Assembly: GCA_903842505.1 (NCBI GenBank)
Contig: CAIMMI010000350.1
Location: 1 to 61,801, forward strand
Origin: an uncultured Verrucomicrobiota bacterium
GTDB lineage: Bacteria; Verrucomicrobiota; Verrucomicrobiia; Limisphaerales; UBA9464
DNA length: 61,801 nt
Direction of reading: 5' to 3'
Below are positions 1 to 61,801 of this stretch, in pieces (within the stretch, counting starts at the first letter, position 1; every line of letters starts with the position of its first letter). Position numbers and translations under genes: made by a program. The notes under the pieces are model-generated. The model did no database searches, had not been told where the DNA came from, and worked only from the letters and a program-made list of their open reading frames with translations.

Positions 1-285
1 CTTGAATCTTGGAACTCTGCAACGGCTCGTGAGGACACTCGCCCCACCAGAACCGCCTGCCTCCTTCGCTACCGTCGCTACCGTTGTTGTTAAAAAACCT
101 CTCTTCCCACCTCTTTGGTGAACCTGCGCGCACCCCCTTCACAACAACGATAGCAACGGTAGCAACGCCCGAAGGGGTGGGGTGGGGCGAGACTCCGTCG
201 AGCCGTGTCGGAGTTCGAAGTTTTCAGGTTCAAGTTTGAAGCACCCAACCGGCCTTGAAACTTGAAACTTGAATCTTGGAACTCC
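1..285. repeat. Nested palindromic intergenic repeat
   Basis: No gene is supported here. An 11-base arm CTCGCCCCACC at 38-48 is matched by its exact complement at 181-191. Inside it, the tract at about 66-92 (ctaccgtcgctaccgttgtt) is an imperfect complement of the tract at 143-170 (caacgatagcaacggtag). A short direct repeat, cttgaatcttggaactc, occurs at 1-17 and again near 268-284, just before the first gene. The same outer arms recur at 38165-38217 and 45690-45834, so this is a dispersed family. It looks like a MITE- or REP-like element without a transposase. The left boundary is cut by the window edge. Confidence 0.7.
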
Positions 286-331
286 CACCCGGCTCCTTGC
301 TGTGACCCGTGGTTGCCGGTACAAGGACGCG

Positions 332-3300
332 TTGCTCACCCTCCTCCCCATTCCTTCGGGAAGATTCTTCCGACGGCTCGCCTTCGTGGCGGTTCTGGGC
401 GTCGCGATCCGTGGATCCGTCGTGGAGGCCGAGGAGCCACTGGCATCCAGCCAACCCGGCAGCGCTGCACCTGGATGGGCAGCGACACTCGAAAAGCGCG
501 CGACCTGGTGGAGCTTCCAGCCGCTTCAGAAACAGGCGATTCCGGCCGCGTCCGCCGGCACGCACGCCACCCATCCGGTCGACCGCTTCATCCAGATCCG
601 ATTGCAGCAGGCGGGACTCGAACCGTCCCCGGAAGCCGATCGAACCGTTCTTTTGCGTCGGCTCACCTTCCTCCTGACCGGCCTGCCTCCATCCCCTGAT
701 CAGATCGCGGCCTTCGGGAATGATCCGGCGCCCGACGCCTACGAACGCGTCGTCGACCGGCTTCTGGATTCCCCGCAGTTCGGCGAGCGCTGGGCGCGTC
801 ACTGGATGGACCTCGTCCGGTATTGCGAGTCGCACGGTTCCCAGGGCGACCCGGAACTCCCGATGGCCTGGCGTTACCGGGATTACCTGATCCGGGCCTT
901 CAATGCGGATGTCCCGTACGACCAACTCGTGCGAGAGCAGATCGCCGGAGACCTGTTACCCAACCCGCGCCTCAACCCCGCAGAAGGCCTGAACGAATCC
1001 GCCATCGGCCCAGCCCACCTGCGCATGGTCGAGCACGGCTACATTCCGGTCGACGCCCTCGACGACTGCGTGAAGGTCGTCGACAACCAGATCGACGTCG
1101 TCACGAAGGCCTTTCTCGGCCTGACGGTCTCCTGCGCCCGCTGTCACGACCACAAGTTCGACCCGATCAGCCAGCGCGACTTCTATGCGCTGTACGGAAT
1201 CCTGGCGTCGTGCCGGCCTGGGCAGGTGGTGATCGATGCCCCGGAACGGCGGACGCGGAACCTGGACCAGCTCGCACACCTGAAAGAGCGAATCGGCCAA
1301 GGCCTCCAGGCCAGCTGGCGGGTCGCGGCGCAGGAGTTTCCCGAAGCGCTTCAGGCGCACACCCGGCGCTCCACCGAACTCGCCCGACTCGACCAGACGA
1401 TCCTTCAGACGTCCGATGCCATCGCCCGGGTTGAAGCGGGCGCCCGCGCGGAGTGGTCACGCCGACGGACCCCGCCGATGCCCACGGGCACCCCGACGCC
1501 ACTCGCGCGCTGGACCTTTGAATCCGACCTGCGCGATTCCGTCGGCGGCATGCACGGCAAGGCCGAATCGGGTGCCTCGCTCCGCAACGGCCGACTCGTG
1601 CTCGAAGGCGGTGACGCCCACGTGGTGACCCGCGCGCTGCCGGTGGAGCTTCGCGAGAAGACGCTCGAAGTCTGGGTCACGCTCGCCGACCTCGAACAAC
1701 GCGGTGGCGGCGCCCTGACGGTCCAGTCGCCCGACAGCACGATCTTCGATTCGATCGTTTTCGGTGAACGCGAACCCCGCCACTGGATCGCGGGCAGCGA
1801 CTTCTTCAACCGGACCGAGAGCGCAGCGGGCCCGGCCGAGGACGCCCGACCCGACCAACTCATCCACCTGGCCATCGTCTATCGCGAGGACAACTCCATC
1901 ACCCTGTACCGGGACGGGCTTCCGTACGGGAAGGGCTATACCCGCGGGAAGCTCACGTCGTTTGCAGCGCAATCGGCCCGCGTGGTCCTGGGCCGGCGTC
2001 ATCTCAGCGCGGGCGTCACCGCGTTGCGCGGCGAAGTCGAAGAGGCCCGCCTGTATGCGCGCGCCCTCGCCCCCGCCGAGGTACTCGCCTCGTTCCAGGC
2101 TGGATTTGAGAGTCCCACGGACGACGAGTTGGCGGGACTGTTGACCGCGGAAGACCGCACCCGCCTTGCGGGGTTGCGACGCGAACTGAAGGAACAGCAG
2201 GCCACGCACTCTGCGATCCGGGCCCGGGTTCCGGATGGCGATCCATGGACCACCGCGTTGACCCGGGCTTCGAAGGACGAAGCCTCTCCGCTGCAGGCCT
2301 GGATCAAGCTGGCGGACCGGGAAGGACCACGCTTTCGCGAGGGTTGGCTCGAACTGTCGAACCGCTGGGCCCAGGAGGTTCGCAGCCGCCACGCCTTCAA
2401 CGCCACCAACCACACCCTCGCGTGGGACCTGACCGGACCCGACGCCTCGCGCTGGTTTCAGGTGGATGCTTCCAGCCCACCCAGGCCCGCCCGGTCGGGT
2501 GACTTCTCGGTCGAGCCGGCCGGCCCCCGCCTCCTCAACGGCCTCCGACCGGCCGGACTGTATTCGCATCCGCTGACCCGCAAGCAACCGGGTGTCCTCA
2601 CCTCGCCGCGGTTCAAGGTCGAGACCGACAACATCAGCATCCGCGCCTTGGGCGAGCACACGTCGGCGCGACTGGTCGTCGAGAACTACGCCATCGGCAA
2701 CGGGGGGCTCTACCCGGCCCGCACGCTGGGCCAGGACGCGATGGGCTGGATCCGGCTCGATACGGCCTACCGGAAGGGATCCACCGCCTACCTCGAACTC
2801 GTCACGTCGGAGGACTTCCCGAACCCCGGGCTGCGTTCGGATGGCCGGCCCTACTCGGACGGCCGGGCCCAATTCGGCATCTCGAGCGTCGCCTTCCATA
2901 ACGGTTCCCAGAACCCAAGGGAGACGAACGTCCCCATCGCATTCCTGCTTCAGCAACCGGCGCCAGATTCGCCCCGGACCCTGGCCCTGCTCTACGGATC
3001 CCTGCTGCAGGACCTCGTCCGACGCTGGCCCGACGGAACGTTGAACGAGGCGGAACTCGGGTTCCTCGACGCCTTCGTCCGGTCCGATCTGCTTCCCTCG
3101 TCCCTCTCCCACCTACCCGGCCTCACGAACCTCGTTGCCGAGTACCGGCGTCTGGAATCGGAGATCCCAGTCCCGCGCCGGGCACCCGGCGTCCACGAGG
3201 CATTGGCCTTCAACCAACCGGTCTTCCTGCGCGGCGCGCCGGACAAGCCCGGCGAGATCGTTCCCCGCCGCTTCCTCGAAGTGTTCGGCGCCCGCGATTA

Positions 3301-4189
3301 CTCCGGCACCCCCCGGAGCGGCCGTCTCGAACTCGCCGAGGACCTCACCCGCCCCTCGAATCCGCTGACCGCCCGGGTCCTCGTGAACCGGCTCTGGCAT
3401 CACGTTTTCGGTCGCGGGTTGGTGGCGACAACCGACAACTTCGGGATCCTCGGCGACCAACCCACCCATCCCGAACTGCTCGACTTCCTGGCGCTCCGTT
3501 TCATGGAACGAGGCTGGTCGATCAAGGACACCCTGCGCTTCCTCGTCACGTCCCAGACTTTCCGGCAGTCGTCGTCCGCCTCGCCACTCGCCCGTCAACG
3601 GGACCCTGCCAACGACCTGCTTTCCCACGCGCGCATCCGGCGGCTCGAAGCGGAGTCCGTCCGCGACGCCCTCCTCGCCGTCTCGGGTGAGCTGGATCCG
3701 CGGATGTTCGGCCCCGGCGTGAACGTCTACTACGTCGGCAAGACCGAGGGCGGCGGACCCTCCGGGCCACTCGACGGCGAACGGCGTCGCAGCCTCTACC
3801 AACGCATCCGACGCAACGCCCACAATCCGCTGCTGGAAGCCTTCGACGCCCCCAAGCCCGCCTCCACCCGCGGACGCCGCGACGCGACCAACGTCCCAGC
3901 CCAGGCGCTCACGCTTCTCAACGATCCCTTCGTCATCGAGATGGCAACCCGCTGGGCGCGACGCGCGATCGCCGAGGGACAATCCCGGGACCACCGCATC
4001 GCCTCCCTCTTCCTCCGTGCGATGGGACGCCCGATCACTCCCGACGAAGCCTCGGCGGCCAACGAGTTCGTGGAAGCCCTCGCCTCCGAGCACCGCGTTC
4101 CCGTGCGGGAAATCGAGTCGCACACCCGCACGTGGCAGGACTTCGCCCAATCCCTCTTCTGCATGAAGGAGTTCATCTATGTCGAATGA
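332..4189 (+). CDS. DUF1549/DUF1553 planctomycete-type cytochrome protein with LamG-like insert
   Basis: About 1285 aa, probably exported. A basic, hydrophobic N-terminus ([13 protein letters not shown]) looks like a signal peptide. DUF1549 (PSCyt2) follows, with a CARCH heme-type motif at Cys268-x-x-Cys271-His and the family sequence HDHKFDP. A LamG/concanavalin-like beta domain lies in the middle (about residues 400-570). DUF1553 (PSD1) closes the protein ([20 protein letters not shown], then [14 protein letters not shown]). These domains are typical of Planctomycetes and Verrucomicrobia; their biochemical role is unknown. I chose TTG 332 because AAGGA lies about 5 bases upstream; in-frame GTG 302 and TTG 269 are alternatives. 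The stop overlaps the DUF1501 start by 11 bases, so the two are surely co-translated. Confidence 0.9.
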
Positions 4190-5624
4190 ACGACCGATCC
4201 GCGCTGGCCAGGCGCACGCGCTGCTGACGCGGCGCGACATGCTCGCGCGATGTTCGACGGGCTTCGGCCTCGCCGCGCTGGCGGGGTTGGCAGGACGTTC
4301 CCTCGCCGCTCCCGGTCCGTTCGCACCGCGCCCCACGCATTTCCGGCCGAAGGTGAAGAGCGTCATCTTCTGCTTCATGTCGGGCGGTGTCTCGCACGTC
4401 GACTCCTTCGATCCGAAGCCGAGGCTCAAGCAGGACCACGGCAAGCCAATGCCGGTGCCCGTGCGTCCGACGATGTTCAACCAGAACGGCAACATCATGG
4501 CGTCGCCCTGGGAGTTCCAACGCCACGGTCAATCCGGCCTTCCCGTCAGTGAGTTGTTTCCACACATCGGCGCCTGCGCCGACGACCTCGCGGTCATCCG
4601 TTCGATGACCAGCATTGGCAACGAACATGCCCAGGCAAATTACTTCCTGCACACCGGCTTCACGCTGGGCGGATATCCCAGCGCCGGTGCGTGGATGAGT
4701 TACGGCCTCGGTAGCGAATGCGACCAACTGCCCGGCTTCGTCGTGCTCGCCAGCGGCGGCGTCCCGCTCGGCGGCGTCAACGTCTTCGGCAATGGATTCC
4801 TCCCCGCCGTCCATCAGGCGTCGTTGATCGATCCCACCCAGAAGGAACCGCTCGCCAACATCACCCCGCGCGAACCCTCCATGCTGCAACGACGACGACT
4901 CGACTTCGTCGGGCGCATGGACCGCGATCATCTCGTCCGCCACGGCAGCGACGCGCAGGTCGAGGCCGCCATCCAGAATTACGAGGTCGCCTTCCGGATG
5001 CAGTCGGCCGTCCCGGACCTGGCCGACCTGAGCGGCGAGTCCGAAGCCACCCGACGCCTCTACGGGATGGATTCGTCCGTGCGCGAGAAGGCCGAGTACG
5101 CCCGTCAATGCCTGCTCGCGCGCCGACTCGTCGAACGCGGGGTCCGCTTCATCGAACTCACCTGCCTCCCACGCCCCGCGGAACTCGGCCAGATCGGCAA
5201 CCCCTGGGACCAGCACGGCGGCCTCAAGACCGGTCACACCGAGATGGCCTTCCAGGTCGATCAACCGATCGCCGGATTGATCCGCGACCTGAAGGCCCGC
5301 GGGCTCTTCGAGGAGACCCTGATCGTCTGGGCCGGCGAGTTCGGCCGCACGCCCTTCGCCCAGGCCTCCGATGGACGCGACCACAATCCCTTCGGCTTCA
5401 GCGTCTGGCTCGCCGGCGGCGGCGTCCGCGGCGGAACCATCCACGGCGCCACCGATGAACTCGGCTACCACGCCGTCCAGGATGTCTGCACCGTCTACGA
5501 TCTCTGGGCCACGGTTCTCCATCTGGCCGGAATGGACCACGAACGCCTGACCTATCGCTTCGGCGGACGCGACTTCCGCCTCACCGACGTCCACGGCGAG
5601 GTCATCCGTCCGGTGCTGTCCTGA
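4179..5624 (+). CDS. DUF1501 family Tat-exported protein
   Basis: 481 aa. The N-terminus has a twin-arginine motif ([18 protein letters not shown]), so export folded through Tat is expected. The body carries DUF1501 landmarks: [50 protein letters not shown] and [20 protein letters not shown]1501 resembles the alkaline phosphatase/sulfatase fold but its substrate is unknown. The ATG lies inside the last codons of the DUF1549/DUF1553 gene (ATGTCGAATGA, 11-base overlap), implying translational coupling and a stoichiometric pair. The same arrangement recurs at 30462. The start is well defined by that overlap. Confidence 0.92.
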
Positions 5625-5756
5625 TCCCGTAACTGCCGAGGTCACGAGGCGGGGCCATGGGAAGTTCCCAGTTCCCAGTCGCCAGATTCCAGTTCTGTGT
5701 ACCGTAGCCGACGACGTCAGGAGGCGGGCCCCCCTAGCCCCCACGTGGCGGTTCAT

Positions 5757-5830
5757 GATCCACGCCGGGTGAGGGCACCCGGCCTACCAGGTCGTGGGCT
5801 GTAGGCTGCGTGCCCCACGCGGCGGATCGA
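5757..5830. repeat. Two-hairpin intergenic repeat, copy 1
   Basis: Hairpin A at 5764-5783 has stem GCCGGGTG/CACCCGGC with loop AGGG. Hairpin B at 5805-5823 has stem GCTGCGTG/CACGCGGC with loop CCC and one T-G wobble. Related copies lie at 57250-57303 (inverted) and 61577-61631. A remnant of another B hairpin (cacgtggcggttcatgatccacg) precedes it near 5741-5763, so this is a small array. The rest of the 348-base gap (5625-5972) holds only low-complexity gttcccag-type sequence and the microrepeat listed next. Confidence 0.75.
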
Positions 5831-5870
5831 AATCCACCCCCTTCACGTCCTCACCCGGTGGGGCCGGTCT

Positions 5871-5917
5871 GGCATCTGGCATCTGGCATCTGGGATCTGG
5901 GATCTGGCCTCTGGCAA
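5871..5917. repeat. GGCATCT-type 7-base microrepeat
   Basis: About six imperfect tandem copies of ggcatct/gggatct/ggcctct lie upstream of the YihY-like gene. The units are too short and have no spacers, so this is a simple microsatellite, likely to vary in length between strains. Confidence 0.7.
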
Positions 5918-5972
5918 CTCCCCACCCTACAGATCCTTCCTTTGCCCGGTCGCCCGGCGTAGGCTCGCCCGC

Positions 5973-7427
5973 ATGCTCGACGACTCAGTGGGCAAGTTGA
6001 AACGACTCCAGGCCGATGTGGCAGCGTCCCTTCGGGATGACAGCCACACGGGCGGCCCCACGCAGGCGACGGTTCCGTTGGATCGGGCGGGCCGATTCCT
6101 GCATTTCTGGGGACTTGTGGGCCGCTTCTTCTGGCGAAACCGCTGTCAGGTCCGGGCCTCCGCCCTCGCCTACACCACGCTCCTCGCCCTGGTTCCATTG
6201 CTCGCCGTGTCGCTGACCGTGGCGTCCCTCGTCTTCGACGCCAAGAGCGACGCCTCCCGCCAGAAGCTGACCGGCATGATTGAACGCCTGGTCGACAACG
6301 TCGCCCCGACCCTGGGCCTTTCCGACGCCGACGGCTCCGCCCCGGTGGGCCCCCCGGCCCCGGGCACCACGACCGTCGATATCTCCGCCTCACGCCGGGC
6401 CGACGTCGCCAAGAACATCCTCGATTTCGTCGGAAACATCCATTTCGGCACCATCGGCGTGACCGCCATGGTCGGCCTGATCTTCGTTGCCATCTCGCTT
6501 CTTCGGACCATCGAAGCCGCCTTCAACGATATCTGGGGCGTGGCCAAGGGTCGGGGGTGGTTCGACAGCATCATCCTGTACTGGGCCGCCATCTCGCTCG
6601 GACCGATTGTCCTGCTGGTGGCAACGACCTCCGGATACCTCAACGCCCTGTCGGACCAAACCAGCTGGGTACACCAGATTCCCGGTGCTTCGGTCCTCCA
6701 GGCGCAACTGCTGCCCGTCGTTGTCGTCGGACTGGCCTTCGGAGCCTTCTACAGGGTCATGCCCAACACCCGGGTGGAATGGCCCGCAGCCCTCATGGGC
6801 GGACTCGTTGCCGGAATCCTGTGGTGGCTCAACAACCGCCTGGGCGTCCTCTACAACACCAAGGTCGTCACCTACTCCAAGATCTACGGGTCCCTCGGCG
6901 CCGTGCCCCTCTTCCTGCTGGGCCTGTACTTCTCCTGGATGATCGTGCTGTTCGGGTCCCAGGTCGCCTATGTCTTCCAGAACCGACGCGCCTACCTGCA
7001 GGAACGGATGGCCGAACGCGTCCATCACCAGGCCCGCGAATTCATCGCCCTCCGATTCATGGCCGAGATCAGCCGCTGCTTCGTCCATCAACTTCCCCCG
7101 CCACCCGTGGCCCGCCTGGCTTCCGATCTCGCTGTTCCAGCCCGTCTGGCCTCGTCCATCCTCCAGAGCCTCGCCAACGCCCAACTCATCGCCGAAACCA
7201 CCGGCAGCCATCCCGGCTTCGCCCCAGCCCGCCCCCTCGACCAGATCACCACCCGGGACGTCCTCCGTGCCCTCCGGACCGGCCAAGGATCCGACCTCCC
7301 CACGGCCAATGATCCCAGTCGCCCCATCGTCCAGGCCGAGTTCGCCGCCATCCTCGCCGCCGAGGAAAGCCGCTCGGGTCGGATCAGTCTGGCTGAACTG
7401 GTGCAGAAGCTGCCTGCCACGCCGTGA
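5973..7427 (+). CDS. YihY/BrkB-family integral membrane protein with C-terminal winged-helix-like extension
   Basis: 484 aa. The first 330 residues match the YihY/BrkB (UPF0761) family, with about six membrane segments. Family features include the RNRCQVRASALAYTTLLALVPLLAV start, FNDIWGVAKGRGWF, NTRVEWPAALMGGLVAGILWW and YGSLGAVPLFLLGLYFSWMIVLFGSQVAY. The family was once called ribonuclease BN in error; its transport role is unsettled. The last 130 residues (ISRCFVHQLPPPPVARLASDL to SLAELVQKLPATP) are soluble and helical and look like a winged-helix domain, as in some longer family members. Start ATG 5973 lacks a strong Shine-Dalgarno. It is monocistronic by spacing. Confidence 0.9.
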   Translation: MLDDSVGKLKRLQADVAASLRDDSHTGGPTQATVPLDRAGRFLHFWGLVGRFFWRNRCQVRASALAYTTLLALVPLLAVSLTVASLVFDAKSDASRQKLTGMIERLVDNVAPTLGLSDADGSAPVGPPAPGTTTVDISASRRADVAKNILDFVGNIHFGTIGVTAMVGLIFVAISLLRTIEAAFNDIWGVAKGRGWFDSIILYWAAISLGPIVLLVATTSGYLNALSDQTSWVHQIPGASVLQAQLLPVVVVGLAFGAFYRVMPNTRVEWPAALMGGLVAGILWWLNNRLGVLYNTKVVTYSKIYGSLGAVPLFLLGLYFSWMIVLFGSQVAYVFQNRRAYLQERMAERVHHQAREFIALRFMAEISRCFVHQLPPPPVARLASDLAVPARLASSILQSLANAQLIAETTGSHPGFAPARPLDQITTRDVLRALRTGQGSDLPTANDPSRPIVQAEFAAILAAEESRSGRISLAELVQKLPATP

Positions 7428-7524
7428 ATCCATCCTTCCGTCATTCCCCAAAAACCAACCCGAGGCGATGAGCCCAATCACTCCAAAGGAGAAGGCGTTC
7501 CCAAAGCTGTAACCAAAATCCACC

Positions 7525-7554
7525 TTGAATCAGGCACTCGCCCAGTGATATATT
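7525..7554 (+). promoter_or_regulatory. Putative sigma70-type promoter of the 7581 gene
   Basis: TTGAAT at 7525-7530, an 18-base spacer and TATATT at 7549-7554. This would give a leader of about 20 bases before the ATG at 7581, with AGGGG at 7568-7572 as ribosome binding site. The -10 lies in a small dyad (CCCAGTGATATATTGGG). Confidence 0.55.
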
Positions 7555-7580
7555 GGGTGAAGTCAGTAGGGGTAATTACT

Positions 7581-8300
7581 ATGAACAAGACCAAACTATC
7601 ATTCATTCTCGCGGTCGCCGCTGCAGCGTCGTCCGCCTCCGCCGCAACCGTGCTTGAGAGCTCGGCCCTCGTGCCTGCTGGATTCATTCCCGCTAATCAG
7701 CCGGGCGCGAACGGCAACACGACGACGACGCCGGCCAGCCTGTTGGTTGACTCGTTTGACAGCTCCTTGGGTTCGCTGAACTCGGTCACCTACACGCTGA
7801 GCTACTACAGCTACGGCGCTTACTCTGTCGCCAACGACACCGCGTCGAACCCCGGCCTGTACACGTTCACGTGGCAGCTGGGCGACTTGCTCAACAAGAA
7901 CACCCTGAACGAGCCGGGCGTCAACCCGGATCAGCTGTTCGCCGGCGTCCTCCAGAGCGACTCCGTCGCCGTCGCCAACAACTCGGTGGTCGTGGCGGGC
8001 AACACCAACCACAAGACCGAAACCTTCAACGCCGCGGCTCAGACGGTCGCAGCGTTCTTGGGCGACGGCATCACCCAGGTGACGTTCGTGTTCACCCCGA
8101 ACGCCACCAGCGGCATCAATGGTCCTCAGGGCACGATCCAGAACGCCAAGCCGGACGTGTTCTACGCCGCCAAGATCGACGTTACCTATGACTACACCCC
8201 GACGGGTGTGCCTGAGGCGTCCACGTACGCCGCGGGCGCCGTGGTCCTCGCCGGTGCGGGAATGATCCTGCGCCGCCGCATGGTTGCCGCGAAGGCCTGA
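7581..8300 (+). CDS. PEP-CTERM-like surface protein (VPEA tail)
   Basis: 239 aa from ATG 7581, chosen over an in-frame upstream codon because it has AGGGG 8 bases upstream and begins a clean signal peptide (MNKTKLSFILAVAAAASSASA). The mature part is Ser/Thr/Asn rich and beta-like, with no recognised enzyme. The C-terminus is tripartite: VPEAST, a hydrophobic helix (AAGAVVLAGAGMILR) and RRRMVAA. This layout is the PEP-CTERM sorting signal cut by an exosortase, but the usual VPEP is VPEA here. Own promoter and a strong terminator make it a single-gene, probably abundant, transcript. Its tail ends RRRMVAAKA, nearly identical to that of the protein at 32045-32905. Confidence 0.85.
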   Translation: MNKTKLSFILAVAAAASSASAATVLESSALVPAGFIPANQPGANGNTTTTPASLLVDSFDSSLGSLNSVTYTLSYYSYGAYSVANDTASNPGLYTFTWQLGDLLNKNTLNEPGVNPDQLFAGVLQSDSVAVANNSVVVAGNTNHKTETFNAAAQTVAAFLGDGITQVTFVFTPNATSGINGPQGTIQNAKPDVFYAAKIDVTYDYTPTGVPEASTYAAGAVVLAGAGMILRRRMVAAKA

Positions 8301-8331
8301 TCAACCAAAACCAGAAATCCCCTTCTGCCGG

Positions 8332-8361
8332 GCCGACCTTGGTGCACCAAGGTCGGCTTTT
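8332..8361 (+). terminator. Rho-independent terminator
   Basis: Stem GCCGACCTT (8332-8340) pairs with AAGGTCGGC (8349-8357), with the intervening ggtgcacc also partly self-pairing, followed by TTTTTCGTTTT. It ends the 7581 transcript. Confidence 0.9.
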
Positions 8362-8463
8362 TCGTTTTCAGGGAAGGCGATGCGCGCTTACGCGAGCATC
8401 AAACCGAGCACTGTTAGCCTCGGGCACGGTGTCCTGGCTGAATTGCTGGAAACTGCGAAGCTA

Positions 8464-8482
8464 CCCTCGACCACTTCGAGGG
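8464..8482 (-). terminator. Possible terminator hairpin for the LamG gene
   Basis: Perfect 7-base stem CCCTCGA/TCGAGGG with loop CCACT, 21 bases past the stop of the minus-strand LamG gene. The following T-run on the minus strand is poor, so termination is only suggested. Confidence 0.4.
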
Positions 8483-8502
8483 AGTGGCTCACTGCATCAA
8501 CC

Positions 8503-9732
8503 CTACGGAGTCTCTAGAACCCGAAAGATTCCCGGTTCATCGGTAACCTCCACATCTTGATAAACCGTGCTCTCCGTCGCCAGGAACGAGGATCCCACGT
8601 CGGTCCAGGTTTGGAGGTCCATGGTCTTTTGGAGTTTATAGGTAAATCCTGGAATCACCTGCATCTGAATCTCCACCTGCTTCACCATCATCCGGAGGGA
8701 AGGCACTCCAGGCGGGCCTGCGATCAGAACCCGCGGGACTGACATGTACTCACTACCCACGGACGTGATCTTCACCCCGGTCACAATTCCGTTCTGCACC
8801 GTCGCCACTCCAACGGCATTGGAACCACCGCCACCCAGAAAGTGCACTTTGGGAGGCGTCTGGTAGCCGAATCCGGGGTCCAGGATTTCCACGCCCACAA
8901 CAAACCCATTGACGACCGTGGCCTTGGCCGAAGCAGCGCGTGGAGTATTGCATTCAGCATGGATGAGGTCGGCTCCAACCCAACTTCCCAAGCTCGCCCC
9001 CCCGACCAAGACTCCGTGATTGCCCTTGCCACTGTCATCCGTTGGCGTGCTCCCGTCGAAAGTCCAACTGCCTGCCAGCGATGGATCCATCACCGACCCG
9101 CACCGATATTCCGAGCGGATTTCCTCGGCTGAAAGAGGCCGACTCCAGACACGGAGTTGGTCCATGGCCCCAGACGCGGCAGTGCCCGGGTCATTGGCAG
9201 GGTTCAGGTTGCCGAAAACCAAGGGTCGGGTTGATTGCCGAATTGCCTGTGAGTTGATCGGATTCCCCCCGGCGTCGACGGTCCGAGTCGCAGCCAACAC
9301 CCCGTTGGTAAAGAGCTTCAAGGCGCTGCTCGCCTGATCGTAGGTGGTGGCAAAATGCGTCCAGGTATTCGAGGCGACATTCGGTGCTGCAATCGTGGCC
9401 CACGTGTTGGCGCCAAGAAACAGCTGAAAACTCAGGGTCCGACCAGGAATGCCCTGAAGCTTCGACCAACTCAGCCAATACGACTGATCACTGGAACCGT
9501 TGAGGCCATCTCCCTTACCCAAAAACACCGCATTGATAACCCCGTTTTCGATTGGATAAATCCAACCCTCAATGGTGATTCCAGAAGGGTTCTGCAAACC
9601 AGAGTTGCTCGCCACCTGCACGAAACCACCCTTGTTGAGCAGGAGAGCCTTATTGGTGGTTTGCGCCTTCAGACTCACCGCGGCTGCGAGCACCAAAAGG
9701 CACCGGAGAACGATTCCAACGATTCGACGCAT
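8503..9732 (-). CDS. Secreted LamG-domain protein with FYRV-type C-terminal module
   Basis: 409 aa from the ATG at 9732, which has a GGAGAGGGG ribosome binding site directly upstream and starts a signal peptide (MRRIVGIVLRCLLVLAAAVSLKAQ). The open frame runs further upstream but only antisense to a sigma factor. Residues 25-230 form a LamG/concanavalin-like domain (ITIEGWIYP, WTHFATTYD, MDQLRVWSRPLSAEEIRSEY). A Gly-rich segment follows (GFGYQTPPKVHFLGGGGSNAVG). The last 60 residues (FTYKLQKTMDLQTWTDVG to GIFRVLETP) match a terminal module also seen on three other secreted proteins in the window. It probably acts at the cell surface, possibly binding a glycan. It is divergent from the ECF gene at 9823. 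Confidence 0.85.
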   Translation of the reverse strand: MRRIVGIVLRCLLVLAAAVSLKAQTTNKALLLNKGGFVQVASNSGLQNPSGITIEGWIYPIENGVINAVFLGKGDGLNGSSDQSYWLSWSKLQGIPGRTLSFQLFLGANTWATIAAPNVASNTWTHFATTYDQASSALKLFTNGVLAATRTVDAGGNPINSQAIRQSTRPLVFGNLNPANDPGTAASGAMDQLRVWSRPLSAEEIRSEYRCGSVMDPSLAGSWTFDGSTPTDDSGKGNHGVLVGGASLGSWVGADLIHAECNTPRAASAKATVVNGFVVGVEILDPGFGYQTPPKVHFLGGGGSNAVGVATVQNGIVTGVKITSVGSEYMSVPRVLIAGPPGVPSLRMMVKQVEIQMQVIPGFTYKLQKTMDLQTWTDVGSSFLATESTVYQDVEVTDEPGIFRVLETP

Positions 9733-9822
9733 ACCCCTCTCCTCGCCACGGGCGTGGGTCCCATTACACGATTTTTTCTGATTTCTTGAAACAGTCGCCA
9801 CGGGCGGAGCGATGGGGTAAGT

Positions 9823-10458
9823 GTGACGTTCGTGTCCCCCATGCCGGAAGATTCCCTGCCCACCCGGGTCAGCCTGTTGCGCCGACTCCGGGATCTGGCG
9901 GACGACGCGTCCTGGAAGGAGTTCTACGAGCGGTACCGGCGCTTCATCTTCCAGGCTGCCCGACGCAAGGGGCTCAGCGCGCAGGACGCCGAGGAAGTCC
10001 TGCAAGACACGATTGTTTCGGTGGCCCGGGGCCTTCCCAATTTTGTCTATAACCCCGACCTCTGCTCCTTCAAGGGATGGCTCATGACGATCACCCACCG
10101 TCGTGTGACGGACCAACTGCGCCGGCGTGGCCGTCAGGTCCCGTTGGCGGACACCGGCGGAGAGATTCCCGTCACCGGAGCGCCGATCGAATCCCCCTTT
10201 GATGCGGCATGGGAAGCTGCGTGGGAAAGCAATCTGCTGGATGCTGCGACGGATCGGCTCCGGTTGACGGTTTCCCCGAGGAATTTCCAGATCTTCGACT
10301 GGACGGTCCGGATGGGACGCTCCACGGGGGAGACGGCGGCCGCCTTCGCCATTTCGGCCAATCTGGTGCGGGTAACCAAGTTGAGGGTGCTGCTGAATCT
10401 GAAAAAGCACCTGCGGCAGTTGCGGCGCGAACCCTGGCCGAAAGGATGTCAGTCATGA
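9823..10458 (+). CDS. ECF-type RNA polymerase sigma factor
   Basis: 211 aa. Region 2 is recognisable (FIFQAARRKGLSAQDAEEVLQD, then CSFKGWLMTITHRRVTDQLRRR), and region 4 is a helix-turn-helix near the end (STGETAAAFAISANLVRVTKLRVLLNLKKHL). The start is GTG 9823 or ATG 9841; neither has an ideal ribosome binding site. The stop overlaps the next ATG (ATGA at 10455-10458), so it is coupled to the 55-aa gene and, through it, to the kinase. Such sigma/kinase neighbours are common in Planctomycetes and Verrucomicrobia, where phosphorylation may replace an anti-sigma factor. Its regulon is unknown. Confidence 0.9.
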   Translation: MTFVSPMPEDSLPTRVSLLRRLRDLADDASWKEFYERYRRFIFQAARRKGLSAQDAEEVLQDTIVSVARGLPNFVYNPDLCSFKGWLMTITHRRVTDQLRRRGRQVPLADTGGEIPVTGAPIESPFDAAWEAAWESNLLDAATDRLRLTVSPRNFQIFDWTVRMGRSTGETAAAFAISANLVRVTKLRVLLNLKKHLRQLRREPWPKGCQS

Positions 10459-10622
10459 ACTGGTTGTTGGCCATTCTCTGCTGGGTCTTGCGAATCCCGC
10501 AGGAGGCTCCTTGGAAACACGGGGCCCCGGCAGGCAAAGATCTCGACCGCGCTGCGGAACGCCGGGTGCGCCGAGCCATTGAACGGCGATTGACCGGGCG
10601 CTCCAGCCAGGGAACTGCATGA
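10455..10622 (+). CDS. Small 55-aa membrane peptide between ECF factor and kinase
   Basis: 55 aa and easily missed. It starts at ATG 10455 in an ATGA overlap with the sigma-factor stop (an in-frame ATG at 10446 is an alternative) and ends in another ATGA overlap with the kinase start at 10619. The double coupling is strong evidence for translation. The N-terminus is one hydrophobic helix (MNWLLAILCWVLRIP). The C-terminal half is basic and amphipathic (DLDRAAERRVRRAIERRL). I recognise no family. By position it could tether the sigma factor or kinase to the membrane, or act as a small anti-sigma factor; this is inference. Confidence 0.7.
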   Translation: MNWLLAILCWVLRIPQEAPWKHGAPAGKDLDRAAERRVRRAIERRLTGRSSQGTA

Positions 10623-12226
10623 GCGATCCCCTGCCGACCATTCCAGGTTACGTCTTGCTCACCCCCATTGGCCGAGGTGCCTATGGCGAGGTGTTCCTCG
10701 CGGAAGACGCGGCCGGGCGGCGGGTGGCCCTCAAGGTGGTCACCCCACGACCTGAACTCACCGACAAGATGCTCCAACGCGAGTTGGGGGGCCTCAAACG
10801 CTTCCTCGCCGTGGCGGAGAGCGACCCACATCTGGTCCGGATCCACGAACTGATCGAAAACCTGCCCTGTGGTGGGTTTGCCTATGCGATGGAGCTGGCG
10901 GATTCCATCCACGGCCACGGCGTGACGGACTACACCCCCCTCACCCTGCGCCACCGACTCAGGACTGCTGGCCGGTTGACCGTCAGCGAAAGCCTCCAAA
11001 TCGCCATCGGGCTGTGTGCGGCCCTGGAGCATCTGCACCGCCAAGGGCTGGTGCACCGCGACGTGAAGCCCGCCAATGTCATCTTTGTCCATGGTCAGCC
11101 CAAGCTGGCCGATCTGGGATTGATCAGCGGTGAAAGCGACTCCACCTCATCGGTCGGCACCCAGGGTTATCATGCCCCGGAGGGGACCCGGGGCCCCAAG
11201 GCGGACCTCTTCAGCCTCGGCAAAGTCCTGTACGAGATGGCGACGGGTTGTGACCGGCAGGATTTCCCGGAACTGCCGCCGGACTTTCCCACGTTCGCGG
11301 ATTCCAGGGAACTGCTCGGGTTGAATCCCGTGTTTGCCAAGGCCTGTGCCGCCAACCCGGACCGGCGGTATCCCAACGCAGGCAGGTTTCGACGGGATCT
11401 GCTGCTGCTTCAATCCGGCGTCTCCTTGTATCGGCAGCAGTGGATCCGGCGGGGACTGGTTGCCCTGCTGATCGTGGGCGGGGTTGGGGGATTGGGGATG
11501 GGGTGGTGGCGGCAGGAACAGGAGTCGCGCTTTTGGAGGACTTCGTCGCCCGTGGAACGGGTGAACCGGGCCTACCGTCCGGAGCACGCAGACTCCTGGC
11601 GGCGGCATTTCATACCCGCGCGTCCGAAAGGTACGAATCCACGCCAAATCGACCTGACCCGGCTTTACAACGGAGGGCTCAGCCAGTCGCTCTTCCTCAC
11701 CCTCAATCCCCGGGAGGCCATTGAAAACAATTGGGGCACGCTGCCCGCCGGGAACGTCACCTTGGGTGGGGTTCCCTTCGACATCCGTGGCGTGATCCAA
11801 TTGAACGGGCGAAACACAGAGGCCCGTATCGCCGGACTGATTCCTCGGTCGGTCCACATCCCCCTCGATCGTCCGCTTCAACGCCTCCACATCCTGCATG
11901 CCGTCCAATGGGGGGATCCCGTCGGGACGGTGGTGGCGAAATACCGGCTTCACTACACCGACGGCTCCACCGCAGAACTGCCCGTCGAGTTTGAGCGGGA
12001 CGTGATGGCCTGGTGGGTTGGTTGGAACCAACCCCATGGGGATTTGCCCAGAGCCAAGCGCGTGGCCACAGGGAGCAATGCCGCGCTGCCCGGCGACCAA
12101 TGGAGCCTCGCCCTGTACCTCCGAAGCTGGGACAACCCGCATCCCGAACGGCCCGTCGCCCGCGTGGAATTTGAATCCACGATGCAGAATTCGGCCCCGT
12201 TCATGGCGGGACTGACGGTCGAGTAG
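10619..12226 (+). CDS. Transmembrane Ser/Thr protein kinase with extracytoplasmic beta-rich domain
   Basis: 535 aa. Kinase domain at residues 10-270: glycine loop GRGAYGEV, the VALKVV lysine, HRDVKPAN catalytic loop and an APE-like APEG. The Mg-binding motif reads ADLG instead of DFG, which occurs in some active bacterial kinases. One membrane helix follows (GLVALLIVGGVGGLGMGWW, about 277-297). The outer 235 residues are beta-rich (LSQSLFLTLNPREAI, VPFDIRGVIQLNG, LHILHAVQWGDPVG, VARVEFESTM) and resemble galactose-binding/NPCBM-like sandwiches of carbohydrate-active proteins. This suggests a sugar or surface-ligand sensor that signals inward to the coupled ECF sigma factor. Confidence 0.88.
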   Translation: MSDPLPTIPGYVLLTPIGRGAYGEVFLAEDAAGRRVALKVVTPRPELTDKMLQRELGGLKRFLAVAESDPHLVRIHELIENLPCGGFAYAMELADSIHGHGVTDYTPLTLRHRLRTAGRLTVSESLQIAIGLCAALEHLHRQGLVHRDVKPANVIFVHGQPKLADLGLISGESDSTSSVGTQGYHAPEGTRGPKADLFSLGKVLYEMATGCDRQDFPELPPDFPTFADSRELLGLNPVFAKACAANPDRRYPNAGRFRRDLLLLQSGVSLYRQQWIRRGLVALLIVGGVGGLGMGWWRQEQESRFWRTSSPVERVNRAYRPEHADSWRRHFIPARPKGTNPRQIDLTRLYNGGLSQSLFLTLNPREAIENNWGTLPAGNVTLGGVPFDIRGVIQLNGRNTEARIAGLIPRSVHIPLDRPLQRLHILHAVQWGDPVGTVVAKYRLHYTDGSTAELPVEFERDVMAWWVGWNQPHGDLPRAKRVATGSNAALPGDQWSLALYLRSWDNPHPERPVARVEFESTMQNSAPFMAGLTVE

Positions 12227-12301
12227 GCGGCAAACATCACCCCCAAGCATCCAGTCGCGTTTGAAGTTCCGCGGACGTAAACTGACCCGCCAGCAGCACT
12301 C

Positions 12302-12483
12302 ATGGATCCCCTTGTACCCGCCCATCCAACACCGCCCGGAGTGAACACCATCCCCGTCTTCGTCTACGGCACCCTGAAACGGGGCCACGGGAATCACCGT
12401 GAACTGGAGGGGGCCACGTTCCTCGGCGAAGCCCAGACGGTGGAGCGATACGCCCTGCACGTCCAAGGCCTGCCCATGGTGGA
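12302..12483 (+). pseudogene. Truncated gamma-glutamylcyclotransferase (GGCT/AIG2-like)
   Basis: The frame encodes the N-terminal third of a GGCT-like fold: PVFVYGTLKRGHGNHRELEGATFLGEAQT, then ALHVQGLPMV. Family members run about 110-150 aa and need a later catalytic glutamate that is absent here. After about 60 codons the frame runs straight into the 3' end of the minus-strand tRNA-Ile gene and stops inside it at 12562. This is a decapitated remnant, probably from recombination at the tRNA. GTG 12341 is an alternative start. Confidence 0.75.
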
Positions 12484-12504
12484 TTGGAGAGAAACGGAAG
12501 GAGT

Positions 12505-12581
12505 TGGTAGGGGTGGTGGGGCTCGAACCCACAACCTGACCCTTATAAAGAGACTGCTCTGACCACTTGAGCTACACCCCC
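12505..12581 (-). tRNA. tRNA-Ile (anticodon TAT)
   Basis: Minus-strand cloverleaf of 77 bases with encoded CCA (12505-12507). Acceptor GGGGGTG/CACCCCT, D stem GCTC/GAGC, anticodon loop TTTATAA (anticodon TAT), T arm GTGGG-TTCGAGC-CCCAC. The anticodon stem GTCTC/GGGTC has one T-T mismatch and a G-T pair, and the first acceptor pair is G-T, so the gene is slightly degenerate. Most bacteria read AUA with a CAT tRNA carrying lysidine; TAT is rarer. The 3' end abuts the truncated GGCT gene. Confidence 0.88.
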
Positions 12582-12787
12582 ACGGGAATACCCGGGGAAC
12601 CCCTGGAGGGGGTCATATCAGGTGCAACTGGGAGCAAGTGGAGATCATCGTCTGACGCGAGCAAAGTACCCGGATCACGTCGAGTCGTACACCGTGTTTT
12701 GTTGAACGGCTCCACATTCAATCATCCCGTCACCCCGTGGTAACGGTTTGAATTTGCTTTCGAGGCCACCCCTCGCACGCTTCCGGC

Positions 12788-13360
12788 ATGGGCTCGATCT
12801 CGTGCATTCTCGAACGGGTGGAGAAGGGCGAACTCGCGCCGGCCGAGGAATTGCTGCCGGTCGTCTATGACGAATTGCGGCGGCTCGCGACGGGCAAACT
12901 GGCCAGCGAAGCCGCGGGACAGACGTTGCAGCCCACGGCACTGGTACACGAGGCTTGGCTGCGTCTCGGGGGTGACCAACAACCGGCGTGGAAGAACCGC
13001 GGCCTGTTTCTGGCTTCCGCCGCCGAGGCGATGCGCCGGATCCTCGTGGATCGGGCCCGCCGTCGCCAGACGCTGAAACGGGGCGAGGGGGTTGAACACC
13101 TGGACCTCAACCAGATTGAACTCGCGGAAGAGGCCATGGACGGCGATCAGGTCCTGGCCGTGAACGACGCCCTCGAGAAGTTCGCCGCCGTGCACCCGCG
13201 CAAGGCCGAGTTGGTGAAACTGCGGTACTTTGCGGGCATGTCCTTCGATGAAGCCTCCGGCATCCTGGGAATCGCGGTTCCCACGGCGAAGGAATGGTGG
13301 GCCTATTCCCGTTCCTGGCTGCGCGTGGAAATACGCCGCGCCACCCGGCCCAATGCGTGA
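12788..13360 (+). CDS. ECF sigma factor of the planctomycete/verrucomicrobial type
   Basis: 190 aa. The N-terminus (ELLPVVYDELRRLATGKL, GQTLQPTALVHEAWLRLGG, FLASAAEAMRRILVDRARRR) is diagnostic of the ECF subfamily modelled as TIGR02999 in Planctomycetes and relatives. Region 4 is ELVKLRYFAGMSFDEASGILGIAVPTAKEWWAYSRSWLR. It ends 27 bases before the WD40 kinase, so the two form an operon. The upstream gap 12582-12787 shows no other gene; its promoter may be autoregulated, but no convincing motif was seen. Confidence 0.93.
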   Translation: MGSISCILERVEKGELAPAEELLPVVYDELRRLATGKLASEAAGQTLQPTALVHEAWLRLGGDQQPAWKNRGLFLASAAEAMRRILVDRARRRQTLKRGEGVEHLDLNQIELAEEAMDGDQVLAVNDALEKFAAVHPRKAELVKLRYFAGMSFDEASGILGIAVPTAKEWWAYSRSWLRVEIRRATRPNA

Positions 13361-13387
13361 TTCCAAGCCATCTCGTCCCCACCTCCC

Positions 13388-16300
13388 ATGAACACCCGGG
13401 GTGACCAGGAGGAAGGCGTTTTCCGCGAGGCCGTCCGACTGGCGGCCGGGCCAACCCGTGAAGCGTACCTGGCCATTGCCTGTGCTGGCGATCCAAGCCT
13501 CCGGGAGCGTATCGAGGAATTGCTGGGGGCGCATGAGACAGCGGACAACTTCCTCGAACCCGAGTCGGGCCCGCTGGCGGGGATGCCCGGACTGGGCCGC
13601 GCAACAAGCCGCACCATCGGTCGATATGAACTGCTCGAAACCCTCGGTGAAGGCGGCTTCGGAGTCGTCTATCTGGCCCGCCAGCGTGAGCCGGTGGACC
13701 GGATGGTGGCGTTGAAGATCCTCAAGCCCGGAATGGACAGCCGCGCGGTGGTGGCGCGGTTTGAAGCCGAGCGCCAGGTACTGGCCCTCATGGAGCACCC
13801 GTCCATCGCCCGGGTCCTCGACGGAGGCACCACCGATTCCGGGCACCCGTACTTCGTCATGGAACTGGTCCGGGGCGAGCTGATCACCCACTCCTGTGAC
13901 CGCGGCCGACTTCCGATCGGGCGTCGCCTCGAACTCGTCATCGAAGTCTGCCACGCGGTTCAGCATGCCCACCAGAAGGGCGTCATCCATCGGGATCTCA
14001 AGCCGGCCAATGTTCTGGTCACGGAGGTGGACGGCAGGGCCGTCCCCAAGGTGATTGATTTCGGCATCGCGAAAACGCTGGAAAGCGCGTCAGGGGATGA
14101 CGCGGGAGTCACCCGGCCCGGACAGTTTCTGGGTACCCCGTCTTATATGAGTCCGGAGCAGGTGAGGATGGCCGGGCGGGATATTGATACGCGGACCGAC
14201 GTCTACAGCCTGGGTGTATTGCTCTATGAATTGCTCACGGGATGCCTCCCATTTGATGCCCAGGCACTCATGGCGGAAGGGGTGGACCGGGTCCGCGATG
14301 CGATCCTGCTCCAGGAGCCCCCACGACCGTCGGTCCGGCTGGGACGGCTGACCGTTGATGCCCTGAAAACGGTGGCGACCCAACGCGGCACCGAGGGGCC
14401 AAAGCTGCGGAATTGGATCGCCGGAGACCTGGACTGGATCGTGATGCGGTGCCTCGAAAAGGAGCGAGGCCGACGCTATGAAACAGCTCATGAACTCGCG
14501 TTGGATTTGCGACGGTTTCTGGATCGCGAACCCGTGATCGCCCGACCGCCGAGCGGACTCTACCGGTTCCAACGGTTGGTCCAGCGCCAGAAGCTGGCCT
14601 TCTCGGCGGCCGCCGCCGTGCTGGCCTCCCTGCTCATCGGGCTCGGGGTCTCGACCTGGCTCTGGAACCAGGAGCGAAGCGCCCGGTGGCGCGCAGTGGA
14701 GGCCCAGCAGGAAACGAAGGCGGCCCTGGCGCGGTCGGATTTCCTTCAGGCAGGCCGCCTTGCCGAAGCCGGGCAAGACGCGGACGCGCTGGCGTATCTG
14801 GCTCGGAGCGTCCAGGGAAACCCCACCTATCGGGCTGCCGGCATCCGCCTGCTGACCCTGCTGGCCTATAATTCGTGGGCCACTCCCACGCTTGTCTTGA
14901 GGCACGAAGTGTCCGTCCTCGATGCGCGATTCAGTGCGGATGGATCCCAACTGCTCATCGGTCTAGCCGACGGCACGGTCCGGCTCTGGGATTTGGCGCA
15001 CGGCCAACCCCTGATCAGCCCTGCGGAGCCCTGCTCCGGGGTGATCACCACCGGGTTCAGTCCCGATGGAACCGCCTTCGCGATCGGATCCTGGGACCAG
15101 ACGGCCCGGGTTTGGGACGTCAAGACCGGACGTCCCCGAACGGTTTCGCTGAAGCACGAAGGCGCTGTTTATTGCACCGCCTTCAGCCCGGACGGACGGT
15201 ATCTCGTGACGGGCTCCGCCGATCACCAGGCCCGGGTATGGGCGTTGGACACCGGCCGACTCGTGGTTGGCCCCCTACCTCACGATGGCGTGGTGAAGGA
15301 CGTGCAGTTCAGCCCCGACGGCAGCCGGATCGCGACGGCCTCGGAGGATTCCGCAGCCCGGATCTGGGACGCCCGCAGCGGCGCGTTGATCTCCGGGGCG
15401 CTCCGGCACGTCAGCCAGGTGAACGCAGTCCGATTCAGTCCCGACGGACTCCGCCTGGCTACCGCGTCCGCCGATCACAGCGCGGGTCTCTGGGATGTCC
15501 GCACCGGACAGGCCTTGTGCGCTCCGTTGGCGCACGCCCACTCCGTGACGGCCGTGCGTTTCAGCCCGGATGGCTCGAAGATCGTCACCGCCTCCCTGGA
15601 TGCGACCGCCAGGATCTGGGACGGGACGAATGGCCGTCCGCTGGTGCCTGCCCTGGAACATGGGGGCCCCGTGTTGATGGCGGAATTCAGCCCGGACAGT
15701 CAGCAGGTCCTGACTGCCTCAGAAGATCAGCTTACCCGAATTTGGGACGTGCGCTCCGGACGCCGGTTGATGGAACCGGTGAAATGGCACGCCCCGATCC
15801 GTGCGGCGCACATCAGCCCCGACGGACACCAGTGGGTGACGGCATCGGGCACTGAAGTCCGGGTACACGCGCGACCCGGCCCCGCCGCGTTGCCGCTTCG
15901 GGTCAATGACGGTGCGTTCACCGTGCAGGCGCGATTCAGTCCGGACGGTGAACGTTTTGTCACCGGTTCATCAGACCTCACGGCACGCATCTTCGACGCC
16001 CGCACCGGCGCGCCGGTGGGACAACCCATGAGACACGAACGCCAGGTCAACAGCGCCCAATTCAGTCCGGATGGGCGCTGGATCCTGACGGCGTCGATGG
16101 ACCACACGGCGCGCCTGTGGGACGCCCGGGATGGCCGGCCAGTCGGCGTTCCCTTGCAGCACGAAGGCCAGGTGGATGCGGCGGAGTTCGGTCCGGATGG
16201 ACGCCTCTTCCTCACCGTTTGTCACGACGCCGGGGTGCGGGTTTGGGACACAAAAACGCAAACTCACACGGTGAATCGCCTGGGACAGGCCGGCTCGCGG

Positions 16301-17755
16301 ATGACCGCCCATTTCAGCCCGGACAGTCAGCGGATCGTCACCGGTTCGGACGATGGAACCGCGCAGGTCTGGGAGGCCCGGACCGGCACCAGGGTAGGAG
16401 CGCTCATGCGCCATCCCCAAGCCATCCATGATGTGCAATTCAGTCCGGATGGATGGCAGGTGATCACCGCCTCGTCGGATGGATCAATCCGGCTCTGGGA
16501 GGCAGCGAGCGGCCAACCGCTGACCTCGCCAATGATGCACGGAACCGCGGTCTATTCGGCCGAATTCAATGACGTCGGCCAACGCGCGGTCACCGCCGGA
16601 AGGGATGGTCGGATCCGCGTCTGGAACCTTGGGAACGGCCAGACGCTGGCCGAGCCCTATGTCCAGGGTGCTTCGAGTCATCCGCGATTCAGTCCCGCCG
16701 GCCACGTGATCGCCTCGGCGGGCTCGGATGGTTGGCTGCGATTGTTGGATCCGGAGAGTCTGCAACCGGTGGCGTCCGCTTTGCGACAGGAAGGACGGAC
16801 CGTCACAACCACGTTCAGCCCCGACAGCCGGCGCATCCTGAGCGCAGCGAACGGTGTTTGGCTCTGGGATTTCCCGTTGGGCGTCTCGAGGTGTCCGGCC
16901 TGGCTGGTGCCTTTGGCGGAAGCCATCAGTGGGGAAGTCCTGAACGAACAGGGCGTCCTCGTCCCCAGCCGGCGCGACCCGGCGGCATTGATGGCGGGCG
17001 TTCGGGAACAACTCGCTCAGGCGGCCCCACAGGACGATTGGGCGGTCTGGGGCCGGTGGTTCTTCGCACCGGCGGAACAGCGGCCGATTTCTCCGCACAG
17101 CGGCCTGACGATGGCTCACTACATCCGGGACCGCGTCGCCGGCGGAACCGACTCGGGGCGGGAGGAAGTGCTGCGGCTCGCCTCGGGGCGGCCGGAGTGG
17201 CAGGCCCTGATCCCCACGCGGCAGCCTGGCCCCTCGACGGCTGCCACGAGTCCCTCGGCGCCATCCCCCGGCGCGCCGGCGTCCCATGTGATCTTCGACG
17301 GGGAACTGCGGAACGGGTGGGAAGATTACAGTTGGTGTGAGGTAACCTACGCCGCCGTCGACCCGAAACATCCGGGCACGAATGAACTCACGGTCAAGGT
17401 CGGTCCTTGGCAGGCCTTCTACTTGCACCACGCCCCATTCGATTCCTCGCACTACGATCGCATCTCGATCTGGATCCATGGAGGTGGTTCCCCAAAGCAG
17501 TTGCTCCTCATTGGCACCGCACAGCAGGTTCCGCAGCCCTACATTCCCCTGACACTGCCCGCGAATACCTGGATCCAGGTCGTGCAATCGCTCGCAACCC
17601 TGCACGTCCAGGGCAATTCCGCCTTTGACGGCTTCTGGTTGCAGGACAACACGGGCACCCGTCAGGGGGCTTTCCACATCCGCCGCATCGAGCTGCTGGC
17701 ACCCGGTACGGCCGCGGAGCCCGCTTCCAGGCCCTCCGTCACCCCTCCGCGCTGA
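13388..17755 (+). CDS. Transmembrane Ser/Thr kinase with 16 WD40 repeats and C-terminal beta domain
   Basis: 1455 aa. An N-terminal 75 residues precede the kinase domain (about 79-370): GEGGFGVVY, VALKILK, HRDLKPAN, DFG, SYMSPEQ. One membrane helix lies at about 405-427 (AAAAVLASLLIGLGVSTWLW). Outside, about residues 495-1170 hold some 16 WD40 blades, each with an FSPDG or FSPDS turn and a W-D/E ending, enough for two propellers. The last 150 residues (ELRNGWEDYSWCEV, YDRISIWIHGGG, FHIRRIELL) form a jelly-roll-like domain similar to modules attached to cellulases. That makes glycan sensing plausible. The gene lies between its ECF factor and a GH44 glucanase. Confidence 0.92.
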   Translation: MNTRGDQEEGVFREAVRLAAGPTREAYLAIACAGDPSLRERIEELLGAHETADNFLEPESGPLAGMPGLGRATSRTIGRYELLETLGEGGFGVVYLARQREPVDRMVALKILKPGMDSRAVVARFEAERQVLALMEHPSIARVLDGGTTDSGHPYFVMELVRGELITHSCDRGRLPIGRRLELVIEVCHAVQHAHQKGVIHRDLKPANVLVTEVDGRAVPKVIDFGIAKTLESASGDDAGVTRPGQFLGTPSYMSPEQVRMAGRDIDTRTDVYSLGVLLYELLTGCLPFDAQALMAEGVDRVRDAILLQEPPRPSVRLGRLTVDALKTVATQRGTEGPKLRNWIAGDLDWIVMRCLEKERGRRYETAHELALDLRRFLDREPVIARPPSGLYRFQRLVQRQKLAFSAAAAVLASLLIGLGVSTWLWNQERSARWRAVEAQQETKAALARSDFLQAGRLAEAGQDADALAYLARSVQGNPTYRAAGIRLLTLLAYNSWATPTLVLRHEVSVLDARFSADGSQLLIGLADGTVRLWDLAHGQPLISPAEPCSGVITTGFSPDGTAFAIGSWDQTARVWDVKTGRPRTVSLKHEGAVYCTAFSPDGRYLVTGSADHQARVWALDTGRLVVGPLPHDGVVKDVQFSPDGSRIATASEDSAARIWDARSGALISGALRHVSQVNAVRFSPDGLRLATASADHSAGLWDVRTGQALCAPLAHAHSVTAVRFSPDGSKIVTASLDATARIWDGTNGRPLVPALEHGGPVLMAEFSPDSQQVLTASEDQLTRIWDVRSGRRLMEPVKWHAPIRAAHISPDGHQWVTASGTEVRVHARPGPAALPLRVNDGAFTVQARFSPDGERFVTGSSDLTARIFDARTGAPVGQPMRHERQVNSAQFSPDGRWILTASMDHTARLWDARDGRPVGVPLQHEGQVDAAEFGPDGRLFLTVCHDAGVRVWDTKTQTHTVNRLGQAGSRMTAHFSPDSQRIVTGSDDGTAQVWEARTGTRVGALMRHPQAIHDVQFSPDGWQVITASSDGSIRLWEAASGQPLTSPMMHGTAVYSAEFNDVGQRAVTAGRDGRIRVWNLGNGQTLAEPYVQGASSHPRFSPAGHVIASAGSDGWLRLLDPESLQPVASALRQEGRTVTTTFSPDSRRILSAANGVWLWDFPLGVSRCPAWLVPLAEAISGEVLNEQGVLVPSRRDPAALMAGVREQLAQAAPQDDWAVWGRWFFAPAEQRPISPHSGLTMAHYIRDRVAGGTDSGREEVLRLASGRPEWQALIPTRQPGPSTAATSPSAPSPGAPASHVIFDGELRNGWEDYSWCEVTYAAVDPKHPGTNELTVKVGPWQAFYLHHAPFDSSHYDRISIWIHGGGSPKQLLLIGTAQQVPQPYIPLTLPANTWIQVVQSLATLHVQGNSAFDGFWLQDNTGTRQGAFHIRRIELLAPGTAAEPASRPSVTPPR

Positions 17756-17941
17756 GCCACCTCCCCGGGGTGACTCCAGCAACGCGCGTCACCCATCGGG
17801 TTTCCCTGCCTGGTTCCACCCCGGCACAACGACGGAAAAAAGATCCATACTTTTTGCCGGCGAATCTCGCCTTCTGGGGTGTACGGCAGCTCTGCCCACG
17901 AACGGGGTGAGCCTCAGCCGACAGAAAAGCGCTGTTGCATC

Positions 17942-20900
17942 ATGAAAACTCCCCTCGCTCCACCGGGACCAGGCTCGCATCCGGATCTCCACCGGATCCC
18001 CGTCTGGCAAGGCCTGGCGCATTTCCGCCTGACCCTGACCAGCGCGTTGCTTCTGGCTCTGACCCTGCTCACGAGTCGGACCACAGCCGCGCCTCCGGCC
18101 ATCGCTTCGTTTGGTGCCACCCAGCCCAACGTGAAACCCGGCGGATCCTCCACTCTCAGCTGGACCGTCACCGGTGCCGACACCGTGAGCATCGACCAGG
18201 GCATTGGCTCCGTCGGTGGCAGCAGCACGTCAGTCACCCCAGCCCAAACCGTCACCTACACGCTGACCGCCTCGAACAGCGACGGCACCAGCCGGGCGGA
18301 AACCACGGTCAACGTCAGTCCTCTGAACTACCTCCTGGCCTATGACTCCGGGCTGCAAGGGACTTGGCGGCGCGAGACCTGGGAGGCCGCCCCGCTTTTC
18401 ACCGATTTCGCCGCCACGGCACCCGGCCGCACCGGCAACGCCATCGAGGTCCGCTTTTCGCGGAACAACGGCTACCACGCCTTCGGCATCGGGGGTCTCG
18501 ACGTGTATCTGAATGAATTCCGCACCTTCGAGTTCGACATCTACTTCGAAGCGGACTCCACGGGTGAGGACGAACTCACCTTCATCCTCGGTGACGCCGG
18601 ATTCGCCGACGAACCTCGAGTCGTGGATCTCATTCCCGGCTGGGCCTCAATGTCCCCCGCCCAGAAGCTTGGCCATTGGCATCACGCCACGCTGACGTTC
18701 GCCGACATCCACCCCAACGTGACCAGCGCGAATCGCTTTCTCTGGTTCAACAACGGCACGATGCTCCCCCACTTCCGCCTCGCGGACGTCAAGCTCGGCT
18801 GGACGACCGACACCGTGGCTCCCACGGTCACCACGGTCATTCCCACCTACGACCCGGCCACCGACCAGCTCACCCTGAGGTTCAACACCGATGAACCCGC
18901 GAACTTCCGGGTAGAGTACGGGGTGACCCACTTCGCCCACTCGGTCCAGGGTGACTACCACGACTGGTCCACCAACCACACCGCGGTGCTCACCGAGGTC
19001 ACCCCCGGGACCGTCAACCAATACCGTATCCTGGTGGCGGACCACCACACCGATCCGAACGCGGATTCCAACCTCGGAACCTATAGCGGCACCTATGCGG
19101 CACCGGTTTCCACCAATGCCCCCCGTGCGGTCATTCCCGCCTCGGTCACTACCCATACCTTCCAGATCTATGGCTCCACACTGGCCTCAGGGTGGGGCTT
19201 GCGGAACTGGGAAACCGGCACGCTGTTCAGCGATTTCGCCGCCACCGCACCGGGTCGCACCGGAACGGCCATCGAAGTCCGCTTTGGCAATCAAAACCAC
19301 TGGAACGGGTTTGGCGTCGGCGCCGATGCCTTTTATTTCAATGAATTCCGAACCCTGGAGTTCGACATCTACTTTGACCCGGACTCGACCGGCAATGAGG
19401 ACCTGGGATTGGTGATTGGAGATGGGGGGGCCACCGACAACCTGCGGCTCGTCGACCTGATCCCAGGCTGGTTCACGTTGACCCGTGCGCAGCGGTTCGG
19501 ACATTGGTTCCACGTCGCCGTGGACTTCCCCCAGGTCCACCCCCGCGTACCAGCCTTCGACCGACTCATCTTTTTCAACAACAGCGAGAACCTGCCGCAC
19601 TTTCGCCTCGCCGACATCAAGATGGGCTGGCTTGACGATCTCACGGCTCCGTTGATTACCCTGACCTCGGCCAGCCTGAACCCGCAGTACACCCAACTGA
19701 CCCTGGGTTTCCGCACCGACGAAACCACGCTGTACCGGATCGAATACGGCACCAGCGACTACAGCAAGCACGTGGAGGGAACGACCAACAACTGGGCCAC
19801 CCTGCGCTCAATCCCCCTGGCCGGCCTGACCCCTGGCTCAACGGTCCAGTACCGGATCCTTGCCTGGGATCATCGGTACGATCCGACGGCCGTGCCCAAT
19901 CAAAGCATCCTCGAAGGAACCTACGTGATTCCTCCGGCGCCGGTCACCGCACCGCTGATCTCGGGTCTTGCGGTCGACGCCGTCGCGGGCACCCGCGCCA
20001 CCCTGGTCTGGCGCAACAACCGTCCCTGCACGGCCCAATTGACCTACCACAAAGCCGGCGGCCCCAACCTGACCCGCCATTATCCGGATCTCGTCAGCGA
20101 CCACGCCGCGGTCATGGACCTGTTGGAACCGCTCACGTCCTACGTCGCCACGGTCAATGCCACGGACGCCTTCGGCAATTCCGCATCCCAATCGATCGCG
20201 TTCACGACGACTGCCTCCAGTGCCTCCACCGTCTCCATCGTCATCGATCCCGCGACCACACGTCCCATCTCACCGTGGATCTACGGCATCAACTTCTACC
20301 ACGCCATTCCCGATGCGCCCCGGAATCTCACCTTGAACCGGGCCGGCGGCAATCGCTGGACCGCCTACAACTGGGAGAACAATGCCTCCAATGCCGGCAA
20401 TGATTGGTTCTACAGCAACGATGACTACCTCGGCGGCGGTCTCCAACCCGGCGAAGCCCTGCGCAGCCTCATCGACCACGACCGTTCCCGCAGCAACGCC
20501 AGTCTGGTCACCTTCCAACTCCAGGGCTATGCGGCGGCGGACAAGAATGGTTTCGTCGACATCTACGATCCCAACCACCTCAGCAATCGCTTCAAACAGG
20601 TCGTCTACCACAAGGACACCCCGTTCAGCACGACGCCAGATCTCACCGACCCGTTCGTCTACGTCGATGAGTTCTTCTGGAACCTCGGAAGGTCCTTCGC
20701 CACGGACATTTTTGGTGACCCGAACGTTCCAACCTTCGTCACGCTCGATAACGAACCGGAACTCTGGCCGCACACCCATGCCGAGATCCAATCCGCCCCC
20801 CCAGGTGCCGACGACTACATCCAGCGCTCGATCGAACTGAGCAGCGCCCTGAAGAAGGTGTCGCCCTCAGTGCAGATCTTTGGCCCGGCGCACTATGGCT

Positions 20901-22294
20901 TCCTGGGGCTCTACAACTGGCAGATGGCCGCCGGTTTCAATGCCGGCTATTGGTTCACCGACAAATACCTCGGGGATATGAAGGCGGCGTCCGACGCCGC
21001 CGGACACCGTCTGCTCGATGTCTATGATTTCCACTGGTACTCCGAGGCTCGCGTCGATGGCAAACGGATCGGGGGCTATACCAACGCCGTGCTCTCCAAT
21101 GCCCAGATCCAGGGCATTGTGCAGAGCCCCCGGAGCTTGTGGGATCCCACCTACCGCGAGGACAGCTGGGTGGCTGATGCCCTCGGTGGCCCGATCCATA
21201 TCCTCAACCGCCTCCAGACCAAGATCGATGCAACCTGGCCCGGCACGAAGCTGGCCATTTCGGAGTACGGCAATGGCGGTGACAATCATATCGCTGGTGC
21301 CATCGCCGAGGCGGACAATCTGGGCATCTTTGGCGCCCAGGGCGTCTTTCAAGCCTCCTTCTGGCCCACGAGCCCCAGCTACCCGTTCATTCTCGCCGGC
21401 TTCAAGATGTACCGTGATTTCGACGGCAATCTGGGCAGCTTCGGCGATATCTCCCTCTCCTCGGTTTCCAGCGATCCCTCCCTGGTATCCACCTATGTCA
21501 GCCACGACTCGCAACGCACGAATCGTTATGTCCTCGTGGCCATCAACCGCTCGATCACAGTCCAGGATGTCGCCTTCAAGGGCCTCGGCATTTCGGGGGC
21601 GGCCAGGCTGTATCGTGTGGAGGGGACGCAGACCACCCCCGTATTCGTCGGGGAAACCTTTGCCAGCCTCAACACCTGGGTCGTCACCCTGCCCGCCCTG
21701 AGCGTCACGACGATCGAGATCCTGGATGGGCAGGCCACCGGCTCCGATCCCACCGCTCCGCTTGCCGTTGAGGATGCGCTCAGTCGCCCACAGAACACCC
21801 GCATCGCCAAGGTCCGCCTCACCGACCTGCTGGCCAACGACTCCAGCCCCGCCGGACTCCCATTGTCGATCGCCGGCGTCGGCGGTGCCACGCCTCCGGG
21901 CGCTACCGTGGAAATCATCGGCAACTTCGTCGTCTACACCGCCCCAACCGCCACAGCCGGCAACGGAGGGTTTGAGTATACCCTCAGCGATGGCAACGGT
22001 GGCCATCACGTCCAAGGCACTGTCTCGGTGACGCAAACCGCGAGCCCGAATTCCCCCACCGCCGCACCCAATCCCCTGGCGATCAGCAGGAGCGGCAACG
22101 ACATCCTCGTCACGTTCATGTGCGTGCCCGGAGGCCGTTATCGGGTCCAATACACGACCGACAGCGGCCCCTATACCTGGCACGAGTTCGCCTCCCCGGC
22201 CATCCACAGCGCCGCCACCAACGGTGTCTTCAGCCACCGGGATGTCCACCCTACAGACCCCGTGCGGTTCTACCGCGCCGTGTCGAATCCCTGA
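17942..22294 (+). CDS. Multidomain secreted GH44 endoglucanase/xyloglucanase
   Basis: 1450 aa from ATG 17942 (an in-frame upstream extension lacks a signal peptide). Order: signal peptide, Ig-like domain (50-130), a carbohydrate-binding-like domain, FN3-like, a second copy of that domain, two FN3-like domains, GH44 catalytic domain (about 765-1270), cadherin-like domain, and the FYRV-type terminal module. GH44 is shown by FYHAIPDAPRNLTLNRAGGN and YNWENNASNAGNDWFY. The predicted acid/base is Glu938 (DNEPEL) and the nucleophile Glu1108 (ISEYGNGG), 170 residues apart as in known GH44 enzymes. Expected substrates are cellulose or xyloglucan beta-1,4 chains. It follows the WD40 kinase by 186 bases. 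Confidence 0.92.
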   Translation: MKTPLAPPGPGSHPDLHRIPVWQGLAHFRLTLTSALLLALTLLTSRTTAAPPAIASFGATQPNVKPGGSSTLSWTVTGADTVSIDQGIGSVGGSSTSVTPAQTVTYTLTASNSDGTSRAETTVNVSPLNYLLAYDSGLQGTWRRETWEAAPLFTDFAATAPGRTGNAIEVRFSRNNGYHAFGIGGLDVYLNEFRTFEFDIYFEADSTGEDELTFILGDAGFADEPRVVDLIPGWASMSPAQKLGHWHHATLTFADIHPNVTSANRFLWFNNGTMLPHFRLADVKLGWTTDTVAPTVTTVIPTYDPATDQLTLRFNTDEPANFRVEYGVTHFAHSVQGDYHDWSTNHTAVLTEVTPGTVNQYRILVADHHTDPNADSNLGTYSGTYAAPVSTNAPRAVIPASVTTHTFQIYGSTLASGWGLRNWETGTLFSDFAATAPGRTGTAIEVRFGNQNHWNGFGVGADAFYFNEFRTLEFDIYFDPDSTGNEDLGLVIGDGGATDNLRLVDLIPGWFTLTRAQRFGHWFHVAVDFPQVHPRVPAFDRLIFFNNSENLPHFRLADIKMGWLDDLTAPLITLTSASLNPQYTQLTLGFRTDETTLYRIEYGTSDYSKHVEGTTNNWATLRSIPLAGLTPGSTVQYRILAWDHRYDPTAVPNQSILEGTYVIPPAPVTAPLISGLAVDAVAGTRATLVWRNNRPCTAQLTYHKAGGPNLTRHYPDLVSDHAAVMDLLEPLTSYVATVNATDAFGNSASQSIAFTTTASSASTVSIVIDPATTRPISPWIYGINFYHAIPDAPRNLTLNRAGGNRWTAYNWENNASNAGNDWFYSNDDYLGGGLQPGEALRSLIDHDRSRSNASLVTFQLQGYAAADKNGFVDIYDPNHLSNRFKQVVYHKDTPFSTTPDLTDPFVYVDEFFWNLGRSFATDIFGDPNVPTFVTLDNEPELWPHTHAEIQSAPPGADDYIQRSIELSSALKKVSPSVQIFGPAHYGFLGLYNWQMAAGFNAGYWFTDKYLGDMKAASDAAGHRLLDVYDFHWYSEARVDGKRIGGYTNAVLSNAQIQGIVQSPRSLWDPTYREDSWVADALGGPIHILNRLQTKIDATWPGTKLAISEYGNGGDNHIAGAIAEADNLGIFGAQGVFQASFWPTSPSYPFILAGFKMYRDFDGNLGSFGDISLSSVSSDPSLVSTYVSHDSQRTNRYVLVAINRSITVQDVAFKGLGISGAARLYRVEGTQTTPVFVGETFASLNTWVVTLPALSVTTIEILDGQATGSDPTAPLAVEDALSRPQNTRIAKVRLTDLLANDSSPAGLPLSIAGVGGATPPGATVEIIGNFVVYTAPTATAGNGGFEYTLSDGNGGHHVQGTVSVTQTASPNSPTAAPNPLAISRSGNDILVTFMCVPGGRYRVQYTTDSGPYTWHEFASPAIHSAATNGVFSHRDVHPTDPVRFYRAVSNP

Positions 22295-22345
22295 GTGAAG
22301 CTCGAAACCTATTCCTCAAATCACCTCTCAAGGAATTGCCTCATC

Positions 22346-23098
22346 ATGAAAACCCTCGTCCCCCAGGCTGCCACCGCCCTCTCAGTCCTGCTCGTCACGG
22401 CTGCCACCGGCCGCGCCGCCATCATCGTCGAGAATTATGGACCGCATTCCGTCGGCTTCGAGATTCCCGACAATCAAGCGGTGTTGACCTCATTTCTCCA
22501 CCGGATCACGACGTCGGACATTCAATCCCTCACCGAGGTAATGATCTCCTTCGAGTTGACTGGCACCACCGTTGGCAGCGGTTTCGCGAGCGACATGTTC
22601 GCCTCCTTGTTGAAGAGCCCCGTCAACACCACACCGACGACCGGGGATCCCTCAGCCGTTCTTTTGAACCGCGTCGGCGTCAGCTTGGACAACCCGCTTG
22701 GCCATGCCTACGACGGTTGGCGTGTGACGCTCAGTGACACCGCCAGCGGCGACATCCACCTCGCCTATCAGGCCAGCGGCATCCTGACCGGCCTTTATCA
22801 GCCCGATGGCCGCATCGACCCCACCGATGTGCTGCGCCCCTCGTTGCTCAACCTCTTCATCGGCGGGACTGGCAACGGGGATTGGTGGTTCAACGTCGGT
22901 GACCTCTCCAGCGGAGGCACCATGCAACTCGTCCATTGGAGCCTGACTTTGATCGGTGACAACACCGTGTCCGTCGATGCCGGCGTGCACGCCGTGCCGG
23001 AGGCACCCACCTGGATCCCTGGCTTCGGACTGCTCGCGCTGACCGGAATCACGACATGGAGACGGTATCGGAAGGGTGCCTCCCAACCGCTCCGTTGA
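22346..23098 (+). CDS. PEP-CTERM-like secreted protein (VPEAPTW tail)
   Basis: 250 aa from ATG 22346, which has AAGGA upstream; a frame extension to 22295 has none. Signal peptide at MKTLVPQAATALSVLLVTAATGRA. The middle is beta-rich (SFELTGTTVGSGFASDMF, GWRVTLSDTASGDIHL, HWSLTLIGD), like proprotein-convertase-P-type modules. The end, VPEAPTW, a hydrophobic helix and WRRYRKG, is a PEP-CTERM signal. It lies 51 bases after the GH44 stop and may be co-transcribed, so it could be a partner displayed with the enzyme. Confidence 0.85.
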   Translation: MKTLVPQAATALSVLLVTAATGRAAIIVENYGPHSVGFEIPDNQAVLTSFLHRITTSDIQSLTEVMISFELTGTTVGSGFASDMFASLLKSPVNTTPTTGDPSAVLLNRVGVSLDNPLGHAYDGWRVTLSDTASGDIHLAYQASGILTGLYQPDGRIDPTDVLRPSLLNLFIGGTGNGDWWFNVGDLSSGGTMQLVHWSLTLIGDNTVSVDAGVHAVPEAPTWIPGFGLLALTGITTWRRYRKGASQPLR

Positions 23099-23291
23099 TC
23101 GACACTCAGCCCGGACTCCATGAGCACGGTCCGCCCGCAATGGGTGGGCCATCGCCTTGCCATCGCCTGGTCGGGATGTCTGATCCGATCCAGTTTCACT
23201 GGAAGGAGGCGGTAGACGTTGAGCCTCTCAATGCGCTCACGAAGCGGCACGGCGTTTGCCACCCGCCAGGAAGCGCAACCGCTCCAGGTCC

Positions 23292-23783
23292 CTAACGCTG
23301 AGCCCTGTTGAACTGGGCATCGCCAACCTTGCACGTCTGATAAGCCAGAAACATCAGCAGAAATACTGCGATCCCCGTAAACCAACGCTGCCAGTTGATT
23401 TTGGATGCCTGATTTTTCGCACGCTCTTCGGCGAGGCGATTTACCTCGTCCGCCTGTCGCTGCGAATCTGCCGCCAGTTTCCCGAGGGCTTCGCCATTCG
23501 TTTTGAGGGACTGCTGGATCTGTCCAAGAGAGTGGGCGTTCCCTTCGGTCGTCGCACTGAGCAAGAGCTTGCTGAGCCTGCCGTTCTCTTCGGCAAGCTT
23601 CATCATGGCCTCGGCCCTTTGCAGATCGAGGGCGGAGCGTGCCCGCAATGCCCTCAGGTCCTGCGGAGCAACCGCGTCCGGGGGCTGAAACCCCATCCAA
23701 AGCAGGAAAACCGCCAAGCCGAGGTAGGCCAATCCGGCAACGAAGGGAGGAATGGATCGAGGCCGGTTCAGTGATCGGTTCAT
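23292..23783 (-). CDS. Hypothetical two-helix membrane protein with coiled coil
   Basis: 163 aa from ATG 23783 (upstream frame extension is not supported). Two membrane segments (PFVAGLAYLGLAVFLLWMGF and WFTGIAVFLLMFLAYQTC) flank about 90 residues of charged helix with heptad-like spacing. I recognise no family. The Shine-Dalgarno is weak. The gap to the left (23099-23291) and the 317-base gap to the right (23784-24100) hold no further gene; the right gap has a 12-base tandem ttgttactttcg near 24020-24045. Confidence 0.6.
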   Translation of the reverse strand: MNRSLNRPRSIPPFVAGLAYLGLAVFLLWMGFQPPDAVAPQDLRALRARSALDLQRAEAMMKLAEENGRLSKLLLSATTEGNAHSLGQIQQSLKTNGEALGKLAADSQRQADEVNRLAEERAKNQASKINWQRWFTGIAVFLLMFLAYQTCKVGDAQFNRAQR

Positions 23784-24069
23784 GAGTGGTGTGGTTTTGC
23801 CTTTGACGTTCGGAGCATGGGAGCCTGGGGCGTCCCCAGACAGGAACCCGCTTGGTAGGGAGGCTGGTTCCAGCTTTGGAAAGGGCAAGCAATGGGTGCG
23901 GCAATTTCTCGGTTGAAAACCGGCCCCCGGCATCTGGGCACCGCGAGCATCGATCGGTACCGGTACCCTCGATCCCAGGCCGCCCTGACCTCGTCAGACG
24001 TCGCCGGATGTCGGCGGACAAGTTGTTACTTTCGTTGTTACTTTCGGCCTGGGAGGAGCCTGAAAACGA

Positions 24070-24095
24070 AAAAACCGCGATTTCTCGCGGTTTTT
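24070..24095 (-). terminator. Rho-independent terminator of tRNA-Leu
   Basis: Stem AAAAACCGCGA/TCGCGGTTTTT with loop TTTC, immediately downstream of the minus-strand tRNA-Leu. The A and T flanks make it bidirectional. Confidence 0.9.
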
Positions 24096-24100
24096 CAAGA

Positions 24101-24186
24101 TGGTGCCGGCGGAGGGACTTGAACCCCCACGCCCTTTCGGGCAACAGATTTTGAGTCTATCGCGTCTGCCATTTCGCCACGCCGGC
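24101..24186 (-). tRNA. tRNA-Leu (anticodon CAA)
   Basis: Minus-strand class II tRNA, 86 bases with encoded CCA. Acceptor GCCGGCG/CGCCGGC, anticodon loop CTCAAAA (CAA) in stem ATAGA/TCTGT, long variable arm (TGCCCGAAAGGGCG) and a standard T arm (GGGGG-TTCAAGT-CCCTC). Confidence 0.95.
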
Positions 24187-24205
24187 AACTCCACCTGAGG
24201 CCCTT

Positions 24206-24235
24206 TTCCTACCGCAAGGTTGGGCTGTGAGTAAA
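24206..24235 (-). promoter_or_regulatory. Possible tRNA-Leu promoter
   Basis: On the minus strand, TTTACT (24230-24235) and TAGGAA (24206-24211) are separated by 18 bases, about 20 bases upstream of the mature tRNA. Both boxes are weak. The rest of the 24187-24356 gap shows nothing else. Confidence 0.35.
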
Positions 24236-24356
24236 GCGGCGTTTTGGTTCCACCTGCGACGGGCGCATCCGGCCCATGCACCCGCGTCAAACGGGGTAGC
24301 AACGTCCTCGTTGCCCTTCCAACGCCTTCCCCAGGGCCACTGGCCCCACCCTCGCT

Positions 24357-27300
24357 CTATTGCGTCGTCACCCGATAGAACCGTGCACCGACTGCATCCA
24401 GATCGAGCCATTCGACCGGGCCGGTTCCAACCGGTGCTGCGATCGATCCCAACTTCCGCCAACCGGTGGCCTGGGTCGGATCCTCGGTGCTCCAGATCGA
24501 ATAGCTTCGCCCCAGCGCCCCGATGAACCGGAGGCGGATCCCGTCCGCTGCCGGGATGACCGAGGGTGCCATGTCGGGGATCGACAACGGATCCAGGGCA
24601 CCCGGCGATCCACCCCGGAAAGCGCTCCGCCGCCATCCATCCCTCGAAACAAGCACACGGTCCGGCGCACCTTCATAGACGGGCACGAGGCTGTAGCCGT
24701 TGCCGTCGGCGTCGTCCGACCACGCGTCGTCGTACTCGAGTCGCTGCACGGGTTCCCCGTAGCGCCCCCGCAGTTCAATGACATCGCCCGCATTCGCCAA
24801 CTGTCCCTCGTACGGCCCGAATACGGGTCCCACGCCCGGGTGCCGCGCCTGGAGCAGCGCCGGATTCTTCGCGACAACCACCCGCCCGCCCGCCGGGATC
24901 CGGGAAACCGCTCCGGTTGGACATTGAAACTGGATTCCCCCGGCCAACTGGAAACCGGAAAGGTCGAACTCGAACGCCGACGTATTCGCCAGTTCGACGA
25001 ACTCGAGTTCCTGCTCCTCGACCACGCCATTCGCCGGCGCCGGATTGAAGTGCACTTCCGTCAACTGCACCGGCGGCCGGACCACCTCCACCGGCAACCG
25101 CACGATCCCGGACCAAAGGCTCCGGATCGGCGGATTGTTCGGTCCGGTCAGCCCACGGTGATTCGCGAAGAATGTCCGCATCGTCAGGAGCGCGTTGGTC
25201 CCGAAGGTCATCGATCCGCTCCACACCTGTGCGCCCCTCGCCACCCCGCCGCCCTGAGCCCGTGGGTCCGTGCCATCCAGCGTGTAGTAGGTGGTCGCGC
25301 CGTTCGTGGGCGTGAAGCTCAGTCGCAACGCCCGCACGAGGTATTCCGGCATGGGTGCCGGCGGCCGCACGAACTGGCCATCGATGAACGTCACCCGGTT
25401 CGACAGCCAGCCCTTGATGTCGAGGATCTCCTTCGCGTACCCGCCCCGCGCCCGGTTGCCCCAGCGACGCGCCTCCCGCGGTTGCGCCTCGATCACCTGC
25501 CCTACCTCGAAGTCCACCAACCGGTGCAGTGACGGGATGCTGAATGCTCCCCGCCGCAACTCCTCATACCGGTCGATGTATTCCTGGAAGAAGTCAGGAT
25601 CCGTGAACAACTGTCCCCACCACGTGTAGTTGAAGAAGTCCGTGCCAAGATCCTGGAACCGGCTACGCCAGACCCTCGGGTCGAGGTCCCGACCGTCGGT
25701 CGAACGGAGTGCGCGATCGAAGTCCCACACCGGTCCGAACACGATTGGCCCGTCCTTCGGCTTGTGGAAGTACGCGCTCAACCGCAGGGCATCGACATTG
25801 AACAGGAGGACATTCAGCAGGTGATGGTCGATCCACGACGGAACATCGATGTACGGCCGATAACCCTTTACCGGATCCCGGTACTCAGGCCCGTACAATG
25901 CCCCCTCGAACTTCCCGAAATGATCCTGCAACCACGACTGCTGACTGACCGTCAGTTCGGACCCCTGCGGTTCCAGCACCAGCACCTGTTGCTGCCCCGT
26001 CCAGACGAACCCGTCATTGCCGCCTGCGCGATCGATCTTGAACAGGTACCCTCCCGTCACCTCCGGCGGCACCGTCGCCCCCGGTGCCACCCGATCGATG
26101 TCCACCCGGTCCTTTCCCAACTCGATCCGCTCCTCGAGGATGTACACGCCCATGTAGCTGGCGTTTTCCAGGGGAGCCGATCCACGCGTCACCAGATAGA
26201 CCTCCACGAACCGCGTCCGGGGCGAGTAGCGCCCGATGTCTCGGCTCAACTGGTGGGCGAACGCATTGTTGATGAGCGCGGGATCAAAGTTGCTCGGACC
26301 GTACAGAACCCAGTCGCCGTCCGGCGGTAGCCCCGCAAAGCCGAGTTTCCGATCTTCACCGACCTCGTCCTGGAACTCGACCCGCAGGTTGACCTTGGGA
26401 TTGCCCGACGTGCTCGAACCCCGACTGGCGATGGCCGCACGACTCGTCAGCACGGGCGCGTCCTGCAATCGCGTCACACCCGACTCCCCCGGTTCGAACA
26501 CCTGGACATACGCCGGGATCCGCGTTCCCAGCGGTGGACGCCCGCCATCGAAGTCATTGATCACGACCACTGGCAGCGTCGACGTGAACGCTCCGAGGTT
26601 CGGTGATACGGCGAAGAACGCCTCGGTCCGCACCGGCCCCGGAAGCAACCCGGGCGTGAACGCCCGCGCCCGGATGATCGACATGCCCTTCAGCAACATC
26701 GGTCCCGTGTACTTGGCCGACGTGAGGGTCGGTTCGGCCTGGTTCGTCGTGTAGCGGATCTCCGCTCCCGGGTCGGCGGTCGCGAGGACCAAACCCATGG
26801 ATCCCTCGAATGTCCGACTCGTCTCGCTGAATTCGATCTCCGACGAGAACCCCGCCCCGCCCTCCGAGTTTTTCCCGCCCGGCGTTGGCGTCACGAAGAA
26901 CCCCGCGGCACCCGTGATGCCCGGCACTTCGCCGTAGGACTTGTCTGCGGTCTGCACCGGATAATTGGTGAACCCACCCGCCACCGTCCCATCCGGCTTG
27001 AACAACAGGAGGCTGCCGCCCCCCTTCGGGATCTTGAAGCCCGTGTGCAGCGTGCCCGCCACGTTCGTGCGATTCTTCCCGCTCGCGAACACCGTCAGGT
27101 ATCCCCCACCGGCCAACACCCGGTCCGGGAAGATCCAACGCCCCGTCCCCCGAGGATCCGATCCCAGGCCCCACCCCTTCAGCGAAATGGCGTCCCTGCC
27201 GAAGTTCCGGAGCTCGAGCCAATCCTCGCGGCTGCCGTCCTCATCCCGGAGCCCCTTTTCATTGTCGGCCAGAAACTCGGTAACGCGCACCTGCTCCAGT

Positions 27301-28247
27301 CGCGCATTCGGATCCAGCTGAAAGCCCCAGACCGGCGGCGTCTTCAGCGCGTTCGACGACGACGACCGATCCGTGATCCCGTGGTCCGGACGCAGCCGAA
27401 CCGATACGGGTCCAGCGCTCAACGCCGGCAGGTCAAAGACGAAATCCCCCTCCGAGACCTCGGTCACGTTCGTTGCCGACAGGCCGTTCACCAGCAGGTC
27501 CGCCGCCTCGACCCCTGCCACCCCCTCTGAGAAGACCAACTCCACCTGCCGCAACGAATTCACGAAGGAGTCCACCTCCGGCACCACCCGCTCCACCACC
27601 GGCGGATCCTGATCCATGTACCCGAACACGCCCAGGCTCAGGAACAGTTCGTCCGAGTCCAAGGCCCGGTTCAGCAAGCGCACCGCCACAAGGTTCGTTC
27701 CCGGCTTCACCCAACCCGCCGGAATCACCGCCGAGATCGAACCCCACTCGATGTCCGACGGCGGACGGGCGACGTCCGTCAACGCAATGGGATCCGCCGG
27801 GGCAAGCATCCGGACCACTTCCTGGCCATTCACCCAGATCACGCATCCGCCACCGACGTAACCTTCCAACCGTACATCATCCAACTTCTGCCCCGACCCG
27901 ACCACGAACGTCCGCCGCAGGAACAACTGCGAGTAGCGGCCACGCATGTCGCGCAACGTCCGGTTCAACCCGATCGAAAAGTTGTCCAGACCCACCGGCA
28001 TCCGCAGCGAGGGCCACTCCAGGGCATCGTGTTCCAACGTCCGCCAATCCGTTCCGGCCGGCAGCGGCTCATTCGTTCCCTTCCACCCCTTCCATCCAAA
28101 CTGGGTACCGATCAGGTCCACTCCACCGCGCTGCGCCCGAACGGGACTGACCATCGGAATCAGCGCCCAAACCAACAGCAAAGCCACCCAGACAGCCCGA
28201 AGCCGTCCTGTCATCGTCTCGCTACCGGGAGTCATGACCGCGAGCAT
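24357..28247 (-). CDS. Secreted CotH-kinase/lamin-tail-domain protein
   Basis: 1296 aa from the first codon; ATG 28235 or 28214 may be the true start, since the signal peptide begins MTGRLRAVWVALLLVWAL. Order: jelly-roll N-domain, Ig-like domain, lamin-tail domain (VTEFLADNEKGLRDEDG, WLELRNFG), chitobiase-C-like domain (ADPGAEIRYTTNQAEPT), CotH domain, second lamin-tail domain (LTEVHFNPAPANGV) and a terminal FYRV module. CotH landmarks are YMGVYILEERIELGKDRVDIDRV and FGPVWDFDRALRS, the aspartates of an atypical protein kinase fold. CotH phosphorylates spore coat proteins in Bacillus; in this phylum the target is unknown, probably extracellular. Confidence 0.88.
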   Translation of the reverse strand: MLAVMTPGSETMTGRLRAVWVALLLVWALIPMVSPVRAQRGGVDLIGTQFGWKGWKGTNEPLPAGTDWRTLEHDALEWPSLRMPVGLDNFSIGLNRTLRDMRGRYSQLFLRRTFVVGSGQKLDDVRLEGYVGGGCVIWVNGQEVVRMLAPADPIALTDVARPPSDIEWGSISAVIPAGWVKPGTNLVAVRLLNRALDSDELFLSLGVFGYMDQDPPVVERVVPEVDSFVNSLRQVELVFSEGVAGVEAADLLVNGLSATNVTEVSEGDFVFDLPALSAGPVSVRLRPDHGITDRSSSSNALKTPPVWGFQLDPNARLEQVRVTEFLADNEKGLRDEDGSREDWLELRNFGRDAISLKGWGLGSDPRGTGRWIFPDRVLAGGGYLTVFASGKNRTNVAGTLHTGFKIPKGGGSLLLFKPDGTVAGGFTNYPVQTADKSYGEVPGITGAAGFFVTPTPGGKNSEGGAGFSSEIEFSETSRTFEGSMGLVLATADPGAEIRYTTNQAEPTLTSAKYTGPMLLKGMSIIRARAFTPGLLPGPVRTEAFFAVSPNLGAFTSTLPVVVINDFDGGRPPLGTRIPAYVQVFEPGESGVTRLQDAPVLTSRAAIASRGSSTSGNPKVNLRVEFQDEVGEDRKLGFAGLPPDGDWVLYGPSNFDPALINNAFAHQLSRDIGRYSPRTRFVEVYLVTRGSAPLENASYMGVYILEERIELGKDRVDIDRVAPGATVPPEVTGGYLFKIDRAGGNDGFVWTGQQQVLVLEPQGSELTVSQQSWLQDHFGKFEGALYGPEYRDPVKGYRPYIDVPSWIDHHLLNVLLFNVDALRLSAYFHKPKDGPIVFGPVWDFDRALRSTDGRDLDPRVWRSRFQDLGTDFFNYTWWGQLFTDPDFFQEYIDRYEELRRGAFSIPSLHRLVDFEVGQVIEAQPREARRWGNRARGGYAKEILDIKGWLSNRVTFIDGQFVRPPAPMPEYLVRALRLSFTPTNGATTYYTLDGTDPRAQGGGVARGAQVWSGSMTFGTNALLTMRTFFANHRGLTGPNNPPIRSLWSGIVRLPVEVVRPPVQLTEVHFNPAPANGVVEEQELEFVELANTSAFEFDLSGFQLAGGIQFQCPTGAVSRIPAGGRVVVAKNPALLQARHPGVGPVFGPYEGQLANAGDVIELRGRYGEPVQRLEYDDAWSDDADGNGYSLVPVYEGAPDRVLVSRDGWRRSAFRGGSPGALDPLSIPDMAPSVIPAADGIRLRFIGALGRSYSIWSTEDPTQATGWRKLGSIAAPVGTGPVEWLDLDAVGARFYRVTTQ

Positions 28248-28366
28248 CGCGGATCCCCACCTGATGGCAATGCCTCTGAAAGTCCGGCCGCGGACACCAA
28301 TTCCGGGTCGTTGCTCCCGGGGATTGTTTGCCTCCCCATGCCCAAGGTATTGTTTCGCAGCTCCCC

Positions 28367-30461
<2,095 letters not shown>

Positions 30462-30472
<11 letters not shown>

Positions 30473-31961
30473 ACGCCCCCATCCGCAGTGCGCCGGGTCC
30501 CGGCGCCAGTTCCTCTGGCAGGCCGGAGCGGGATTCACTGGGCTTGCCCTCAGCGGGATGCTCGAAGCCGACGGTTTCCCACTCGGCCGCGCCACCGCGT
30601 CCCGACCTGAAGCCGCGAATCCCTTCGCCCAACGCCCGCCCCACCGGCGCGTCCAGGCCAAGTCCTGCATCTTCCTGTTCATGTTCGGCGGGCCTTCGCA
30701 GGTCGATCTCTTCGATTACAAGCCGGAGCTCCAGAAGCGCGATGGCCAGTCCATCGACAACGAGTTCCGCCGAAACACCAAGACCAAGGCCGTCCTCCAG
30801 GCAAGCCGCCGATCATTCGCACAACATGGCCAATCCGGTCTCTGGTGCTCGGACGCCTTCCCGCACATCGCCCGCCAAATGGACAAACTCGCCGTCGTGA
30901 AGTCGCTCTACAGCGATTCCTTCGCGCACGGCTCGGCCGTCCTCCAGATGAACACCGGGCGCATCATCCAGGGCCACCCATCGGTCGGTGCCTGGCTCAG
31001 CTATGGTCTCGGCACCCCCAATCGGAACCTGCCCGCCCACATCGTGATGCTCGATCCCCGCGGCGGACCCACCACTGGCGCTCCCAACTGGTCGAGCGGC
31101 TATATGCCCGCCGCCTACCAAGGCACCGTCCTGCGCTCCGCCGGAGATCCAATCCTCAACCTCCACCCTCCCGCGGACCTTACCCGGGGCATGCAGCGCT
31201 CGCAGATCGACCTGATCCAGTCGCTCAATGAGGAACACCTGCGCGATCGCCCCGGCCACAGCGAACTCCAGGCCCGCATCGCCAGCTACGAACTCGCCTT
31301 CCAACTCCAAGCCACCGCACCCGAGGCCCTCGACATTGCCTCCGAATCCGAAGCCACTCGGACGCTTTACGGAATCAACACGCCCAAGGGCAGCCATCCG
31401 CTCACCGTGGGACCTGCTCCCTTCGGACGCCAATGCCTGATCGCGCGCCGCCTCGTCGAACGCGGCGTGCGCTTCATCCAGATCTATTCCGGCGGCGGTG
31501 GTGCCGGAGGCCAGAACACCTGGGACGGCCACCATGGCATCGAGGAAAACCTTCAGATCCATGCCCCCGAAGTCGACCAACCCATCGCCGGACTCCTCGC
31601 CGACCTCGAACAACGCGGGCTTCTCGACGAAACCCTGGTCGTCTGGGGCGGCGAATTCGGCCGCCAACCTGTCTCCGAAACCTTCAATACCGGCGGCAAA
31701 CCCGGCGGACGCGACCACAACCCCAAGGGCTTCACCTACTGGCTCGCCGGCGGCGGCATCCGCGGTGGGATCAGCTACGGCGAAACCGACGAACTCGGCC
31801 AACAGGCCGCCCGCAATCCCCACCACTTGCGGGATCTCCACGCCACCATCCTGCACCTCATGGGACTCGACCCCACGCGCCTCACCTACTTCTACGGCGG
31901 ACTCGAAAACAAGCTGACCGGCGTCATCGAACCGGAGGTCATCCGGGGAATCCTCGCCTAG
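30462..31961 (+). CDS. DUF1501 family Tat-exported protein
   Basis: 499 aa. ATG 30462 lies in ATGTCGACTGA, overlapping the previous stop by 11 bases exactly as in the first pair. Tat signal SRRQFLWQAGAGFTGLALSG. Family motifs: SCIFLFMFGGPSQVDLFDYKP, GRIIQGHPSVGAWLSYGLG, WGGEFGRQPVSETF, GRDHNPKGFTYWLAGGG. Its open frame extends upstream antiparallel to nothing useful, so the overlap start is preferred. It is paralogous to the gene at 4179-5624. Confidence 0.92.
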
Positions 31962-31989
31962 CCACCGGCCAGTTGCCCCACCCAAGCAC

Positions 31990-32023
31990 AAAGGGCGCGA
32001 TTCCCTCAGGAATCGCGCCCTTT
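31990..32023. terminator. Bidirectional terminator between convergent genes
   Basis: A perfect 15-base stem, AAAGGGCGCGATTCC paired with GGAATCGCGCCCTTT, with loop CTCA. The T and A flanks serve both the DUF1501 gene and the convergent gene at 32045. Confidence 0.93.
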
Positions 32024-32044
32024 TGATCCGCAACAATTGCCGCG

Positions 32045-32905
32045 TCAGGCCTTCTTGGCCGCCACCATCCGGCGGCGGATCCACCATCCGCCCACCACCA
32101 AGGGCAACCCAGCCCAGGCCAGGTCAGACTCGGGAACGAAGGAGTAGGTAATGCCCACCGCAGCCGCTCCGAAGGTCACTGCCGCAACACTGTAGTTGCC
32201 ACTGCCGGAAGTCGTCGCCGTTGGACGGAACAGCATTGGAAGGGCCGTAAAGGCGTCAACCTGAGAGGCGAGAGCGTCAAAGTTGGCTCCCGAAGTGAAG
32301 GTAAAAGTGTTGGTCGTCAACCGCGTGTTCTCGGCGCTGATCTGTTGCCCGATACCCGCGGGGAGGGTGACGCCAGACACGGTGGGCGTTTGGAGAATTC
32401 CAACAATGGCTCCGCTTCCCAGCGCTCCAGTGGGATTGAAAGCGGTATTGGGAGGAGCAGGACTGACGAAATTGGCAACGTCCAGATAGGCTGAGACGGA
32501 TGCCCCAAGCCCAGGTTGCTCCGCACCGGTCGTGTTGGTGAAGGTGAAAATCGTGCGCGAATACGCAACCACCGTCAGGCTGATCTGGGTCAGGTTGCCC
32601 TGACTCAGGATCGAGACGTTCATGTCATTGAACAACTGCCCCAGGTTGGGAACCCGAAGCCCCGCCGAAAGGGAAGTATCGACGTTCCGCGGGGTCATGG
32701 TCGCGGGGTCGTAGGTGTCCCAACTGGCATTGAGCCCAGCCAGCGCAGCGTTGGATGGCGGGAAGGTTGGAGGCGTGCTGTTCGGGTAGGACGGCGCCGT
32801 GTTTGGCACATCATACCAAAGCGTCCGTGTCTCACCTTGAGCGAAGACTTGCCCACCGGCAGCGAGCAACGTCGAACCCAACAGTACAGAACTCCCGAAT
32901 CTCAT
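32045..32905 (-). CDS. PEP-CTERM-like surface protein (VPES tail)
   Basis: 286 aa from ATG 32905 (frame extends to 32941 without support). Signal peptide MRFGSSVLLGSTLLAAGGQVFA. The body is beta-rich and Asn/Thr rich (ISLTVVAYSRTIFTFTN). The tail is VPESDLAW, a hydrophobic helix (LPLVVGGWW) and IRRRMVAAKKA. This is the sorting layout of PEP-CTERM proteins with VPES in place of VPEP, and the final nine residues almost repeat those of the 7581 protein. It ends at the shared bidirectional terminator. Confidence 0.82.
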   Translation of the reverse strand: MRFGSSVLLGSTLLAAGGQVFAQGETRTLWYDVPNTAPSYPNSTPPTFPPSNAALAGLNASWDTYDPATMTPRNVDTSLSAGLRVPNLGQLFNDMNVSILSQGNLTQISLTVVAYSRTIFTFTNTTGAEQPGLGASVSAYLDVANFVSPAPPNTAFNPTGALGSGAIVGILQTPTVSGVTLPAGIGQQISAENTRLTTNTFTFTSGANFDALASQVDAFTALPMLFRPTATTSGSGNYSVAAVTFGAAAVGITYSFVPESDLAWAGLPLVVGGWWIRRRMVAAKKA

Positions 32906-33152
32906 ATGCCTGTAATACCAAAGGTGAGGTAGAAAATCCAAGAACTATGTTGGCAACGAACCGGTAAACAAATGATCGAAACCACGCCTCTCTTGGATGG
33001 ATACCCACCCCTTCAACCGACTCACCGATCAGCAAGACCCACGCGACCTCGAATCAAGAGACCCGGCTTGCGCACCTGGCCTCGTTCAAAGCCGGAGGCG
33101 ACGACTGAACCCGCGTCCCTCCCAGTCCCTGACCGCATGCGCACACGCGAAA

Positions 33153-33184
33153 AGGGCGCCCGGAACTTTCGTCCCGGGCGCCCT
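33153..33184 (-). terminator. Rho-independent terminator for the SdrD-like gene
   Basis: Stem AGGGCGCCCGG/CCGGGCGCCCT with a 10-base loop, followed on the minus strand by TTTTCGCG. The remainder of the 305-base gap (32906-33210) shows no gene or other clear signal. Confidence 0.85.
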
Positions 33185-33210
33185 CTGCTTGGGTCAATTC
33201 CAGCTACCGG

Positions 33211-35898
33211 TTACCGGCAGCCCATGTTGACCTTGTTCAGGCACTTGCGGAGCCCATCCTGCGTGGCGCGCTGGGAGTGCCCGTTCGGCGTGAAGGGACT
33301 GCTCTTGATCGAGTCGTCCGCGCGTTTGCAGATCTCGTCGACCGTGTAGGTGATATTGCCGAGCTTGCACTTGGCAGACTTGCTGATCTTGCCGCAGGCC
33401 ACGTTCAACCGGAGACAAGCCAACTCGCGGGACAGACACGACCCCATGTTGTAGGTGTCACCGTCCCGGCAGAATCGGGACAACTTCTCGCAAGCCTCAC
33501 GGTAGTTCCGGCAACCCTTGCCACCGTAGTTGTTGGTGTCGGAATCGGTAAAATCAACATCCCGACCATTCCGGTCCACGAGCTTGCACTTGCTCAGTTC
33601 CGCGTGATCCCGAGGCTTGGTCTTGTCGCAGTAGTTGCCCCAATACCTGCCGTCGCAACCATGGTTCGGGCTGCAGTCGTCCTTGTCCTTGTCGTGGTCT
33701 TCCGTGGGGCACTCCACATAGGTGTCCTTGTCCTTATCCTTGTCGGAGTCCTTGTCCTTATCCTTGTCGGAGTCCTTGTCCTTATCCTTGTCGGAGTCCT
33801 TGTCCTTGTCCTTGTCGGAGTCCTTGTCCTTGTCGGAGTCCTTGTCCTTGTCCTTGTCGGAGTCCTTGTCCTTATCCTTGTCGGAGTCCTTGTCCTTGTC
33901 GGAGTCACCCGGAGGCTTCACGCAATCGCAGCCGTCAACGCCGTCCTTGCGGTAACCGAAGTCGATGTCGCGGCGGTTCTGGCCGGCAGCGAGGGTGAAC
34001 GTGGTCTGGTTCAAAGAGATCAGACCATCCAGATCGTAGGTGGCATCAAAGCCGGAGGTGGGAGAGACGCGGACGGTATAGGTGCCGGCCCGAAGGTTCG
34101 GGAACAGGTACTTGCCCTCGCTGTCCGTGGTGGTTGAGCGGATCTCGGCGCCGGTCGAACTCAAGAGCTTCACAACGACACCCGGGAGACCAGGCTCGTT
34201 GCTGTCCTTGCCACCATCACTGTCGCAGTCGAGCCAGACGCGGTCACCCACGGAACCGATGATTCCGATCGGGCAGTACCAATAGCCGAAGTCGACATCG
34301 CGACGATTCTGACCTTGGGTCAGGTTCGCGACGGCGGTGTGAGCCGTGGCCAGACCATCGAGGTCGAACGTCTGGAGGTAGTCGGGTTCCGGAGTGACCG
34401 TCACGCGGTAACTGCCCGCATTGAGCCCGGTGAAAAGGTACAAACCGTCAGCGCCGGTCGGCTGCGAGTCGATCTGCAGGCCCGTCGTGGCATTGAAAAG
34501 CGTCACCGTCCAACCCACGAGGCCGGGTTCGCCCACGTTCTGAATTCCATTCCGGTTCTTGTCGAACCAGACCCGGTCACCGATCGAACCCGTAGCGGGC
34601 GGGCTGTAGACGTATCCAAAGTCCACATCGCGGCGGTTCTGACCCACGGTCAGCGTGGCGGTCGCCACATGGGCGGATGCAAGGCCATCGAGATCGTAGG
34701 TCTGGGTGTAGTTCGGCTCCGGCGTCACGACCACGCGGTAACTGCCCGCCGGGAGTCCGTCGAAGAGGTAGATGCCATCCACCCCGGTCCGCTGGGGTTG
34801 GCCAATCTGGGCCCCTGCGGAATTGAACAGCGTGACGGTCCAGCCTTCGAGACCCACTTCACTGTTATCCTGAACGCCATCCCGATTGCTGTCGTGCCAG
34901 ACGCGATCACCAATGGACCCAAGGGGAACGTAGACATAGCCGAAGTCCACATCGCGTCGATTTTGACCGGGAGCAAGGTCCGCAACCGCGACATGTGCCG
35001 TGGCGATGCCGTCCAGGTCAAAGGTCTGATTGTACTGCGGGCGCGGGGTCACCGTCACTCGGTACCTGCCGGCCGGGAGCGCGCTGAACAGGTAGGCGCC
35101 ATCGGCACCGGTATCCTGTTGATTCACGAACACGTAGCTGGGCCCGTTGAGCACCTCGAGGACCACGTTCCAACCCACCAGACCGGGTTCGGTTACGTCT
35201 TGATCGCCCTGCGCGTCTTCGTCGAGCCACACGCGGTCACCGATCGAACCCAGGGGATCCTGCGTCGGCGGCTGGTACTCGTAGATGACCGTGGCCTCGG
35301 CACACGCCGAAGTAACGGCCTCGAAGGCGTAGTCGCCCGGTCCGGAATAGTAGCTGGTTGCGACCGCGCTGACGGTAATGGGAACTGTGCCCAGACCCAC
35401 AAAGTCGGACACATTATCAACACCGACGACATAAGTGGCCGACACGGAGGCCGAACCGCTCTGCTCGGGATTCACGGTGCCCGACGTACCAGCGAAATCA
35501 ACGGTACCGTCGAAGATTTGGAACTGGTTGAGGAAACGGACGCTGGGCGCGACAACCACGAGGTTCAGGGTTGGGCTGGTAGCTCTGAGCGCCACGTCCG
35601 ACCCGGTGGTGATTGTCCACCGGACATTATCCCGGTTCTCAACCTTTGTGACCGTCTGGTTTGTTCCGGTCAGGCTGAATTCAACGGAAAGCAGCGTCCC
35701 AAGACTTCCGTCGAATTTCGGAAGCGTAATGACCCTGGTCCAGTCGGTGGGCGTCTTCGGCACCACGGCCGTGTTCGTCACAAAATCCGCCTGTGCGACG
35801 CTGCCGAGCATCGCCGCTGAAGCGGCAGCCAGCAGAGCAGATCTCCGCATGGTGGAGGAGATACGTCTCCCCCAGTTCCGCAATTTTCCTGTTGTCAT
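33211..35898 (-). CDS. SdrD-B/CNA-B repeat surface protein with Asp-Ser-Lys stalk and Cys-rich tip
   Basis: 895 aa from ATG 35898 (GGGA upstream; 35850 also possible). A signal peptide ends at VAQA. An N-terminal beta domain precedes four SdrD-B-like repeats, each starting S[IV]GDRVW-x-D with a Ca-binding-like D-x-[DN]-x-[DN]-G and ending GQNRRD[VI]DFGY. A low-complexity stalk of eight DSDKDK or DSDKDKDK units follows, then a C-terminal domain of about 150 residues with some 17 Cys (HGCDGRYWGNYC, CRNYREACEKLSRFC, CLRLNVACGKISK). No LPXTG or PEP-CTERM tail is present. The stalk recalls staphylococcal SD repeats but ends in a disulfide-rich tip instead of a cell-wall anchor. Confidence 0.85.
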   Translation of the reverse strand: MTTGKLRNWGRRISSTMRRSALLAAASAAMLGSVAQADFVTNTAVVPKTPTDWTRVITLPKFDGSLGTLLSVEFSLTGTNQTVTKVENRDNVRWTITTGSDVALRATSPTLNLVVVAPSVRFLNQFQIFDGTVDFAGTSGTVNPEQSGSASVSATYVVGVDNVSDFVGLGTVPITVSAVATSYYSGPGDYAFEAVTSACAEATVIYEYQPPTQDPLGSIGDRVWLDEDAQGDQDVTEPGLVGWNVVLEVLNGPSYVFVNQQDTGADGAYLFSALPAGRYRVTVTPRPQYNQTFDLDGIATAHVAVADLAPGQNRRDVDFGYVYVPLGSIGDRVWHDSNRDGVQDNSEVGLEGWTVTLFNSAGAQIGQPQRTGVDGIYLFDGLPAGSYRVVVTPEPNYTQTYDLDGLASAHVATATLTVGQNRRDVDFGYVYSPPATGSIGDRVWFDKNRNGIQNVGEPGLVGWTVTLFNATTGLQIDSQPTGADGLYLFTGLNAGSYRVTVTPEPDYLQTFDLDGLATAHTAVANLTQGQNRRDVDFGYWYCPIGIIGSVGDRVWLDCDSDGGKDSNEPGLPGVVVKLLSSTGAEIRSTTTDSEGKYLFPNLRAGTYTVRVSPTSGFDATYDLDGLISLNQTTFTLAAGQNRRDIDFGYRKDGVDGCDCVKPPGDSDKDKDSDKDKDKDSDKDKDKDSDKDKDSDKDKDKDSDKDKDKDSDKDKDKDSDKDKDKDTYVECPTEDHDKDKDDCSPNHGCDGRYWGNYCDKTKPRDHAELSKCKLVDRNGRDVDFTDSDTNNYGGKGCRNYREACEKLSRFCRDGDTYNMGSCLSRELACLRLNVACGKISKSAKCKLGNITYTVDEICKRADDSIKSSPFTPNGHSQRATQDGLRKCLNKVNMGCR
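33723..33912 (-). repeat. Coding repeat tract: Asp-Ser-Lys stalk
   Basis: Tandem 18- and 24-base units of gtccttgtccttgtcgga and gtccttatccttgtcgga variants, read on the minus strand as eight DSDKDK(DK) units. Codon variants of Asp-Lys (aaggac/aaggat) distinguish unit types, so the tract has both expanded and diverged. It should be slippage-prone. Confidence 0.88.
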
Positions 35899-36080
35899 AG
35901 AATTCCCGGGTTCCCTTGAAGCAGGCCTGCACCACTCCACAGCTTTCCCCCGAACGCTGATAGAAGCCCGGACGGTTTTCCCCCGTCCAAACCTGGAGTG
36001 AAACGGACCCAACTCCCACTCAGTCAACTCGCGTTGCCGAGTCACCAGACAGCCTTTGGACTTCCTTTTTCCCTGAGTCC

Positions 36081-36115
36081 CCGCGTTCCGCCATGGTTCA
36101 AATGGCAAAACGCGG
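36081..36115. other. Long stable hairpin in a 496-base gene-free gap
   Basis: Outer stem CCGCGTT/AACGCGG, a 2x2 internal loop (CC/AA), inner stem GCCAT/ATGGC and a 7-base loop GGTTCAA. No T-run follows on either strand, so it is not a standard terminator. It lies about 180 bases upstream of the SdrD-like start and could sit in its leader RNA. The rest of 35899-36394 holds no supported gene. Confidence 0.5.
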
Positions 36116-36394
36116 TCTATGGCCGCCCAGTGGTTGAGATTAACCTGAATACCCACCCGCTAGGGAAGTGTAGGAACACGGAACGATGGGTAGGTAAAAC
36201 CCGCACATCGATCCTCAAGCGCCCTGCATACACCCACAACTCCGACGCTGCCCCACCAGCACGAATGGAGCAGGACCAGGGCCTTTGAAGGCGGAGATTC
36301 CATGGGATTCAGCCGGAAAATGGGCGAACTGCACCCGTTCGTGGCCCTGGGAGGAACCACGCAACGACCGGAAACCGCTCCAACCGACGAAGAG

Positions 36395-37267
36395 TCACCC
36401 CACTTCCCACCGTTCCCCGGCCCGCAGGATCCGATACGCCTGCCCCAGCGCTTCGCATTCCGTCTGGAATTCCGCTGGGCTGGCCGTGTTGAACCCGAAC
36501 AACTCGTAGTGGCCGGGGACGACCACCCGGGCGCCGATCGCCTTGGCCAACTGCGCGGCCTCGCGACCCCAGAGGTTGCCCGACACGCGTCGTTCCGGAG
36601 CGCGGCCGTTGATCGGCAGGAAAGCGACGTCGATTCCCTTCCCCCTCAACCGATCCTCCATCCCGGGGTACAGCACGGTGTCGCCGGAGTGGTAGAAGGT
36701 CCACCCGGCCCACTGGATGATGAAGCCCAGATACAGAAGCCGCCCCTCCCGATCCCGGTCGAGCGACTCATGGGCCGCCGGGATGGCCTCGATCCGGATG
36801 CCACCCACGTCCACCACCGAGGAACCCGACAGGTTCCGGGTGATCGATTCCTCGGGAACGTCGAGTCCAAGGATCCGTTCATCCGGCAGTCCGGATCTTT
36901 CGCGGCTCAGTTTCCGCTGGGATTCCGGGCAGACCAACCGGATCCCGGGATTGGCGGCTACCAACGGTTGGAGCGTTTCAGCATCCAGATGGTCCGTGTG
37001 CAGGTGGCTCGAGGTCACGAGGCTCACGTCGGTCAAGCGGCCAGGGGACACCACCAACTCGGTCATCCGGACATGAGGCTTGTCCGTACTGGCGTACTTT
37101 CGGGTAAGGGAGTCGGAAAGGTAAGGATCGAAAAGGACCGTGATTCCGCCGGCGTGAACGAGATAACCGGACTGTCCCAGCCACCAGACATGGGGTCCGG
37201 GACCGGATTGACGGGCGGCTTCGACGTCAGCAACGAACGCATCCTCCTGAAGGACGGGGCGGATCAT
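36395..37267 (-). CDS. Metallo-beta-lactamase-fold hydrolase (UlaG/YtnP-like)
   Basis: 290 aa from ATG 37267 (a TTG-started extension to 37426 is less likely). It shows the metal-binding HLHTDHLD motif, the downstream FYHSGDTVLYPGM and the final VVPGHYELFG histidine. The layout WWLGQSGYLVHAGGITVLFDPYLSDS is typical of cytoplasmic L-ascorbate-6-phosphate lactonase-like (UlaG) hydrolases; the substrate here is unknown. It is divergent from the diheme cytochrome gene. Confidence 0.85.
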   Translation of the reverse strand: MIRPVLQEDAFVADVEAARQSGPGPHVWWLGQSGYLVHAGGITVLFDPYLSDSLTRKYASTDKPHVRMTELVVSPGRLTDVSLVTSSHLHTDHLDAETLQPLVAANPGIRLVCPESQRKLSRERSGLPDERILGLDVPEESITRNLSGSSVVDVGGIRIEAIPAAHESLDRDREGRLLYLGFIIQWAGWTFYHSGDTVLYPGMEDRLRGKGIDVAFLPINGRAPERRVSGNLWGREAAQLAKAIGARVVVPGHYELFGFNTASPAEFQTECEALGQAYRILRAGERWEVG

Positions 37268-37437
37268 GGGGGGAGCCTTGCGGGAGAATGAAGTTCGGCC
37301 AAGCCACAACCCAAGGAGCGGAGGGAGTTCGCGCGAAGCCTCGATGACGCGAAGGTCGAGAAGCGCGCTGGCCGTGTGCGCTCCTGAAACGAGGGCAGAC
37401 AAGCGGCGGCGTTCTGGTAGGCTCAAGTCATTCCAAC

Positions 37438-38157
37438 ATGAAAGCGTTGCTGTTGCTCGTGGTGGCGGCCCCGGCCGTCCTGGCGGCGGAAAAGGCCAGG
37501 ATCGACGTTTCGAAGATGCCTCTCCCCGTGGCCCGGAAGGTCGACTTCACCCGCGAGGTGTACCCCATCTTCAAGGAGTCCTGCTTCTCCTGCCACGGCC
37601 CGGAGAAACAGAAGGGCAAGTACCGGATGGACACGCGGGAAGGGGCCTTCAAGGTCACGGACGACTACGGCCCGGCGATCAAGGCCGGCAAGAGCGAGGA
37701 GAGCGCGATCATCCACATGGTGTGCGATATGATCGAAGAAATGCGGATGCCGCCGCCATCGGACAAGCCCGGGCAGTCGGAGAAACTCACCCGGGACCAG
37801 ATCGGGATCCTGCGGGCCTGGATCGACCAGGGTGCGGTCTGGCCCGACGGCCCGATCCAGGAGGTGGTCAAGCCCGTCACCTTCGCTGGAGAGATCCAAC
37901 CGATGTTCGCACAGGCATGTGCCTCCTGCCACACGGGCGCCGGGGCAAAGGGGGCGTTCGCGGTCGACACGGCGGAATCCGTGCTCAAGGGCGGCACCAC
38001 CTACGGCAAGGTCGTCACACCGGGGAACCTTGCGAAGAGTTCGCTCCTGACGATCCTGGCAGGCAAGGACGAGGACCTGCCCCTGCCCGAGAAACACAAG
38101 CTGCCTCCCAAGCAACTGGCGCTCGTGGAAAAGTGGATCTCGCAGGGCGCGAAGTAG
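37438..38157 (+). CDS. Stand-alone diheme planctomycete-type cytochrome c
   Basis: 239 aa. Signal peptide MKALLLLVVAAPAVLA. Two copies of the PSCyt1/cytochrome-c-like domain: CFSCH at Cys49-Cys52-His53 and CASCH at Cys161-Cys164-His165. Domain 1 has a methionine-rich MRMPPPS near its end, a likely distal ligand. Domain 2 ends LPLPEKHKLP and lacks an obvious Met. In many relatives PSCyt1 is fused to DUF1549 or DUF1587 proteins; here it stands alone. It could carry electrons to or from the DUF1549 proteins in the window (inference). Confidence 0.9.
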   Translation: MKALLLLVVAAPAVLAAEKARIDVSKMPLPVARKVDFTREVYPIFKESCFSCHGPEKQKGKYRMDTREGAFKVTDDYGPAIKAGKSEESAIIHMVCDMIEEMRMPPPSDKPGQSEKLTRDQIGILRAWIDQGAVWPDGPIQEVVKPVTFAGEIQPMFAQACASCHTGAGAKGAFAVDTAESVLKGGTTYGKVVTPGNLAKSSLLTILAGKDEDLPLPEKHKLPPKQLALVEKWISQGAK

Positions 38158-38164
38158 TGGGCGG

Positions 38165-38217
38165 GGTGGGGCGAGACTTGGGATTCCTTCGCGGCTCGTG
38201 AGGACACTCGCCCCACC
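38165..38217. repeat. GGTGGGGCGAG inverted repeat, copy 2
   Basis: Perfect 11-base arms GGTGGGGCGAG (38165-38175) and CTCGCCCCACC (38207-38217) around a 31-base loop containing cggctcgtgaggaca, which also occurs at 24-37. It lies between the cytochrome gene and the 2451-aa gene and might help end both transcripts. Confidence 0.75.
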
Positions 38218-38249
38218 AGACACTCGCCCCCACCCGCCGATGCTGCCCC

Positions 38250-41200
38250 TTACGGCAGCACCAGCACCCGGTAGAGGCGGACGGTTTCCGCGCCCGGGAC
38301 CACCACCGCTGAGTCCGTTGAACCGGTCGCAACCGCCTCGCGGACGGTCGTCCAGACGCCGCCCAACGCGGTGCTCGATTCCAGTCGGTAGCGGGTCCCC
38401 GATGTGGCACCCCAGGACAGGGTGATTCCTGACGGTCCTTGAACCACCTCCAGCGACAACGTGGATGCGCTGACCACCTCAATCGGGATATCCACGAACG
38501 CCGAGGCAGGCGGAACACCGGAATCACGGACCTCGGCCCGGACGACGTGGCGCCCGACCTGAATCGGGGTTGGACTCCACTCCAGAACGCCAGTGGGCGA
38601 GAGGGTCGCTCCCGTTGGACCGCTGACCCGGGAGAACGTCAACGTCTGTGCGGGCAGGTCCGGATCCGTTGCTTCGAGGTTCCGCACCAACCGACTACCC
38701 ACCGCTGCGGAGAGCGTTGGAACCGGGACGAAGACCGGCGGACGATTGGCCGTGCGGATGAAGTTCGGGCCGCGAGGCGTGGGCACGGGAAACGCCGAGA
38801 AGGCGCCCTCCGCACCATCTGGAAACCGGCCCATGCTCACGTTTGCAACCTGCGGACCGAACGTGAGTCCATCCACGAGCGCCCCGCTCGGATCGAACAG
38901 TCCGATCTGCTCGCCATCCGCGCCCAGCCGGAAGTTCACGTGAAGGTCGGCATTCGTCGCCGAGTTCTGAGCGGGTTCGTTGTCCGCCCAGACGAGGAGG
39001 AATCCCCCCGCAGGAATCACGTACCCGGGCGGAATCACGAACTGCGTGCTGTTGGTGAGGTTGTCCGTCAACCGGTAGCTCGCCAGATCCACCGATTGGG
39101 TCCCGGCGTTGTACAACTCGATCCAGTCATCCAAGTCGTTGTCCACCGGATCCCGCAACCCGGCGTTGTTGGACGCCATGAACTCATTCACGGTCACCCG
39201 GATCGCGGGCACTGCCGGATCATTTGTCCTGCCCGGCGTCGGCCGGAAGAAGACCCGGCGGTTGAACGGATTTCCGTCCGGGGAGAGACCGATGCTCCGG
39301 TCGGGGAGCAGTCCCGAATACTCGACAAAGTCGAGCACGCCCATCCCGCCGGTCTGGGAGCGGGACAGCGTCACCACGCCCACTGCCGCTTCCAGGCGGA
39401 ATCCGGCGTGCAGGTGCCCGATCGCGGTCTCGCCGGGTTCACCATCCGCCCAGACCCTGAGGAAGGCCCCCGGGGACAAGGTGGTTCCCGTCGGGAACCG
39501 CCACTGGATCAGGTTCGTGTAGGAGGCCGACAGGAACACGTTCGAGAGATCAGCCGTGTTCGTGCCCGAGTTGTACAACTCGATGAAGGGATCCCGGTCA
39601 CCGAAGTTGTCGAGCGGTCCCGCGAGGCTGTTGGGCAACACTTCGTTCAGCCACAGCTCCGGAATTTCTGCGAGGTCGCGGCGCACGGAATTCGCGCGGC
39701 CCGGGGTCACGCGATTCACGTCATTCGTCGCTGCGGCCGCCCAGTTCGCCAACCGGTGCACCGAACGACGGGGATCCACGAGCTGCAGGGACGGTCCGAA
39801 TCCGGCCGCGTTCGTCGGCCAAGGCAACCGGTCACTGTACCGAACGGTCCCCAGGATCGTCCCCGCATTCCCACTCGCGGGATCCGGTCGGACCAACGAA
39901 ATCCGCTCGCCATCGTTGTCGAGCGCCCCAGGAAATTCGCCGAACACGGGGATCGTCGTTCCGTACGTGTCGGCGAAGACCGCGGTGTCCGCGGCCAGCA
40001 CCAGATACGCACCGGGAGCGATGACCGATCCGTCCGAGAACGTGTAGCCAACACCGTCGATGCGGAGGCCCGAGAGGTCAAACGGCGTCGTCGTGGACTG
40101 GTTGAACAACTCGATGAACCCGGCCCCCGGCTGGACCGGGTCATAGTGGATTTCGTTCAGAACGACGAAATCCTGCAGGCGCAGGATCGTGCCGGTTGTC
40201 ACCACCCGGATTGTATCCGTCGCCCCGGCCACTGGGCGTCCGTAGGGATCGAGCCCGACCAAGGACAGGTTGTTCGTCGCCTGTCCCAGCGGCACCAGCA
40301 TTGACCAATCCGTGAACCCGGTCCAACGGACGGGATAGGCAACGCCGTTGATCTCGATGGTCCGCACGCCCAGCGGAGCCCGACCCGTCAGGGTTACCGA
40401 CGGCGTGTTCACCGTCAGGTTCGCGCCGTTGTTGGAGGTGATCTCCAGCGCGGCGACGCTGTTCGCGTTGATCTGGCCTTCGATGTGAGCCCGACGCGCC
40501 TCGATGTACTGCTTCACCGCCGAGGCGTTGGCCGAAGGAATGCCATTGTTCAGCAGGACCCGGTTGCGCGCGTCAATCTGATCGCCCGCCGGTCCAGCCC
40601 TCAACGGACCGTTGATCGCGTCGATATAGGCCTGCCACAACAACCGTCGGAACGCCGGGGTGTCGTACATGCGGTTGATCGTCGGATCATTCGCCCCCCA
40701 GAGACCGTCGTTCGCGCCGTTGCTCCCGCCGCCCAGCGTGAAGTCCACGTCCCACGGGAACAGTCGCCACGGAGCCCCGGTCTGCTTGAACGCGTACATG
40801 TTCTTGCCGCGCCCCATGCCATACGAATCCCAGTTGCCCGCGATCCGCTCGAAGGCGAACACCCGCATCCATTGGTCCACGTCCACCAACTGGCTGACCC
40901 CGGCCTCGTAGGTTGCCGGAGCCGCATTCGCCACCGTCACGAGTTCGAGGAGATTCGTAAACTCATTCGCCGAACGTTCCACCGCGCGCTTGCGCCAGGC
41001 CCACCGATAACGGGCCGCCTTCAGGTTCGTCGACGCCACGGGCGAGTAAAACGGCTGCAGTGTCGCGTCCACATTCGAGAAGCTGGTGCCATCATCCTGG
41101 AACTCGAACCAGTCCTCGATCTTGTACAGGTCCGGCTCAATCCCCTCGCTGTAGAAACGATCCGCATAGGCCCCGTTCGGCTCCTCGGTATCCTCCATCA

Positions 41201-44200
41201 CCTCCCGGTAGAGGTTTCCACCACGGTACAACCGCACGTAGCGTCGGTTCAGGTACGCCGATCCCATCTCCCGCGCGATCCAGAAGCTCATCTGTTCGCG
41301 CAGGTTGCTGTCTTCGTTCCCACCATTGCCCGTTGAACCGATGGCGAGGTCCGAGGTCCCCAGCAACTCGTCGTCATCCGGTGTCACAATGTAGAAGTCA
41401 CCAGCGCCACCGTGGAACGGACTGCCCTTGTCCTTGAACGACGCGTTGTAGATCACGCGCTGGTCGCCGTACACGAGCGTCAGGTCCCGGAACGTATTGT
41501 TCAGCGGCGTCGTCTGAGCGCGGGCCGCTTCGGTCGCGGCTGTCGTCCACATGTGATAGTGACCCAGGCTGCCGATCGGCACCGGTTCACCCCATCGAAT
41601 CAGGCACTCGCGGACGGGCGCATCCGACGGAAACTTCGCGGTCACGGCCGTCCCAGCGCTGTCGCGCGCCTCGACCCGGAACGCCACCTGCGTGGAAGCG
41701 GTCCGACCGCTGAGGCTGCCGCTGAACACGCCGTCGCCCGCGACGGAATCCGGGAATCCACCATCGTCGCGAAGCACCACATTCACGGCCGTTCCCACCC
41801 CATCGACGCGACCGATGGCCCGCACGTCCGCGATGCCATCGGGATCCGACACCCGCGCTGTGACGATCACCGCCTGACTGGCCCGGGGCAGGACCGGCGA
41901 GTGCGTCACATCCCAGATCGCGGGGCCTGCGTTCGGCACCGCCCGACTGTTGGCCAGGCCCGGTGTTCCGAGATTCGTCGGCACCGCGAGGCGGGCCGGC
42001 AGTTCCAGCCAATTCCCGCGGATGCGGAACAGCACCTCCGGCCACCCCACCACCCAACGCACCCGCGCACGGATCGTGGCGCGGTCCCCTTCCACCAAAC
42101 CGGCGGCCAACGGCGTCCGGATGCGGTTGATGCCCGTATCGCCCCGTCCCTGCGACTTCACGTGCAGGCATCGCGCGCCGACCGCCGCCCCGGTCGCCTG
42201 GACGAACGACTCGGTGTGATTGCCCTGCAACGTCCATCCGGTCGCACCCGGCAAGGCACCCGACTCAAAGCCTCCGTTGGAGACCAGGTTGACGGTCGAA
42301 CCGACCTTGATCACCTGCACGTCATCGACCAATGCCTCCCCTCCGCCCTGGATCGTGATCTGGAGTTGATTGGGCGGAAACCCACCGTTGCCGTTGTCCA
42401 GCGACCCCGTGAACTCCACCGTCGTCCAGGTCCCCTTCCCCGTCTCGTCCGAGTCCGCCCAGTTCGAAGCCCTGCGCGGATCGGCATTGAGGTCGATCAA
42501 CTCCAGGCTCGATCCACCCCCGTCCGCCCATCGTCCCCAACGTCCACCGTCTTCCCACGTCACCTCGGCGACATCGATCCACACGGTCTCCGAAGTCACG
42601 AGCCCCAACTCATTCGTCGACGCGATCGTATCGGGCATGGCGAAAGCCAGACGTTCCCCCCCGTTCGACAGGGTTCCATCGTAATTCCCCACGCTGTTGG
42701 AGGCGTTGAGGTGCGGATGCCGGGTGCGCAGGCGCGCGACGTTCCGTGCGACGACCAACCGGCCACCGGCGGGAACGCTCACCCCCTGCGGGATCGTCAG
42801 GTCGATCCCGGAAGTGAATCGCCAGCCCGAAAGATCCAGCGCCGCGCCCGAACGATTGGAGAGCTCCACGTACTCATCGTCGTCCTCACCCGAGATCGGG
42901 TTGTAGAGGATCTCACTGATCACCACCGGCTCCGGCCTCCAGGTGGCATTGGCCGCGCCCGGCGTCAGCGTCGCCAACCGACGTTGCTCGGACGCACCGT
43001 CCGGCTGCCGCCCGCTGCTCACGCCATTCTCCTGCGCTTCAAACCGCACGGAATCGATCACCCGCCGCCCATCGGGCGAGTAGAGGTACAACGCCTCACC
43101 GGCCGCACTGAGCCGGAACCCCAGCTGGTTTTGGTCCAAGGCCAGAAAGCCACGCGCCGGCAGGGTCGTACCCGCCGGAAACCGGAACCGGTTCGTGCTG
43201 GGATCATCGGTCAGGAGACAACCTGACAGGTCCACCGCGACGGCCGATCGGTTGTACAACTCGACGAAGTCCAACTGCGGTTCATCGGTATGCGCGAGCC
43301 ATTCGTTGAACACCACGTCCCGCCAGGGATTGGCGACCCGATTTTCAAGCCTCCCGGGAGAACCCCCGACTGCCTCGCTGGCCGCCCAAGCCCGGGAATC
43401 GGAAGGCCCATAACTCGGCCGTGCCAAAACGAGCGTCGGTCCCGCTCCGTCCGCGGCAACTGGCCATGGAGGACGCGTGCCGTACTCAACCTCGAACAGC
43501 ACGTCATCCCGTCTCCCCCGCAAGCGGATCCTGCCGCCATCATTGCCCAGTCGCCCGGAGTAAGGACCCAGGACGTTCGTGGCACCCGACGACGCCCGCA
43601 ACGCGGCCGGATCCTGGGCGACCACGAGCACATCCCCCGCATGCAGCCGCGTCCCCGCCGGAAACTCGAACCCGATCTCCCCGGTCAACCGCATGCCGTC
43701 CAGGTCCTCGAAATGGGTTCCGCCATTATATAATTCCACGAACTCCACCCCGCCGACCAAGGGATGGTAGTGGATCTCCGAAAGCACCAGCCCCGTCGAA
43801 CGCACGAACGGCCCCGGCAATTCGCGGTCCGGCACGTAGGTCACGACGGTCGTCTGAGCGGTCGGACCCAGGTCCCGGAATCGCGCCGCCGTCGAGGCAC
43901 CCGGATCCTGGCTGGCCACCGCCAGTCCGAACTGCAACGTCGCCGGCATCCCCGCGATGGTCACGGTTCCCAACTGCACCCATCCCAGCCCGTCGAAGCT
44001 GCCAAATCCCGTGAACACGTTGGCCGTCCGTCGCAACCGAAGCCACGTCTGTGGATAGTTCACCGGAAATCCAGCCGCGGCCGAGGTCGTCACCGCCGCA
44101 CCACCCACGGTCCCCCGCGACTTGAACAGGCTGCCAACCTGGGGCGACGCCGCAAAGACTCCGGCGAAACGCGCATTCGTCCCCAACCCGTCCCGCGCCA

Positions 44201-45605
44201 TCAAACCTGCCTGCGCGAAGGGATCCGTCACGCGGATCGACTCCACCCGCACCTGCACGTCGAAATCTCCCGTCCGCTGTTCCCATCCGAACTGGAACTG
44301 GTCGGAAGTCGAACCGATCTGGGCCCCCGGCCCCGTCAGGTTGAACGCACCCGATCCCACCCGCTCGACCGTACCGCCAGCCACGCCCGAGCCCACACCC
44401 TCCGCCGTGAATTCCTGGGCGGTGAAGGACACGTTCGTCCCAGGAAGGATCGGGTTCGGCGTTCCCGCCCGATCCGTCACGCCGGTGATCTGCAACGTGT
44501 AGACCTGCCCGAAGGTCATCGGCGTCACCGTCACGACCAGGTTGCTCGTCGTAGCTCCCGCTCCCACTCCCGTTGCCGTGACCCCACCATTGAGGACGAA
44601 CGCCGTTGCGGGGGATGCCGGCAGGCTCACCGCCTCGCTGAAGGTCAACACCAGCGAACCGGCTCCCACATTGATGACGCGTACCAGGGCTGGACGCGTC
44701 ACGTCGGGCGTCACCTGAAGCAGTGCCTCCGTCGACAACGCCGTCCCCAACCCGTTCGTCACGAAGGCCCGGAATCGTGCGTTGTCGTCGGCCAACTTCA
44801 CCGGACCGTACAGCAATGTCGAATTCGTCCCGCCCACCAGATCCACCCCGTTCCGCCGCCACTGGAAACGACCCGGACCCAGAGGATCCATCTGCATATC
44901 GAACGAGGCGATCCCACCCTCCACCACCGTCGCGTTCTGAGGCCCCCGCACGATCGTCGGTTTCTTGAACTGCGCGCCCCACGGAATCAGGAACTGCGAC
45001 GGGATCGGCCCCTGGTCCACGCCGTCCGGACGCAACCACCGCACCGCGAGGTTGTCCCCACCCCCACCCTCCTTCATCAGCGCATCGACATAGTAGATCC
45101 GCCCTGCCTCCAGACGGATCGGCGCGGACTGCTGGTTCGGCTCGCGTCCCCAGTCCCGCGAGGGCGTCCAACCGTTGACCGTCGCAATCTCCCGCCGGTT
45201 GGACACGGTGTCGTCCGTGCTCAGGTACAACGCACCTCCGTCATCCGTCGCAATCCAGAACGTGTAGTTGCCCGTTACCGGAGGGGTCAGATACCCACGC
45301 AACCGCTGCCCGTAGTTCTCATAGACATCCGTCGGTGCCTCGAAGTCGGTCACGTAACCGGTCTCCGCTGGCGAATTGGGATAGGAGGGTGCCGCGAGAA
45401 GATCCGAAACCGACCCGCCCCCGATCTCGCGATAGACTTCCCGCAGCAGCCCGTTTGCCGGTTGGGCCAGTGCCCGGTTTGGAACCACAAGAAGCAGCCA
45501 GGCGATCACCGCCGCGAAGCCCCCGGTCGTCAGGAATCGGGCGAGCCTTCGGGACAACGGGGCCTCCGCGGAGCACTCCGCGGCCGTCGAGTTCAAGAAT
45601 TCCAT
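38250..45605 (-). CDS. Giant 2451-aa secreted protein: PA14, Ig, six lamin-tail domains, CotH
   Basis: Start ATG 45605 (MEFLNSTAAEC), with a membrane/signal segment FAAVIAWLLLVVPNRALA. Order: PA14 (GLLREVYREIGGG, YTFWIATDDGGALYLSTDD), Ig-like, Big-5-like, lamin-tail domains 1-3 (LSEIHYHPL, FNEWLAHTDEP, ISEILYNPISGEDDD), carbohydrate-binding-like domain, CotH domain (YKIEDWFEFQDDG, LFPWDVDFTLGG), lamin-tail domains 4-6 (LNEIHYDPVQPG, LNEVLPNSL, VNEFMASNN), cadherin-like domain, FYRV-type end (RLYRVLVLP). It is a very long relative of the 24357-28247 protein and is probably surface-bound. CotH suggests phosphotransfer outside the cell, an inference from the spore-coat homologue. Confidence 0.9.
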   Translation of the reverse strand: MEFLNSTAAECSAEAPLSRRLARFLTTGGFAAVIAWLLLVVPNRALAQPANGLLREVYREIGGGSVSDLLAAPSYPNSPAETGYVTDFEAPTDVYENYGQRLRGYLTPPVTGNYTFWIATDDGGALYLSTDDTVSNRREIATVNGWTPSRDWGREPNQQSAPIRLEAGRIYYVDALMKEGGGGDNLAVRWLRPDGVDQGPIPSQFLIPWGAQFKKPTIVRGPQNATVVEGGIASFDMQMDPLGPGRFQWRRNGVDLVGGTNSTLLYGPVKLADDNARFRAFVTNGLGTALSTEALLQVTPDVTRPALVRVINVGAGSLVLTFSEAVSLPASPATAFVLNGGVTATGVGAGATTSNLVVTVTPMTFGQVYTLQITGVTDRAGTPNPILPGTNVSFTAQEFTAEGVGSGVAGGTVERVGSGAFNLTGPGAQIGSTSDQFQFGWEQRTGDFDVQVRVESIRVTDPFAQAGLMARDGLGTNARFAGVFAASPQVGSLFKSRGTVGGAAVTTSAAAGFPVNYPQTWLRLRRTANVFTGFGSFDGLGWVQLGTVTIAGMPATLQFGLAVASQDPGASTAARFRDLGPTAQTTVVTYVPDRELPGPFVRSTGLVLSEIHYHPLVGGVEFVELYNGGTHFEDLDGMRLTGEIGFEFPAGTRLHAGDVLVVAQDPAALRASSGATNVLGPYSGRLGNDGGRIRLRGRRDDVLFEVEYGTRPPWPVAADGAGPTLVLARPSYGPSDSRAWAASEAVGGSPGRLENRVANPWRDVVFNEWLAHTDEPQLDFVELYNRSAVAVDLSGCLLTDDPSTNRFRFPAGTTLPARGFLALDQNQLGFRLSAAGEALYLYSPDGRRVIDSVRFEAQENGVSSGRQPDGASEQRRLATLTPGAANATWRPEPVVISEILYNPISGEDDDEYVELSNRSGAALDLSGWRFTSGIDLTIPQGVSVPAGGRLVVARNVARLRTRHPHLNASNSVGNYDGTLSNGGERLAFAMPDTIASTNELGLVTSETVWIDVAEVTWEDGGRWGRWADGGGSSLELIDLNADPRRASNWADSDETGKGTWTTVEFTGSLDNGNGGFPPNQLQITIQGGGEALVDDVQVIKVGSTVNLVSNGGFESGALPGATGWTLQGNHTESFVQATGAAVGARCLHVKSQGRGDTGINRIRTPLAAGLVEGDRATIRARVRWVVGWPEVLFRIRGNWLELPARLAVPTNLGTPGLANSRAVPNAGPAIWDVTHSPVLPRASQAVIVTARVSDPDGIADVRAIGRVDGVGTAVNVVLRDDGGFPDSVAGDGVFSGSLSGRTASTQVAFRVEARDSAGTAVTAKFPSDAPVRECLIRWGEPVPIGSLGHYHMWTTAATEAARAQTTPLNNTFRDLTLVYGDQRVIYNASFKDKGSPFHGGAGDFYIVTPDDDELLGTSDLAIGSTGNGGNEDSNLREQMSFWIAREMGSAYLNRRYVRLYRGGNLYREVMEDTEEPNGAYADRFYSEGIEPDLYKIEDWFEFQDDGTSFSNVDATLQPFYSPVASTNLKAARYRWAWRKRAVERSANEFTNLLELVTVANAAPATYEAGVSQLVDVDQWMRVFAFERIAGNWDSYGMGRGKNMYAFKQTGAPWRLFPWDVDFTLGGGSNGANDGLWGANDPTINRMYDTPAFRRLLWQAYIDAINGPLRAGPAGDQIDARNRVLLNNGIPSANASAVKQYIEARRAHIEGQINANSVAALEITSNNGANLTVNTPSVTLTGRAPLGVRTIEINGVAYPVRWTGFTDWSMLVPLGQATNNLSLVGLDPYGRPVAGATDTIRVVTTGTILRLQDFVVLNEIHYDPVQPGAGFIELFNQSTTTPFDLSGLRIDGVGYTFSDGSVIAPGAYLVLAADTAVFADTYGTTIPVFGEFPGALDNDGERISLVRPDPASGNAGTILGTVRYSDRLPWPTNAAGFGPSLQLVDPRRSVHRLANWAAAATNDVNRVTPGRANSVRRDLAEIPELWLNEVLPNSLAGPLDNFGDRDPFIELYNSGTNTADLSNVFLSASYTNLIQWRFPTGTTLSPGAFLRVWADGEPGETAIGHLHAGFRLEAAVGVVTLSRSQTGGMGVLDFVEYSGLLPDRSIGLSPDGNPFNRRVFFRPTPGRTNDPAVPAIRVTVNEFMASNNAGLRDPVDNDLDDWIELYNAGTQSVDLASYRLTDNLTNSTQFVIPPGYVIPAGGFLLVWADNEPAQNSATNADLHVNFRLGADGEQIGLFDPSGALVDGLTFGPQVANVSMGRFPDGAEGAFSAFPVPTPRGPNFIRTANRPPVFVPVPTLSAAVGSRLVRNLEATDPDLPAQTLTFSRVSGPTGATLSPTGVLEWSPTPIQVGRHVVRAEVRDSGVPPASAFVDIPIEVVSASTLSLEVVQGPSGITLSWGATSGTRYRLESSTALGGVWTTVREAVATGSTDSAVVVPGAETVRLYRVLVLP

Positions 45606-45689
45606 GCGTGTGACGCCAACAAAGCAGAACTCCTGCCGGAATCGAAGGTTTTTGCCCCCACCGGGGATCCGGCCGTGCGCGTCAAATCC

Positions 45690-45837
45690 GGTGGGACGAG
45701 TGTCCCCACGAGCCGGACGAAGGAGTTCCAAGTTCCAAGTTCCAAGTTCCAAGTTTCAAGATTCAAGTTTCAAGGCCAGGAACCTTGAAACTGAAAACTT
45801 CGAACTCCGGAACAGCCCGACGTCTCGCCCCACCCCT
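45690..45837. repeat. GGTGGGACGAG inverted repeat, copy 3, with aagttcc microsatellite
   Basis: Left arm GGTGGGACGAG at 45690-45700 and right arm CTCGCCCCACC at 45824-45834 (one mismatch). Between them, 45724-45773 is a run of agttcca/aagtttc 7-base units, also seen near 225-285 and 61750-61780. It fills the gap between two divergent genes. Confidence 0.75.
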
Positions 45838-45897
45838 CGAGACGCTTGAACCTCGTTGGACGCGGGCTTCCAGCCCACCGACACCTGCCCTATCCTG

Positions 45898-46593
45898 ATG
45901 CCCATGGCCCTGCTCGAGATCCGCGGACTGAAGAAGAGCTTCCGGTCACCCGATGGTCAGCTCCATCCGGTGATCGACATTCCGTCGTTCGACCTCGCCG
46001 CCGGACAGGCCGTCGCCCTTGCCGGTCCCAGCGGCACCGGGAAGACCACCTTCCTCCACCTCATCGCCGGCATCCTGACCCCGGATTCCGGCAGCATCCG
46101 CATTGGTGGCGATGAGATCGTCGGACTCACCGAACACGGCCGGGACCGCATCCGAGCCCTCCGCATCGGGTACATCTTCCAATCGTTCAACCTGCTCCAG
46201 GGCTTCACCTGCCTCGAAAATGTCCTGCTCGGCATGAGCTTCGGGGCCGGAGCCAACCAGTCCCGCGCCGAGGCCCTGCTCCGGCGCGTCGGACTCGGCG
46301 ACCGTTTCCATCATTTCCCACGCCAACTCTCGACGGGACAGCAGCAGCGGGTGGCGGTCGCCCGCGCCATGGCGGGTAAACCCCAACTGGTCCTCGCCGA
46401 CGAACCCACCGGCAACCTCGACCCAGCCAACGCCCGCGAGGCCCTCGCCCTCATCCGCGAGACCTGCACCGAAAACGGATCTGCTCTCCTCCTTGTCTCG
46501 CACGACCGCGAAATCCTGGGTGCCTTCGACCAGGTGCCGTCGCTCGCCGACCTCAACAAGGCCTCCCGGCCCGCAGCCCTTTCCCGCCCATGA
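45898..46593 (+). CDS. ABC transporter ATP-binding protein (LolD/MacB type)
   Basis: 231 aa from ATG 45898 (ATG 45904 two codons later is equally likely; neither has a good ribosome binding site). Walker [10 protein letters not shown], signature [14 protein letters not shown], Walker [13 protein letters not shown] and H-loop LVSHDRE. The sequence fits the LolD/FtsE/MacB class that works with FtsX-type permeases. Its stop overlaps the permease start (ATGA at 46590-46593). Confidence 0.92.
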
Positions 46594-47804
46594 CCCTCGC
46601 CCTCCTGGTCCGCCGCAGCCTGCGACAGCATCTGCTGTCCACCATCGTCACGGCCCTTTCCCTCTCGCTGGCCGGCGGACTCCTCATGACGGTCTGGTCC
46701 CTGAAGACCCAGGCCCGCCAGACGTTCGAGCGGATGGACGGCGGATGGGATGCCGTTCTCGGCGCCCGCAGCTCCAAGCTCCAACTCGTCCTCAACGCCG
46801 TCTTCCACCTGGAAGCGTCCCCCGGGAACATCCGGCCAGCCGACCTCGCCACCCTCGCCGCCAACCCCGCCGTCAAGGCAGTCGTCCCCATCGCCATGGG
46901 CGACAACTACCAGGGCTTCCGCATCGTTGGCACCACCACCAACCACTTCACCGACCACCAGTTCGCCGAGGGCCGGCGCTTCAAGCTCCGCGAAGGCCGC
47001 CTGTTCGAGGATGGCTACCGCGAAGCCCTCATCGGTGCGTTCGCCGCCGAAAAACTCGGCTTCAAGGTCGGTACCGAGTTCAAGCCCTACCACGGCCTGA
47101 ACTACGCCTCCAAAGCCTCCGACAACGTCCAGCACGACGAGGTCTACGTCGTCGTCGGGATCCTCGAACCGTCCAACACGCCCGCCGACCGGGTCGTCTG
47201 GATTCCCATCGCCGGCATTCAGAATATGGCCGGGCATGACCCCGCGACCGCCACCGACGTCAGCGCCGCCCTTGTCCAACTCCTCGACCCCGCCGCCGGG
47301 TTCCGCCTCGACCAACTCTACAACAAGCAGGGAGACAAACTCACCTTCGCCTGGCCCATCGGCACCGTGATGGCCCAACTCTTCGACAAGATCGGCTGGT
47401 TCGACAACGTCCTCACCCTGGTCGCCTGGCTCGTCGCTCTCGTCGCTGCCGGTTCCGTCCTCGCCTCGATCTACAATTCCATGAGCGCCCGGCGCCGGGA
47501 CCTCGCCATCCTTCGTGCCCTCGGCGCCCGACGACGCATCATCTTTACGGCCATTGTCGCCGAGGCATCCACGATTGCCGCCATCGGCGCCGCGCTCGGA
47601 TTCCTCGTCCACTTCGCCCTGCTCTTCGGTGCCGCGGCCCTCGTTCGCGCCCAGACCGGCGTCGTCATTGAACCCTTCCAACCCGGCTGGGTCTGGCTCT
47701 GGGCTCCCGCTGCCCTCATCGGTCTCGCCGCCGCCGCCGGTACCGTCCCGGCCTTCAAGGCCTACGACGTCGACGTCGCCTCCTCCCTCTCACCGGAATC
47801 CTGA
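46590..47804 (+). CDS. ABC transporter FtsX-type permease
   Basis: 404 aa. One N-terminal membrane helix, a large periplasmic MacB-PCD-like domain (about 40-270), then three helices from about 290 with the FtsX core ([33 protein letters not shown]). It forms a typical mechanotransmission ABC pair with the upstream ATPase. No adaptor protein is encoded here. A lipid, lipoprotein or hopanoid-related cargo is possible from its neighbours. Confidence 0.9.
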
Positions 47805-47823
47805 CCCTCCGCTCACCCACCCC

Positions 47824-48846
47824 ATGAAGTGCTTCGTCACCGGCGCCTCCGGTTTCATTGGTGCCAACCTCGTCCACGAACTGGTCGCGCGCGGCCACTC
47901 GGTCCGCGCCCTGTTCCGCCCGGGAGCCGACCAACGCGGACTCGAAGGGACCTCCTGCCAGGCCATCGAAGGCGATATCACCGACAAATCCGACACCCTC
48001 GCCCGCCACATGGACGGCTGCGACTGGGTCTTCCACGCCGCCGCCAGTTACGCACTCTGGCTGCCCGACTACCGTCCGATGTACCGAACCAACCTCATCG
48101 GTACCCAGAAGATCCTCAAGGCCGCCGCCGCTGCCGGCGTCCGCCGCATTGTCTACACCTCCACCGTCGGCTGCATCGGCCTACCCAAGCCATCCGCCAA
48201 TGGCATCCTGATCCCGACCGACGAAAACACGCCGGTCTCGGAGGTCCAGATGACCAATCACTACAAGCGCTCCAAGTGGCAGGCCGAGGTCGCCGCCCGC
48301 GAAGCCGCCCGCGAAGGGGTTCCGGTCGTCATCGTCAATCCTGCAGCGCCCGTCGGCCCACGGGACGTCAAGCCAACCCCCACCGGCCAGGTGATCGTGG
48401 ACTACCTCAACCGTTCCATGCCCGCGTTCCTCGATACCGGTTTGAACTGGGTCCATGTCCGCGACGTCGCCATCGGCCACATCCTCGCCGCCGAAAAGGG
48501 TCGTATCGGAGAACGCTACATCCTCGGTCATGCCGAAGGGAACTGGTCGATGCAACACGCCTTCGAGGTCCTGTCCGAGATCACCGGCCTTCCCCCGGTC
48601 CGTCGGCAGGTCCCATGGCGGGTGGCCCTCGCCGCCGCGCATGTTTCCGAGTGGATCTCCCGCATCACCGGCAAGTCCCCCAAGGCTCCCGTCGGCGGCG
48701 TGCGAATGGCCCGCTACAAGATGTACTTCAATCCATCGAAGGCCATCCGCGAACTCGGTCTTCCCCAGACCCCACCCCGCCAGGCGCTCGCCGACGCCGT
48801 CGACTGGTTCCGCAAGAATGGATATGTCCGAGGGGAACGTCGCTAA
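47824..48846 (+). CDS. hpnA: HpnA-like hopanoid-associated sugar epimerase (SDR)
   Basis: 340 aa. Extended short-chain dehydrogenase: NAD(P) motif GASGFIG, WVFHAAASYALW, catalytic Tyr-Lys in NHYKRSKWQAE, and the family stretch NPAAPVGPRDVKPTPTG, which is typical of HpnA. ATG 47824 is 19 bases after the permease stop, so ATPase, permease and epimerase form an operon. HpnA is linked to hopanoid side-chain sugar chemistry in other bacteria; no squalene-hopene cyclase is in view, so the role is inferred. Confidence 0.88.
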   Translation: MKCFVTGASGFIGANLVHELVARGHSVRALFRPGADQRGLEGTSCQAIEGDITDKSDTLARHMDGCDWVFHAAASYALWLPDYRPMYRTNLIGTQKILKAAAAAGVRRIVYTSTVGCIGLPKPSANGILIPTDENTPVSEVQMTNHYKRSKWQAEVAAREAAREGVPVVIVNPAAPVGPRDVKPTPTGQVIVDYLNRSMPAFLDTGLNWVHVRDVAIGHILAAEKGRIGERYILGHAEGNWSMQHAFEVLSEITGLPPVRRQVPWRVALAAAHVSEWISRITGKSPKAPVGGVRMARYKMYFNPSKAIRELGLPQTPPRQALADAVDWFRKNGYVRGERR

Positions 48847-48862
48847 CCCCGCTTACCCCGCC

Positions 48863-50056
48863 TCACACTTTTCCGATCCACTTCCGTTCCTCCCAGATGG
48901 CCCCGAGGGAACCCAGGTTCCTGCGGTCCAGCAGGTGTCCGGCCGCCTTCAGCAACCGGCCTGAACCCGCCGCGTGCCAGGCCTCGCTCAGGTTCACGGC
49001 CAGATTCTGGAGCACCGACGGATCCCGATAGCAGTCGATCATGCACCGCGTGCAACCGTCCCGGATCCGTTTCGAGTCATCCCACTCGTACACCGTGCAC
49101 ATCGGGCTTTCCCAGAAGTGGCAGCGGTAAAGGTTCAGGTGCCAATCGAGATAGAAGTACTTGTCTCCGCCCAGACAGCCGAACCGCTCGGCCTCGCCCT
49201 TCACGTGCCGTTGCATGTCCGCCAACGACGCGTCCGGGTTCATCACCGGAAATCGGCTCTCCCGCTTCAATTGCCGGATTCGTCCGAACAACTCCCAGAG
49301 TTCATCCCGACTGAAGGTCACCAAGCCTCCCTCCGAAAAGCTGAGGTAACTGCTCTGCAGGTTCGTGAGCGGATAACTGAACGTGCAACTCGCAAAACCC
49401 AGCGATTCCAGAAACTCCGGCAAGGCACCGTAGTCCTCGATCAACCGACTCGCCGTGACGCTCGCCGTCGTCTGGATTCCCACCCCACGGAAGAACTCGT
49501 TCGCCCGGCGAATCTTCCGGCAAACACCCTCCAAGCCCCGGTTCGCCTCGTGTCGCGCCACCTCGTGGGCGTCGATCGACATGATGACACTCGCCAGTCC
49601 GTCACTGGCCAGGGCCGCCATGTTCTCCTCGGTCCACAATGCGCCGTTCGTGCAGATCATCGGCCGGATCCCCGACCGCGCCGCGTACCGGACCATCGAA
49701 CGGAGTTCGCGGTGGACCAAGGGTTCGCCGCCCACAAACAGGAGGTAACCGACGTGATTCCGACGCGCGATGTCGATGACGTCCAACGCCTCGCCCAAGG
49801 TAACCGAACGACGCTTTTTCGGGTCGAACTTCGAACGGGCAAAACCGCAGAAACCACAATCCGCGTTGCAGAGATTGGTGATCGCGAACTGGAGGTAGGC
49901 AGGTCCCCCATGGCGCAGAACCTGTCCCAACAAGCCGAGTGCCGACGCCCTCGGAACGTCAACAACGCCGTCGAGCGAAGGACGCCGGGGATCCCCGTTT
50001 CCCGGCTCAGCCGCCCCCGGAGCAGTTACCATCGATGGACGGGTCGCCAAGCTCAT
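48863..50056 (-). CDS. Radical SAM protein with SPASM-like Cys-rich C-terminus
   Basis: 397 aa from ATG 50056; upstream TTG 50083 and internal ATG 50029 are also possible. The [4Fe-4S] site is CNADCGFC (C-x3-C-x2-C), followed by the SAM-binding VGGEPLVHREL. The C-terminal third has CLGG, CHFW, CTVYEW and CTRCMIDC, which could bind extra clusters as in SPASM proteins. It is convergent with the epimerase, only 17 bases apart. Substrate unknown; a lipid or peptide modification fits the neighbourhood. Confidence 0.85.
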   Translation of the reverse strand: MSLATRPSMVTAPGAAEPGNGDPRRPSLDGVVDVPRASALGLLGQVLRHGGPAYLQFAITNLCNADCGFCGFARSKFDPKKRRSVTLGEALDVIDIARRNHVGYLLFVGGEPLVHRELRSMVRYAARSGIRPMICTNGALWTEENMAALASDGLASVIMSIDAHEVARHEANRGLEGVCRKIRRANEFFRGVGIQTTASVTASRLIEDYGALPEFLESLGFASCTFSYPLTNLQSSYLSFSEGGLVTFSRDELWELFGRIRQLKRESRFPVMNPDASLADMQRHVKGEAERFGCLGGDKYFYLDWHLNLYRCHFWESPMCTVYEWDDSKRIRDGCTRCMIDCYRDPSVLQNLAVNLSEAWHAAGSGRLLKAAGHLLDRRNLGSLGAIWEERKWIGKV

Positions 50057-50094
50057 GGAAGGTCGCCTGCAGGCAATTCGCAAAGGTCAGCGAC

Positions 50095-50149
50095 GGGAGC
50101 CAGCCACCCGCGACGTCCGCATCGCCACACAGCGTGATGGCTGGCTCCC
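50095..50149. repeat. Perfect 12-base inverted repeat
   Basis: GGGAGCCAGCCA at 50095-50106 and TGGCTGGCTCCC at 50138-50149 enclose 31 bases, directly upstream of the radical SAM gene. It could be an operator or another short repeat family. Confidence 0.6.
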
Positions 50150-50257
50150 GTTCGCTGGACAGTCTGGTTGAACTGAACTCATGGGCACCTCAGGAGGGAG
50201 CGAACCCGCAAGCCAGTCCTGACACACGGCTCCCGACGAGAAGAAGGACTCGGGGTT

Positions 50258-50346
50258 TTGGACAGGATGACCAGGATGGACAGGACTGATCCTGTCGCTC
50301 CCCATGATCGGAACCATCCTGTAAATCCTGTTCATCCTGTCCGAGG
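50258..50346. repeat. TCCTG-rich dispersed repeat
   Basis: Phased copies of tcctgt/caggat: caggatgaccaggatggacagg, then atcctgtaaatcctgttcatcctgtcc. Similar atcctgttcatcctg strings occur between genes in many bacteria. The rest of the 50057-50472 gap shows no gene; a small GGGCG/CGCCC hairpin lies near 50455 past the infC stop. Confidence 0.65.
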
Positions 50347-50472
50347 AAGGCGGTGATGTTCCTGCCTGGCCTTGTCGGCTTCTGGGTTGTCGAACGGTCG
50401 GATCCAGCACCTGAACTGGGTTCGACCCGGATTCTGACCCGGGCTGTTCCGGTGGGCGGTCCGCCCGACAAC

Positions 50473-51219
50473 TCAGACCGAACCCTCGGTGGGAATCGAA
50501 AGGGTCGCGAACGGGTTTTGTCCCAAGCCGTTCTCGTTCTCGGCAGCGTTGGTCGCCACCCGAACCGGGGCCGGATCCGCCGGGGCCTCAGCAACCACGA
50601 CGGCCGGGCGCTCCACGGCACTCTTCGAAGGCGTCGGAGGAGCCTCGACGACTTCCTTCGGATTCTTGGCCCTCTTGTGCTTCGGGTGCGGGCTGATCAT
50701 GACGTTGATCGAACGCCCAATCAGCTTCGGCGGCGAATCCGGGTGCCCCCAAGGCTCAAGATCCTGCAGAAACTTGTTCACCACCTGCTTGCCGATTTCC
50801 GTGTGAGCCATCTCACGACCACGGAACCGCAAGGTGACCTTGAGCTTCATGTCCTCGCACAGGAACCCGATCGAATGCTCAAGCTTGATCCCCAGATCGT
50901 GCGGATCAATCCGCGCCGAAAGCTGCACCTCCTTCACGAGGTTCGCATGCTGGTGCTTCTTGGAGTCGCGCTCTTTCTTCGCCAACTCGTACTTGAACTT
51001 GCCGTAGTCCACCAACCGGCAAACAGGCGGAACCGCATTCGGAGCGATCTCCACCAAGTCGATTCCCTGAGCACGTGCGAGGTTCAGGGCCGAAGGCAAA
51101 TCCATCACCCCGGCCTGCTCCCCATCCTGTCCAATAACCCGAACCTCCCGGGCTCGTATCTTGCCGTTGACCCGGTGCAGGGGCTGCTGAGGCTGATGGC
51201 GACTGAACGGGCGGCTCAA
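50473..51219 (-). CDS. infC: Translation initiation factor IF-3
   Basis: 248 aa. IF-3 N-domain (RVIGQDGEQAGVMDLPSAL, DLVEIAPNAVPPVCRLVDYGKF) and C-domain (KEVQLSARIDPHDLGIKL, VTLRFRGREMAHTEIGKQV). The last 70 residues are a Pro/Ala-rich extension beyond the usual 175 aa, as often seen in this superphylum. The start is TTG 51219 with a perfect GGAGG 7 bases upstream. A weak start codon is expected for infC, since IF-3 disfavours such codons and can so limit its own synthesis, as with AUU in E. coli. No rpmI or rplT follows. Confidence 0.95.
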   Translation of the reverse strand: MSRPFSRHQPQQPLHRVNGKIRAREVRVIGQDGEQAGVMDLPSALNLARAQGIDLVEIAPNAVPPVCRLVDYGKFKYELAKKERDSKKHQHANLVKEVQLSARIDPHDLGIKLEHSIGFLCEDMKLKVTLRFRGREMAHTEIGKQVVNKFLQDLEPWGHPDSPPKLIGRSINVMISPHPKHKRAKNPKEVVEAPPTPSKSAVERPAVVVAEAPADPAPVRVATNAAENENGLGQNPFATLSIPTEGSV

Positions 51220-51226
51220 GCGACCG

Positions 51227-51231
51227 CCTCC
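51227..51231 (-). promoter_or_regulatory. infC ribosome binding site deciding the TTG start
   Basis: CCTCC on the plus strand reads GGAGG on the minus strand, with 7 bases to TTG 51219. No ATG lies at a suitable distance, so this fixes a non-AUG start. Confidence 0.8.
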
Positions 51232-51338
51232 GGTTGGGGGTGAATCATGCGGGAATACAAAACACTTACTTACTCTTACAGACGGAGGACGGTATAGTGT
51301 TCCCGCGTCCGAAACCGCAAGTGAAAACTGGCCATTTC

Positions 51339-52145
51339 ATGATCCCAGCGCTCCGCGGCCCCTTGGCGATCCTCCTCACCTCCCTCTTCTGGCTGCGCTT
51401 TGCCTTCGCCGATTTCACCCCAGCCGAGCGTTCCCGCTTCGAATCCGCCTTCCTCCTGGCCCAGACCAACCACCTCGCCGCCACCCACCAATACCCACCC
51501 GCCTGGCAACTCGCCCTCGCCGCCTTCGATTGGGCCGATTCCCAGACCAACGACCGCGATCGCGCCCGCATCGCCCAGATCGGCATCGACGCCTGTCACG
51601 CCGCCCTGGCTCTCCAGACCAATGGCGCCGAGGCCCACTACTTCCTCGCCCTCAACCTCGGTCAAGTGGCCCAGACCAAGACCCTGGGCGCCCTCCGAAT
51701 CGTCCCCCGCATCGAACAGGCCTTCCTCAACGCCCTCGCCTCCGACCCCTCCGTGGACAACGCCGGCCCCGATCGAGGCCTCGGACTCCTCTACTTCGAG
51801 GCTCCCGGTTGGCCCACCAGCGTCGGCAACCGCACCAAGGCCCGCAAACACCTGCTCCGCGCCGTCGAACTCGCCCCCCTCCACCCCGGCAACCGCCTCG
51901 CCCTGGCCGAAGCCCTTCTGGCATGGCGCGAACGGCCTGCCGCACGCGAACAACTCGACGCCCTGGACCGGGACTGGCCCGCCAACCGCCTGCGACTCGC
52001 GGATCCGAAATGGGATGCCGACTGGCGCGTGTGGCTCAACCGCCGCAATGCCCTCGCCGCCCGGTTCAAGCTCCAGGCAATCACCCTCGATCCTCCGCTC
52101 CCATCCACCCGCACCACCAACTCCCTTCCCCATCCTTCCCCATAA
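51339..52145 (+). CDS. Secreted or lipid-envelope helical-repeat (TPR-like) protein
   Basis: 268 aa from ATG 51339, which begins a signal peptide (LRGPLAILLTSLFWLRFAFA); an upstream TTG at 51234 would add an unlikely leader. The body is TPR-like (AEAHYFLALNLGQVAQ, RKHLLRAVELAPLHPGNRLALAEALL), with an EQAFLNALASDPSVDNAGPDRGLG stretch similar to TatT-family proteins. Partners unknown. It is divergent from infC. Confidence 0.7.
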   Translation: MIPALRGPLAILLTSLFWLRFAFADFTPAERSRFESAFLLAQTNHLAATHQYPPAWQLALAAFDWADSQTNDRDRARIAQIGIDACHAALALQTNGAEAHYFLALNLGQVAQTKTLGALRIVPRIEQAFLNALASDPSVDNAGPDRGLGLLYFEAPGWPTSVGNRTKARKHLLRAVELAPLHPGNRLALAEALLAWRERPAAREQLDALDRDWPANRLRLADPKWDADWRVWLNRRNALAARFKLQAITLDPPLPSTRTTNSLPHPSP

Positions 52146-52232
52146 CAGCGGACGTCAGGACGCTATCCTTCCATGCCCCCGTCATTCGCCTTGTGACTCA
52201 GCTCCCGGCCCCGTAGGAAAGGCACTTCAGTC

Positions 52233-53255
52233 GTGACCGATACCGCTCCCAGCTCCAGCGCCGCGGAACTCCTCCGCCGAAGCCTCGCCCGAGGTCGCCT
52301 CGGGCATGCCTATCTGTTCCAGGGCGATGACCTCGACAGCCTGGAGGGCGCCGCCACAGACCTTGCGCAGACGCTCCTGTGCGAATCCCCGCTCGAACGG
52401 GGCCACGAAGGACAATCGCTCCGCCCCTGCGGCCAGTGCAGCCAGTGCCGGCGCGTCCTGCATCGAACCCACCCGGACGTCACCTGGGTGCATCCGGAAT
52501 CCAAGATGCGGCAGATCGTTGCCACCCAGGCTCGAGAGGTCACCCGCATCCTGGGCCTCCGCCCCTCGGAAGCCCCCCGCAAGATTGCCGTGTTCGTCGG
52601 GGCGGACCGCCTCAATTCCGGCGCGTCCAACGCCTTCCTCAAGACCCTGGAGGAACCGCCCGCCGGTTCCATCATCCTGCTCCTCACAACCGAGCCAGGC
52701 CGCGTCCTGGAAACAATCCTGTCGCGCTGTCTCCGCCTCAGCTTCGGCACTTCGGGCATCCGGATCGCGGAACCCGTCCGCGCCTGGCTTCGCACCTTTG
52801 CCGAGGCAGCCCGCGGCAAGTCCGGGACGCTTCTGGCCCGCTACCGACTCCTGGGACAATTGCTCCAGACCCTCGCCGAAGCCCGCGCCAACATCGAATC
52901 CACCCTCTCAGCCGATTCCCCCCTGGCACGCTACGGCGATGCGTCCCCGGAACAGAAAGACCACTGGGAACGCGAACTCACCGCCGCCATCGAAGCCGAA
53001 TACCGTCGCCACCGCTCCGAATACCTCATCGGCCTCCACACCTGGCTTCGCGACGTCTGGCTCGTCCAACTCGGCTCGCCGGGCGAACTCTTCCTTCCCG
53101 ATCTGCAGCCCGCATCCGCCGAGATCGCTGCGCGTCTGACCCCTCAGGACGCCCGCCTCAACCTCGAAGCCTGGGAATCCACCCAGCGACTCCTCCACAC
53201 CAATGTTCAGGAAGCGCTCGCACTCGAAGTCGGCCTCCTGAAGCTCCGCCTGTGA
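52233..53255 (+). CDS. holB: DNA polymerase III delta-prime subunit
   Basis: 340 aa from GTG 52233, with AGGAAAGG upstream. A clamp-loader subunit: RGRLGHAYLFQGD at the start, the zinc-finger cysteines CGQCSQC, then ASNAFLKTLEEPPAGSIILLLTTEP, the delta-prime sensor and arginine region. Delta-prime lacks a working Walker A, as seen here (FQGDDLDSLEGA). The stop overlaps the ligase start (GTGA at 53252-53255). Confidence 0.92.
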   Translation: MTDTAPSSSAAELLRRSLARGRLGHAYLFQGDDLDSLEGAATDLAQTLLCESPLERGHEGQSLRPCGQCSQCRRVLHRTHPDVTWVHPESKMRQIVATQAREVTRILGLRPSEAPRKIAVFVGADRLNSGASNAFLKTLEEPPAGSIILLLTTEPGRVLETILSRCLRLSFGTSGIRIAEPVRAWLRTFAEAARGKSGTLLARYRLLGQLLQTLAEARANIESTLSADSPLARYGDASPEQKDHWERELTAAIEAEYRRHRSEYLIGLHTWLRDVWLVQLGSPGELFLPDLQPASAEIAARLTPQDARLNLEAWESTQRLLHTNVQEALALEVGLLKLRL

Positions 53256-54691
53256 CGCCGCCCCCCCCAGCCCGACTCGAAAACCCGTCCGGCTCCCCGC
53301 TGCCCGCGCTCTTTCTGGGCAGTCTCCTCGGACTATCCATCCTCAAGCTCGGCAATCCGATAATCCTTGAGGAGCAGATCGGTCAACCCACCGGACTTTC
53401 CGAGTGGCTCTCCCGACCCTGGCCTACCCGCACCGGCCTATTCCTCCTTCCCCTCGTCGCCGCCTCGATCCTCTTCCTCACCCCTTGGCGCCAACGCCTG
53501 ACATCCGCCCGTCTGCCCGCCTGGATCTGGATTGCCTTGGCCGGGTGGCTCGGCTGGCAGGTCCTGAGCTCCGCTCAGTCCGTCGATCCGAAGCTGACCC
53601 AACTCACGCTCCCTCACCTGCTCAGCATCGCCGTCTGCTTCACCGGCGGTGTCATCCTGGGAGCCGGCCACTGGAAACCCCTCCTCCTCGGAATCGGCGC
53701 CGGCGCCTGCCTCTGCTGGCTACAGGCCTTCAATCAGCGCACCTTCGAATTCCGCAACGCCCGCGAAGCCCTCGTCTTCGGGCAGCAGTCCGGTTGGACG
53801 AACATCTCCCCCGCGGAACTCTCCGAACTCCGCATCTCGGGGCTTGTCATCCAGACCAACGGACTCGACATCGCCAACCCGGCCATCCTCGACAAACTCC
53901 AACGAGCCCGCGTCCACGGTTCCCTCGTCTACCCCAACGCTCTCGCCGGTCTCGTCCTCCTCGTGCTCCCGGTCCTGGCCGTCGACCTCGGGTCCACCCG
54001 CTCCCGCCTACGCCCTATCCTCTTCTACGGAATCCTTCTCCTCCTCGGCGCTCTCGGCCTGGCCAGCCTGGTCTGGTCCGGATCCCGATCCGGCTGGATC
54101 ATCGCCGTCGCGATGGCTGCAACCGCCGTCCTCCTTCACCCCAGCCTCCGCCGATTCCGACTCCCCATCGCCCTCTCCGTCCTGGTCCTCGGTGCCGGTG
54201 CCTTCGGCCTGCGCAACCGAGACTACTTCAAAAAGGGCGCGACGTCCGTGTCCGCCCGATTCGACTATTGGAAGGCCGCGCTCCAGAACACGGCCAACCA
54301 TCCCATCCTCGGATCAGGCCCCGGAACCTTCATGCGCCCGTATGCCCGCCTGAAAGCTCCCGAGGCCGAGATGGCCCGACTCGTCCACAACGACTACCTC
54401 CAGCAGTTCACCGACTCCGGCGTCCCCGGGGGACTCGCCTATCTGGTCTGGGTGCTCGGCAGCCTGGGCCTCGCGTGGGGTCGCCTCCGCTCCACTTCGC
54501 ACCCCGTCCTGACCACTGCGCTGCTGCTCGGCGTCTCCGCCTGGCTCGTCCAGGGACTCAGCGAGTTCAGCCTCTACGTCCCGCCCCTCGCCTGGACCGC
54601 GTTCACACTCCTCGGCGTCAGCCTGGGCCTTCCCCGGCTTTCTCCGTCGACTCCCCCCTCTCCCCAGCCCAACTTTCCCAACCGACCATGA
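53252..54691 (+). CDS. O-antigen ligase/polymerase family membrane protein
   Basis: 479 aa from GTG 53252, overlapping the holB stop by four bases. About 10-12 membrane helices and the Wzy/WaaL-type loop with [25 protein letters not shown], where the conserved H-P-x-x-G-x-G is visible. It probably joins or polymerises a surface polysaccharide. Its stop overlaps the aroQ start (ATGA at 54688-54691), so holB, ligase and aroQ are translationally coupled. Confidence 0.88.
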
Positions 54692-55125
54692 AGGTACTCT
54701 TCCTGAACGGACCGAACCTCAATCTCCTCGGTACCCGCCAACCCGAAGTCTACGGACGCCACACGCTCGCGGACATCGAACGCCTCGTCCGGGCCCGCGC
54801 AGCCGAACTCCACGCCGAAGTCGACTTCCGCCAGTCCAATCACGAGGGCGAACTCGTCTCCTGGATCCAGGACGCCCGCGGCCGCTTCGACGCCATTGTC
54901 CTCAACGCCGCCGCCTACACCCACACCAGCGTCGCGCTCCGGGACGCCCTCTCAGCCGTGGCCATTCCCACCATCGAAATCCACCTCTCCAACATCCACG
55001 CCCGGGAGGAATTCAGGCACCGGTCCCTCATCGCCGCCGTCTGCCGCGGACAAATCTCTGGCTTCGGAATCCAGAGCTATTTGCTGGGACTGCAAGCAGC
55101 CGTTACCAGTAAAGAGCCGTCGTAA
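54688..55125 (+). CDS. aroQ: Type II 3-dehydroquinate dehydratase
   Basis: 145 aa, the usual size. It turns 3-dehydroquinate into 3-dehydroshikimate in the shikimate pathway. Motifs: [17 protein letters not shown] with the catalytic tyrosine, [29 protein letters not shown] and the [13 protein letters not shown] histidine. It starts within the ligase stop. Placement before accB-accC is a widely conserved order. Confidence 0.95.
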
Positions 55126-55182
55126 AGCCAATAAAAACCCCGGGTTGACGCAAGATTTCACACACCTTCCCAGAGTGGAACC

Positions 55183-55212
55183 TTGACGCCCACCCGCCCG
55201 CATCCCTAGGTT
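55183..55212 (+). promoter_or_regulatory. Possible accB promoter and leader hairpin
   Basis: TTGACG at 55183-55188, 18 bases, then TAGGTT at 55207-55212. A second TTGACG lies at 55145. The roughly 110-base leader holds a hairpin at 55291-55310 (CCCGCG/CGCGGG, loop tgcctttg) just before the GGAG ribosome binding site at 55317. The hairpin may affect translation. Confidence 0.4.
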
Positions 55213-55327
55213 GCGCCCACCTGAAGTCGGGCCGCGGAAGCAATCTTTGATGGTGCTGTCCGGTTCGCCTCGGGTTGAGTGACATTAACTCCCGCGTGCC
55301 TTTGCGCGGGTTCCTTGGAGTAGCGCT

Positions 55328-55795
55328 GTGGACCTGAAAGAGATCAAGGCGATCATCGACTTGATGAAAAAGAACTCCCTCTCGGAGTTCGAACTGGAGC
55401 AGAAGGAATTCAAAATCAAACTGAAGCGTGGCACCGGTGTGCCTCACGACGGCGAGGATCCTTCCTACTATGCCAGACCTGCCATGGCCGTGCCCATGGC
55501 TCATGCGGCCCTGACAGCGGCGCCCGCCCCGGCCGCTCCCAGCGCTCCCGTCAATGAGACCGAGGTGAAGTCCCCCATGATCGGGACCTTCTACCGTTCC
55601 CCGGCTCCCGATGCCGCTCCCTACGTCGACGTCGGCGTCGAAGTCGGCCCGGACACCGTGGTCTGCATCATCGAAGCCATGAAGGTCATGAACGAAATCA
55701 AGGCCGAGTGCCGCGGTGTCATCACCGCCATCCTGGCTGAGGGTGCGAAGCCCGTGGAATTCGGTCAGGCCCTCTTCAGGATCCGCCCACTTTGA
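55328..55795 (+). CDS. accB: Acetyl-CoA carboxylase biotin carboxyl carrier protein
   Basis: 155 aa from GTG 55328 (GGAG 7 bases upstream). N-terminal helix region, an Ala/Pro linker ([15 protein letters not shown]), then the biotinyl domain with EAMKVMNE; Lys119 carries biotin. It works with AccC and the carboxyltransferase in the first step of fatty-acid synthesis. AccC follows by 50 bases. Confidence 0.95.
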
Positions 55796-55845
55796 TCCGC
55801 CCCTTCTCGAAGTCCCCAGCTCGTCGCGTCCATCCCTCTCCCACC

Positions 55846-57231
<1,386 letters not shown>

Positions 57232-57249
57232 GCCGCCCCTTGGTTGAAG

Positions 57250-57303
57250 GCCGGGTGCCCTCACCCGGCGTGGATCGTGAACCGCTGCGTGGGGGCACGC
57301 AGC
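57250..57303. repeat. Two-hairpin intergenic repeat, copy 2 (inverted)
   Basis: Hairpin A at 57250-57269 has stem GCCGGGTG/CACCCGGC with loop CCCT. Hairpin B at 57284-57303 has stem GCTGCGTG/CACGCAGC with loop GGGG, perfectly paired. Reversed, it aligns with copy 3 across the spacer (ggttcacgatccac) and the flanks. The rest of the 57232-57451 gap shows no gene. Confidence 0.78.
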
Positions 57304-57451
57304 CTACAAAACGGCGTTGCAGCCGGTAGCCCGGGGTGCGAAGCAACCCCGGTAGGGGTTGTAGCCGGCGGGCTCTACCTCACTCCCCCGCCTCCAGCAT
57401 TGACTCGTCCCCCACTTGCCCCGAGGGATAGGGCTCGGTTCGCAAACGACT

Positions 57452-59824
57452 ATGCAAACGGGGCGTTGGATCATCGCGGTGGGCATCTTCCTTCTCGGAA
57501 CGGCTTCCGGCTGGGGCATCTCGCGTCTCGACCGTCCGGCGCCCGCCACCCCGACATCCGGGACCCAGTCCGCGATCCCGACAGCCTCACAATCCACCCA
57601 AATCACCCCAGCGGATCAACCCGCTCACGCCTCTGCCAGCGTCCGGGCATTCTCCGGCGACTGGTCGCGGGATCTCTCCGCCATCGCCGCCATCACGGAT
57701 CCCCTCGCCAGCGCCGAAGCGGCGCGCGCCCTGGCCGACACGGTTCCCCTTTCCCAACTTCCCCGATTGCTGGAACGGGTCGACCAACTCCTCATCGGCG
57801 ACACCCACTCCGCCTTTCTGGAGCGGTTGTTCCATCGCGCCGCCCAGAGCCAACCGCTCGACGCCCTCCGCTGGCTGGATCGATACACGAACACCGAGCA
57901 CGAATGGGCGGTTCGTCAGACGATCTTCGATTCCTGGGCCGGGCACGATGCGGCGGCCGCCATCCGGTGGTTCGAGGCGTTGCCCCCTGGAATCACCCGG
58001 ACCCGGGCCGAATCCCCGATCGCCTCCGCACTGGGCAGGCGCGCGCCCCAATTGGGACTCGAACTTTACCGACGGCTCCCCCGCAACAGCCAGACCGTCG
58101 AGTTCGCGAACAATTTCTTCTCGGCTTGGGTGGAGTTCAATCCACCTGCTGCCGCCCAGGCGGCCTTCCCGTTGCTCACCTCTCCGCGCCATGCGGAAGT
58201 ACTGGGTAATCTGCTGGGAATCTGGGCCCGGCGCGCCCCCGACGACGCCGTTGCCTTCCTCGAGAAGCTTCCGTTGGACTCGCGTTCATCCGGGATCTGG
58301 ATCGGCCTTGTCACCACCCTCGCCGGACAGAATCCCAAAGTGGCCGCCGGACTCGCCCTGCGCGGGCAGTCCCCGGCCATCCGATCCCGCCTCGTTGAAA
58401 GCGTCGCTTACAACTGGGCCTCGCTCGATGCCGCGGCCGCCATCCAGTGGGCTGCAACCCTGAACGACTCCTCGCTGCGCAAACTGGCTCTCGACGCAGC
58501 CTTCAATCAGGCCGCCGAGATGGATGCCCGTGCGGCTCTCGAACTCGCCTCACGCCTCCAACTCAAGCTGTCCGACGACGTTTACGGCACCCTCGCCGGT
58601 GACTTCGCCAACCGTCCCAACGACGCAATCCAGTGGATTGACTCGCTGCCCACCGCAACGGCGCGATCCTCGGCCTTCGGAGGTTTCATCCAAAAGCTCG
58701 CGGAGCAGAATCCTACGGCTGCGGCGGCCCTCGCGACCAACCTGCCTCCGGGCAATCGGCGCACCACGGCCATCTCCAGCGTTGCCTCCGTCCTCGCCTC
58801 CGGCGATCCATCGACCGCCATTGCCTGGGTTCAGTCCCTCGGCTCGCCCCAGGAAAAGGCCAATGCCACCCAATCCATGATCTGGGAGTTCTCCCAATCC
58901 GACCCGACCCGTGGCCTCGCCCTCATCGAAAGCCTCCCGGTGGGCCCCGCCCGAAACCAACTCTACGGAAGCCTCGCCAGCGGCTGGGTGGAACAGGACC
59001 TCGACGGTGCCGTCCAATGGCTCAAGGCCATCGAAGCCGGTCCTGCGCGCGACGCCGCCCTCGGTTCCATTGCCCTTCCCTGGGCCTCCGCCGATCCGGT
59101 CGCTGCCGCGGAGTTCGCTGCCACGCTCGCGCCCGGCGACGAAGCCAACTCCTTCCTCTCGAATGTCGCCAGTTCCTGGGCAGAACAGGATCCCAAGGCT
59201 GCCCTCGCCTGGGCCCAACGACTCGAATCCCCCGAGGCCGCCCGCTCCGCCATGGACAGCGTGGTCACCCAGTGGGCGGAGGATTCTCCCAAGGAGGCCA
59301 TGGAATTCGCCCGCACCCTGACCGATCCCGAGTCCCAGAAGGGTGCCGTTCTGGCCGTCATGAACTCCTGGTCCACCAGCAATCCCGAAGAGGCGGCCAA
59401 ATGGCTCGCCCAACTCCCCAACCCGGAACTCCGCGCCGAAGCCGCCAATTTCCTCGTCAACAACTGGGCCTCCAATGACCCCGTCGCCGCGGCGCGTTGG
59501 CTCGCCGATCAACCGGCCGAAGCCCGGTCGGACGAAGCCATCTCCGCCCTCGCCGGCAGTCTTGCCCAGTTCGAACCCGCCTCCGCCCTCCAATGGGCCG
59601 GAGCCATCCAGGACGCCGAGGCCCGACGTCAGGAAACAGTCCGACTCACCCTCGGCTGGATCTATAAATACCCCACCCAGGCTGCTGAATGGCTGGCCAA
59701 ATCCGGCCTCGACGCCGAAACACTTCAGGCCATCGAGGCCGGCCGTTCCGAGGCCTATACCCCTCCCAACAGGCCCACCTTTCAGATTCCCCGCCCCTAC
59801 CCGCGCAACATCCGCCCCTTCTGA
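57452..59824 (+). CDS. Membrane-anchored protein of about 20 helical repeats
   Basis: 790 aa from ATG 57452 (an in-frame TTG at 57416 has no ribosome binding site either). A single membrane/signal helix (RWIIAVGIFLLGTASGWGI), a Pro/Ser/Thr linker, then about 20 degenerate units of 33-36 residues. Each has the pattern W-A-x-x-[DN]-P-x-x-A-x-x-W/F-x-x-x-L-P (VASSWAEQDPKAALAWAQRLE, VMNSWSTSNPEEAAKWLAQLP). This is an alpha-solenoid of TPR/PPR-like helical pairs with no enzyme domain. I do not recognise a named family; it is probably a periplasmic scaffold. Confidence 0.8.
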   Translation: MQTGRWIIAVGIFLLGTASGWGISRLDRPAPATPTSGTQSAIPTASQSTQITPADQPAHASASVRAFSGDWSRDLSAIAAITDPLASAEAARALADTVPLSQLPRLLERVDQLLIGDTHSAFLERLFHRAAQSQPLDALRWLDRYTNTEHEWAVRQTIFDSWAGHDAAAAIRWFEALPPGITRTRAESPIASALGRRAPQLGLELYRRLPRNSQTVEFANNFFSAWVEFNPPAAAQAAFPLLTSPRHAEVLGNLLGIWARRAPDDAVAFLEKLPLDSRSSGIWIGLVTTLAGQNPKVAAGLALRGQSPAIRSRLVESVAYNWASLDAAAAIQWAATLNDSSLRKLALDAAFNQAAEMDARAALELASRLQLKLSDDVYGTLAGDFANRPNDAIQWIDSLPTATARSSAFGGFIQKLAEQNPTAAAALATNLPPGNRRTTAISSVASVLASGDPSTAIAWVQSLGSPQEKANATQSMIWEFSQSDPTRGLALIESLPVGPARNQLYGSLASGWVEQDLDGAVQWLKAIEAGPARDAALGSIALPWASADPVAAAEFAATLAPGDEANSFLSNVASSWAEQDPKAALAWAQRLESPEAARSAMDSVVTQWAEDSPKEAMEFARTLTDPESQKGAVLAVMNSWSTSNPEEAAKWLAQLPNPELRAEAANFLVNNWASNDPVAAARWLADQPAEARSDEAISALAGSLAQFEPASALQWAGAIQDAEARRQETVRLTLGWIYKYPTQAAEWLAKSGLDAETLQAIEAGRSEAYTPPNRPTFQIPRPYPRNIRPF

Positions 59825-59840
59825 ACCCATCGCCGGCCGG

Positions 59841-60401
59841 TCATGGAACTCCCACCACCACCCGGAGTTCGACCGTCGACTGACTGTCGTTCCGCTGCTG
59901 CCGTCCGATGCTGATCCGGTTGGTTTCCGGCTGGAGCGCCGCCGTCACGTACACGCTCAGGTTGGTCAGATGCCGGTTCTCGAACCGCACCCGGTGAACC
60001 CCGTCCAACCAAACCGGAACGCTCGCTTCCGCCTCCACCTGGATCGTGGCCGTGCCCAACCGAAGGCCGTCCCACTCGGGAAACCGGAAGGCCTTCAATT
60101 CCAACCTCCGTTCGACGCCATCGGTCTGAAGGCTCAATTGCTTCACCGCGTTCGTCGCGTAGGTAGCCGATTCAAGTTCGCTGACGCTCCCATTCCCATC
60201 GGCATCCACCACCTTCTCGAACCGTGCAGCCACCTCGGTCCCGGGCGTGATCGAGAGGAACACCCTCACCTGGTGCTCGCCGACGTCGATCAACGCGGCC
60301 TGGAGGCACTCGTCCTGCCGGTGCGCCGAGAGCGTCAGCACGCCCAACCCAAAGGTCAGGCAGGCAAGCCAACCAGCACGGAATCGCCCCGATGATCTCA
60401 C
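59841..60401 (-). CDS. Small exported protein with EF-hand-like motif
   Basis: 186 aa from GTG 60401, which overlaps the DUF3500 stop (GTGA), preferred over a long upstream extension that runs inside that gene. Signal peptide FRAGWLACLTFGLGVLTLSAH. A DADGNGSVSELE segment is a plausible Ca-binding EF-hand loop. Beta-rich region after it (RFPEWDGLRLGTATIQVEAEA). It may be the soluble part of a HupE/UreJ-like module; no membrane partner is in view. Confidence 0.72.
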   Translation of the reverse strand: MRSSGRFRAGWLACLTFGLGVLTLSAHRQDECLQAALIDVGEHQVRVFLSITPGTEVAARFEKVVDADGNGSVSELESATYATNAVKQLSLQTDGVERRLELKAFRFPEWDGLRLGTATIQVEAEASVPVWLDGVHRVRFENRHLTNLSVYVTAALQPETNRISIGRQQRNDSQSTVELRVVVGVP

Positions 60402-61465
60402 GGCTTCGCGAACTTCCGGCCGTAGTCGTTGGTCGGATCCCGGTAGATGGTGTGCGTGTGGTTCAGCGCGGAACCGCCAAGGTTCTGGGGCGCGTACTCG
60501 ATGTGAACCGTGGGTCCCTGGATCCGGAAGTAGGCCGCGCTGCCCGGGGTCGTCGGACCGCTCCACGCAAACCACGTATCCCCGAGGTTGGCCTCGATCT
60601 CCGCCATCTTCACCTTGGCTGCTGCATCGCTCGTGATGCCCACCCATTCGCGGATCACCGCGAGCAACTGCGCCTTCTGCGCCGCGTTGAAGGTCGAGAC
60701 CTTCACGCCTTCGGGCGCCAGCTGCTTCCCATCCCGGCCCGGCCCCAGGACAACGTCCCGGAACACCGACCCGATGATCGCGGCCTCGCGCTGGCTGGCA
60801 TCCAGGGCGTTGATCAACTCAAAAGCCTTGTCGTTCTCCGCGCCCAGGGGGCGGACTGTCTTTCCGTTGAGCGTGTACTTGGCCGGCTGCGCCGCCGTGT
60901 GACTCGGCGTCAGCACGGCCTGATCCGCCCCGAAGGTCAGGTTCAACGCGAGGTGATGTCCGCCGAACTGGAGCAGCCACGGCGTCTTCTCCGATGGCTT
61001 CCCCACGAACGAAAAGTAATACTCGTCCTCGCCGAAGATCAGGTTCGGCGGATTTCCCCCGCCCTGCTTCAAGACCTCCTCCGCCGTCACGATCTCCGTC
61101 GCCTTCCGGTAACCCATCGGGCTCGTCGCCGCCTCCAGCACCGCCATCGCCGCCTTCCGCTGCTCCGGCTTCAGGTCGCCGACCTTCAGCCCCTTCCGCT
61201 TGAACATCGGTGTCGGCAGATTCGACCACCGGGCCCGCTGCGCTTCATCCGTGAACTCGAACAGCACCGCCGCCCGCTCGGACTCCGATAGCGTCGCCAG
61301 GAACGCGTCCGCCGCCTTCACCGCCCGCGCATTGGCCCGGGCCACTTCCGCCCGGTCCGCTGTAGACACCCCCGGCACAACCGCATCCAGCGCCTGCGCG
61401 CCGGGCATCTGCAACAGCACCGCTCCCGCCAGGGCCACGGCAATTCGAAGGGCTCGCTTGGACAT
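60398..61465 (-). CDS. DUF3500 family exported protein
   Basis: 355 aa from ATG 61465, with signal peptide RIAVALAGAVLLQMPGAQA. It matches DUF3500: AFLATLSESERAAVLFEFTDEAQRARWSNLP, EDEYYFSFVGKPS, WLLQFGGHHLALNLTF and the end HTHTIYRDPTNDYG. The conserved histidines suggest a metal site, but no activity is known. Translationally coupled to the EF-hand-like gene downstream. Confidence 0.88.
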   Translation of the reverse strand: MSKRALRIAVALAGAVLLQMPGAQALDAVVPGVSTADRAEVARANARAVKAADAFLATLSESERAAVLFEFTDEAQRARWSNLPTPMFKRKGLKVGDLKPEQRKAAMAVLEAATSPMGYRKATEIVTAEEVLKQGGGNPPNLIFGEDEYYFSFVGKPSEKTPWLLQFGGHHLALNLTFGADQAVLTPSHTAAQPAKYTLNGKTVRPLGAENDKAFELINALDASQREAAIIGSVFRDVVLGPGRDGKQLAPEGVKVSTFNAAQKAQLLAVIREWVGITSDAAAKVKMAEIEANLGDTWFAWSGPTTPGSAAYFRIQGPTVHIEYAPQNLGGSALNHTHTIYRDPTNDYGRKFAKP

Positions 61466-61576
61466 CTTGCTTCTGGAGTACCCGCTCCAGCATCCGCTGT
61501 CGACTTCCTGAAATCAAATGCTCACGCCCTGACAAAGGGGCAGGTAGCCAGGTAACGAGGCAGGGCGGGTTTGTAG

Positions 61577-61631
61577 GCCGCGTGCCCTCACGCGGCGGAA
61601 CCATGAGCCACGCCGGGTGAGGGCACCCGGC
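61577..61631. repeat. Two-hairpin intergenic repeat, copy 3
   Basis: Hairpin B at 61577-61596: stem GCCGCGTG/CACGCGGC, loop CCCT. Hairpin A at 61612-61631: stem GCCGGGTG/CACCCGGC, loop AGGG. The remaining tail (61632-61801) holds gttcccag-like strings and aaacttgaaacttcaaac microrepeats, also seen at 225-285 and 45720-45800, with no gene. Confidence 0.78.
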
Positions 61632-61801
61632 CTTCAATGGACAGTTCCTGGCCCCAGTCCCCAGTCGCCAGTTTTCCTGTAGCTGCCGAGGGAACGCACA
61701 GACGTGGGAACTGGCCTCTGGAAACTGGGAACTTTCCTGCCTCAGCCTGCTTCAAACTTGAAACTTCAAACTTGAAACTATCCCCTCACAAACCTCCTCC
61801 C

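Follow-up and report, generated by a model that had tools for sequence, protein, structure and literature searches.

Organization of the locus

The window, a 61,801-nucleotide stretch of DNA from an uncultured Verrucomicrobiota bacterium, contains a block of four genes on the + strand, which encode an ECF sigma factor, a WD40 kinase, a GH44 glucanase and a PEP-CTERM-like protein (Table 1). This gene content, and approximately the coordinates, had been given for 12788-23098 by a first-pass annotation, and both were borne out. The Hanks-type kinase gene lies directly 3' of the ECF gene, with 27 nt separating the stop codon of the one from the start of the other. The GH44 gene is preceded by a leader of its own of 186 nt and, thus, need not belong to the operon. 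A sigma-70 scan returned 1 promoter-like site (1.7 expected), while terminator-like sites numbered 9 (7.5 expected). Of the 24 direct-repeat families, the 20 that were listed include no integration repeats linking both flanks of the block.

Table 1. Features of the four-gene block and the evidence for each.
Feature	Position	Strand	Evidence
ECF sigma factor, 190 aa	12788..13360	+	PF07638 E 2.9e-49; TIGR02999 183.8 bits; QPTA motif
Hanks-type Ser/Thr kinase, 1455 aa	13388..17755	+	Pkinase E 2.6e-43; 13 WD40 stretches; catalytic motifs
Single predicted membrane segment of kinase, ~ residues 403-425	14594..14662	+	hydropathy 2.27 at residue 403
WD40 region of kinase, ~ residues 510-1165	14915..16882	+	Pfam WD40 matches; repeat spacing
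Predicted CBM8 module, kinase residues 1299-1437	17282..17698	+	phmmer, profile and Foldseek matches to 7t7y
Secreted multi-module GH44 glycoside hydrolase, 1450 aa	17942..22294	+	PF12891; 2e0p match; N-terminal hydrophobic segment
~160-aa module, copy 1 in GH44 protein	18323..18808	+	54% identical to copy 2
~160-aa module, copy 2 in GH44 protein	19148..19636	+	54% identical to copy 1
GH44 Pfam core; DNEP inside, SEYG just 3' of core	20384..21049	+	Pfam and motif alignment
PEP-CTERM-like secreted protein	22346..23098	+	C-terminal VPEAP-hydrophobic-RRYRK (by eye)

The catalytic motifs GEGGFGVVY, VALK, HRDLKPANV and DFG are all present in the kinase. The flank of the membrane segment toward the kinase domain is, judged by eye, the more basic one, and the WD40 repeats are spaced by 126 nt or close to multiples of 126 nt. 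The kinase domain should be cytoplasmic, and the WD40 region and C-terminal module periplasmic. Because only one membrane segment is predicted, the module is expected in the periplasm and not at the cell surface, and the earlier description of the protein as a surface sensor was corrected. WD40 Ser/Thr kinases of Planctomycetota and their relatives share this array of kinase domain, membrane segment and WD40 repeats, and their WD40 regions are mostly predicted to be periplasmic, according to the available portion of the source (PMC11032199). For the C-terminal domain of the upstream kinase, the structure model had a mean pLDDT of 40 and was set aside.

The PEP-CTERM assignment is the weakest of the four gene calls. 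No HMM cut-off was passed by this protein, which has no PF07589 match up to E 1. An orthologue with the same type of tail lies 3' of GH44 in a second genome. Near other GH44 or CBM8 genes, no match to the protein was found among the hits printed, one listing of which covered module-bearing ORFs only.

A carbohydrate-binding module on the kinase and its link to GH44

Kinase residues 1299-1437 are, as judged by sequence comparison, a family-8 carbohydrate-binding module (CBM8). A single-sequence phmmer search matched this module to DdCBM8 of Dictyostelium CelA (PDB 7t7y; E 2.8e-6), and a 22-sequence profile recovered DdCBM8 as the only PDB match up to E 1 (E 1.6e-24). The structure model of the module was poor (mean pLDDT 51), and a Foldseek search with it placed 7t7y at the top (E 6.7e-5) as the only match below 1e-3; the module may be a beta-sandwich, as DdCBM8 is. 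VIA on the same model gave Z 7.5 for 7t7y and 8.2 for a xylanase Xyn10B entry, but rows of Z 7-8 were tied among several CBM families, and the family assignment was made without them. The DdCBM8 binding residues W572, W574, Y600 and Q686, all but W574 of which have been probed by mutation, align with Y1314, W1316, W1341 and Q1419 of the kinase, such that two positions are identical (W1316, Q1419) and two are Tyr/Trp exchanges (Y1314, W1341). The first-pass annotation had called the kinase C-terminus carbohydrate-binding-like and had staked its idea on the presence of such a fold; with the profile and Foldseek matches to DdCBM8 and the kept contact positions, the idea survived. The Tyr at the position of W572 counts against the sense-and-degrade reading proposed below.

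DdCBM8 binds cellulose, glucomannan, beta-glucan and xyloglucan, and not xylan; it takes polymers and did not bind the oligosaccharides tested. Oligosaccharide-size fragments are therefore not the expected ligand, which required that the earlier claim of a detector of polysaccharide fragments be revised; the ligand of the kinase CBM8 would be a polymer such as beta-glucan, glucomannan or xyloglucan. While DdCBM8 belongs to a GH9 enzyme, the CBM8 of the window belongs to a signalling protein and is the only copy in its genome. Comparison with the copy in the second genome (dN 0.037, dS 0.221) shows that the module is under purifying selection. Among the sibling WD40 kinases compared here, CBM8 was absent from all but the orthologue L032 (0/29 of those with tails inspected), and the CBM8-kinase fusion is therefore rare.

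The GH44 protein, the sole GH44 match of the genome, scored 150.9 bits against PF12891 (cut-off 25.1) and matched the solved GH44 structure 2e0p at E 5.9e-93, with the active-site motifs DNEP and ISEYGNGG aligned. The ligands of DdCBM8 overlap with GH44 substrates; the solved relatives of this enzyme are named endoglucanases and a xyloglucanase. Furthermore, in related genomes CBM8 usually lies within the GH44 gene itself. This was the case in 7/7 GH44 genes over the cut-off among 57 relatives (one interrupted by TGA; a match under the cut-off in genome G044 is left out of the count), and, across 293 genomes from the order, 39 of the 50 GH44 places over the cut-off had CBM8, a count that leaves out 5 matches under the cut-off. 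Here, the GH44 lacks the module, which sits instead on the neighbouring kinase. Because the C-terminal module of the kinase is, statistically, a CBM8, the connection between kinase and glucanase is more than adjacency. CBM8 also occurs on GH51_3, as stated in the accessible part of PMC13386854, and no CBM8 relatives were found among 35 candidate stretches of viral contigs. A common origin of the kinase module and the two ~160-aa modules of the GH44 protein was unsupported: the best BLASTP E value was 0.085, even when the search was limited to two sequences.

Only one other genome yielded the kinase-CBM8 fusion; in it, one contig carries the 3' end of the ECF gene, the kinase gene and the start of GH44, and another carries GH44 and the PEP-CTERM-like gene. 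The block is 92-93% identical between the two genomes and the other sampled DNA 65-85%, which suggests that the four genes were transferred as a unit. That a single other genome yielded the fusion, with its ECF visible only as the last 36 residues, counts against the cassette proposed below.

The sigma factor and its predicted phosphorylation

The ECF sigma factor exceeds the TIGR02999 cut-off of 126.15 bits. Region 2.2 of this protein reads QPTA (Gln-Pro-T50-Ala) where ordinary ECFs carry the acidic DAED, so that a phosphorylatable Thr takes the place of an acidic motif. A Thr is aligned with T50 in 40/42 homologous ECF ORFs, the remaining 2 being gapped there, and a kinase ORF lies within 400 nt of 33 of the 42. 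Precedents for such a phospho-switch are EcfP/PknT of Vibrio parahaemolyticus and EcfK/PknS of Xanthomonas citri, as presented in the portions available of PMC8999054 and PMC13147305. In these ECF43 pairs, as in the window, the ECF gene adjoins that of a membrane Ser/Thr kinase and a QTTA-like Thr motif replaces DAED in region 2.2; this likeness is one of motif and kinase neighbour. The ECF43 pairs differ in their inputs, which are polymyxin and amoeba predation, with no CBM input in the parts of the reports at hand. The claim that the kinase phosphorylates the ECF is thus supported by the QPTA motif and, by analogy, by the ECF43 experiments, and for the block itself such phosphorylation would be predicted. 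The T51A form of EcfK is still functional and T106 is a second site, which by analogy counts against a switch at T50 only.

A proposed sense-and-degrade cassette

We consider it somewhat better than an even chance that the four genes form a sense-and-degrade cassette for polysaccharide, in which the CBM8 of the kinase would lead, through phosphorylation of the ECF, to induction of GH44 and the PEP-CTERM-like protein. The kinase would span the inner membrane, its catalytic domain facing the cytoplasm and its WD40 propellers and C-terminal CBM8 facing the periplasm. When the CBM8 binds a beta-1,4-linked polymer (glucomannan, beta-glucan, xyloglucan or cellulose chains), kinase assembly may change and the kinase become active; it would then phosphorylate its partner ECF at T50; the phosphate would supply negative charge for binding core RNA polymerase, and the loaded sigma factor would transcribe GH44, the PEP-CTERM-like gene and probably its own operon. 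The kinase probably senses plant-type polysaccharides via CBM8 and switches on the sigma factor by phosphorylation. For the further claim that an enzyme and a displayed partner are induced, conserved gene order is the favourable evidence, while a common promoter motif did not emerge. A shared ECF promoter was not supported, as the best 14-mers across the ECF and GH44 upstream regions scored no higher than the top one among 20 shuffles. Insoluble cellulose beyond the outer membrane would be out of reach for a periplasmic module unless polymer passes into the periplasm.

The block would be a variation on two known designs, the kinase-activated ECF43 and the CBM-bearing anti-sigma factor RsgI. 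In the SigI/RsgI system of Clostridium thermocellum, as far as the sources available describe it, an alternative sigma factor that serves glycoside hydrolase genes is likewise governed by a membrane protein bearing a C-terminal CBM outside the cytoplasm. RsgI, however, acts as an anti-sigma factor and is cut within its membrane helix, whereas in the window a kinase bears the CBM and the sigma factor belongs to the ECF type. The cytoplasmic part of the kinase is a protein kinase, with no RsgI-type anti-sigma domain among the best 25 of 57 families. ECF52 (SCO4117) likewise couples an ECF factor to a carbohydrate-binding domain in the periplasm, although there, according to the part of the source at hand, sigma factor and domain form one fusion protein and a kinase is absent. 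A kinase with a CBM sensor was not described in the literature surveyed, as judged by titles and the starts of abstracts. More tentatively, and with the odds somewhat against it, the block may be a horizontally transferable cassette in which a substrate-binding module of a GH family moved onto a sigma-activating kinase. It would then parallel RsgI biomass sensing, with a kinase in place of the anti-sigma factor, and would represent a broader class of ECF-linked WD40 kinases whose C-terminal sensors can be exchanged. Among the many WD40 and other ECF-linked kinases of Planctomycetota and Verrucomicrobiota, few have a known input. The sensor module here comes from a family whose structure and biochemistry have been characterised and whose contact residues are mapped, and a likely output gene is adjacent, which makes signal, kinase, phosphosite and target directly testable. 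If true, the proposal would provide a second solution, using a kinase and not a proteolysed anti-sigma factor, for glucanase induction by a polymer that the cell cannot bring into its cytoplasm.

Alternatively, the kinase and ECF might cooperate while the GH44 and PEP-CTERM-like genes are mere neighbours under their own control, with CBM8 signalling to a distant regulon. This reading, which we regard as rather unlikely, is in agreement with the separate leader of GH44, the lack of a motif common to the ECF and GH44 upstream regions, and the regions read around four other same-subtype GH44s, in which homologues of the window ECF were not found and a kinase was absent in 3/4. No GH44 match occurred at the 29 kinase loci other than L032, many of which have an adjacent ECF. 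Against it stand the recurrence of the four genes together in the second genome, despite the lower identity of other sampled DNA, and the kind of module on the kinase, which in this order is usually joined to GH44. A slightly smaller chance, still in the unlikely range, is given to a cassette that serves the cell's own matrix, in which exopolysaccharide made by the cell is monitored through CBM8 and trimmed by GH44, with the PEP-CTERM-like protein as part of the matrix or the surface. EpsB has a role in exopolysaccharide, to which PEP-CTERM/exosortase systems are also tied. The best NCBIfam match of the GH44 protein is EpsB, and the genome encodes two exosortases (PF09721, over cut-off). However, the EpsB score of 174.1 bits is far below the equivalog cut-off of 1250, the nearest solved GH44 relatives are the endoglucanases and xyloglucanase noted above, and domain searches within the four-gene block met no polysaccharide synthesis gene.

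Compared with these readings and with the sense-and-degrade cassette that we prefer, it is quite improbable that CBM8 serves as no more than a passive tether or is a remnant, with the WD40 propellers sensing a protein. In favour of this reading, such kinases commonly carry WD40 arrays in the absence of CBM8, both among the siblings compared here and in the available text of PMC11032199, and W572 is replaced by Tyr; yet all four contact positions are aromatic or identical, and dN/dS is ~0.17 in the module versus ~0.24 in the WD40 region.

Occurrence of the block in a second genome

The window corresponds to contig C350, one of 362 in a genome of 5.2 Mb; the features considered here are listed in the table. 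The PEP-CTERM label of the last block gene rests on its tail and on the presence of two exosortases in the genome.

Features of the block and its surroundings in the window
Feature	Coordinates	Strand	Position	Remarks
Another PEP-CTERM-like secreted protein	7581-8300	+		choice-of-anchor E domain, 45 bits against a cut-off of 23.8
Second ECF/kinase pair	9823-12226	+	directly upstream of block	
ECF of second pair	9823-10458			
Second kinase	10619-12226	+		C-terminal domain non-WD40, with homologues at the C-termini of five WD40 kinases from elsewhere
tRNA-Ile	12505-12581	-	flanks block on one side	
ECF sigma factor	12788-13360	+	first block gene	over curated cut-off
Kinase, 1455 aa	13388-17755	+	starts 27 nt after ECF	over curated cut-off
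GH44 enzyme	17942-22294	+	third block gene	over curated cut-off
PEP-CTERM-like protein	22346-23098	+	last block gene	tail VPEAP-hydrophobic-RRYRK; no HMM support
tRNA-Leu	24101-24186	-	flanks block on other side	

Most of the block recurs on two contigs of a second genome, G297. One carries the final 36 ECF residues, the kinase and the opening bases of the GH44 gene (92.2% identity to the window), the other the GH44 gene from its start and then the PEP-CTERM-like gene (92.6%); their adjacency was inferred from their end points. The matched stretch (window 13250-23318, against loci L241 and L235) ends abruptly at 23318, past the last block gene, and the 12.8 kb ahead of the block have no comparable G297 match, with 10 short matches of 67-82%. 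When 548 kb sampled from G297 were aligned with 522 kb from the window genome, counting the window itself (5 of 40 stretches sampled from that genome read N and yielded no alignment), the other 32 alignments (E up to 1e-20) showed 65-85% identity, and the 15 that span at least 500 nt showed 65-80%. GH44 was matched in none of eight congeners and the kinase segment in none of the seven congeners listed, and CBM8, the module discussed below, occurs in one of eight, on a non-kinase protein.

The best fit is that the block was transferred as one unit. Mis-binning of the G297 block contigs was checked by tetranucleotide content: none of 171 window-genome pieces reaches the G297-likeness of the 2.6-kb tail that follows the block on the GH44 contig, and 123 of 184 G297 pieces do not exceed it. 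The window block leans to its own genome less than any of 26 equal-size pieces, 7 of which lie as far from the genome mean. Because the G297 contig with the kinase lies entirely within the block, contamination is kept as a less likely alternative to transfer.

The tRNA-Ile gene beside the block has anticodon TAT according to ARAGORN, which is rare in bacteria. A G297 sequence at about 7123 of locus L240 resembles it, with an anticodon that by eye is apparently CAT; ARAGORN called no tRNA there.

The kinase C-terminus and the distribution of CBM8

The kinase has intact catalytic motifs, WD40 repeats that span some 650 residues and one hydrophobic segment, at residue 403, whose flank toward the kinase domain is by eye the more basic. 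WD40 arrays in related bacteria are described as mostly periplasmic by prediction (PMC11032199). Pfam recognised no domain in the C-terminal 166 residues, where the first-pass annotation had seen a likeness to cellulase jelly-roll modules. A single-sequence search of the PDB with this C-terminus found the family-8 module of Dictyostelium CelA (DdCBM8, 7t7y; E 2.8e-6), and a 22-sequence profile found it at E 1.6e-24, with no other entry up to E 1. An AlphaFold2 model of the module (residues 1299-1437) from two sequences was poor (mean pLDDT 51); 7t7y was its sole Foldseek match under 1e-3, and in VIA 7t7y tied with several other CBM families. Binding by DdCBM8 is reported to be abolished by W572A and Y600A, weakened by Q686A and unaffected by R634A and F608A, the W574 mutant having been unobtainable (PMC9079177). 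Positions W572, W574, Y600 and Q686 align with kinase Y1314, W1316, W1341 and Q1419, and W1316 and Q1419 are near-invariant columns in the module alignment.

The window genome has one copy of the CBM8 domain. Among 57 relatives, 22 copies were found in 16 genomes, many in ORFs that by eye begin with a signal-like segment; the 20 regions read hold 21 of these copies, none of them in an ORF with a kinase or WD40 match, and the ORF of the 22nd (G006, L216) is likewise without one. Across 293 genomes of the order (window genome included) CBM8 occurs at 127 places in 85 genomes, and none of the 49 ORFs (45 distinct genes) checked from among them has a kinase or WD40 match.

CBM8 precedes the catalytic domain in all seven over-cut-off GH44 genes of the 57 relatives (one interrupted by TGA; an eighth match, in G044, fell below cut-off and was excluded). 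In the order, GH44 exceeds the cut-off at 50 places in 47 genomes, 39 of them with CBM8 on the same strand no more than 1.5 kb upstream. Of the remaining 11, one is that of the window itself and four belong to its subtype; the last six are fragments, lie close to contig starts or have no detected CBM8. The four subtype enzymes (G278, G172, G113 and G221; 143-169 bits) are without CBM8 and carry a module of ~160 aa that is present twice in the window GH44 protein. In the window genome, GH44 is without CBM8, which sits on the adjoining kinase instead. This arrangement is suggestive of a functional link between the two, and is not conclusive because the window enzyme's subtype does without CBM8 elsewhere too.

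The CBM8-GH44 architecture is common in the order (e.g., L113-L116, L121, L125), and further CBM8 proteins, at L112, L117, L118, L122, L123, L126 and L128, lack any Pfam match at E 0.01 or below. At L112, in a same-family genome, a kinase ORF (6489-8693, +) lies about 0.3 kb upstream of such a protein (8977-11526, +), adjacent and unfused; no homologue of the window ECF was found at this locus. Two other GH44 genes without clear CBM8 have a kinase ORF close by: at L223 kinase and WD40 frames lie on the opposite strand, and at L225 a kinase frame follows immediately downstream, where the contig ends.

The closest database match of the kinase, at G297 locus L032 (92% identity, residues 1-1454), is the only one of 80 kinase-matching loci with CBM8 in the DNA covered. 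Sibling kinases, identified with the stretch that lies between WD40 and CBM8, occur in 34 of 293 genomes (window genome included), and none of the 29 sibling tails read has CBM8 (two tails end at the locus edge). Five end in another domain, also terminal in the second window kinase (phmmer E 4.9e-17 to 1.6e-28); others contain GWLPxGW, a weak DUF642/CBM4_9-like stretch (under cut-offs), or TPR or TPR-like repeats, or amount to almost nothing. In the tail of the sibling at L140 (G164:C500), an M60 peptidase domain passes the Pfam cut-off. Because the tails vary in this way, the C-terminus of the WD40 kinases looks like an exchangeable input module; it is our guess that several such modules, beyond CBM8, bind sugar.

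Sigma factor, enzyme and proposed circuit

Canonical ECFs are described as having an acidic DAED in region 2.2; of the ECF43 pairs, EcfP (Vibrio parahaemolyticus) has STTA and is inactive before PknT phosphorylates the second Thr, and EcfK (Xanthomonas citri) has QATE, with T51 phosphorylated by PknS, T51A remaining functional and T106 able to substitute (PMC8999054, PMC13147305). In the window ECF this motif reads QPTA, and T50 stands where EcfP and EcfK have the phosphorylated Thr. Among 42 homologous ECF ORFs at kinase-matching loci, picked by similarity to the window ECF and hence not independent, Thr occupies this position in all 40 with letters there, and 33 have a kinase ORF within 400 nt. 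Because the upstream window ECF retains an acidic QDAEEVLQD, the two neighbouring ECF/kinase pairs are probably under different control.

The GH44 enzyme matches the solved structure 2e0p (CtCel44A) at E 5.9e-93, and Cel44C xyloglucanase as well. It retains DNEP and SEYG, the motifs of the acid/base and the nucleophile. GH44 substrates overlap with the ligands reported for DdCBM8, namely cellulose, glucomannan, beta-glucan and xyloglucan (PMC9079177).

We lean toward viewing the block as a polysaccharide sense-and-degrade cassette, all regulatory steps of which are a proposal: polymer would enter the periplasm and bind the kinase CBM8, binding would activate the kinase, the kinase would phosphorylate T50 of the ECF, and the phosphorylated ECF would cause GH44 and the PEP-CTERM-like protein to be produced. 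Two features of G297 slightly reduce our confidence in this reading and in the fuller one that follows: only the final 36 residues of its ECF are seen, and its two contigs were placed next to each other from where they end. The fuller reading, a transferable cassette in which a substrate-binding module of a glycoside hydrolase moved onto a sigma-activating kinase, is put forward tentatively, with the balance somewhat against it. Verrucomicrobia and Planctomycetes are thought to import whole polysaccharides into the periplasm, and a periplasmic CBM could therefore meet polymer. Because DdCBM8 did not bind the oligosaccharides tested (PMC9079177), a polymer signal would be expected.

The proposed circuit shares its logic with RsgI/SigI biomass sensing in Clostridium thermocellum (PMC4711584), where the CBM is carried by an anti-sigma factor and not, as in the block, by a kinase; the phospho-sigma mechanism is that of ECF43, proposed likewise for the block. 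No description of a CBM-bearing kinase of this type was found in the literature searched, judged by titles and abstract starts. The proposal combines a known logic with a known mechanism, and its new part is the CBM-bearing kinase in place of an anti-sigma factor.
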